NCBI RefSeq assembly: GCF_900107855.1
Contig: NZ_FNRJ01000025.1
Span: forward strand, 1 to 34,429
Reading direction: 5' to 3'
DNA from: Marinobacterium iners DSM 11526
GTDB lineage: Bacteria; Pseudomonadota; Gammaproteobacteria; Pseudomonadales; Balneatricaceae
Length of the DNA: 34,429 nt
The notes beneath the pieces are model-generated. The model ran no database searches and was not told where the DNA came from. It saw only the letters and a program-made list of their open reading frames with translations. Each line of letters opens with the position of its first letter. Positions within the stretch are counted from its first letter, which is position 1. A program made the translations under genes and the position numbers. Of this stretch, positions 1 through 34,429 are shown piece after piece.

Positions 1-1
1 T

Positions 2-340
2 CTGGCGGCCTACCGCGGAATAGGTGTGGAGGTAAAACGCCTGATGACCGATAACGGCCCTGCTTATCGTTCCCGTCGGTTCAATGCAGTTTTACAACGG
101 GAAGGGATCAAGCATGTGTACACGCGCCCATACACGCCCAGAACGAACGGCAAGGCGGAGCGTTTTATACAGACAATGATCCGGGAATGGGCGTATGCGA
201 TGCCCTATGCAAACGACATATCAAGGACATGGGCGCTGACAGATTGGATCAACCACTACAATAAACAGCGCCCTCATGGCAGTATCGGAAATCTACCGCC
301 GGTGTCTCGAATACCGAAGCTGCGTGAACAACGTGTTTAG
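2..340 (+). mobile_element. IS481-family transposase, C-terminal part (cut by window edge)
   Basis: The reading frame is open from base 2 with no start, so this is the 3' end of a longer gene; 112 codons are visible. It shows the second half of an rve/DDE integrase core: TDNGPAYRS holds the second catalytic Asp, and PRTNGKAERFIQTM holds the region of the catalytic Glu. It ends with the NHYNKQRPHGSIG-type tail typical of IS481/IS3-like transposases. It would cut and join DNA ends of its own element. The stop at 338-340 is followed by TATTCACA (341-348), which may be the right terminal inverted repeat. The left end lies outside the window, so completeness and activity cannot be judged. Confidence 0.88.
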
Positions 341-349
341 TATTCACAG

Positions 350-1294
350 CTAGACAACGCTGCCACGCCAGTGGCCATTTTCATTTTCCTGCCGCGTGAT
401 CGTACGAATTTTTTCGATCACCTTGCTCATCGCATTGGTCACAGGCTTGTCTCTGCACGATACAAGGAAAACATCCCGATAGAGTCGAGGCTCGACAATA
501 TCAATGGCATTCACCTCATCATTTTTTTCGAGGTGAAAAAAGGACGATGACGGGGTAATCAACATGCCGTGTCCTTCTGTAACATGCCTTAATGTGGTCA
601 TCAATTGACCATGCGGCTGGCGCTTGTTTAAGTAAAAACCAGTCTCTTTTTCGTATTGGCCAATGAGATAGCCAAGCGAGTCTGTACGATTTGTAACCAT
701 GACCTCGTAGTGTCTCAAGTCTGAAAACCGTATAGCGCCTTTTCTAACAAATAAATCATCAAATTCAAAAAATCGGTGCTTCCCAATCAACAAATATATT
801 TTTTCTCGAAAGAAAAGCTCATAGTTAATATTTTTACAATCACTTTCATCATAAGAAGAAACAGCAAGATCAATATCACCGCACTTCATCATTTTAATCA
901 AATCGGATGAATACCCTGTATAAATGCTTAATTCAATATTCGGAAATTCTCTTTCAAGGCATGTCATTAATGGCACAGCTAGAATATTGCAAATGGGCTG
1001 GGTAAAACCGATCGAAACCTTGCCGGAAGGTGAGGATATCGATTGATGTAACTCAGCCTGTGCTTGCTCCAACTGGCGAATGACTGAGCGCGCATGAGCC
1101 AAGAAAATCTCTCCACTCTCGGTTAGATAAACCCCACGCACATCACGACTGAACAAGGTCGCCTTGAGTTCATGCTCCAGTACCGAGATCTGCTGGCTAA
1201 TACTGGGCTGCGAGATCTCAAGCTCCCGAGCTGCAGCTGCAATGCTGCCAAGCTCAGCTGATTTCACGAAATATATCAATTGCTTGGTATTCAT
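350..1294 (-). CDS. LysR-family transcriptional regulator
   Basis: 314 residues, usual LysR length. An N-terminal winged HTH covers about residues 1-60 (AELGSIAAAARELEISQPSISQQI), followed by a linker helix and a LysR substrate-binding domain (about 90-295). The ATG at 1294 is the only sensible start. It is divergent from the aldolase-like gene, and a T-N11-A dyad (1307-1323) lies just upstream of its start, which suggests autoregulation and control of the divergent pair. The gene is AT-rich compared with the rest of the window. Its stop codon sits 1-2 bases from the presumed end of the IS481 element, so the C-terminus (about ENENGHWRGSVV) may have been altered by the insertion. The inducer is unknown. 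Confidence 0.9.
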   Translation of the reverse strand: MNTKQLIYFVKSAELGSIAAAARELEISQPSISQQISVLEHELKATLFSRDVRGVYLTESGEIFLAHARSVIRQLEQAQAELHQSISSPSGKVSIGFTQPICNILAVPLMTCLEREFPNIELSIYTGYSSDLIKMMKCGDIDLAVSSYDESDCKNINYELFFREKIYLLIGKHRFFEFDDLFVRKGAIRFSDLRHYEVMVTNRTDSLGYLIGQYEKETGFYLNKRQPHGQLMTTLRHVTEGHGMLITPSSSFFHLEKNDEVNAIDIVEPRLYRDVFLVSCRDKPVTNAMSKVIEKIRTITRQENENGHWRGSVV

Positions 1295-1306
1295 AAGCTT
1301 TATACC

Positions 1307-1323
1307 TATAGGAGTTGCCTATA
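1307..1323. promoter_or_regulatory. LysR-type operator (TATAGG-N5-CCTATA)
   Basis: A perfect interrupted palindrome, TATAGG AGTTG CCTATA, contains the LysR hallmark T-N11-A (T1309, A1321). It lies 13 bases upstream of the LysR ATG and about 80 bases upstream of the divergent aldolase-like gene. It overlaps the ribosome-binding region of the LysR gene. A further TATACC copy follows at 1329-1334. Site assignment is by position and symmetry only. Confidence 0.6.
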
Positions 1324-1405
1324 CCTGCTATACCGGATTATTTGTTTTGTCATCGAATCAGTTTTTCTATGCTGGCAAAGGTATCAACGCTACAGGAAAA
1401 ACCAC

Positions 1406-2176
1406 ATGAAAAAACAGAGTTATTATTTCGACCGACCTCTTAAATACAGTGCCGAGGAGTGGAAGGCGAGGCAGGATCTGGCTTGTATGTACCGGATTTT
1501 TGATCATTTCAACTGGGATGAGTCAATCTATAATCATATCTCATTACGTGTACCCGGTGAACCTGAACACTTTCTGATCAATCCATTTGGTTTGCATTAC
1601 AGTGAAGTAAAAGCATCCAACCTCGTCAAGATTGATATCGATGGTAACATCGTGGGTGATTCTGACTGGCCAATCAATCCTGCCGGCTTTACCTTCCACA
1701 GTGCCATACATAAACATGTGCCCGATGGGCATTGCATCATGCATGTACATACAACACCGACCCTGGCTGTATGCTGCCTGGAAGAAGGTCTTTCATTCAC
1801 AAATTTCTACTCAGCACAGCTGCATAACCAAGTCGCGTATCATGACTTTGAAGGCATTACGGTCCGCATGGATGAAGGCGATCGAATTGTAGCCAGCAGT
1901 GAGGGCAAAAAAATCCTGATGTTGAGAAATCATGGCCCTGTTATCATCGGGGCTGATCTACCACAGGCATTTTCACTGATGTGGCTTCTGAACCGAGCAT
2001 GTGAAGTTCAGTTGGCTTCAATGTCCATGGGTAAAACACTGAAAATTCCTGATAACATTCTTGAGCGTTGCGCACGCGATACGCCTCTTTTCAATCCAAA
2101 ATATGGTTCTGGTCGAGATGCAGTTGCCGCTTTTGAACGTTTGATGGATAAAAAAGATCCATCCTACAAGTATTAA
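1406..2176 (+). CDS. Class II aldolase/adducin-family protein (adducin-like, catalytic Glu absent)
   Basis: 256 residues from the ATG at 1406, preceded by AGGAAAA; the frame extends further upstream but runs through the promoter region. It has the class II aldolase fold signature: metal-site HVH (His113, His115) and RNHG (His176). In fuculose aldolase a Glu sits in the segment before the first metal His pair (SEWRFH). Here the equivalent segment is NPAGFTFH, as in the adducin head, so classical retro-aldol catalysis is doubtful. Bacterial relatives of this type are usually annotated only as aldolase/adducin domain proteins. It lies 20 bases before a TRAP binding-protein gene, so the two are probably co-transcribed under the divergent LysR. 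Substrate unknown. Confidence 0.85.
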   Translation: MKKQSYYFDRPLKYSAEEWKARQDLACMYRIFDHFNWDESIYNHISLRVPGEPEHFLINPFGLHYSEVKASNLVKIDIDGNIVGDSDWPINPAGFTFHSAIHKHVPDGHCIMHVHTTPTLAVCCLEEGLSFTNFYSAQLHNQVAYHDFEGITVRMDEGDRIVASSEGKKILMLRNHGPVIIGADLPQAFSLMWLLNRACEVQLASMSMGKTLKIPDNILERCARDTPLFNPKYGSGRDAVAAFERLMDKKDPSYKY

Positions 2177-2196
2177 TCCATAAGAAAGGCCCAACA

Positions 2197-3222
2197 ATGA
2201 ATATAATAAAAACGATCGCATACATTTGTGCATTCATGTTTTCCACCGCTACCTACTCACAAACCACACTGCGTGTGGCCACTTGGCTGCCTCCGACCAG
2301 TGGACAAAATGATGTCGTTTGGCCTACCTGGGGGAAATGGGTTGAGGAAGCAACGGAAGGACGTGTCAAAATTGAACTGGAGTATGGTTCAGGACACCCC
2401 AAATCCATGTTCAGCCTGGTTGAAGATGGTGTGGCAGACGTCAGTTTCGGTGTAAATGGCTATCTGCCTGGCCGATTCAAACTACCGGCCGTCGTTGAAA
2501 TCCCGGGGGTAACCGCTGACCCTGAAGCCTTGTCGGTCGCTCTATGGCGCGTGTACAAGCAACACTTTGAGGCGGCTCACGAGTTCGATGGGCTGAAAGT
2601 TTTGGGCATGTTTGTACACGGCCCTGGTCAGCTGTTCACCACTTTCGAAGTCAACGACCTCTCGGATCTGCACAATAAGAAAATTCGCACGGGCGGTGGA
2701 GTCGTGAACGACCTTGCAACACGCCTGGGTGTCGTGCCTGTATTTGCTCCCGTTACAAAAGTGTATGAAATGATGCAACAGGGTGTCATAGACGGTGTTT
2801 TCCTTCCCGCTCAGGAACTGAAGTACTCTCGCCTGAACGAGGTTGTGAGCGATGTGACCCTATTCCCTTCGGGCATGTATACAACTGCTTTTACAATTTT
2901 CATGAATCCGGATGTGTTTGAGGACCTGAGTGAAAAGGACCGTAATGCGATCATGTCGGTATCTGGCGAAAAGCTATCCGCTCTCGCTGGTCGCGCTTGG
3001 GGCAACTCGGACACTAAGGGGCTTGAGGCTGCTCGTGAGATGAACGTGCGGATAAAAGAACTGACCCCTGAAGACCCTATGACACAGCAATTTGCAGAGA
3101 AGGTCCAAGGAATGCATGAAACCTGGATTGACAGTGTGTCCGACCGCCCCATCGATGCACAGGCCGCTCTGGATGACTTGAACCGAGCAGCCCTGGAGTA
3201 CCAACGCCAGACAACCGATTAA
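2197..3222 (+). CDS. TRAP transporter solute-binding protein (DctP-type), orphan
   Basis: 341 residues with a Sec signal peptide (MNIIKTIAYICAFMFSTATYS), so periplasmic. It has a DctP/SBP_bac_7 fold: TLRVATWLPP at the mature N-terminus, VEEATEGRVKIE, and KIRTGGGVVNDLATRLG with Arg as the usual carboxylate-binding residue. No DctQ or DctM gene is adjacent. It is clearly homologous to the second DctP in this window (29384-30406), sharing EEATEGRVK, VHGPG/THGPG and the R-x-GGG-hh-N core (h, hydrophobic). It could therefore serve the DctQM pair at 27.5-29.4 kb or one elsewhere. It probably binds an organic acid. It follows the aldolase-like gene by 20 bases. Confidence 0.9.
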   Translation: MNIIKTIAYICAFMFSTATYSQTTLRVATWLPPTSGQNDVVWPTWGKWVEEATEGRVKIELEYGSGHPKSMFSLVEDGVADVSFGVNGYLPGRFKLPAVVEIPGVTADPEALSVALWRVYKQHFEAAHEFDGLKVLGMFVHGPGQLFTTFEVNDLSDLHNKKIRTGGGVVNDLATRLGVVPVFAPVTKVYEMMQQGVIDGVFLPAQELKYSRLNEVVSDVTLFPSGMYTTAFTIFMNPDVFEDLSEKDRNAIMSVSGEKLSALAGRAWGNSDTKGLEAAREMNVRIKELTPEDPMTQQFAEKVQGMHETWIDSVSDRPIDAQAALDDLNRAALEYQRQTTD

Positions 3223-3339
3223 TCGCCCTTGATTGTAGCGGTGCATAGCCGATCCAGGCATGTACCGCTGCATGCAGGCCTCATCACATTAATGACCCGA
3301 GCATGGGACTCATCGACTTTTCAGTGGCCGGCTTTGCCG

Positions 3340-3372
3340 AACAAACAAAAAACGCCGTCAAGAGACGGCGCA
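3340..3372 (-). terminator. Rho-independent terminator of xylE copy A
   Basis: On the minus strand a hairpin CGCCGTC-TCTT-GACGGCG (3353-3370) is followed by a T-rich run (plus-strand A run 3341-3352). It lies about 50 bases after the xylE copy A stop codon and in the correct orientation. The rest of the 3223-3421 gap holds only a weaker imperfect hairpin at 3237-3269 after the dctP stop. Confidence 0.85.
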
Positions 3373-3421
3373 AAAGGTTTGGTCACAGAAGAGCCGTGAC
3401 CGGTGCAGCACAACAACAAAG

Positions 3422-4345
3422 TCAGGTCAGCACACTCAGGAAACGCTCGTTCAACTGACGGTCATGATAGAAAATTGCCTTGCCCAGCTCGCCCGCATCC
3501 CAGGTCACCGGCTCGTGGTCCGGGTAGTGGTAGTCGCCACCGCAGAAAACCTCATTACGATTGCCGGACGGGTCAAAGAAATAGATGGTTTGACCGTGAG
3601 TCAGCCCATGACGTGTCGGGCCAATATCGATTGAGGTATCGGTCATGGAGATCAAGTCCGCCGCCTTGAGCACATCGTTCCAGGTCTCCAGGAAGAAGGA
3701 AGCATGGTGAAACTTGCCTGGCTCCGGATGATCAATGAAGGCCACATCATGTGCCTTCATGCTGGCAGTCAGGAACTGGCCGACACGCTTGCCGTCCGGT
3801 GTCATCACCTGCTCAGCCAGATCGAAGCCGAGCACATCACGGAACAGCTCTAAAGTGCGGTCCAGGTTGGGGCCGTACAGCAGGCAGTGGTCGAAACGGG
3901 TCGCCTGCATGCCTTTCAGGCCACGCGGCCAGGCTTCCGGGTTGTGATTGCCCACGCCCCACTTGCCGGTCTGCTCCTTGGTGGCAAAAAGCTCGAACGC
4001 GTGCCCGGTGGGGGCAACAAAACGGACGCGGCGTCCACAGTCTTTAAGATCACCGGCGGGAATGTCTTCCACTTCGCAGCCGAACGCAACCAGCTCAGCA
4101 CGCAAGCTGTCCACAACCTCTTCGCTCAAGCACTTGAAGCCCATGAAATCCATACCGGCTTCGTCCGCTTCACGCAGCACCACCGAGAACTTGTCCACTT
4201 CGGTCCAGCCCTTGAGATAGACACGGCCCTGATCGTCGCGGTCCATTTCGATCAGACCGAGCAAGTCTACGTAGTGCTTGACGGCTTCATCCATATCCAG
4301 CACGCGAATCTGCACGTGCCCAGGACGCATTACACCTTTTTTCAT
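3422..4345 (-). CDS. xylE: Catechol 2,3-dioxygenase (extradiol, XylE type), copy A
   Basis: 307 residues, the exact length of XylE, and collinear with it as I recall that sequence. It cleaves catechols in meta with O2 to 2-hydroxymuconic semialdehydes; cytoplasmic homotetramer in the family. The Fe(II) ligands are in XylE numbering: His153 (RFDH), His214 (FHHASF), Glu265 (NEVFCGG). Second-sphere His199, His246 and Tyr255 are present. The ATG at 4345 is chosen because AAGAGGTGG precedes it at proper spacing and because it matches copy B; an in-frame GTG two codons upstream is rejected. It is a stand-alone gene with its own terminator, divergent from the ABC importer, with XylS-type boxes upstream. 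It differs from copy B by one residue (Ala194 here, Val there). Confidence 0.96.
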
Positions 4346-4430
4346 AGCCACCTCTTGTTATGACAACCCTTGGCCGCTACCGGCCCGATTACAACTCAGA
4401 TTGACTATTACAGGCCTTGGCGGCGTGTTA

Positions 4431-4465
4431 AATCCGGTGGGTGCAAGCTTTATCCGCACACTGCA
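4431..4465 (-). promoter_or_regulatory. XylS-type double box facing xylE copy A
   Basis: Read on the minus strand, TGCA-GTGTGC-GGATA (4465-4451) matches the XylS/BenR half-site TGCA-N6-GGNTA exactly. TGCA-CCCACC-GGATT (4445-4431) matches with one mismatch, 20 bases downstream. A TGTAAT -10-like element lies 18 bases beyond. This mirrors the pair facing the ABC importer, so both divergent units look like targets of the XylS-type regulator at 10112-11077. Confidence 0.6.
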
Positions 4466-4489
4466 TACCGCATGCATCTGCAGCATCGT

Positions 4490-4552
4490 TGCAGTTTTTG
4501 GACACAGGTCTGCATCAATCGGCTATTGATGCAGGTCAGGGTTCTTTCTAAT
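4490..4552 (+). promoter_or_regulatory. Pm-like promoter with XylS-type double box, driving the ABC importer
   Basis: Two direct repeats lie 21 bases apart. TGCA-GTTTTT-GGACA (4490-4504) has one mismatch to TGCA-N6-GGNTA. TGCA-TCAATC-GGCTA (4511-4525) is perfect. They are separated by the 6-base spacer CAGGTC. A -10-like TCTAAT (4547-4552) begins 21 bases after the second repeat. The 21-base repeat period and the distance to the -10 are as I recall for the TOL Pm promoter, where XylS binds two such half-sites next to the polymerase site. The coding start is at 4593 with GAGAGG before it. Confidence 0.68.
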
Positions 4553-4592
4553 CAGCAGACCATAAAAATAACGCACTCCCTGAGAGGTTTAT

Positions 4593-5765
4593 ATGTTCAA
4601 GACCAACACTCTGCGTACTGCTGTCGCTGCCGGCCTGGCAACCCTGACCCTGAGCACACCAGTGCTGGCTTCGGATGAGCCGGTCAAGGTGGGCATCATG
4701 CTGCCCTTCAGCGGTGTGTATGCCGCGCTGGGCGATGCTACCCGTAACGGTCTGAAAATGGCATTGCAGGAAAAGGCTTCCGAACTGCACGGTCGCAAGA
4801 TTGAATACATCGAGATCGACACCGAGGCACGCCCCGAACGTGCACCTGAAATCGCATCCTCGCTGCTGGATCGCAGCAAGGCCGACTTCATCATCGGCCC
4901 TGTCCACTCAGGTGTGGCCATGGGCATGCTGAAGGTGCTGCGCGGCAAGGATACCGTGATGATTGTGCCGAACGCCGGTGCCGGCCCCGTGACCGGACCT
5001 CTGTGTGCACCCAACGTATTCCGCACTTCCTTCTCTTCCTGGCAGCCGTCGTACCCAATGGGCAAGGTGGCACTCGACAAGGGCTACAAGAATGTCGTGA
5101 CCATGAGCTGGAACTACGGCATGGGACGCGAGAGCCTGGATGCGTTTGAAGAATCCTTTACTGCCGGTGGCGGCACGATCGTCAAACAGATGCTGGTCCC
5201 CTTCCCGCAGACCGAATTCCAGTCCTACCTGTCGGAAATCGCATCGCTCAAGCCTGATGCCGTGTTCGTATTCTTCGCCGGCGGCGGCGCGGTCAAATTC
5301 GTCAAGGATTACGATGCACTGGGCCTGAAAGGCAAAATCCCACTGCTGGGCTCCGGCTTCCTGACCGAGGGCACTATTGAAGCCCAGGGTGCTGCCGCCG
5401 AAGGCGTGATGACGACGCTGCATTATGCTGACACGCTGGATAATGATCTCAACAACCGCTTCAGAGCCTCCTACAAGGAGCAGTTCGACAAGCCGTCTGA
5501 CCTTTACGCGGTACAGGGCTATGACACCGGTCTGCTGATTGCCAATGCGCTGAACCAGCTCAAGGGCGACATTTCCGATCGCGATGCCCTGATCAACACC
5601 ATGGCCAACACCACGATCAACAGCCCGCGTGGCGACTTCACCTTCTCCAAGGCCCACAACCCAGTACAGAACATCTACCTGCGTACGGTTGAAAACGGCG
5701 AGAACAAGGTGATCGAGATCGCATCCCCGATGCTGGAAGACCCGGCTCGCGGCTGCAAGCTCTAA
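4593..5765 (+). CDS. ABC importer periplasmic binding protein, branched-chain (HAAT) type
   Basis: 390 residues: signal peptide (MFKTNTLRTAVAAGLATLTL, cleavage near STPVLA), then a type I periplasmic binding fold of the LivK/Peripla_BP_6 class (VKVGIMLPFSGVYAALGDATRNGLKMA; FIIGPVHSGVAMGM). First gene of a complete importer with two permeases and two ATPases. HAAT systems carry branched-chain amino acids, amides or aromatic acids. The XylS-type promoter and the neighbouring catechol dioxygenase favour an aromatic acid here (inference). A 70-base gap with a strong hairpin separates it from the first permease gene. Confidence 0.92.
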   Translation: MFKTNTLRTAVAAGLATLTLSTPVLASDEPVKVGIMLPFSGVYAALGDATRNGLKMALQEKASELHGRKIEYIEIDTEARPERAPEIASSLLDRSKADFIIGPVHSGVAMGMLKVLRGKDTVMIVPNAGAGPVTGPLCAPNVFRTSFSSWQPSYPMGKVALDKGYKNVVTMSWNYGMGRESLDAFEESFTAGGGTIVKQMLVPFPQTEFQSYLSEIASLKPDAVFVFFAGGGAVKFVKDYDALGLKGKIPLLGSGFLTEGTIEAQGAAAEGVMTTLHYADTLDNDLNNRFRASYKEQFDKPSDLYAVQGYDTGLLIANALNQLKGDISDRDALINTMANTTINSPRGDFTFSKAHNPVQNIYLRTVENGENKVIEIASPMLEDPARGCKL

Positions 5766-5774
5766 GCCTGCAAT

Positions 5775-5801
5775 ACCGGGCGGGGCTTTACCCTGCCCGG
5801 T
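5775..5801 (+). other. Intercistronic stem-loop after the binding-protein gene
   Basis: ACCGGGC-GGG...CCC-T-GCCCGGT forms a GC-rich hairpin 9 bases after the stop of the binding-protein gene. No T run follows, so it is not a classical terminator. Such hairpins between a binding-protein gene and permease genes commonly protect upstream mRNA and set a high binding protein to permease ratio. Confidence 0.6.
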
Positions 5802-5835
5802 CGTATTAACCTGACTGATCATCCCGGGTTCTGCT

Positions 5836-6699
5836 ATGACCACCTCTTTGTTTTTTGTGCAGCTGATCAACGGCCTGCAGTATGGGCTGCTGCTGTTTCT
5901 GATCGCTTCCGGCCTGACGCTGGTGTTCGGCGTGATGGGCATTCTCAACCTGGCGCACGGCTCCATGTTCATGGTCGGCGCCTATCTGGCCTGGTATTTC
6001 TTCGAGCATACCGGCAGCTTCGGCATCAGCGCACTGATCTCCGCCGCGATCGCCCTGCTGATCGGTATTGCCATCGAACGGGGGCTGATACGCCATCTCT
6101 ACCGGCGCAACCATCTGGACCAGGTGTTGCTCACCATCGGCATGATCTTTGTCTTCAACGCACTGCAAAGCCTGCTTTGGGGCAACGACCCGCTGGGCGT
6201 GCCGGTACCCCAGGCTCTGTCCGGTGCCGTACCGCTGAATGACGTACTGGAGTACCCGGTCTATCGCATCTTTGTCGCCCTGCTCTGCATAGCCATCGCC
6301 TTCGTGATGTATTACATGATCAACAAGACCCGGCTGGGCATGCTGATTCGGGCCGGTGAATCCAATCGCGAAATGGTGGAGTGTCTGGGCATTGATATTC
6401 GTCGCCTCTACACCATCGTGTTTGCAATTGGCGTAATGCTGGCGGCTGTCGCCGGGGTCGCATCTGCCCCAATGTCCTCCATCATGCCCGGCATGGGCGA
6501 ACACGTATTGATCACCTGTTTTGTAGTGGTCGTGATCGGCGGCATGGGATCGATCAAGGGCGCCTTCGTTGCGGCCCTTCTGGTGGGGCTTGTGGATACC
6601 TTCTCGTCCGTTCTGGTACCCCAAATCTCGAGCATGATGATCTACATCCTGATGGCGTTCATCCTGCTGATCAAGCCGCAAGGCTTGTTCTCTTCCTGA
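5836..6699 (+). CDS. ABC importer inner-membrane permease, LivH type
   Basis: 287 residues, almost entirely hydrophobic with about eight membrane helices. It has the BPD_transp_2 (LivH/LivM) signatures GLTLVFGVMGILNLAHG near residue 27 and the cytoplasmic ATPase-contact segment around GVMLAAVAGVASAP-hhh-PGMG (h, hydrophobic). It is half of the membrane channel with the LivM-type partner 15 bases downstream. The start ATG at 5836 has only a weak purine-rich site, consistent with lower translation than the binding protein. Confidence 0.92.
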   Translation: MTTSLFFVQLINGLQYGLLLFLIASGLTLVFGVMGILNLAHGSMFMVGAYLAWYFFEHTGSFGISALISAAIALLIGIAIERGLIRHLYRRNHLDQVLLTIGMIFVFNALQSLLWGNDPLGVPVPQALSGAVPLNDVLEYPVYRIFVALLCIAIAFVMYYMINKTRLGMLIRAGESNREMVECLGIDIRRLYTIVFAIGVMLAAVAGVASAPMSSIMPGMGEHVLITCFVVVVIGGMGSIKGAFVAALLVGLVDTFSSVLVPQISSMMIYILMAFILLIKPQGLFSS

Positions 6700-6714
6700 T
6701 CCGGAGTCTGTGTC

Positions 6715-7677
6715 ATGTTGTTCAATAAACGTACCGAACGCATCTTCATCTGGGTGTTCTTCCCCCTGGCACTGCTGTTGCCGCTGTTTCTGGAACAGAA
6801 CACCTTCTACGTCAGCAAGCTGACCAGCATCATGATTTTCGCCCTGTTCGTGATGTCACTGGACTACCTGGTGGGCCGCTGCGGCTTGATCACCCTGGGC
6901 CATGCCATGTTCTATGGCCTGGGCGGCTATCTGTTCTGGATGCTTGCGCCGGAGTACACCGAGGTCAACTTCTGGGTGTATACCTTCTACGTATGCATGA
7001 GTGCGGCCGCCATCGCACTGGTGATCGGCTTTCTGGTACTGCGTACCAACGGCATCTATATGATCATGATCACGCTGGCCTTTGCCCAGATGGCCTTCTA
7101 TTTCTTCTCGGACTCCATCAAGTTTGGTGGCAATGACGGGCTGTTCATCTACATGAAGCCTGAAACCAGTATCTTCGGCCTGAGCCTGTTTGATCTGGAT
7201 AACCCTATCCACTTCTACTACCTCTGCCTGCTGTCACTGTTCAACACATTGGTGTTTTTCAAACTGCTGATCCGCTCTCGCTTCGGTCGCGTAGTGGATG
7301 CCATCCACCAGAATCCGGGTCGCACCACGGCCCTTGGCTACAACATCTTCATGTTCCGCCTGATGAGCTATGTGATCGCATCAGCACTGGGGGCTTACGC
7401 CGGCTACCTGTTCACCCTGCAGTATGGTTTCGTCAACCCGTCCATGCTGGCCTGGACTACCTCCGGCTCGGCACTGGTGATGTCGATTCTGGGCGGCATG
7501 GGCTCCATCTATGGCGCCATCCTCGGCACCTTCGTGTACGAGGGCCTTCACTACTCCCTGGAGCATCTGACCGAACACTGGATGCTGTTTATGGGCATTC
7601 TGATCATCGCAATGGTAATGGTCTTCAAGAACGGCATTGCCGGTTATCTGGAGAAACTGCTGGAGAAACGCTCATGA
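6715..7677 (+). CDS. ABC importer inner-membrane permease, LivM type
   Basis: 320 residues, about nine to ten membrane helices. It has the LivM hallmarks LDYLVGRCGLITLGHAMFYGLGGY (near residues 45-70) and the GMGSIYGAILGTF segment near the C-terminus. GGAG precedes the ATG at 6715. Its last codons overlap the ATPase gene by four bases (ATGA at 7674-7677), indicating translational coupling. Confidence 0.92.
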   Translation: MLFNKRTERIFIWVFFPLALLLPLFLEQNTFYVSKLTSIMIFALFVMSLDYLVGRCGLITLGHAMFYGLGGYLFWMLAPEYTEVNFWVYTFYVCMSAAAIALVIGFLVLRTNGIYMIMITLAFAQMAFYFFSDSIKFGGNDGLFIYMKPETSIFGLSLFDLDNPIHFYYLCLLSLFNTLVFFKLLIRSRFGRVVDAIHQNPGRTTALGYNIFMFRLMSYVIASALGAYAGYLFTLQYGFVNPSMLAWTTSGSALVMSILGGMGSIYGAILGTFVYEGLHYSLEHLTEHWMLFMGILIIAMVMVFKNGIAGYLEKLLEKRS

Positions 7678-8435
7678 CCACAGAGCTGATGCTTGAAACC
7701 GAGGGCCTGTGCAAATACTGGGGCGGGCTGAAAGCACTGGATGATATCTCTCTCCAGTTCCACGATAACCAACTGCACGGCATTGTCGGACCCAATGGTG
7801 CGGGTAAAAGCACCCTGCTGAACCTGTTGTGCGGCCACTACAAACCCACCAGCGGGCGGATTCTGCACAAGGGCGAGCCGATTGAGGCGATCAAGCCACA
7901 CGCTTTTGCCCGCCGGGGGATTGGTCGCAGCTTCCAGAAAACCAACATCTATCCGGGTGCCACCTGTCTGGAGAATTGTTGTGTGGCGGTACAGCGGCGC
8001 ATGGGCGGCAACTTCAATTTTCTGCGCTCACGCTACACCCAGAAAGTACTGGACGAGATCGCCACCGAGGCACTGGAAAAGGTTGGACTGGGTGCGCGGC
8101 GTGACGAAATCGCATCTCACATCAGTTACGGCGAACAGCGACAACTGGAGATCGCCATGGTGCTGGCAACAGCTCCCGAGGTTCTGCTGCTTGACGAACC
8201 GATGGCAGGCATGGGACACGAAGAGTCATTGCTGATCATCGAGCTGTTGAAAAAACTGAAACGGGAATACTGCATCGTGCTGGTCGAACACGACATGGAT
8301 GCAGTGTTCGAATTGTCGGACCAGCTCACGGTGATGGTGGACGGTCAGCATCTGATCACCGGCACCGTTGATGAGGTGCGCGATGATCCCCGCGTGAAGG
8401 AAGCCTATTTGGGCCAGGGCGACGAGGTATTCTGA
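7674..8435 (+). CDS. ABC importer ATPase, LivG type
   Basis: 253 residues. Walker A GPNGAGKST, Q-loop region around SFQKTNIYPGATCLENC, signature SYGEQRQLEIA, Walker B LLLDEPMAGM, and switch His in VLVEHDMDAV. It has the C-terminal extension typical of the branched-chain-type ATPases (DPRVKEAYLG). It energises import together with the LivF-type subunit. It overlaps the LivM gene by four bases and is followed after two bases by the LivF-type gene. Confidence 0.94.
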   Translation: MTTELMLETEGLCKYWGGLKALDDISLQFHDNQLHGIVGPNGAGKSTLLNLLCGHYKPTSGRILHKGEPIEAIKPHAFARRGIGRSFQKTNIYPGATCLENCCVAVQRRMGGNFNFLRSRYTQKVLDEIATEALEKVGLGARRDEIASHISYGEQRQLEIAMVLATAPEVLLLDEPMAGMGHEESLLIIELLKKLKREYCIVLVEHDMDAVFELSDQLTVMVDGQHLITGTVDEVRDDPRVKEAYLGQGDEVF

Positions 8436-8437
8436 AC

Positions 8438-9148
8438 ATGACGAAATTGCTGGAAGTAAAGGGGCTGCACAGCTTCTACGATGAAAGCCACATTCTGCAC
8501 GGTGTCAGCTTTGAGATTGAAGCCGGTCAGGCGGTGAGTCTCATGGGACGCAACGGCATGGGCAAGACCACCACGCTGAAATCGATCCTTGGGCTGGTTC
8601 AGCCACGCAGCGGTCATGTGTTCTTTAAGGGCGAGGAAATTTCTGCCCTGCCCACTTGGCAGCGGATGCGCAAGGACATCGCCTATGTTCCCGAAGGCCG
8701 AGGCATGTTTCACAACCTGACGGTAAAAGAGCATCTTGAAATGGCCGCACGCCCCAACAATCGAGGCGAGCAGCACTGGAATTACGAACGGGTACTGGAA
8801 ACCTTTCCGCGCCTGCAGGAACGATTGAGCAATCTGGGCACCCAGCTGTCCGGCGGTGAGCAGCAGATGCTGGCCATTGGCCGAGCGTTGGTCACCAATC
8901 CGGATCTGCTGATTCTGGACGAGGCCACCGAAGGTCTGGCGCCACTGATCCGCAAGGAGATCTGGGACGTGATTCGCACAATCAAGGAGAGTGGTATTTC
9001 CACCCTGATCGTAGACAAGAACATCCAGGTACTCAAGGAGCTGTGTGACCGGCATGTGGTGCTGGTCAAGGGCAAGGTCGTGTTCAACGACGACTCTGAA
9101 CAGCTGCTGTCACGGCTGGACGAGGTTGAGTCCTATCTCGGTGTCTGA
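8438..9148 (+). CDS. ABC importer ATPase, LivF type
   Basis: 236 residues, usual LivF length. Walker A GRNGMGKTT, signature LSGGEQQMLAIGRAL, Walker B LLILDEATEGLAP. In place of the common switch-His motif (EQN) it has LIVDKNIQVL, as in many LivF-type subunits. GAGG inside the end of the LivG-type gene serves as ribosome-binding site. Last transporter gene; 94 bases separate it from the IclR gene. Confidence 0.93.
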   Translation: MTKLLEVKGLHSFYDESHILHGVSFEIEAGQAVSLMGRNGMGKTTTLKSILGLVQPRSGHVFFKGEEISALPTWQRMRKDIAYVPEGRGMFHNLTVKEHLEMAARPNNRGEQHWNYERVLETFPRLQERLSNLGTQLSGGEQQMLAIGRALVTNPDLLILDEATEGLAPLIRKEIWDVIRTIKESGISTLIVDKNIQVLKELCDRHVVLVKGKVVFNDDSEQLLSRLDEVESYLGV

Positions 9149-9242
9149 GCCCTTCGCTACACTGCGCTTCGGGCTGATTCCGGCTCGGAGCGATTACTTG
9201 GTACAATCCCCTATTTGTGCAGCGCCACAGGGCCCCCACACT

Positions 9243-10067
9243 ATGACAGCAGACACTGAAAAACCCCCTGAAACGCTCCGCCAGGGAATTGGTTCTCTTG
9301 AAATCGGGCTACGCATTCTGAATACCATTGCAGAGTCGCCCAGACCCCTGACGCTGAAGAACCTGTCCGACCAACTTCAGCTATCACCCAGCCGGCTGCA
9401 CAAATACATCGTCAGTCTGCTGCGCATGGGCTACATCATGCATGACAACGGCAGCAGTTACACGCTGGGCAGATCCTGCCTGACCCTTGGCGTAGCGGCC
9501 ATCCGTCGCATCGATCCGATCAGGATGGCGTTCACGGCTGTTGAAGAACTCAATGAAACGACGGACAAGACCGTGTCGGTGACGGTCTGGAACGGCCAGG
9601 CGCCTCTGGTCATCAAATGGCTGGATGCCAGCCAGCCGGTCGCCGTCAACATTCGGCTCGGGCTGGAGCTGTCCCCCTTTTTCTCGGTGTCTGGCCGCAT
9701 CTTCCTGGCCAACCTGCCAGAGGAGCGACGCGAAGCCATGCTGGGCGCGTTTTTCCAGCAACCGCTGGCCCTGCCTCGCCATGGCGGCAAGTTGCTGCAG
9801 CGTGATGCATTCCGGGAGCATTTGGATCAGGTCAGACAGGACAACCTGTGCTGTTTCTACGGCGATTATCTGCCCGATCTGAATGTAGCTGCCAGTGCCA
9901 TCTTCGATATCAACGGCAATATATCGTCGGTCATCAGTTTGATGGGGATGGCAGGTGATACGGACATCCGTCCCGGCTCGACACTGCAACAGCAATTGAC
10001 GGGATGCGCCGAGCGGGTGACGCAAGCCATCTGCGGCCAGCAGCACCCCAAGCGGCACACCGGATAG
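9243..10067 (+). CDS. IclR-family transcriptional regulator
   Basis: 274 residues from the ATG at 9243; the frame is open further upstream but that part overlaps the importer ATPase gene and is not conserved-looking. N-terminal winged HTH at about 20-80 (GLRILNTIAESPRPLTLKNLSDQLQLSPSRLHKYIVSLLRMGYI), then an IclR effector domain (about 95-265). IclR proteins often control aromatic-acid catabolism (PcaR, PobR, CatR-type). Same direction as the importer, so it may be co-transcribed or have a promoter in the 94-base gap. A GC-rich imperfect hairpin (AGCCC...GGGCT, about 9148-9173) lies in that gap without a T run. Confidence 0.9.
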   Translation: MTADTEKPPETLRQGIGSLEIGLRILNTIAESPRPLTLKNLSDQLQLSPSRLHKYIVSLLRMGYIMHDNGSSYTLGRSCLTLGVAAIRRIDPIRMAFTAVEELNETTDKTVSVTVWNGQAPLVIKWLDASQPVAVNIRLGLELSPFFSVSGRIFLANLPEERREAMLGAFFQQPLALPRHGGKLLQRDAFREHLDQVRQDNLCCFYGDYLPDLNVAASAIFDINGNISSVISLMGMAGDTDIRPGSTLQQQLTGCAERVTQAICGQQHPKRHTG

Positions 10068-10111
10068 AGGGTGTGTCGCCTGTGGTCATTCAGCCACGAG
10101 GGGCAGCGCGG

Positions 10112-11077
10112 TCAACGCTTGCGGCGCAATGTCTCGGACGGCAACTCACCAAACATCTTGCGATAGTCGGACGAGAAACGGCCCAGGTGGGTGAAACCAT
10201 AGTCCAGCGCCACCTCGGTTACATTGCGTACCGCCTTGCCACTGACCAGCTCTTCTCGCAGGCTTTTCAGCTTCGACTGTTTGATAAATAGTTTAGGCGT
10301 CACATTGAAGTATTTGGCGAACAGATTATATACGGTGCGCACGCTGACATTACCGACTTGCGCCAGCTCTTCAACACTCAGATCATCACGGATATTGGCC
10401 TCGACATAGGCCAGCAGGTGGGAAAAGCTGCGATCATTGGCATGCAGATCGCGTCCCGAAGCCGCATTGCTGTCAAATTGCTGCAGCAGCTTGCGAATCA
10501 GGATATCGCGGTAGGGTAACTGCAGATGGCTCAGATCGAGTTCGGTGTCATTGGCCTCCAGCAGCAGCGCATCAAGCAACCGCATGAACCCAAGAGACTG
10601 CTCCAGCTCGATGACACGGCGTTCGAAACGAACGCCGCTGCGTGGCACCAACCCCGTCTGATCAAGGCAGACTTCCTTGACCAGCTCCTCAGGAACCTTG
10701 ACGATCACCTTTTCGCAATCCTCGGAGTAGGTCAGATCCATCTGCTCTCCGGGGTTCATCATCAGTGCCTGGCCCCGAAACAGACGCAGGTTCTCGTCTC
10801 GGAAGCGCCAGCGGCACTCGCCTCGGGTCACCACCTGGAAATGATAGATACCCTGTAGCTCAGGGCAGCGCACATTCACACAGCCACCATAGCTGATGGA
10901 GGACAATCCTAGCCCGGCAAAGTCCCGGTGGTTCAGTCGCGAGGCCGGTGAACGACTACACTCGCGATCGGCAAACTCAAGCTTGTGGTGTCCTACATGG
11001 CGATTGACGTATTCGGACACTTCCAGCGGGTGTGCCTGATCAAAAATCACTGCATTACTGAGCACGTTGGAGAACAT
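10112..11077 (-). CDS. AraC/XylS-family activator, XylS/BenR type
   Basis: 321 residues from the ATG at 11077, equal to XylS length; an in-frame GTG at 11086 is the alternative. The N-terminal effector/dimer domain shows the XylS-like segments EVSEYVNRHVGHH, ISYGGCVNV and DLTYSEDCEKVIVKVP. The C-terminal double HTH ends with ALDYGFTHLGRFSSDYR and FGELPSETLRR. XylS and BenR respond to benzoates and activate Pm/Pben through TGCA-N6-GGNTA half-sites. Such sites occur at 4431-4525 in front of xylE copy A and the ABC importer, making these the predicted targets. Convergent with the IclR gene. The effector is inferred to be a (substituted) benzoate. Confidence 0.9.
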   Translation of the reverse strand: MFSNVLSNAVIFDQAHPLEVSEYVNRHVGHHKLEFADRECSRSPASRLNHRDFAGLGLSSISYGGCVNVRCPELQGIYHFQVVTRGECRWRFRDENLRLFRGQALMMNPGEQMDLTYSEDCEKVIVKVPEELVKEVCLDQTGLVPRSGVRFERRVIELEQSLGFMRLLDALLLEANDTELDLSHLQLPYRDILIRKLLQQFDSNAASGRDLHANDRSFSHLLAYVEANIRDDLSVEELAQVGNVSVRTVYNLFAKYFNVTPKLFIKQSKLKSLREELVSGKAVRNVTEVALDYGFTHLGRFSSDYRKMFGELPSETLRRKR

Positions 11078-11115
11078 GGCTTGCACCGTATTTTGTAATT
11101 ATTGTTAACGGCTTA

Positions 11116-11143
11116 ATTATAGGTAAAAGCCTCCTCGATGCAA
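11116..11143 (-). promoter_or_regulatory. Candidate sigma-70 promoter of the XylS-type gene
   Basis: On the minus strand TTGCAT, 16 bases, then a perfect TATAAT (plus-strand 11116-11121) lies 39 bases upstream of the XylS-type ATG in the AT-rich gap after the LysR gene. The -35 is weak (3 of 6), typical for an activated or low-level promoter. Confidence 0.45.
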
Positions 11144-11163
11144 TGCCTGTTTTTTAATCAACG

Positions 11164-12060
11164 TCACTCGGCCATACCTGCCTCCATGTGCGCCACCTTG
11201 CCCATGACGAACTCGATAAAGGCCCGGGTTTTGACCGGCAGGCTTTCCCGGTGTGGATAGAGCATATGCATGGTCCGACCCTCCATCGACCACTGGGGCA
11301 GCAACTGGACCAACTCGCCCCGCTCCAGTTCTGCCGCGACAACGTAGCGTGGCATGCAACAGACACCCAGATTTTTCTTTACCGCATCCACGGCAAAGCG
11401 GATCTCATCGGTTCGCAAATGGGCGTGTGGGGTGAAGGTAATCGCGTGTCCATCCGGGTCCATGAAACGCCAGAACGCCGAACGCTTGAGCACCACCAGC
11501 GGCAGCTTGCTCAACTCTTCCGGTCGCTGTGGAGCACCATGGCGTGCAACCAGTTCAGGCGTGGCCACCACGACCATCTCGGTACTGAGCAGAGGACGCA
11601 TCACCCAGTCATTGAGGGTGACTTTGCCCAGTCGAAAGGCGATATCAATGCTGTTTTTCACCAGATCCACGTTCTCGTTGCTGAGAAACATCTCGACACT
11701 GATGCGCGGGTTCATCTCCATAAACTCAAACACCCAGTTCTTGACGTAATGATGCCCAAGGGTCAATGGTGCGGTAATTTTGATGTCACCCGACATGGAG
11801 GACAGTTCAGTGTTCACATCCTCGGTGCGCATCTCCAGCTCGGTCACAACGCTGGATAGGCTGTTGTAAAAACGCTGACCGGACTCCGTCAGGCCGAATT
11901 TTTTGGAACTACGATGTACCAGCTTGTAGCCAAGATCCTGCTCGAACGCCTGCAACCGACGCGACAGGGTTGAAGTCGGAATATCCAGATAGCGCGCCGC
12001 CGCCACCAGACTTCCCTTCTCAACCACCTTGATGAAGTAGTACAGATCCTGATAGTTCAT
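11164..12060 (-). CDS. LysR-family transcriptional regulator
   Basis: 298 residues from the ATG at 12060 (MNYQDLYYFIKVVEKG); the 27-codon upstream extension does not look like LysR sequence. HTH at about 1-60 (GSLVAAARYLDIPTSTLSRRLQAFEQDLGYKL), effector domain about 90-290. Its HTH has the PTSTLSRRL form of the large subfamily that often controls divergent oxidoreductase genes. It is divergent from the ABM-domain and luciferase-like genes with a 168-base gap, which it probably regulates. Inducer unknown. Confidence 0.9.
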   Translation of the reverse strand: MNYQDLYYFIKVVEKGSLVAAARYLDIPTSTLSRRLQAFEQDLGYKLVHRSSKKFGLTESGQRFYNSLSSVVTELEMRTEDVNTELSSMSGDIKITAPLTLGHHYVKNWVFEFMEMNPRISVEMFLSNENVDLVKNSIDIAFRLGKVTLNDWVMRPLLSTEMVVVATPELVARHGAPQRPEELSKLPLVVLKRSAFWRFMDPDGHAITFTPHAHLRTDEIRFAVDAVKKNLGVCCMPRYVVAAELERGELVQLLPQWSMEGRTMHMLYPHRESLPVKTRAFIEFVMGKVAHMEAGMAE

Positions 12061-12145
12061 AGTGTAATTCTCAAAAATGAAATCACGCCGTCCCGCGCAG
12101 CGTGTGGATAAATATCCCTGAACGCCTATATTGAGCATCATTGGG

Positions 12146-12161
12146 CGGATCGTGCAATCCG
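12146..12161. promoter_or_regulatory. Candidate operator between LysR and the ABM gene
   Basis: A perfect dyad CGGAT-CGTGCA-ATCCG lies midway in the 168-base divergent gap. The position suits a LysR-type site, but only the symmetry supports it. Confidence 0.35.
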
Positions 12162-12228
12162 AATCGTCTGATGCTACACCACTCGGCTTCGGCTTTCCCC
12201 ACTCATTTTCGGGATTCAGGACATCAAC

Positions 12229-12816
12229 ATGTCAGACCAGACTTCAGCGGACAACAGTATCAACCCCGTTACAGTGGTAATCTCCCGTCGCGTCGTCAAG
12301 GGCCAGGAAGCCGAATTCGAACGCCTCAGCAGTCAGATGACCGAACGTGCGGCGCGTTACCCCGGTTACCTCGGCGCCAGCATGTTTCGTCCTGCGAGTT
12401 CCGACGATCCCGAGTACCGCATCATTTTCAAGTTCAACGATGAAACGACTCTGTCAGCCTGGCAGCAGTCGTCCGAGCGCGCCGAGATTCTGGAGCAGAT
12501 CGAGCCTTTGCTGGTAGCCCCGAGTCAGGTGGAAACCACCTCCGGCATCATCAACTGGTTCACCCTGCCCGGCCACAACCCGGTGAAGCCGCCACCCAAA
12601 TACAAAATGACCTTTGTCAGCTGGTTGGCGCTTTACCCCACCGTCACCATCATCTTTCTGCTGTTTGGCGACCTGTTGGCACAAGTACCACTGCTGTTGC
12701 GCACCATGCTGATTACAGCCGTGGTGATGGTGGCCATGTCCTATCTGCTGATGCCGCGTTTCACTCGATGGTTCGCCTTTTGGCTGTTCCCCAAGCGAGA
12801 ACAGAACGAGCGCTAA
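12229..12816 (+). CDS. Membrane-anchored ABM-domain (antibiotic biosynthesis monooxygenase-like) protein
   Basis: 195 residues. The N-terminal half (about 13-105) has the ferredoxin-like ABM fold pattern VTVVISRRVVKGQEAEFERL...YPGYLGASMFRP...YRIIFKFNDETTLSAWQQS. The C-terminal half has two membrane helices (about 128-148 and 155-175) separated by a short loop, ending in a basic tail. The soluble domain is therefore probably tethered to the inner membrane. Such ABM proteins without known substrate are widespread in proteobacteria. The ATG at 12229 follows AGGACATCAAC. 39 bases before the luciferase-like gene and probably co-transcribed with it. Confidence 0.8.
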   Translation: MSDQTSADNSINPVTVVISRRVVKGQEAEFERLSSQMTERAARYPGYLGASMFRPASSDDPEYRIIFKFNDETTLSAWQQSSERAEILEQIEPLLVAPSQVETTSGIINWFTLPGHNPVKPPPKYKMTFVSWLALYPTVTIIFLLFGDLLAQVPLLLRTMLITAVVMVAMSYLLMPRFTRWFAFWLFPKREQNER

Positions 12817-12855
12817 GCTCGGTTGTACGTCCGGACCAAGAATTCAGGAACTCCC

Positions 12856-13866
12856 ATGACCCTAAAACTGACCGTTGTTGACCAATCTCCCGTGCAGGGT
12901 CTGCCTGCAAACGTTTCACCCGTTGCCCTGACGGTTGAGCTGGCTCAGGCCTGCGATCGGTTGGGCTATCACCGTTACTGGCTGGCCGAGCACCACAACA
13001 GCATCAACTTTGCCGGCCCCTGCCCGGAGATACTGATCAGCCACATCGCCAGTGTGACCGAACGGATTCGTGTCGGCAGCGGGGGGGTCATGTTGACCCA
13101 CTACAGCCCTTACAAGGTCGCTGAACAGTTCAGCATGCTGGAAACGCTCTATCCCGGTCGTATCGATCTGGGCATCGGACGGGCACCAGGGGGTGACGCG
13201 CTGGCATCACATGCGCTGGCCTACCCCGCCCAGCCGGGGCTGGAAGACTATGCTGAGCAATCCTGGCTACTGCAGAACCTGCTGCACCACAGCCTGCCTG
13301 AAGGCCATGCCTACAAGGGACTGCAGGTCATGCCGGGACAGCCGGCCATACCACAAACCTGGATGTTGGGATCAAGCGGTGGCAGTGCCGGGCTGGCTGG
13401 TCAGGTCGGCATGAAGATGTGTCTGGCCCTGTTCATCAGCCCCGAACCGGCCCCGCCCAGCGTCATCAGCGAATACAAGCAGGCCTGGCGTGAGGCGGGA
13501 CACTCTGGCCAACCTGAAGCCAGCATTGCGGTGGCGGCACTCTGTGCCGACAGCCGTGAAGAAGCCGAATATTTGGCAGCCCCCGCCGTGTACTGGAAGG
13601 TCAAGGCGTTCCGTCAGGGCATCCGTGAGGTGGTCAAGCATCCCGACGAGGCCCTGCGCCTGAAGCAGAGTCTGAGCCCGGCTGATCAGGCTTTCTTTGA
13701 TGCGGTTCTGAACTCAATGATACTGGGAACCGCTGAAGAGTGTGCCGATCAGATCAGCCGCGTTGCGGATCAATACCGCTCCGATGAAGTGGGCGTTGTG
13801 ACGGTCACTCATGATTACAGTGATCGTCTGAGCAGTTACGAGCGGCTGGCCGGGGCTCTACTCTGA
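12856..13866 (+). CDS. LLM-class (luciferase-like) flavin-dependent oxidoreductase, MsnO8 type
   Basis: 336 residues from the ATG at 12856 (AGGAA upstream); the upstream in-frame extension is rejected. Bacterial luciferase-like TIM barrel: VDQSPVQ at the N-terminus, CDRLGYHRYWLAEHHNS, RIRVGSGGVMLTHYSPYKVAEQF, LYPGRIDLGIGRAPGGD, WMLGSSGGSAGLA. This pattern is that of the MsnO8/YwfI-like subgroup, which uses reduced FMN or F420-like chemistry; substrate unknown. It follows the ABM gene and ends at a strong hairpin shared with cynS. Confidence 0.9.
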   Translation: MTLKLTVVDQSPVQGLPANVSPVALTVELAQACDRLGYHRYWLAEHHNSINFAGPCPEILISHIASVTERIRVGSGGVMLTHYSPYKVAEQFSMLETLYPGRIDLGIGRAPGGDALASHALAYPAQPGLEDYAEQSWLLQNLLHHSLPEGHAYKGLQVMPGQPAIPQTWMLGSSGGSAGLAGQVGMKMCLALFISPEPAPPSVISEYKQAWREAGHSGQPEASIAVAALCADSREEAEYLAAPAVYWKVKAFRQGIREVVKHPDEALRLKQSLSPADQAFFDAVLNSMILGTAEECADQISRVADQYRSDEVGVVTVTHDYSDRLSSYERLAGALL

Positions 13867-13893
13867 ACCTTTGACCGACCCCGAGCGCGTATA

Positions 13894-13928
13894 ACGAAGG
13901 GGCGTCACGTAGTGTGACGCCCCTTCGT
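13894..13928. terminator. Bidirectional hairpin terminator between the LLM gene and cynS
   Basis: A perfect 15-bp stem (ACGAAGGGGCGTCAC / GTGACGCCCCTTCGT) with a 5-base loop GTAGT sits in the 74-base gap between two convergent genes. T runs are short on both sides, so termination strength is uncertain, but placement and stability fit. Confidence 0.75.
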
Positions 13929-13940
13929 ATTAACGGTTGG

Positions 13941-14390
13941 TCAATATGACTTGTACGGCAGGAACTTGCCGGACAGCACCACGTTGACGCGGTCTCCGTT
14001 GGGGTTTTCTTCACGCTGGATATCCATGGAGAAATCGATGGCGCTCATGATGCCGTCACCGAACTCCTCATGGATCAGCTCCTTGATGGTGCTGCCGTAG
14101 ACACTGACCACTTCATACCAACGATAGATCAGCGGATCGGTGGGCACGGCACTGGGCAGTGATCCCTTGTAGGGCACAACTTGCAGCCAGGCAATGGCCT
14201 CATCCGACAAACCAAATATTTCGCCAACCGTTTCAGCCTGCTGCTTGTTGAACGTCATCTGGCCCAGACAGCCTGCAGTCGTCCACTCCTTCGACAGTCC
14301 GATGGCATCAGCCACCTGTTTCCACTGAATGCCCTTACTCACCTTGGCGGCGAGGATCATCTGAGTTACTTCTTCACGGGTACTGATCAT
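13941..14390 (-). CDS. cynS: Cyanate hydratase (cyanase)
   Basis: 149 residues from the ATG at 14390 (MISTREEV); 22 upstream in-frame codons are rejected as non-homologous. CynS converts cyanate and bicarbonate to carbamate and CO2, and the carbamate decays to NH3 and CO2. Catalytic Arg90, Glu93 and Ser116 are present in PLIYRWYEVVSVYG and FGDGIMSAIDF, with the family N-terminal helical domain before them. It is the last gene of an operon with the rubredoxin-reductase gene (34-base gap), not next to a cynR or carbonic-anhydrase gene. This makes its job here most likely the removal of cyanate produced by the upstream enzymes. Confidence 0.96.
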   Translation of the reverse strand: MISTREEVTQMILAAKVSKGIQWKQVADAIGLSKEWTTAGCLGQMTFNKQQAETVGEIFGLSDEAIAWLQVVPYKGSLPSAVPTDPLIYRWYEVVSVYGSTIKELIHEEFGDGIMSAIDFSMDIQREENPNGDRVNVVLSGKFLPYKSY

Positions 14391-14424
14391 GATGTTCACC
14401 TTCGTATGGACGATAACGTTGTGT

Positions 14425-15780
14425 TCAGGCCGCTCGACTGTGCCGAGGCTGACCAATATTCAGTGTGGCGACGACTTCCTCTCCCATGCGCTGCTGCATG
14501 ATCATGCTGTCGTCACTTTTGTGGCTGATCTCCCAGTGCCCATCGGGCTGCGGTACGCCGTGCAATACCAGAGGCAAGGCTCGGGTCTTGAGCCGAATTA
14601 CGGGCATCTTGTGCTGATAGGACGAGGGCTCCCGCCCAAGTACCGCGGCTGCCACTGCGCGCGCCTGGTGCTGAATCGGCTCAATGAAGCGGCAGGGTTG
14701 ACCATCCAGGCTGATGCAGTCGCCCAATCCATAGATGAACGCATCACTGCTGCGCATGTTTTCATCCACCACAATCCCTGCGTTGAACGCCAATCCAGCC
14801 TGACGCGCAAGGCGGCTGTCGGTTTTCAATCCCGTCGCGGCAATCACCTGATCGACTTCCAGCGTTTCTCCACTCTCAAGTCGGATCTGTTTGCGGCCGT
14901 TTTCAGCACAGACATCGGCAATCTGACTCGAGGGCCGATAGATCACGCCCTGTGCCGCAAGACTGTCTTGCAATGCTTCACCCGCTTCGGGCGGAATCAG
15001 TCCGGTCAGCGGCAGAGGCTGACGGTCCAGCAACGTGACCCGATGCCCGGCTCGGGTGAGGTCTTCTGCCAGTTCACAGCCCACCATGCCGGCTCCGACG
15101 ATGGCAACCTGCTGCGGTCCGATGGCCAGCTGCTGCTGCAGTCCACTCCATCCTGCCAGGTCGTTGACACGCCAGCAGAGAGAGGCCGGCAGTTCATCAG
15201 GCAAGGCGGGCCTGGCACCCTGAGCCAGTACCAGATGGCTATAGGTCAGAGTGCCACGTGTGGTACGCAGCTCCCGCCGCGTCGCACTGATGCCAACGAC
15301 AAAAGTCTCGCTGAGCAAGCGCACGCCCAAACGACAGGCAGCATCCACTGCGGTTTCCTTGATCAGCGCTTCGGTTTGCAGGCCACGGCTGAGCGCCACT
15401 GAAAGCTCCGGCTTGTGATAGCGATTGGCGCTGCAGGCACTGACCATAGTGATCGGCGTCTCCCCATCCAAACTGCGAATCGCTTCAACAACGGACCAGC
15501 CTGCAATACCGCCACCCACAACAACAATCCCGGGGCGATTGTTACTAACTGCACCAACCGGCGCAGCAGCCGTTACCACCTGAGCCTCCAGCAGCTCGAA
15601 ATCGGTTTTGGTCACGCCGCACAGCGGGCATTCCCAGTCATCGGGTATATCTTCAAAGCGGGTACCCGGTGCCAGCCCACTGTCCGGATCACCCAGCTCT
15701 TCATCGTAAATCAGGCCACAGGCCAGGCAGATATACTGCTGCCAGAGGCGCTCTTCGGGGTTGAATACATCTGTGCTCAT
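14425..15780 (-). CDS. Rubredoxin-rubredoxin reductase fusion (FAD/NAD oxidoreductase)
   Basis: 451 residues. Residues 15-62 form a rubredoxin with four Fe-binding Cys (18, 21, 51, 54: CLACG and CPLCG). From about 84 on is a pyridine nucleotide-disulfide oxidoreductase domain with FAD motif [12 protein letters not shown] motif [10 protein letters not shown] and second FAD motif FIYGLGDC. It would pass electrons from NAD(P)H through FAD to its own rubredoxin and on to an oxygenase or peroxide-type acceptor. Alkane systems use the same partners as separate or fused proteins, but no AlkB is present. It overlaps the acyl-CoA-dehydrogenase-like gene by four bases, so it is probably its electron-transfer partner (inference). 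Confidence 0.92.
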
Positions 15781-16916
15781 GCCGGCACCTCCTCCTGCAT
15801 CAACTTGGCCATCTCCCAGCGCAGATGCTTGATAGCCGGAGTGACGATGGCCACAAAATGCGCTTCCCGGATGCGTCGCTGCGGCGCAGAGTTCATCAGA
15901 TAGCCACGGGCCCCCTGATGCAGAAGAGCTGACTGTGACGCCTTCAGTGACAGCTCTGCGCCGTGTGCTCGCAGTTCCAACACATCAAGCAGATAATCCT
16001 TGCTGCCATCGAAGGGGGTTTGAGCCAGTACGCCGGCGCGAGCGGCCACTTCATCGAACTCGGCCTGCAGCTCATCCGGACGGTTGTGCAGGTACTGATT
16101 GACGTGACCCAGTTGATTTTCCACATCTCGAATGGAGTCGATGGACCCTTGAATCACACCGGCGGCAATACCAACCTGCAGCAGAACAAATGCCGCTCGG
16201 ATACGCTGGATAAACGGCCTTGCCGGATCAGCGATGATTTGGTCTTCGCTGACAAAGTAGTTATCCAGAGGTACGGCCCAGGTGCTGGTGCCCTCCATGC
16301 CGGAAAACTCCGGGCAGGGCCTTAACGGCACCCGCTCATCAATATCCAGCAGGAACATCACTTCATGTGAACGACTGCCATCGGCACGATCAACAGCAGC
16401 AATGGCACCACAATACTGTCCCTGGCCGATATGACTGACCCAAGGCAACGTGCCACTCACGCTGTAGCCACCCGGCACCTTTTTCGCCTTAAGCGCCATT
16501 TTTTCGATGCCGGTCAGCGCTTTCATCGGGTTGGAGAGCCCGGTACCGCCGAATGTGCGGCCTGCAACATGATCGTCCAGACGCGCCAGCAGTGCCGGAT
16601 TGCCGGACTGCTCCATGTACAGGCCGCAGACATCATGGCACCAGGTCATGAAGCCGGTGGAACCACAGTGGCGACTGACTTCCTGCATGGTGGCAAGCGC
16701 AAGACCAAAGCGACCGCCATGCTGATTCAGATGCGCGGCAAAGGCTCCTGCCTGACCGAGGTCTGCCATGATGTCGGTCGGGTAATAACCCTCATGGTCG
16801 ATACGGTAGGCGGCGGGAGCCAGCTGTTCCCGAGCGACTTTGGCTACATCAGCCAGCACCTGGGCATCATCGGCCCAAGGGGTGAAAAGCGGGGTGGATA
16901 CGGCGACGTTATTCAT
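15777..16916 (-). CDS. Acyl-CoA dehydrogenase-like flavoprotein (possible monooxygenase)
   Basis: 379 residues. It has the acyl-CoA dehydrogenase fold order: N-terminal helical domain, middle beta domain with GGTGLSNPM and [14 protein letters not shown] (in place of the usual TEP-G-GSD and LNG-K-WITN), and C-terminal helical domain with GARGYL. The motifs are divergent, as in SfnB/DszC-type flavin-dependent members that oxygenate non-CoA substrates. No beta-oxidation neighbours are present. AGGAGAGG precedes the ATG at 16916. Operon position between the OsmC-like gene and the rubredoxin reductase suggests an oxidation yielding a cyanate precursor (inference). A genuine dehydrogenase role cannot be excluded. 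Confidence 0.85.
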
Positions 16917-16944
16917 GGCATTCCTCTCCTGTCAGGTATTGGGC

Positions 16945-17499
16945 TCAGTCCATCAAGCTGATGCTGAACGGGATCGGGGTGCGCATGGTGTTGGCGACCG
17001 GAGAGAAGTAGTTCGCATGCTGCACAATCTCATCCAGCTGCTCACGTGTGGCGTCGCCCTCGACCAGAACCTTGACGCGAATTTCCTGGAAGCCCATCTG
17101 CTCAGGCTTCATTTCTGCACCACCCGCCCCCCAGGCGGCAGGGTTGCCGATATCCCCTTCCATGAATATTTCCAGCTTGCTGAGCTTGACCTGCTTCCAG
17201 GTAGCCACGGCCGTGATCCCCACCGCGAGGCAGCCCCCGAGACCCGACAGTACGATTTCACCCGGTGCCGGCGCGGTATCTTCCCCGAACAGGTGCAGCG
17301 GCTCGTCCACAACCACTTCGTGCTGATTGACATGGCTGATGGTGCGATACTGCCCATCGGTAACGGTATGGACCTTGTTGGTACCGCGCGTACCGGGGTT
17401 GTTGCGTCCCTTTTCCGCAAACGCTATCAGGCCATCTCGATCAATCGGGCGCAGGTAGGTAGTAACGGTTTCAGCCTTGGTTGCTGTTGCAGTTGTCAT
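16945..17499 (-). CDS. OsmC-family protein lacking the second redox Cys
   Basis: 184 residues from the second ATG (17499), which has GGAG at about 8 bases; an ATG two codons upstream (17505) is too close to that site. OsmC/Ohr fold with the helix Cys in LSGLGGC (Cys90). In OsmC and Ohr the partner Cys lies in a CPV motif; here the equivalent reads NYFSPVANT with Ser166. Only one Cys is present in the whole protein, so a normal two-Cys peroxidase cycle looks impossible. First gene of the sigma-54 operon. Its role may be binding or hydrolysing an intermediate rather than peroxide defence. Confidence 0.88.
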   Translation of the reverse strand: MTTATATKAETVTTYLRPIDRDGLIAFAEKGRNNPGTRGTNKVHTVTDGQYRTISHVNQHEVVVDEPLHLFGEDTAPAPGEIVLSGLGGCLAVGITAVATWKQVKLSKLEIFMEGDIGNPAAWGAGGAEMKPEQMGFQEIRVKVLVEGDATREQLDEIVQHANYFSPVANTMRTPIPFSISLMD

Positions 17500-17570
17500 T
17501 GGCATATCTCCAGTCGTTTTGATGACACTGTTCAGTCCGGATCGGACGTTTCCAGTGGCTTGTCATATAC

Positions 17571-17589
17571 AAAGCAGGAGCCGTGCCAA
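17571..17589 (-). promoter_or_regulatory. Sigma-54 (-24/-12) promoter of the osmC-like...cynS operon
   Basis: On the minus strand TTGGCACG-GCTCC-TGCTT fits the consensus TTGGCACG-N4-TTGC, with the invariant GG-N10-GC. It lies about 75-90 bases upstream of the OsmC-like start, so transcription would begin near 17562. The AT-rich stretch 17590-17660 between promoter and upstream sites would favour DNA bending. Confidence 0.8.
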
Positions 17590-17670
17590 TATTGAAAAAT
17601 AATTATTTTTACTTATGCAACAACAACTTAAACAAATAACGATGTAACTTTAGAAAATAGCGCTACGAAG

Positions 17671-17711
17671 TGTCAGACATTGTCAGCATTACATTGTCTG
17701 ACAATGTCTGA
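17671..17711. promoter_or_regulatory. Upstream activator sites (ACATTGT-N3-ACAATGT) for the sigma-54 operon
   Basis: Perfect palindrome ACATTGT-CTG-ACAATGT at 17691-17707, plus the half-site-rich CATTGTCAG at 17678-17686. The palindrome centre lies about 137 bases upstream of the predicted start site. The identical 17-bp architecture occurs upstream of the ABC importer (22525-22541). The NifA-like activator gene ends at 17718, right beside it. Confidence 0.75.
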
Positions 17712-17717
17712 CCCTGA

Positions 17718-19385
17718 TCAGAGACTGTCCGTAAGGGACAGCTTTTCCAGGCGATAGCGAAACTGGCGTGCCGTCATTCCCAGCAGGGCGGCCGCGCGCG
17801 TTTTGTTGCCACCGGTTTGCTGCAGGGCTTCCAGCAATGTCTGTTCCTCATCCTCCCGTACCCAGCTGTAGGGACGAGCGCTGGACTGAATGGAGCCTGC
17901 GGAGCTGACCGGGACGATCGTTGCGGCGGATTCAGGCGGTGGTAACGGGGATGGCTGAGCAAGGGCCGACTGGCCGGCTTCAAGATGACTGTTGATCACC
18001 GACTCCTGGCGCAGAATGCTTTCGATGTCACCAATGGTGATATTACCGTCCAGTGCAATCAGTACCGCTCGCTTGATCACGTTCTCCAGCTGCCGAATAT
18101 TACCCGGCCAGTTGTAGCTCTCCAGCCGTTCCATTACCCCCTTGCCAAACAACGTGTAGCGCCCGTACTCGCGGTTGGCGTTAAGCAGGAAATGACGCGC
18201 CAAAATGCGTACGTCACCGGTACGCTCGCGCAAGGGCGGCAAATGTATGGGAAACACGTTGAGACGGTAGAACAGGTCCAGCCGGAAGGTACCTCGATTC
18301 ACGGCTTCCTGCAGGTTCTTGTGTGTTGCCGTGACAATGCGAACATCCACAGGAATATCGCGGATGCCACCGACACGTTGAATCAACTGACTTTCAAGCA
18401 CACGCAGCAGCTTGGACTGCAGCTCCATATTGAGATCACCGATCTCATCCAGAAACAGGGTTCCCCCATTGGCCAGTTCGATCTTGCCCTGCTTGCTGGA
18501 CGTTGCACCGGTAAAGGCACCCTTTTCATGACCGAAAAGCTCCGACTCAAGCAGTTGCTCGGGAATCGCGGCACAGTTGATGGCCAGAAAGGGCAGATCT
18601 CGCCGTTTGCTGTTCAGATGAAGAATCTGCGAGAAGCGCTCCTTCCCCGTGCCCGACTCCCCTGTCAGCAGAACGGTAACCGGTGTGTCCGCCACACGGG
18701 TAATCTGCAGCAATGCATCCCGTACGGCGGCACTCTCCCCCAGAATGCCGTAGTTGTTCTGTTGTTGCTCCAGCGCCTCCTTCAGCTCCTGGTTTTCTTC
18801 ACGCAGGTGACTGGTACGCTCATCGATCAGGCCATTGATCTTGATGATTTGAGCGATGAACGTCGCCAGAATGCGCAAAATAACCAAGTCAGCGTTTATC
18901 GCACGGGGCCTCATGCGGAGCCGGTGAGCGGCCAGAACGCCAACGGTTAGATTGCCATCCATGATCGGGACGGCGAGATAGGACACCACGCCTTCAGGCA
19001 AGGTGGCTCGGTCAACGGCGCGGAACAGAAAACCCGGTTCCTGGTCCACATCCTGTACCACCACCTGTTGACCACTTTGCATCACCTTGCCGGTAATACC
19101 TTCTTCAAAGCTGTACAGACCTCGCTTTCGTTCCGCCTCGGTCAGGCCATAGCTGTAACGGATGCGCAACAGTCCGTCCGCGGTGGATGGCAGCAATACT
19201 CGCCCCCGGTTAAGCCCCAACATCTGGGACATCAACCTAAGGGTTCCGGTTATGGCAATCTCCGGGGTGCCCGAATGGCCGATCAGCTTGGCTGCCTCAT
19301 GCAGTACCGTGAGGTCGGCCGCACCACGATCATTGGCACTGGCTGCATTCATGGGGGAAGTCAGTTCCTTGTCCATGTCAGTCAT
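17718..19385 (-). CDS. Sigma-54-dependent activator, NifA-like (GAF-AAA+-Fis HTH)
   Basis: 555 residues. GAF-like sensor domain at about 25-185, coiled linker about 190-215, AAA+ domain with Walker A GESGTGKE (242-249), sigma-54 contact loop GAFTGA (289-294), Walker B GGTLFLDE (307-314), then a Pro-rich linker and a Fis-type HTH (about 515-550, [25 protein letters not shown]). The end of the HTH is close to NifA (RQ-x-YR-hh; h, hydrophobic). AGGAG lies only one base before the ATG at 19385 but about ten before the next ATG (19376), so the true start may be 19376. It lies between two operons carrying sigma-54 promoters and a shared palindrome, its predicted targets. The GAF ligand is unknown. 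Confidence 0.94.
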
Positions 19386-19414
19386 GCTCCTGTATGGAAA
19401 CGCGATACAACGAC

Positions 19415-19447
19415 AAAAGCCCGCTCAGAAAGCAGGCCATTGCGGGC
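19415..19447 (-). terminator. Candidate terminator after the ABC permease gene
   Basis: On the minus strand GCCCGC...GCGGGC (19447-19419, 17-base loop) is followed by TTTT. It lies 17 bases after the permease stop codon and before the activator gene, so the activator is either expressed by read-through or from a promoter in the remaining 30 bases. Confidence 0.55.
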
Positions 19448-19463
19448 GAAGATGAGACAGTGT

Positions 19464-20297
19464 CTACTCGACATGCCAGTTGAAGCGCTTGATCAACACG
19501 CTGCAGATCGTGTCCAGTCCGTAACCGATCACCCCAATCACGATCACGATTGCAGCCAGGGTGTCATAGGCCAGCGTGTCACGGGCATCATTGATGGCGT
19601 ACCCCAAACCACTGGTGACCCCCAGATACTCGGCCGGGACCAGCACAACCCAGGCAACACCTACCGCCAGACGAATACCGGCCATGACATCGGTCATGAT
19701 CGCGGGCAGGATGATCCGACGCAGCATCTGCGGGCCTGATGCTCCCAGATTCTTGGCCACCTTGAACCAGTTCGGATCGATGCGTCGCACACCATGAGCA
19801 GTGGAGAACATGATTGGCCAGACGGTGGCCATCACGATCAGGAAGATGATCGCCGCATCCCAGCTGGCAAATGCCAGTACCGCGATTGGCATCCACGCCA
19901 GCGGGCTGATCATGCGCAGGAACTGGAACGGCACGTTGGCAATCTTCATGGCCGTACCGATGTAACCAATCAGAACACCCACCGGCACGCCAATGATGAC
20001 ACCCCAGAACAGGCCCACCAGCACGCGGTACAGGCTCGATAGAATCGTTGGCCAGATGGACCCACTGGCGACCAGATCATAAAGCGCATGGAAAGTGGGG
20101 GCCGGAGCGAAGTTTGCAAACGCCCACATGTCTGGATCATTGGCAACGATATAGCCACCGGCCCACCACACGGCCAGCAACGTTGTGATGCCAATGGCGG
20201 GGTAACGCAGTCGAGCCAGCCAGCACAGCAATGGCATAAAGCCATTGCTGGAACTGCTCATGCTCTGCAGGGCATGGGAACTCTGGGTACTACTCAT
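19464..20297 (-). CDS. ABC importer permease, nitrate/sulfonate/taurine (NrtB/SsuC) type
   Basis: 277 residues with six or so membrane helices and a BPD_transp_1 domain. The ATPase-coupling EAA-like loop is VAKNLGASGPQMLRRIILPAIM (about 180-201). It overlaps the binding-protein gene by four bases (20294-20297), indicating coupling. With the adjacent binding protein and ATPase it makes a complete NitT/TauT-class importer. Confidence 0.92.
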   Translation of the reverse strand: MSSTQSSHALQSMSSSSNGFMPLLCWLARLRYPAIGITTLLAVWWAGGYIVANDPDMWAFANFAPAPTFHALYDLVASGSIWPTILSSLYRVLVGLFWGVIIGVPVGVLIGYIGTAMKIANVPFQFLRMISPLAWMPIAVLAFASWDAAIIFLIVMATVWPIMFSTAHGVRRIDPNWFKVAKNLGASGPQMLRRIILPAIMTDVMAGIRLAVGVAWVVLVPAEYLGVTSGLGYAINDARDTLAYDTLAAIVIVIGVIGYGLDTICSVLIKRFNWHVE

Positions 20298-21556
20298 AGC
20301 TTGATCACCTCTTCACGCTCAAACGGGTTGTCGGCGTTGAAGCCCGGTCCCTGCTGCCAGCCGGTATGTTTTTCCATGGCTGCCTTTACGAAGCGATAAT
20401 CGACCAAGTCTTCTGCCACGAAATCCGCGTCCAGCTTCTGCAGGAAGGTGGTATCGCCGCCTACAAGAGTATTTTTCAATTCATTCACGATCAGTTTGGT
20501 CGCTGAAGGATAGGGCCAGGGCTGGAAGTCGATGCGGCCGCTGCCCCAGCCCGGATTCTGAATCGCATCAGGCGTTGCATAGCTGTCTTCGTCATACAGC
20601 GTCATGGCTCGTTCAATGATGTCCGCTTTCATCGGCAGGTAGCCCCTGCCATCCTTGGACAGCATGTGAGCAACCTCTTTCTTGTTCTGTTGTGCATAAA
20701 TCTGGGCGCGGACGATGGCGTTCATCACCTTCTGGCTCCACTCCGGATTGGCATTGATCTGATTTTCGTTCATGCAGACCACACAGCAGGGATGGTTTTT
20801 CCACATGTCACCGGTGAAGCGCAACATCTTGCCACCGGCCAGCATTTCGCCTACTGCATTGAAGGGCTCGGCCACAATGAACGCGTCGATCTTGCGTGCA
20901 GCCAGTGCCGGCGGCATGTCCGGGGGTGGCATAATCTGCAGGTTGACCTCATTTGCGGCCAGCGGCTCACCCTGAGACTTGATAACAGGTGTCAGCCCGG
21001 CATGACGCAACCCCATCTGCAGCACGATATTGTGCATGGAGTACCAGTACGGAACGGCAACCTGCTTGCCGCCGAGATCGGCAAAACTTTCAACACCGGT
21101 GTGGCGCCCCACCACCAGTCCGGAGCCATTCAGGTGAGCCCAGGACATGATCTTGACCGGAAAACCGTTGTTGTAACGCATCCAGATGGGAATGGGCTTG
21201 AGCAAATGCACCAGATTGAATTTGGCAGCGGCAAAGCCCTCCACCAGTGGCGACCAGCCGCGCATCAACACAGGGGGCTCGGTTTTCAGGCCCTCATCCT
21301 CAAAATACCCCATGGCATGCGCCACCAGCAGGACTGTCGCGTCGGTAATGGGCAGATAGCCGATGCGAACCACCTCATCCGCCGGTGGCTGGATGCTGCC
21401 CCAGGCCGCGCCGCTGGCTGCAAGGCCAAAGGTGGCTGCCAGGCCACCAACGGCAAGGCTATCGAGCATGAAGTCACGGCGGCTCATCTCATGTTCCTGC
21501 AGATATTCCAGTTCCGACGTGGAGATCGGGCCAAGTTCACTGTTGTGTTTTTTCAT
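20294..21556 (-). CDS. ABC importer binding protein, NrtA/CmpA-like, Tat-exported
   Basis: 420 residues. A long N-terminal region leads to a twin-arginine motif (SRRDFM, residues 25-30) and a hydrophobic stretch, so it is probably folded before export or held at the membrane. The mature part matches the NMT1/THI5-like NrtA group (VRIGYLPITDATVLLVAHAMGYFEDEGL; GKQVAVPYWYSMHNIVLQ; DAFIVAEPFNAVGEM; HPCCVVCMNE). Family ligands include nitrate, bicarbonate, cyanate, taurine, sulfonates and pyrimidines. GAGGAC supports the ATG at 21556. The co-regulated cyanase makes cyanate or a cyanate-yielding compound a reasonable but unproven ligand. Confidence 0.9.
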   Translation of the reverse strand: MKKHNSELGPISTSELEYLQEHEMSRRDFMLDSLAVGGLAATFGLAASGAAWGSIQPPADEVVRIGYLPITDATVLLVAHAMGYFEDEGLKTEPPVLMRGWSPLVEGFAAAKFNLVHLLKPIPIWMRYNNGFPVKIMSWAHLNGSGLVVGRHTGVESFADLGGKQVAVPYWYSMHNIVLQMGLRHAGLTPVIKSQGEPLAANEVNLQIMPPPDMPPALAARKIDAFIVAEPFNAVGEMLAGGKMLRFTGDMWKNHPCCVVCMNENQINANPEWSQKVMNAIVRAQIYAQQNKKEVAHMLSKDGRGYLPMKADIIERAMTLYDEDSYATPDAIQNPGWGSGRIDFQPWPYPSATKLIVNELKNTLVGGDTTFLQKLDADFVAEDLVDYRFVKAAMEKHTGWQQGPGFNADNPFEREEVIKL

Positions 21557-21590
21557 GGTTGGGTCCTCAATAGATCAGGCAGGCTGAGTA

Positions 21591-22400
21591 TTACGCCGCA
21601 TGCTCGGCGCCATTTTTACTCGGCTCGGTGTCAGACTGGCGGCCAGCTAGACCGTTATCTGTTCCTTTGAACAGATCCATCAGCTGGTCGCGCAAGGATT
21701 GAAAACCGGCGTCCATGTGACGGCGCGGCCAAGGCAGCTCTACGTTCAGCTCATCAACAACGCGACCGGGGTTCTGTGACATGATCAGCACACGGTCGGC
21801 CATGGTGATCGCTTCATCAATGTCGTGGGTGACAATCACCATGGTGATACCGCGCGCACGACAAATGGCAGGTACCTCCTCCTGCAGGGCAGTACGCGTA
21901 AACGCGTCCAGCGCCGAGAACGGTTCATCCAGCAACAGCACCTCAGGATCGGTCGCCAGCGATCGCGCCAGTGCGACCCGCTGCTGCTGGCCACCCGAAA
22001 GACTCTGTACATTGACATCTTTTTTATCGTGCAAGCCCACCATGTCGAGCAGTTCATCAACACGCTGATAGGCCTCTATCTTGCTGACACCTGCAAACAG
22101 CAGACCCAGTGCCGCATTTTCTTTCACACTCATCCACGGATAGAGGGATGCTTTCTGAAACATCATGTTCCATTTGGCACTGGGCCTTGAAACCTGATGC
22201 CCGTTGATGCGCACACAGCCTTCGGAGGGAATCAGAAGTCCCGCCAGCATGTGCAGCAGCGTGGATTTGCCACAGCCACTGCGGCCAATCAATGCGACCA
22301 TCTCGCCGGGCTCGATGCGGTTTTCGATCTCTTTCAGGGTGGGTGCCGAAGACGGCGAAAAGCGATGTGTGATGTAGTCCAGCGAAATCGTGGCGCCCAT
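21591..22400 (-). CDS. ABC importer ATPase, NrtD/SsuB/TauB type
   Basis: 269 residues. Walker A GRSGCGKST, Q-loop FQKASLYPW, signature LSGGQQQRVALARSL, Walker B VLLLDEPFSALD, switch His in VTHDIDEA. First gene of the importer operon, 34 bases before the binding-protein gene. A sigma-54 promoter starts about 26 bases before its ATG. Confidence 0.94.
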   Translation of the reverse strand: MGATISLDYITHRFSPSSAPTLKEIENRIEPGEMVALIGRSGCGKSTLLHMLAGLLIPSEGCVRINGHQVSRPSAKWNMMFQKASLYPWMSVKENAALGLLFAGVSKIEAYQRVDELLDMVGLHDKKDVNVQSLSGGQQQRVALARSLATDPEVLLLDEPFSALDAFTRTALQEEVPAICRARGITMVIVTHDIDEAITMADRVLIMSQNPGRVVDELNVELPWPRRHMDAGFQSLRDQLMDLFKGTDNGLAGRQSDTEPSKNGAEHAA

Positions 22401-22435
22401 GGTGATGCTCCGGTCAGAGGGTGTCTAACCAGTAA

Positions 22436-22453
22436 CAGCATGTAGCGTGCCAC
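22436..22453 (-). promoter_or_regulatory. Sigma-54 promoter of the ABC importer operon
   Basis: On the minus strand GTGGCACG-CTACA-TGCTG has the invariant GG-N10-GC and the TGGCACG core. Predicted start near 22426, about 26 bases before the ATPase ATG. An IHF-like sequence (TTTCAA-N4-TTG, 22472-22484, one mismatch) lies between it and the activator sites. Confidence 0.8.
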
Positions 22454-22510
22454 TTATTTAAAAATGTTATATTTCAATAATTTGAGATAAAAACAGGCAG
22501 TTTGTCCGCC

Positions 22511-22552
22511 ATTGTCATTTGATGACATTGTTCGACAATGTCGCATTGTCAG
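22511..22552. promoter_or_regulatory. Upstream activator sites (ACATTGT-N3-ACAATGT) for the ABC importer
   Basis: Perfect palindrome GACATTGT-TCG-ACAATGTC (22524-22542) containing the same 17-bp core as at 17691-17707. It is overlapped by TGTCAT-TTG-ATGACA (22513-22527) and flanked by CATTGTCAG (22544-22552), also present in the other site cluster. The centre is about 107 bases upstream of the importer start site and about 60 from a candidate start for the divergent deaminase gene. Confidence 0.75.
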
Positions 22553-22567
22553 CCCGCCGCACCTTAA

Positions 22568-22583
22568 TGGCACCAGCTTGGCA
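22568..22583 (+). promoter_or_regulatory. Weaker candidate sigma-54 promoter of the deaminase gene
   Basis: TGGCACC-AGCT-TGGCA has GG-N10-GC and a good -24 half, but the -12 half reads TGGC instead of TTGC. Predicted start near 22594, about 70 bases before the deaminase ATG. No convincing sigma-70 promoter is visible there (TACAAT at 22631-22636 lacks a -35). Confidence 0.4.
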
Positions 22584-22663
22584 GCAAATCCTTCTGCTAT
22601 TGATAACACGAAAAAAGACAGCTGTAGGGCTACAATGCATTCTGTGCCGCAAAAGGAGCTCAT

Positions 22664-23251
22664 ATGAACACCACGCTGTTTGACAAGGATACTGCCATCA
22701 CCGAGTCGGTTCTGAACACAATCGCGCACATGCCTACTACAAGCCTGCCTGTATTGATGGCTGACGACTTTGCACACAGGCTGTCGGACCGAGATTTTAT
22801 GCGGATCGCGGTACTGCTTGCCCATAAAGGTTATAACGAGGGTGGCTGCCCTATCGGGGCCGTCATCATCGATAACAGCACACGCTGCATTCTGGGCAAG
22901 GGGCACAATACGCTGGTACAGGAAAGCCACCCCTACAATCACGGCGAAACCTCAGCCATCCGAGATGCCGGCAGGATCGACTTCAGCCATACCACGCTGT
23001 TCACCTCGCTCAGCCCTTGCGATGTCTGTGCCACGCTGCTGTACATGCGTGGTTTCAGCCGCGTCGTCGTCGGTGACATCACCAGCGCCAGTGGCAATGA
23101 AGCTTTGCTGCGCAGCAAAGGCATTCAGGTCGACATTCTGGAAGACCTGAACGGTATCGAGCTGTATGCGCGCTTCAGAGCGGAGCAGCCACAGCTGGAG
23201 CTTGAAGACTGGCGGGGCGTTGCCGCAACAGATGCAAAGAAAGAGAACTGA
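22664..23251 (+). CDS. Cytidine/deoxycytidylate deaminase-fold enzyme, yeast cytosine-deaminase-like
   Basis: 195 residues with strong AGGAG before the ATG. Zinc site HGE (His93, Glu95 as proton shuttle) and PCDVC (Cys119, Cys122). The stretch from YNHGETSAIRDAGRID to SLSPCDVCATLLYMRGFSRVVVGD and the C-terminal ELEDWRG resemble fungal cytosine deaminase Fcy1, with a ~40-residue N-terminal extension. It would release NH3 from cytosine or a related amino-heterocycle. It is divergent from the sigma-54 importer operon and shares its activator-site region, suggesting a nitrogen-release role. Substrate uncertain: cytosine, isocytosine or another ring amine. Confidence 0.87.
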   Translation: MNTTLFDKDTAITESVLNTIAHMPTTSLPVLMADDFAHRLSDRDFMRIAVLLAHKGYNEGGCPIGAVIIDNSTRCILGKGHNTLVQESHPYNHGETSAIRDAGRIDFSHTTLFTSLSPCDVCATLLYMRGFSRVVVGDITSASGNEALLRSKGIQVDILEDLNGIELYARFRAEQPQLELEDWRGVAATDAKKEN

Positions 23252-23263
23252 GCTTCCGGTTTA

Positions 23264-24178
23264 CTACCGCGATTTTATGCCACCGGGGCGGCGTCTTACT
23301 GTCTGCAGCAATAGGCTCAACATAATCAGCATAACCCCCAGCCAACCGACAGGCATGAAGCGTTCGCCGACGATCAGCACTGCCAACATCACAGCAACTA
23401 CAGGCTCCAGCAGTGTAATCAGTGTTGCTGTGCTGGCCTCCACCTGCCTAAGCCCACGACTGAAGCAGAGGTAACCGATGAACATGGGCACCACTGCCAT
23501 ATAGAGCGCAACACTGGCATGAATCGGAGTCGTCAACAGATTGTCACCCGTGATAGCCAGTGATGGCAGCAATACCAGCGCCGCCAGCCCAAACATTGCC
23601 GCCATGGCCGCTCTGGCGTGTATCCCTTGCTCAATCAATCGTCGAGCTGACCACGAGTAGACAGCATACGTCAGACCGGCCAACAGCCCCAGTGCAGCCC
23701 CGATGTATTGCCACTCATTGCCACCTTCCACGGACTGTGGCTCCTTACCCCACGTCAACAGCAGGATTCCCAACCCTCCCGTAATAAAGCCAAGAATCCA
23801 CCGGGAGGAGACCTGTTTCTTTCCTATCAGGCGCTCCAGTACAACGGCAAACAGTGGTGCACTGGCAATGGATATAACCGTTCCCATGGCCACCCCCGAA
23901 AGGCGCATGGCGCTGTAAAACGCCAGCGGATAAAGCGCAACTGCTGCCCCACCTGTCAGTAGCACCGCATAACAGGCTTTCAGCCGCGCCCGATCCTTGA
24001 GCAGGAAGCGCAACGCATGCAGAACCAACAGCACGCCACCGCCTCCCATGGCAAAAGCCCCTGTCGCCAGTGGACTGACGGCCGGGGCAAAACTCGCCGC
24101 CGTTCCGGTTGTCCCCCAAAGCACGCTGGCCAAAACAATAGCCGCAATACCCTGCATGTCATCCTGCTGATTCCCCAT
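23264..24178 (-). CDS. EamA/DMT-superfamily transporter (RhaT/YdcZ-type permease)
   Basis: 304 residues, about ten membrane helices in two EamA repeats (GIAAIVLASVLWGTTGTAA near the start; ALGLLAGLTYAVYSWSARRL at the start of the second half, and TLITLLEPVVAVMLAVLIVGE in its conserved segment). Such proteins export metabolites or amino acids. AAGGTAGAG precedes the ATG at 24178. It is downstream of the AraC gene (98-base gap) and convergent with the deaminase gene (12-base gap). Its substrate cannot be predicted. Confidence 0.9.
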   Translation of the reverse strand: MGNQQDDMQGIAAIVLASVLWGTTGTAASFAPAVSPLATGAFAMGGGGVLLVLHALRFLLKDRARLKACYAVLLTGGAAVALYPLAFYSAMRLSGVAMGTVISIASAPLFAVVLERLIGKKQVSSRWILGFITGGLGILLLTWGKEPQSVEGGNEWQYIGAALGLLAGLTYAVYSWSARRLIEQGIHARAAMAAMFGLAALVLLPSLAITGDNLLTTPIHASVALYMAVVPMFIGYLCFSRGLRQVEASTATLITLLEPVVAVMLAVLIVGERFMPVGWLGVMLIMLSLLLQTVRRRPGGIKSR

Positions 24179-24276
24179 GCTCTACCTTTTGACTCGTGAA
24201 TGTAACGCCAGTCTATTTGAGAGGAGCTGCAGAGTTTTTGCTCATCAGCCGCTTCTATATGCCAAACAGCCGCTCT

Positions 24277-25017
24277 TCAACGGCTGAAGCGGGTCGGGGA
24301 CAGCCCAAAGCTGGCAGAAAAGCGGCGACTGAAAGCCGACAGGTCACTGTAACCAACCTGTTCAGCGATACGCTGGACAGAGTAGTCGGTATGCTGCAAG
24401 AGAGCTTTGGCCTTCTCCATCCGCACACGGGTCAGGTACTGCATCACACTGAGACCGATTTGCTGGCGAAACAGCTTTTTAAGCTGGGTCTCGCTAAGGC
24501 AGGCAGTCTGTGCCAACTCATCCAAAGTAAGCCTCTCAGACAGCCGCATGTCTATCACTTGCAAAACCTGCCGGATACGCCGATCGACCTGAGGCAGCAA
24601 GCGCTGCTCGGCAAGCAACAATGCGAAGGTGGCAAACATGGATTGTTCCAGAGCATCGTTGACTTGATGCCCCAACTGCGTTTCTACGAAACTGAGGTAT
24701 TGGAGCAGAGGCCCACTGATTCTGAATACACATGAATCAGTTGCGCGCAGATTTTCCGGTAACAAGTGCATGTCTGCTACGACAAACCGGGCTTCTTCAT
24801 CAGCAGTGAAATGATGTTGCTGTCCAGATCGAATAACGACACATTCTCCTGACGCGACCCGACCGGCAAAACCGTCGAGCTCGATCTCAATAGCACCGCG
24901 TAGCGGCAGTACCATTTGATGGTACGTGTGCGAATGCCCCTGCCTCTGGCGGCTATATGATCGAATTGAAAGTCGTCCTGACATGGATAGGCCTTGATTT
25001 TGAAACAGTAACGGCAT
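24277..25017 (-). CDS. AraC-family regulator with N-terminal cupin
   Basis: 246 residues. The N-terminal cupin-like half (about 15-110: HSHTYHQMVLPLRGAIEIELDG, VVIRSGQQHHF) probably senses a small molecule. The C-terminal double HTH (about 145-245) has LTLDELAQTACLSETQLKKLFRQQIG and RIAEQVGYSDLSAFSRRFSASFG. Upstream of and in the same direction as the EamA transporter, which it may control. Divergent from the MaoC-type gene with a 109-base gap. Confidence 0.9.
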   Translation of the reverse strand: MPLLFQNQGLSMSGRLSIRSYSRQRQGHSHTYHQMVLPLRGAIEIELDGFAGRVASGECVVIRSGQQHHFTADEEARFVVADMHLLPENLRATDSCVFRISGPLLQYLSFVETQLGHQVNDALEQSMFATFALLLAEQRLLPQVDRRIRQVLQVIDMRLSERLTLDELAQTACLSETQLKKLFRQQIGLSVMQYLTRVRMEKAKALLQHTDYSVQRIAEQVGYSDLSAFSRRFSASFGLSPTRFSR

Positions 25018-25078
25018 GTTAGGTGATAATGAGCCAGCTTTGAATCAAGACCTCAGTGTTGTAAACAGTGACAAGATT

Positions 25079-25100
25079 ATTGAACACCGTTCAATATAAT
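25079..25100 (+). promoter_or_regulatory. Operator palindrome over the promoter of the MaoC-type gene
   Basis: Perfect palindrome ATTGAAC-ACC-GTTCAAT (25079-25095) runs directly into a perfect -10 TATAAT (25095-25100). This is the usual layout of a repressor site, and TTGAAC/GTTCAA dyads are typical of TetR-family repressors of acyl-CoA genes. No TetR gene is in the window, so the repressor would be elsewhere. Confidence 0.6.
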
Positions 25101-25126
25101 CATTATGCGCTTAATGGAGGGGTCCC

Positions 25127-25621
25127 ATGAATTCAATGCGAGAACGTGCAGCGGAAGGGCTGCAGCCGGGTGACAGCTTCAGTGTGACTCGCAGCTTTAC
25201 ACAAGAGGAAGTTGACACCTTCGCGCGCCTGTCCGGCGACTACAATCCGGTACATTTTGATCAGGCGTTTGCCGAGTTGAAGGGGTTCAGAGCCCCAGTG
25301 GCACATGGGCTGCTGACCGGTAGCCTGTTGACCGAGATTGGCGGTCAGATTGGCTGGCTGGCAGCGGGCATGAATTTCCGTTTCAGACGACCTGTTTACG
25401 TAGGCGAGGCTATTACCTGTCGCTGGACCATCAGAGAAATAGATCCGCGTGGGCGCGCCAGCGCCAGGGTCGAAATGACCAATCCGGACGGGGTGATCGT
25501 CCTGGAGGCAGAGGTCACCGGGATTGTACCCGGTGACCCAGAGCGTCAGCGGTTGCGGCAGATGCTGGCCGAAGGCGACCCGACCAACAGGTTGGCCCGC
25601 AGCCGCCAGGATCAGTCCTAG
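25127..25621 (+). CDS. MaoC-like (R)-specific enoyl-CoA hydratase
   Basis: 164 residues; GGAGGGG precedes the ATG at 25127. Hot-dog fold with the hydratase motif SGDYNPVHFD, giving the catalytic pair Asp38/His43, and APVAHGLLTGSLLTEIGG. Members such as PhaJ hydrate trans-2-enoyl-CoA to (R)-3-hydroxyacyl-CoA. About 25 residues longer at the C-terminus than PhaJ. It is single, next to an AraC gene, and convergent with the aromatic operon (12-base gap). It may act in fatty-acid or CoA-linked aromatic catabolism. Confidence 0.88.
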   Translation: MNSMRERAAEGLQPGDSFSVTRSFTQEEVDTFARLSGDYNPVHFDQAFAELKGFRAPVAHGLLTGSLLTEIGGQIGWLAAGMNFRFRRPVYVGEAITCRWTIREIDPRGRASARVEMTNPDGVIVLEAEVTGIVPGDPERQRLRQMLAEGDPTNRLARSRQDQS

Positions 25622-25633
25622 GGCTGTAAAGCC

Positions 25634-26551
25634 TTAGCTCAGTCCCTTTTGCAACAAGCGCAGACTTTCTTTAAGCGTTTGCTGCTGCTCCTCACTGAGG
25701 CAGGACATCACCTGCCGCTCGTGCTCAATCGCCTTGTCCAGCAGCTGGGTTGCCAGCTGCTGCCCTTTCTCGGTCAACCGGAAGCAGCTACCCTCCACCT
25801 GCAATAGCCCCTTGTCCTGCAGCCATTCGCCGGTAAACATCAGCTCTTTGAGTGGCTGGGAAACATAGCGGCAAATCTGCTCTTGTTCCATCGCTTCGCC
25901 ATCGGCCAGCAGCGTCAATACACGCCATTCTTCGGCGGTCACCCCAAAATGGCTCAACCTCGGATAGAAGTCAGAGGCATAGGCATTGAGTGTCTGACGC
26001 AACTGGAACAACAGGTAATCACCCAGAAATCCCCTGGCTTCCAGCGGTCCGGTCGGAGCCTGAACCGCTGGGTGGGTTTCGGGCACCGCATAACGACCGT
26101 TGTGGAACACCAGTGAGCTGACGTTTTCCTCATAAGAGTAATCGGTCACCTCGCCCACAATAATAAAGTGGTCTCCCCCCTCGTAGACGTTCCAGGTCTT
26201 GCAACCGAACCAGGCTGCCGTGCCGTGCAGCAGTGGCGAGCCGTGCTGGTCGTCGCGGGTGTGGATATCGGCAAACTTGTCCTCGCCCCGGCGCGCGAAC
26301 CGATTGGAAATTTCAATCTGGTCATTACGCAGCACATTGATGGCAAAGGATTTCCCACGGGTGAATGCCTCCAGACTCCAAGCCCCCTTGTCGATGCTCC
26401 AGAGCACCAGCGCAGGCTCGATCGACAGGGTGTTAAAGCTGCTGGCGGTCATGCCGATGGGATTACCCTCAGCATCTCGCGTGGTAATTACGGTTACGCC
26501 GGTGGGGAACTTGCCCAGCGCCCGGCGAAAATCTTTCGGATCAAATGACAT
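25634..26551 (-). CDS. Flavin reductase with C-terminal MarR-like domain (HPAH C1 type)
   Basis: 305 residues. Residues 1-165 form a flavin reductase domain (FRRALGKFPTGVTVITTRDAEGNPIGMTASSFNTLS; SKGAW-type flavin loop as DKGAWSLEAFTRG; GDHFIIVGEV). Residues about 178-300 look like a MarR winged helix (LSHFGVTAEEWRVLTLLADGEAMEQEQICRYV; LTEKGQQLATQLL). The same arrangement is known in the C1 reductase of p-hydroxyphenylacetate hydroxylase, where the MarR-like part binds the aromatic and relieves autoinhibition. It makes reduced FMN/FAD for a monooxygenase, but no group D oxygenase partner is in this operon. GGAGACAATC supports the ATG. 13 bases after xylE copy B. Confidence 0.9.
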   Translation of the reverse strand: MSFDPKDFRRALGKFPTGVTVITTRDAEGNPIGMTASSFNTLSIEPALVLWSIDKGAWSLEAFTRGKSFAINVLRNDQIEISNRFARRGEDKFADIHTRDDQHGSPLLHGTAAWFGCKTWNVYEGGDHFIIVGEVTDYSYEENVSSLVFHNGRYAVPETHPAVQAPTGPLEARGFLGDYLLFQLRQTLNAYASDFYPRLSHFGVTAEEWRVLTLLADGEAMEQEQICRYVSQPLKELMFTGEWLQDKGLLQVEGSCFRLTEKGQQLATQLLDKAIEHERQVMSCLSEEQQQTLKESLRLLQKGLS

Positions 26552-26564
26552 GATTGTCTCCGAT

Positions 26565-27488
26565 TCAGGTCAGCACGCTCAGGAAACGCTCGTTTAACTG
26601 ACGGTCGTGATAGAAAATTGCTTTACCCAGCTCGCCCGCATCCCAGGTCACCGGCTCGTGGTCCGGGTAGTGGTAGTCGCCACCGCAGAAAACCTCGTTA
26701 CGATTGCCGGAAGGGTCAAAGAAATAGATGGTCTGACCATGAGTCAGCCCATGACGTGTCGGGCCAATATCGATTGAGGTATCGGTCATGGAGATCAAGT
26801 CCGCCGCCTTGAGCACATCGTTCCAGGTCTCAAGGAAGAAGGAGGCATGGTGAAACTTGCCTGGCTCCGGATGATCGATAAACGCCACATCATGCGCCTT
26901 CATGCTGACAGTCAGGAACTGGCCGACACGCTTGCCGTCCGGTGTCATCACCTGCTCAGCCAGATCGAAGCCGAGCACATCACGGAACAGCTCTAAAGTG
27001 CGGTCCAGGTTGGGGCCGTACAGCAGGCAGTGGTCGAAACGGGTCGCCTGCATGCCTTTCAGGCCACGCGGCCAGGCTTCCGGGTTGTGATTGCCCACGC
27101 CCCACTTGCCGGTCTGCTCCTTGGTGGCAAAAAGCTCGAACGCGTGCCCGGTGGGGGCAACAAAACGGACGCGGCGTCCACAGTCTTTAAGGTCACCGGC
27201 AGGAATGTCTTCCACTTCACAGCCGAACGCAACCAGCTCAGCACGCAGGCTGTCCACAACCTCTTCGCTCAAGCACTTGAAGCCCATGAAATCCATACCG
27301 GCTTCGTCCGCTTCACGCAGCACCACCGAGAACTTGTCCACTTCGGTCCAGCCCTTGAGATAGACACGGCCCTGATCGTCACGGTCCATTTCGATCAGAC
27401 CGAGCAGGTCTACGTAGTGCTTGACGGCTTCATCCATATCCAGCACGCGAATCTGCACGTGCCCGGGACGCATTACACCTTTTTTCAT
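26565..27488 (-). CDS. xylE: Catechol 2,3-dioxygenase (XylE type), copy B
   Basis: 307 residues, identical to copy A (3422-4345) except Val194 for Ala. Fe ligands His153, His214 and Glu265 and second-sphere His199, His246 and Tyr255 are conserved. I count about 23 base differences over 924, all but one silent. Unlike copy A it is embedded in the aromatic operon, 45 bases after the dctM gene with no promoter or XylS box in that gap. It ring-cleaves the catechol made by the Rieske dioxygenase and SDR encoded upstream. Upstream and downstream sequences do not resemble those of copy A. Confidence 0.96.
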
Positions 27489-27533
27489 TGGGTTACCTCA
27501 GCTTTTATTGTTATGTCAGTTTCAGTGTGTCAT

Positions 27534-28850
27534 TTAACCCAGCGTGTTGGGCAGTAACAGTGACAGTGATGGTATCGATGCGATCAGTACCAGTCGCAGG
27601 ATGTCTGCCAACCAGAAAGGAACGACTCCACGGAAAATGGTTGAGAGTTTGACGTCCGGAACCACACCTCGCAGTACGAACACATTCATACCCACCGGTG
27701 GCGTGATCAGACTGATTTCGGTCACGACCACGACAAGAATGCCAAACCAGATCAGATCCATGCCCATGGCCTGTACCATCGGATAGAACACCGGTACGGT
27801 TAACAGGATCATCGACATGCTTTCCAGCGCACAGCCCAACAACAGGTAAATTGCAATCAGTATTACCAGCACCATAAACAGGCTGAACCCCTGCTCCACC
27901 ACCCAATCTCGCAGCATCATCGGCATGCCAGTCATGTTGATGAAATTGGAGAAAATCAGCGCACCAATCACAAGGAAAAACAGCATCGCGGTTGTCCGTG
28001 CCGCATTACTGAGTGAACGGTACATCATCTTTGCACTGAGTTTGCCGCTGAACATGGCAATCAGGAAGGCCCCTGAGGCGCCGATTCCGGCCGCTTCAGT
28101 CGGGGTAAAAATACCGGCATAAATGCCGCCCATCACAATGATGAAAATAAGGTTGATGCCCCATACCCCCTTCAGAGAGATCAGCCTCTCTTTCCAGCTG
28201 GAGCGAGCACCGGCAGGGCCACTGTCAGGCTTAAGCCTGACAGTGACAATCACTGCAACCATATAGAGCAGAATACCGATGATGCCCGGAATAAGGCCGG
28301 CAATGAACAGCTTGCCAATATCCGTTTCGGTCATCAGGCCGTATACCACCAGAATTACACTGGGGGGGATCAGAATGCCAAGACTTCCGCCGGCAGCAAT
28401 GGCACCGGTAGCAAGCCCATCTGAATACTTATATTCACGCATGGAAGGCATCGCCACTTTAGCCATGGTGGCGGATGTCGCCATGGAACTGCCACACACG
28501 GCAGAAAAGGCACCGCAGGAGACAACGGTCGCCAGTGCCAGGCCACCCTTGAAATGCCCCAGAAAAGCGTTGGCCGCACGGTAAAGCTGTTTTGACATTC
28601 CCGACTCGGTAATCAGATTGCCCATCAGCAAAAACAGCGGCACCACCGACAGGCCGTATGCCAGACCGGTATCAAAGGCGGTCGATGCCACCATATTGAG
28701 TGAGATGCTCCAGCCACGTGGGTTACCATAGGTAACCTGCTGCACAAGTGCAAAACCCACCACGCCGACAATCGCCATGGCGATGCCCAACGGCACACGG
28801 GCCAGAATCAGTACCATTAAGGCCGCAAAGCCGATCAGACTTGCTTCCAT
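27534..28850 (-). CDS. TRAP transporter large membrane subunit (DctM type)
   Basis: 438 residues with about twelve membrane helices. DctM signatures: IPPSVILVVYGLMTETDIGKLFIAGLIPG (about 180-210), EAAGIGASGAFLI, and ALESMSMILLTVPVFYPM. It is the Na+-coupled translocation subunit. Its ATG directly follows the DctQ stop (TAAATG), so translation is coupled. A 26-bp perfect palindrome lies in the codons for TVRLKPDS. Third transporter gene in the aromatic operon; substrate probably the aromatic acid degraded by the operon. Confidence 0.94.
   Translation of the reverse strand: MEASLIGFAALMVLILARVPLGIAMAIVGVVGFALVQQVTYGNPRGWSISLNMVASTAFDTGLAYGLSVVPLFLLMGNLITESGMSKQLYRAANAFLGHFKGGLALATVVSCGAFSAVCGSSMATSATMAKVAMPSMREYKYSDGLATGAIAAGGSLGILIPPSVILVVYGLMTETDIGKLFIAGLIPGIIGILLYMVAVIVTVRLKPDSGPAGARSSWKERLISLKGVWGINLIFIIVMGGIYAGIFTPTEAAGIGASGAFLIAMFSGKLSAKMMYRSLSNAARTTAMLFFLVIGALIFSNFINMTGMPMMLRDWVVEQGFSLFMVLVILIAIYLLLGCALESMSMILLTVPVFYPMVQAMGMDLIWFGILVVVVTEISLITPPVGMNVFVLRGVVPDVKLSTIFRGVVPFWLADILRLVLIASIPSLSLLLPNTLG
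28220..28245. repeat. 26-bp perfect palindrome inside dctM
   Basis: CACTGTCAGGCTT and its exact complement AAGCCTGACAGTG meet with no spacer, centred at 28232/28233. It lies in the stretch encoding a hydrophilic loop of DctM. Such a long perfect palindrome in coding sequence is unexpected. Confidence 0.9.
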
Positions 28851-29372
28851 TTACTGCTCTCCTTGTGCAAAGAGACGACTGCTGCCAAATATCAATCGAA
28901 GGACCAAAGCCAGAGTGGCAAGACCTGTGGTAATTGCCATCATGAAAGCAAGCCAGGACAGCGGAATCTGCAGTACGGCTGTAGTATCAGCGTAACGCTG
29001 CACCTTGAGAGCATGCTCCCACAGCACCCAGGTAAAGGTACCAAAGGCGAATACGTTGATTACCTCAATCAACCCATTCTGAATACGCTGCCCCCAGCCG
29101 CCGAAGAAAGAGTCCAGCAGGTCCACCGCAATGTGCCCACCTTCTGCCGTAATCAGTGGCAGTCCCAAAAAGATCACCGCCGCCAGCATCAACTCGGTCA
29201 GCTCATAGGCTCCATTCAAAGGAGACGAGAACAGATAGCGTCCCAGTACATCGATCAGTGTCACCAGCATCATCATGAACATGACGATGGCGGCCGTACC
29301 GCTGAGCAGGTGGCGGTACAACAGTACCACCACCTCTCGGCTGCCGGCTGAAGCTCTGAGAGAAGCTTTCAT
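28851..29372 (-). CDS. TRAP transporter small membrane subunit (DctQ type)
   Basis: 173 residues with four membrane helices (about 20-42, 58-80, 98-120, 138-162). It contains the DctQ pattern GRYLFSSPLNGAYELTELMLAAVIFLGLPLITAEGGHIAVDLLDSFF. It assists DctM and docks DctP. AGGTGAG precedes the ATG at 29372; 11 bases after the dctP stop. Confidence 0.93.
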   Translation of the reverse strand: MKASLRASAGSREVVVLLYRHLLSGTAAIVMFMMMLVTLIDVLGRYLFSSPLNGAYELTELMLAAVIFLGLPLITAEGGHIAVDLLDSFFGGWGQRIQNGLIEVINVFAFGTFTWVLWEHALKVQRYADTTAVLQIPLSWLAFMMAITTGLATLALVLRLIFGSSRLFAQGEQ

Positions 29373-29383
29373 CGGCTCACCTG

Positions 29384-30406
29384 TTAGTCTTTGGCCAGTT
29401 CACGGCTCAGTTCGCGGAATTCCGCCAGCGCTGCAGCACCGTCAACGCCGGCAGCTTCAGCCTGCTTCAACCACTCCTGCACCATCGGCTCGCTGGCTGT
29501 ACGAATTTCGTTCATGAACGCTTCGTCTGCGGTCAACACTTCATTGCCATTGGCCTCGATCGCTTCCAGCCCCTTGGCATCCTGGGTATCCCACATGCGA
29601 CCAGCCAAGCGTGCCAGCGTTTCACCGGACACCTTCTCGATAGCCGCCTGATCTTCCTCCGGCAGGCTTTCGAAGCGATCTTTATTCATCACGACAAAGA
29701 AGCTGAAGTTATACAGCCCACCCGGCACCAGCGTGGTGTAGGTGGTTTTGTCCTGAATATTGAACGCCGGTACGGACTCCAGCGGAAACAGAGTGCCATC
29801 AGCTACGCCGCTGGACACCATCTCGTAGGTGCTGGAAGAGGGCTGCTGCAATGACACAGCACCAAGAGCAGTGGACAGTTCATTCATGATGCCACCACCC
29901 ACGCGAAGCTTGAGGCCCTGCATGTCGGCTGCACTTTTCACACTGCGACGGCTGTTGTGGATATGACCCGGACCATGCGTGAACAGACCCAGCAATTTAA
30001 CATCCTTATGCTCGTCAGCCTTGCTCAGATACTTGTTGTATACCTGCCAGTAGGCAGCAGACGTGGCTTCCGCACTGTCACCACCGAAGGGGAACTCGAC
30101 CATTTTATAAAGACTGAAACGGCCCGGGGTGTAACCGTGTGCACTATAGGTGATATCCGCCTGGCCTTCTGCAGCCAGATCATAATGCACCCGTGGGTGA
30201 CCCAGCGCAGATGGCAGCATAACTACCTTGACACGACCTTCAGTTGCTTCTTCCACGCTATTGGCCCAGGGCACCATCACATCACGTACCAGAGGATGAC
30301 CTGACGGCAGCCAGGACGACATGGTCAGGCGCGTTTCCGCCTGCGCACCTGAAGCCAGAAGTGCGATTGTTGCAGTTGCAGCGACTCGAAACATCATCTT
30401 CTTCAT
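29384..30406 (-). CDS. TRAP transporter solute-binding protein (DctP type)
   Basis: 340 residues with a Sec signal peptide (MKKMMFRVAATATIALLASG, cleavage after AQA). DctP fold with EEATEGRVKVV, THGPGHIHN, and LKLRVGGGIMNELSTALG, where Arg is the usual ligand-carboxylate contact. Preceded by GGAG. It starts the dctPQM trio inside the aromatic operon, 88 bases after the reductase gene; that gap holds a CCGGT-TCGG-ACCGG hairpin but no T run. Homologous to the orphan DctP at 2197-3222. Confidence 0.94.
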   Translation of the reverse strand: MKKMMFRVAATATIALLASGAQAETRLTMSSWLPSGHPLVRDVMVPWANSVEEATEGRVKVVMLPSALGHPRVHYDLAAEGQADITYSAHGYTPGRFSLYKMVEFPFGGDSAEATSAAYWQVYNKYLSKADEHKDVKLLGLFTHGPGHIHNSRRSVKSAADMQGLKLRVGGGIMNELSTALGAVSLQQPSSSTYEMVSSGVADGTLFPLESVPAFNIQDKTTYTTLVPGGLYNFSFFVVMNKDRFESLPEEDQAAIEKVSGETLARLAGRMWDTQDAKGLEAIEANGNEVLTADEAFMNEIRTASEPMVQEWLKQAEAAGVDGAAALAEFRELSRELAKD

Positions 30407-30432
30407 CGTTATTCTCCGTTTCTGGTTTTAGT

Positions 30433-30460
30433 CCGGTCCGAACCGGCGTCCAACCGGAGC
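30433..30460 (-). other. Intercistronic hairpin between reductase and dctP
   Basis: The 88-base gap contains, on the minus strand, GCCGGT-TCGG-ACCGGA, a tight tetraloop hairpin without a downstream T run, together with further CCGGT repeats. It is more likely an mRNA processing or stability element than a terminator. I see no promoter in the gap. Confidence 0.4.
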
Positions 30461-30494
30461 ATAGTGCGCCGGTCGGCCTATACAGCGAACTGTT

Positions 30495-31460
30495 TCAGAT
30501 ATCGACCACCAGGCGCGCGCTTTTGGCTCGTGAGCAACAGAGCGCGATCTGGTCGTTGTCTTCCTTTTCCTCGTCTGTGAGGAAGTGGTCTCGGTGATCA
30601 GGAATGCCCTCGATCACATCACAGATACAGGTCCCGCATACACCCTCTTCGCAGGACATCTGTACCTTTACCCCGGCTGCCTTCAGGGCAGTGGCGATAC
30701 TTTCGTTGGGACCGACCTGTACGGTCACATCACTGGCTTCAGCATAAACTTCAAACGCCTCACCACTGATATCCACCTCGGCATTGAAATATTCGAAGTG
30801 AATCTGCTTGTCTGGCAACCCTGCCGCTTTGGCCTGCTCGATCACCCAGTCCATGAACCCGCCGGGGCCACAGACATACAGATGGGTACCGGGCTGGGCT
30901 TCTGCACAAAGCAGTTTTGGATTGATCCGACCGGTGTCACCGGCGTCGTCAAAGTGCAGCACAAGTTGTTCACCAAACTCGCGCTTGAGTTCTTCAAGAA
31001 ACGCCGCCTTGGCTTCACTGCGACTGCAGTAGTGCAGTTCGAAAGACTTGTTTGCCGCCTTCAAAGCGTATGCCATGGCGATCATCGGCGTAATACCGAT
31101 ACCACCACCGATCAACAGGCTGTGCTCTGCATCCATTTCCAGTGGGAAATGGTTGCGCGGGGCACTGATCTGTACCTCGGCACCGGCTTTCAACTCGGCA
31201 TGAATCTGCCTGGAACCACCACGTGAATTGGGGTCATTCAGAATCCCCAACCGGTAGCTGCTGCTGCCCGGCGCGTTGCTCAGGGAGTACTGTCGAATCA
31301 GTTCCGGACCCAATACCACATCGATATGGGCGCCGGCCTCAAACGCCGGCAGTACGTTGCCATCAGCTGCGCTCAGATCAAACACGGCGATCTCGTCGGT
31401 CTGGTCTTCACGCCGCGTGACGGTCACATGAATGAGAGTGTTATCAATATTGCTCGTCAT
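30495..31460 (-). CDS. Oxygenase reductase, phthalate-dioxygenase-reductase (class IA) type
   Basis: 321 residues in the order FMN domain (RQYSLSNAP, 56-64), NAD domain (LLIGGGIGITPM, 115-126; YVCGPGGFM, 195-203), and C-terminal plant-type [2Fe-2S] ferredoxin (Cys270, 275, 278, 308). This is the PDR/VanB order, unlike BenC/XylZ where the ferredoxin is N-terminal. It carries electrons from NADH to the Rieske centre of the alpha subunit encoded upstream. GAGGCGAG supports the ATG at 31460. Nine bases after the SDR gene. Confidence 0.95.
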   Translation of the reverse strand: MTSNIDNTLIHVTVTRREDQTDEIAVFDLSAADGNVLPAFEAGAHIDVVLGPELIRQYSLSNAPGSSSYRLGILNDPNSRGGSRQIHAELKAGAEVQISAPRNHFPLEMDAEHSLLIGGGIGITPMIAMAYALKAANKSFELHYCSRSEAKAAFLEELKREFGEQLVLHFDDAGDTGRINPKLLCAEAQPGTHLYVCGPGGFMDWVIEQAKAAGLPDKQIHFEYFNAEVDISGEAFEVYAEASDVTVQVGPNESIATALKAAGVKVQMSCEEGVCGTCICDVIEGIPDHRDHFLTDEEKEDNDQIALCCSRAKSARLVVDI

Positions 31461-31469
31461 AGTCTCGCC

Positions 31470-32225
31470 TCAGCGCATGAACAGGCCGCCGTTGATGTCC
31501 AGGGTCGTACCGGTAGTGAAGTAGGCTTCCGGCCGTGCCAACTGCACCACCATTTCGCCGATAAAGTCGGCATCGCCCAATTGCCCCACCGGAATGGCGC
31601 CCAACAACGTTGGCAGGCGCTCTTCAGGTACAAGTGCCTTGACCATCGGTGACTCGATCGGTCCCGGCGCGATGGCATTTACCGTCACGCCTTGGCTGGC
31701 CAGTTCTTTGGCAAACACCTTGGTCAACGTAATGATGGCGCCCTTGGAGGCAGCATAGTGGGCACCGGTCGAGGTGCCCCCATTCTGTCCAGCCAGCGAG
31801 GCCATGTTGATGATGCGGCCATAACCCTTGTCAGCCATATGCCGACCCATCACCTGACAGCCGGAGAAAGTGCCACCGAGATTGATGTTCACCACATCGG
31901 CAAACTCTTCTGGGCTGATCTCCATCACCGGTGTCGCACGGGTGACGGCTGCGTTGTTTACCAGAACATGCAGATCACCCCAGCGCTCCAGTACAGCCGC
32001 CAGTGCAGCTTCAAAATCCGCCTTGCTGGCCACATCCAGCGCCAGCGGCATGACCCGCTCACCACTACTGTCCATGGCCGTTGCGGCAGCTTTGGCCGCT
32101 TCCAGTGAACGGTCTGACAGGGCGACTCGGTAGCCGGCGGCCAGCAGACGGGCTGCAATGTTGTTGCCAAGGCCCTGTGCTGCACCGGTGACCAGCGCAA
32201 TATGAGACTGTGTTGGGTTACTCAT
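31470..32225 (-). CDS. Short-chain dehydrogenase, probable cis-diol dehydrogenase
   Basis: 251 residues, classical SDR. Nucleotide motif TGAAQGLG (13-20), NNA (90-92), catalytic Ser143, Tyr157 and Lys161 (YAASK), and the PG motif AIAPGPIES. Located between the dioxygenase beta-subunit and reductase genes, it most likely oxidises the cis-dihydrodiol made by the dioxygenase to the catechol, with loss of CO2 if the substrate is a benzoate. AAGGAGTGG supports the ATG at 32225. Sequence alone cannot exclude other SDR roles. Confidence 0.9.
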   Translation of the reverse strand: MSNPTQSHIALVTGAAQGLGNNIAARLLAAGYRVALSDRSLEAAKAAATAMDSSGERVMPLALDVASKADFEAALAAVLERWGDLHVLVNNAAVTRATPVMEISPEEFADVVNINLGGTFSGCQVMGRHMADKGYGRIINMASLAGQNGGTSTGAHYAASKGAIITLTKVFAKELASQGVTVNAIAPGPIESPMVKALVPEERLPTLLGAIPVGQLGDADFIGEMVVQLARPEAYFTTGTTLDINGGLFMR

Positions 32226-32236
32226 GCGGCCACTCC

Positions 32237-32719
32237 TTAGAAGATGAAGCTAACAGTGCGCAAGAAGCCGTCCGCATGCAGCAGTTTCACGACCTTTTGC
32301 TCCAGTTTGAAACCGTCCGCGCTCGGTTTCAGGCTGTACTCCACGTTGGCCGGGTAGGTCACCAGCTTGCCATGGCGCAGCTCGTTCAGTGTCATGGCGC
32401 AGCGTGCAATGACCAGATCATCACCTGCTTCAAGCACACGTACACGGGACATCATGCGCACGGTATCGCCAACCGAGATGGCAGAAACAGACTCACCGTT
32501 TTCCAGACGCGCCACGCGCATGCGCCGCATGTCAGCATCGTCCATCGCCAGGTTCAGCGTGTTCAGATAATCCGTTTCATTCAGATCAGCCGGCACGATA
32601 TAGAGGCCTGATTCGGTCCACAGTGAAAGCCATTCCTGATAGCCCTTGTGGTCCAGCAGATCCGCTTCATAACCAATGAATTCGATCACCTGCGCCAGCA
32701 GTTGGGTATTGGATTTCAT
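32237..32719 (-). CDS. Ring-hydroxylating dioxygenase small (beta) subunit
   Basis: 160 residues, usual beta-subunit length and NTF2-like fold: VIEFIGYEADLLDHKGYQEWLSLWTESGLYIVP at the N-terminus and RMRVARLENGESVSAISVGDTVRMMSRVRV in the middle. It supports the alpha3beta3 terminal oxygenase. The alpha stop TAA is immediately followed by GTG then ATG; the ATG at 32719 is chosen, with the GTG at 32722 as an alternative. GGAGAGGAG within the end of the alpha gene is the ribosome-binding site. Confidence 0.92.
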   Translation of the reverse strand: MKSNTQLLAQVIEFIGYEADLLDHKGYQEWLSLWTESGLYIVPADLNETDYLNTLNLAMDDADMRRMRVARLENGESVSAISVGDTVRMMSRVRVLEAGDDLVIARCAMTLNELRHGKLVTYPANVEYSLKPSADGFKLEQKVVKLLHADGFLRTVSFIF

Positions 32720-32722
32720 CAC

Positions 32723-34012
32723 TTATTTCTCCTCTCCAGCAGCCATCATTTTCTTATACTGGCGATAGGCACCGCGCATGCCGGTTTCGGAACAGACCGA
32801 TCCAGCCACATTACCGTCTTTGGACTGGTGCAGGTTGTTCATGCCGCGGTTGACCAGAATCCAGCCATCATTGCCTGCCATGGAGCCTTTCTGGACCCGT
32901 TCCCAGGCTTCACCATCATCCGGCGTGCCGAAGCCCATCGGCCCCTGGAAGTGCTCGTGCAGACGCATGCGCTTGCGGTTAAATGGAGCCGGGGCGCCTT
33001 CACCGCCCAACGCTACGTGCTGAATCTCGGTCTCACCTACGCTGACCGGCCGCAACACTCGGAAAAACGCCATGGAGCAGGAGACATTCGGGAACAGGTT
33101 GAGGTTGAAACCAGTGCCGTGGGCAGCACGGACCAGTTTCTTCACTTCGTCTTCCGTTTTGCCTTCATTGCGCAACTCCTGCGCCAGCTTTTCGAAGCGG
33201 GCCGGAATCGGCTGATCCAGATCCTCTTCCAGATCCACCAACTGCGGAATCATCACCATTACGCTGTGGCCGTTACCCAGGTCTTCGACAAACCCATCGC
33301 CATCGAGGAAGTCGAAAATGTCAGCCGTCGCATCATCCAGCGAGGTCAGGAACGACTTGTGAATGATCGGGAAATGGTAGGCATCGGTCGTGTTTTCCAG
33401 CTGGATTTTCCAGTTGCCCGGGAAATTGAAACGATGCTCGCCCAGTACCTTGACCGGATACCCACCGCCCTGCTTCATGAACAGGTCGATCCACTTTTTC
33501 GCACCACCGAGGAAGTCTTCCAGTGGCTCGATGTCATCTCTAAAAGTAGCAAATACCATGCCCTGATAGGTTTCCACCCGCAGGCTTTCCAGCGGCAGCT
33601 CATTCTTGTCGAACACGCCGTCGTACTCTTCCGGCTTGGGCAACGCGCGCAGGCTACCGTCAAGACCATAGCCCCAGCCGTGATAGGGGCAGGTGAACGC
33701 CTTGGTTTTGCCCTTGCGTGCTTCGCACACGGTGGCGCCACGGTGGCGGCAGCGGTTCTGCAGTACATGCAAATTCATCTTGCGGTCGCGGCTCAGGATA
33801 ACCGGCTGACGACCGATGTATGAGGTCTTGAAACTGCCCGCCTCAGGTACTTCGCTCGCGTGGCCAACAAAGACCCAGGTGTTGTTGAACACCTTGTCCA
33901 GCTCTTCTTCGAAGATGGCCGGATCAGAGTAAAGATCCTTGTGTACCCGGCCCTCTTCTACCATTTCAGCCGCTTTCAGGCTGATGTTTTGCATATCGAT
34001 CAGTTCACTCAT
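32723..34012 (-). CDS. Ring-hydroxylating dioxygenase large (alpha) subunit, Rieske type
   Basis: 429 residues from the ATG at 34012 (MSELIDM); 16 upstream in-frame codons are rejected. Rieske [2Fe-2S] ligands Cys88, His90, Cys108, His111 (CRHRGATVC and CPYHGWGY). Mononuclear iron ligands His213 and His218 with bridging Asp210 (NTTDAYHFPIIH). It adds both atoms of O2 to an aromatic ring. Sequence features fit the benzoate/salicylate/anthranilate-like group rather than naphthalene or biphenyl enzymes, but the exact substrate is not determined. A beta subunit plus a PDR-type reductase is an uncommon pairing. Confidence 0.94.
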   Translation of the reverse strand: MSELIDMQNISLKAAEMVEEGRVHKDLYSDPAIFEEELDKVFNNTWVFVGHASEVPEAGSFKTSYIGRQPVILSRDRKMNLHVLQNRCRHRGATVCEARKGKTKAFTCPYHGWGYGLDGSLRALPKPEEYDGVFDKNELPLESLRVETYQGMVFATFRDDIEPLEDFLGGAKKWIDLFMKQGGGYPVKVLGEHRFNFPGNWKIQLENTTDAYHFPIIHKSFLTSLDDATADIFDFLDGDGFVEDLGNGHSVMVMIPQLVDLEEDLDQPIPARFEKLAQELRNEGKTEDEVKKLVRAAHGTGFNLNLFPNVSCSMAFFRVLRPVSVGETEIQHVALGGEGAPAPFNRKRMRLHEHFQGPMGFGTPDDGEAWERVQKGSMAGNDGWILVNRGMNNLHQSKDGNVAGSVCSETGMRGAYRQYKKMMAAGEEK

Positions 34013-34060
34013 GGTCTTGCTCTCTTTATTCGTTGCCTTGCTGGCGCTGCCGCCGAGCAC

Positions 34061-34429
34061 TTATTCTTCAGGGACCGGCAGTGGCTGGGGGTTGTCCCAG
34101 GGGGTCTGCACGGGCCGATTGAATCGACTGGTGGTACAGAAATGAGCGATCTTCCAGCGCCCGTCTTCCCGGCGAAAACGCACGTTCAACAGTGCACTGC
34201 TGAGCTGTGAGCGACCATCGGTAAAGGTAGCGGTCTGCAGCAGCACCCAGGTGCCTTCCGCTTCGGTTTCGCTCTGCACATTCACCTTTTCAGAGGTCAG
34301 AAAATGTACGTTCAGAGCAAAGTGCGCCGGCGGCAGGGTGTATTTCACGAACATGTCCCTGATCGCTTCACGTCCTTCACGGCGGCCAAAAGTAGCAGCG
34401 TAGCGCTTGCCCCTGCCTTCCCAGATGGC
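34061..34429 (-). CDS. SnoaL/NTF2-like protein, N-terminus beyond the window
   Basis: 122 codons are visible; the frame stays open to the window edge with no stop (AIWEGRGKRYAATFGRREG precedes the first internal Met), so the gene starts outside. The pattern GREAIRDMFV, HFLTSEKVNVQSETEAEGTW and RREDGRWKIAHF marks a SnoaL-like NTF2 fold. It lies 48 bases upstream of the dioxygenase alpha gene in the same direction. It could be an accessory subunit, an isomerase/hydrolase-like enzyme or an extra beta-like subunit. NTF2-like folds are common beside Rieske systems. Confidence 0.8.
   Translation of the reverse strand, partial: AIWEGRGKRYAATFGRREGREAIRDMFVKYTLPPAHFALNVHFLTSEKVNVQSETEAEGTWVLLQTATFTDGRSQLSSALLNVRFRREDGRWKIAHFCTTSRFNRPVQTPWDNPQPLPVPEE

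Follow-up and report, generated by a model that had tools for sequence, protein, structure and literature searches.

Which compound does a cyanase gene serve when it is clustered with a flavoprotein, a rubredoxin reductase and a thiol protein? The window, the whole stretch of 34,429 nucleotides analysed here, carries such a cluster in the order cynS, rubredoxin-rubredoxin reductase, acyl-CoA-dehydrogenase-like flavoprotein (ACAD for short), OsmC, NifA-like activator and NitT/TauT-type ABC operon. The answer favoured here, drawn from the neighbouring genes, is sigma-54-controlled scavenging of nitrogen from thiocyanate; this has about an even chance of being correct. The features are as follows.

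13894-13928, minus: hairpin after cynS, possible terminator (-32.8 kcal/mol, z -7.3)
13941-14390, minus: cynS, cyanase; likely ATG at 14390, ORF open from 14456 (13941-14456)
14425-15780, minus: fusion of a rubredoxin domain with an NAD(P)H-type (pyridine-nucleotide) rubredoxin reductase
15777-16916, minus: ACAD-fold flavoprotein, proposed thiocyanate-oxidising enzyme
16945-17505, minus: OsmC-like protein with single conserved active-site Cys92, proposed sulfur-accepting thiol partner
17573-17589, minus: sigma-54 -24/-12 element of the OsmC-ACAD-reductase-cynS operon, TTGGCACGGCTCCTGCT, 12/13 consensus letters
17693-17705, unstranded: proposed binding site of the activator, ATTGTC(N)GACAAT, in the OsmC upstream region, ATTGTCAGACAAT; equalled in 0/200 shuffles that preserve base composition only
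17718-19385, minus: NifA-like sigma-54 activator (GAF, AAA, Fis HTH)
19464-20297, minus: ABC permease
20294-21556, minus: ABC substrate-binding protein (SBP), NMT1_2
21591-22400, minus: ABC ATPase
22437-22453, minus: sigma-54 element of the ABC operon, GTGGCACGCTACATGCT, 11/13 consensus letters
22527-22539, unstranded: proposed second binding site of the activator, in the gap separating ABC operon and deaminase gene, ATTGTCGAACAAT, one mismatch; 2/200 and 0/200 such shuffles
22567-22583, plus: weaker sigma-54-like element before the deaminase, ATGGCACCAGCTTGGCA, 10/13 consensus letters
22664-23251, plus: cytosine-deaminase-like gene, a local neighbour outside the conserved set

Re-analysis confirmed the genes, coordinates, sigma-54 promoters and common palindrome reported in the earlier note. 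CynS scores 227 bits against cyanase model NF002773 (cutoff 150) and 170 bits against TIGR00673 (cutoff 113); the ATG at 14390 is the likely true start because the cyanase models begin at residue 26-27. A genome search found no second cyanase. The hairpin after cynS is symmetrical and could therefore serve both strands. The ACAD and reductase ORFs overlap by 4 bases (15777-15780), and the four rubredoxin cysteines are kept in 78 of 78 reductase alignment rows. GAF, sigma-54 AAA and Fis-type HTH domains identify the activator as a NifA-like sigma-54 activator; at 443 bits, it stays below the curated cutoff of 529 for NifA proper. The ABC genes together span 19464-22400.

The gene set is real and widely shared among bacteria. 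Related loci were fetched for comparison (86 in total); counts refer to the fetched stretch unless the genome is stated, and the contig scan for loci, which used short peptide patterns, is not exhaustive. The gene directly before ACAD encodes OsmC in 79/86 loci and a CMD/AhpD-like thiol protein in 5/86, and two loci are cut at contig ends; a thiol partner precedes ACAD in all 84 loci that are uncut there. The reductase is present in 77/86 loci and was not seen in nine, one of them cut. OsmC-ACAD loci are found in Alpha-, Beta- and Gammaproteobacteria, mostly with the reductase, and without it in loci of two Verrucomicrobiales bins. The gene set is probably mobile; a Pseudosulfitobacter plasmid carries ABC, OsmC, ACAD and sulfurtransferase genes in a row.

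cynS lies inside the stretch in 55/86 loci and elsewhere in the genome for 23 more; it was found in neither stretch nor genome for the remaining eight, some of which are incomplete bins. Among 369 Gammaproteobacteria, 13 of 14 ACAD genomes have cynS, compared with 38 of the 355 others. This class sample holds 13 other ACAD genomes; one of these, G241, whose ACAD gene is split between two contigs, was excluded from the fetch. The earlier note held that its reading would fall if other genomes did not keep cynS together with the flavoprotein and OsmC genes; these counts are that test, and the link between module and CynS survived it. Import is not uniform across loci, as two unlike SBP types occur (29/86 and 33/86 loci; none found in 24). 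A second ABC gene type adjoins cynS in many loci, and the window SBP shares about 25% identity with the kind of SBP encoded next to cynS elsewhere. Fifteen Alcaligenaceae-type loci have OsmC-ACAD-reductase with no adjoining activator, cynS or sulfur gene; they often lie near a sulfolactate/ureidoglycolate-type dehydrogenase.

The proposed sigma-54 nitrogen-type regulon is supported by the recurrence of both promoter-like elements and palindrome in relatives. Across the 79 OsmC upstream regions of related loci, a sigma-54 element occurs in 58 and the palindrome in 40-41 (two counts; shuffle p <= 0.02 for each). The palindrome tracks the activator homologue, being present in 39 of 59 loci with the homologue and 1 of 20 without. 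The exact pattern also occurs at three other places in this genome; no sigma-54-like element (at least 10/13) lies within 300 bases of them, so no further regulon members are claimed and a wider palindrome regulon in this genome was dropped.

The predicted structure of the ACAD (pLDDT 89.9) has the acyl-CoA dehydrogenase fold, with a best Foldseek E of 8.5e-16; acyl-CoA dehydrogenases with 14-20% sequence identity make up most of the 50 listed structural matches. It resembles DszC in fold, with a weak profile match (E 2.2e-6), and 3-sulfinopropionyl-CoA desulfinase ranks sixth among the top structural matches. Unlike DszC and other sulfur-acting enzymes of this fold, the window ACAD is partnered with a rubredoxin reductase. 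Short-chain acyl-CoA dehydrogenases have a Glu base in a C-terminal EGT motif. The ACAD lacks it, the residue aligned by eye being Thr359 (T in 82 of 87 rows); this is not decisive because some ACADs place the catalytic base elsewhere. We know of no assayed member of this ACAD family.

OsmC/Ohr thiol peroxidases typically have two active-site cysteines. The window protein shares with them the Pfam OsmC domain and the first cysteine (Cys92, in 80/80 rows), but has Ser168 at the second-cysteine position, also in 80/80 rows. The Geobacter OsmC-like structure 2opl likewise has Ser at this position, so the one-cysteine type is wider than the cluster. The OsmC structure model is weak (mean pLDDT 69.6), and its fold matches are therefore taken to do no more than agree with the Pfam assignment. 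This genome has four OsmC matches; one is a paralogue with both cysteines and two fall outside the text pattern used.

Sulfur genes stand beside the cluster in many relatives. A rhodanese (16/86), a persulfide-dioxygenase-like gene (17/86) or TauE (8/86) is found in 30/86 loci and in 0/20 control cynS loci (Fisher 7e-4, uncorrected for descent among mutually related loci; the families were chosen for recurrence in ACAD loci and queried with sequences from those loci). The controls are all Gammaproteobacterial loci from genomes without ACAD, 20 of the 38 such genomes that have cynS, picked by eye for longer contigs. Within the common Gammaproteobacteria sample the contrast shrinks to 3/12 and 0/20 (p 0.044, likewise uncorrected for descent). 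The sulfur genes lie on the ACAD strand in all 30 loci that have them. The window's own cluster has no such gene, nor do the fetched stretches of 56/86 loci. Two homologues of the persulfide-dioxygenase-like gene, 52% identical, are encoded elsewhere in this genome; the two stretches bearing them do not contain the exact palindrome. The sulfur genes of the relatives, which point to thiocyanate, were missed in the earlier note.

Cyanate and sulfane sulfur as products suggest thiocyanate as the substrate. In the route proposed, the ABC system would import SCN-, and the ACAD, reduced by NADH via the rubredoxin-rubredoxin reductase, would oxidise its sulfur. The single cysteine of OsmC could then react with the oxidised S-CN species, retaining the sulfur as a persulfide and freeing cyanate, which CynS would convert to ammonium and CO2 by established cyanase enzymology. 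The sulfane sulfur would be handed on and end up, by oxidation, as sulfite; relatives would use the cluster-adjacent rhodanese, persulfide-dioxygenase-like enzyme and TauE for this, and the window's genome perhaps homologues encoded elsewhere. The NifA-like protein is predicted to bind ATTGTC(N)GACAAT and open the sigma-54 promoters.

Other substrates would also yield cyanate. An organic thiocyanate, a thiocarbamate, a thiourea-type or another small C-N-S compound could give cyanate and sulfane sulfur and would draw on the same gene evidence, and two SBP types leave room for more than one substrate; free cyanate and NitT/TauT-type importers presumably fit a small inorganic anion best, and such a compound is an unlikely substrate. 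Cyanide is rather unlikely. A flavoprotein oxygenating HCN would supply CynS with cyanate, and the 16 rhodanese loci would be explained by cyanide detoxification, but the persulfide-dioxygenase-like gene and TauE would be left unexplained. HCN diffuses, so the anion-type ABC importer would likewise be unexplained, and no nitrilase is found in the annotated subset of recurrent neighbour families. It is highly improbable that, as the earlier note had it, a nitrogenous compound, for instance a pyrimidine or a nitrile, is oxidised and that CynS and the deaminase both free ammonium. Among solved chains, the deaminase-like product is nearest to the cytosine deaminase of yeast. A weak sigma-54-like element precedes its gene, and the palindrome in the gap before it is common to gene and ABC operon; however, no homologue is found in the fetched stretches of the 86 ACAD loci or of five plasmid loci, and two near relatives have the deaminase without ACAD. 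The deaminase is thus rejected as a pathway member for want of conservation, and of that interpretation the sigma-54 regulon and the link between module and CynS remain.

The earlier note overlooked cynFABDS of Pseudomonas pseudoalcaligenes CECT5344, a sigma-54-controlled cyanate assimilation cluster that is repressed by ammonium (PMC6627978). The window has the same type of gene content, with a sigma-54-dependent Fis-type activator, ABC transporter genes, cynS and a sigma-54 promoter. cynABDS is one transcription unit, flanked by glutamate synthase and hemE genes; unlike this one-operon layout, the window has an ABC operon and a cynS operon that each lie behind a separate sigma-54-like element and are parted by the activator gene. 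Mutants show that cynFABDS serves cyanate (PMC6627978), and the second ABC type adjoins cynS in many loci; the window cluster might likewise serve cyanate alone, with OsmC-ACAD-reductase carried along as a stress or side function. This is quite improbable, as the three genes also stand without adjoining cynS or transporter and their promoter element is conserved. Neither OsmC nor ACAD occurs in any of the 20 control cynS loci, and the three of cynF-like layout (L127, L128, L136) are without the module; the controls are drawn from ACAD-less genomes and therefore show no more than that cynS does not need it. The available text of PMC6627978 mentions no OsmC, ACAD or rubredoxin reductase for cynFABDS, and the module is described in no publication found in a search largely confined to literature outside subscription journals.

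For thiocyanate as the substrate, two known routes are relevant. One is the hydrolase scnABC (COS pathway), which we take to belong to the nitrile-hydratase-alpha family, PF02979; this model has no match in the genome, and the controls of that search likewise matched nowhere. The other is the cyanate pathway of Thioalkalivibrio, sulfur-oxidising autotrophs with an exported copper thiocyanate dehydrogenase (PMC5328954). The proposed conversion of SCN- to cyanate and zero-valent sulfur, followed by cyanase, is common to the Thioalkalivibrio pathway and the window cluster; in place of the copper enzyme, the window offers flavin, rubredoxin and thiol proteins as candidates, with regulation of the nitrogen type. 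No copper thiocyanate dehydrogenase is among the gene annotations of the cluster.

Heterotrophs that obtain their nitrogen from thiocyanate have been reported by Stratford (1994; cited in PMC6172326), and Methylobacterium thiocyanatum is another example (cited in PMC5328954); thiocyanate degradation by a groundwater consortium is inhibited by ammonium (PMC6440457). This is the physiology that the cluster would explain. The available text of these sources names no gene for the first step in heterotrophs; thiocyanate genes are named only for the hydrolase and the copper dehydrogenase (PMC5328954, PMC6172326). The cluster is a concrete candidate for this missing step. Tentatively, and at somewhat less than even chances, it may represent a third, flavin/thiol-based route, spread partly by conjugative plasmids, in which an ACAD-fold oxidase forms a hypothiocyanite-like species that a one-cysteine OsmC or CMD/AhpD-like protein resolves to cyanate and persulfide, so supplying the first step of nitrogen-scavenging heterotrophs. 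This would be a new job for OsmC-type thiol proteins, and the cluster could serve to mark where thiocyanate is used, both in natural habitats and in wastewater. One place to seek it is a fuel-cell community whose metatranscriptome, as far as reported in the available text, contains cyanase reads and no thiocyanate dehydrogenase reads (PMC6172326).

The genes described in the earlier note are present in the window (34,429 bases; contig C34 of a 3.92 Mb genome) at the coordinates it gave:

22664-23251, divergent from the ABC operon: cytosine-deaminase-like gene
22400-21591, minus: ABC ATPase, first gene of the ABC operon
21556-20294, minus: ABC substrate-binding protein, second gene
20297-19464, minus: ABC permease, third gene
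19385-17718, minus: NifA-like activator, between the two operons
17505-16945, minus: OsmC, first gene of the OsmC operon
16916-15777, minus: acyl-CoA-dehydrogenase-like flavoprotein (ACAD), second gene
15780-14425, minus: rubredoxin-rubredoxin reductase, third gene
likely 14390-13941, minus: cynS, last gene

A hairpin lies 3' of cynS (-32.8 kcal/mol, z -7.3); this cynS is the sole cyanase found in the genome. The region 25127-34060 is a separate catabolic-looking neighbourhood with MaoC, a flavin reductase, TRAP transporter parts and a Rieske ring-hydroxylating oxygenase.

Both minus-strand operons have sigma-54-like promoter elements and a common palindrome, as first proposed. Against the 13-letter sigma-54 consensus, the element before OsmC matches at 12 letters and that before the ABC operon at 11; the deaminase is preceded by a 10/13 element. 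Upstream of OsmC, the palindrome ATTGTC-N-GACAAT has no mismatch (matched by 0/200 shuffles); the copy in the intergenic region of the ABC operon and the deaminase carries a single one (2/200 and 0/200 shuffles as good). Of the 79 regions upstream of OsmC in related loci, 58 contain a sigma-54 element and 40 the palindrome (shuffle p <=0.02). The palindrome tracks the activator: it is found in 39/59 loci whose stretch includes an activator homologue versus 1/20 whose stretch does not. The shuffles preserve nothing beyond base composition, and the loci share ancestry; even so, conservation of these elements makes chance a poor explanation. The deaminase, proposed earlier as part of the pathway, is a local neighbour only: homologues (72-74% identical) occur in two relatives in which ACAD was not found (L165:7175-7756, L166:7299-7961).

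A pattern-based ACAD scan of the genome_contigs collection gives 74 loci, and a sample of 369 Gammaproteobacteria adds 12 (n=86); a thirteenth sample genome, with its ACAD gene in two pieces, is left out of these. OsmC precedes ACAD on the same strand in 79/86 loci (median gap 42 bases; between -60 and 300 bases in 78/79). A CMD/AhpD-like protein occupies this slot in L109, L110, L111, L115 and L116 and on Moraxella plasmid L148. The plasmid protein (L148:7193-7744; annotated as carboxymuconolactone decarboxylase family, CxxC) replaces OsmC in place, and the other five are 51-59% identical to it. In L047 and L117 the contig start truncates the locus, removing the slot; with 79 OsmC and five CMD/AhpD-like proteins, a thiol-type protein thus precedes ACAD in 84/84 uncut loci.

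Of the 86 loci, 77 have the reductase, 59 an activator homologue and 54 cynS (55 at a looser limit). Where the ACAD stretch lacks cynS (31 genomes), the gene lies elsewhere in 23, in some as a partial match. Two Verrucomicrobiales bins (L112, L113) have no reductase and carry a 152-residue ORF between ACAD and cynS; that of L112 is a second OsmC. The expected co-conservation of cynS with the flavoprotein is borne out in the Gammaproteobacteria sample. The ACAD subfamily (at least 147 bits; next match 60 bits) occurs in 14/369 genomes, the window's own counted, and cynS in 13/14 of these versus 38/355 others (Fisher 2e-11, ignoring kinship; three of the 14 belong to one family).

Fifteen Alcaligenaceae-type loci (L061-L063, L066, L067, L069, L072-L074, L076-L080, L092) keep OsmC-ACAD-reductase, and their stretches contain neither an activator nor cynS nor a sulfur gene. 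In this group, a sigma-54 element of at least 11/13 letters precedes OsmC in 11/15, the palindrome (p <=0.02) in 0/15; 13/15 stretches include an Ldh2-type dehydrogenase, and cynS is elsewhere in 14/15 genomes (one a partial match). Methylobacterium loci L087 and L089 have two sigma-54 activators each: a NifA-like one adjoins OsmC-ACAD-reductase and a dioxygenase-like gene, while the second (PAS type in L087) is divergent from ABC genes and cynS.

ORF clustering of ACAD loci surfaced three families absent from the window's cluster. The rhodanese is above the Pfam Rhodanese cutoff; its best NCBIfam model, 3-mercaptopyruvate sulfurtransferase, scores 90 bits, under cutoff. An MBL-fold protein matches the Blh sulfur transferase/dioxygenase model over its dioxygenase part (336 bits, under cutoff, in a model that spans an additional domain). 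The third family, a TauE-type exporter, is above the Pfam TauE cutoff. These model scans covered one or two representatives per family. By tblastn, the dioxygenase-like gene is found in 17/86 loci, rhodanese in 16/86 and TauE in 8/86; at least one occurs in 30/86, on the ACAD strand in 30/30. Control cynS loci from genomes without ACAD have none (0/20 versus 30/86; Fisher 7e-4); these controls are all Gammaproteobacteria picked by eye for long contigs, the families and queries derive from the ACAD loci themselves, and the positive loci include several closely related ones (Amphritea, Hydrogenophaga). Restricted to the Gammaproteobacteria sample that both sets share, the count is 3/12 versus 0/20 (p 0.044). 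Going by record labels, the dioxygenase-like gene accompanies the module in Amphritea, Neptuniibacter, Stutzerimonas and Pseudomonas and also in Zoogloea, Azoarcus, Cupriavidus, Herbaspirillum, Methylocella and Methylobacterium; single inheritance hardly explains ten such genera. A Pseudosulfitobacter plasmid carries in a row ABC, OsmC, ACAD, sulfurtransferase and a gene annotated as 2-hydroxychromene-2-carboxylate isomerase-like. The window's genome has two dioxygenase homologues (52% identity) on other contigs.

The conserved neighbours cynS and rhodanese/dioxygenase/TauE imply cyanate and sulfane sulfur as end products, under sigma-54 control. The simplest compound to yield both is thiocyanate, and on this gene context we give it an even chance of being the substrate. 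ACAD would oxidise the sulfur of thiocyanate with electrons from the rubredoxin reductase; the sulfur would pass to the OsmC cysteine, and cyanate would leave. Alternatively, in a dehydrogenase direction, electrons may run from thiocyanate to rubredoxin.

The ACAD model (pLDDT 89.9) has an acyl-CoA dehydrogenase fold. Acyl-CoA dehydrogenases make up most of the PDB matches listed for it (14-20% identical), and 3-sulfinopropionyl-CoA desulfinase ranks sixth; a profile search gives a weak match to DszC. In an alignment read by eye, Thr359 stands where the closest solved chain has its EGT-motif Glu. All 80 rows (79 loci and the window) keep OsmC Cys92, and all 80 have Ser at the second active-site position. 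Geobacter structure 2opl has the same Ser, so this one-cysteine type extends beyond the cluster. The four rubredoxin cysteines of the reductase are conserved in 78/78 rows.

The available part of PMC5328954 describes two thiocyanate routes, one by thiocyanate hydrolase and one by copper thiocyanate dehydrogenase; it warns that cyanase by itself is no proof of a cyanate pathway and lists heterotrophs using thiocyanate as nitrogen source, there naming no gene. Excerpts of PMC6172326 refer to Stratford 1994 for a heterotroph of this kind and describe fuel cells with cyanase reads present and thiocyanate dehydrogenase reads absent. Ammonium inhibition in a consortium, in the portion available of PMC6440457, fits nitrogen control. 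Sections of PMC8061750 and PMC6627978 give, respectively, a predicted copper enzyme in Afipia and cynFABDS. No publication combining thiocyanate, OsmC and cyanate was found in a search that excluded most subscription journals.

The cluster is an accessory gene set and probably mobile. At an E limit of 1e-40, none of the six genomes sampled from the window's genus has ACAD; it is present in 3/57 relatives searched, the window's own counted. The cluster lies on predicted conjugative plasmids of Marinobacter shengliensis and Acetobacter ascendens. In the ACAD tree, Methylocella (Alpha) groups with Stutzerimonas (Gamma) with starred support, but the Methylocella branch is long.

A 42% ACAD homologue is also present in two Neisseria gonorrhoeae entries of about 2.17 Mb that are catalogued as plasmids. 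The ACADs of L098, L074 and L080 lie near Comamonadaceae or Alcaligenaceae copies in the tree; their labels (Akkermansia muciniphila, Bordetella parapertussis) clash with this placement, and these are perhaps mislabelled bins.
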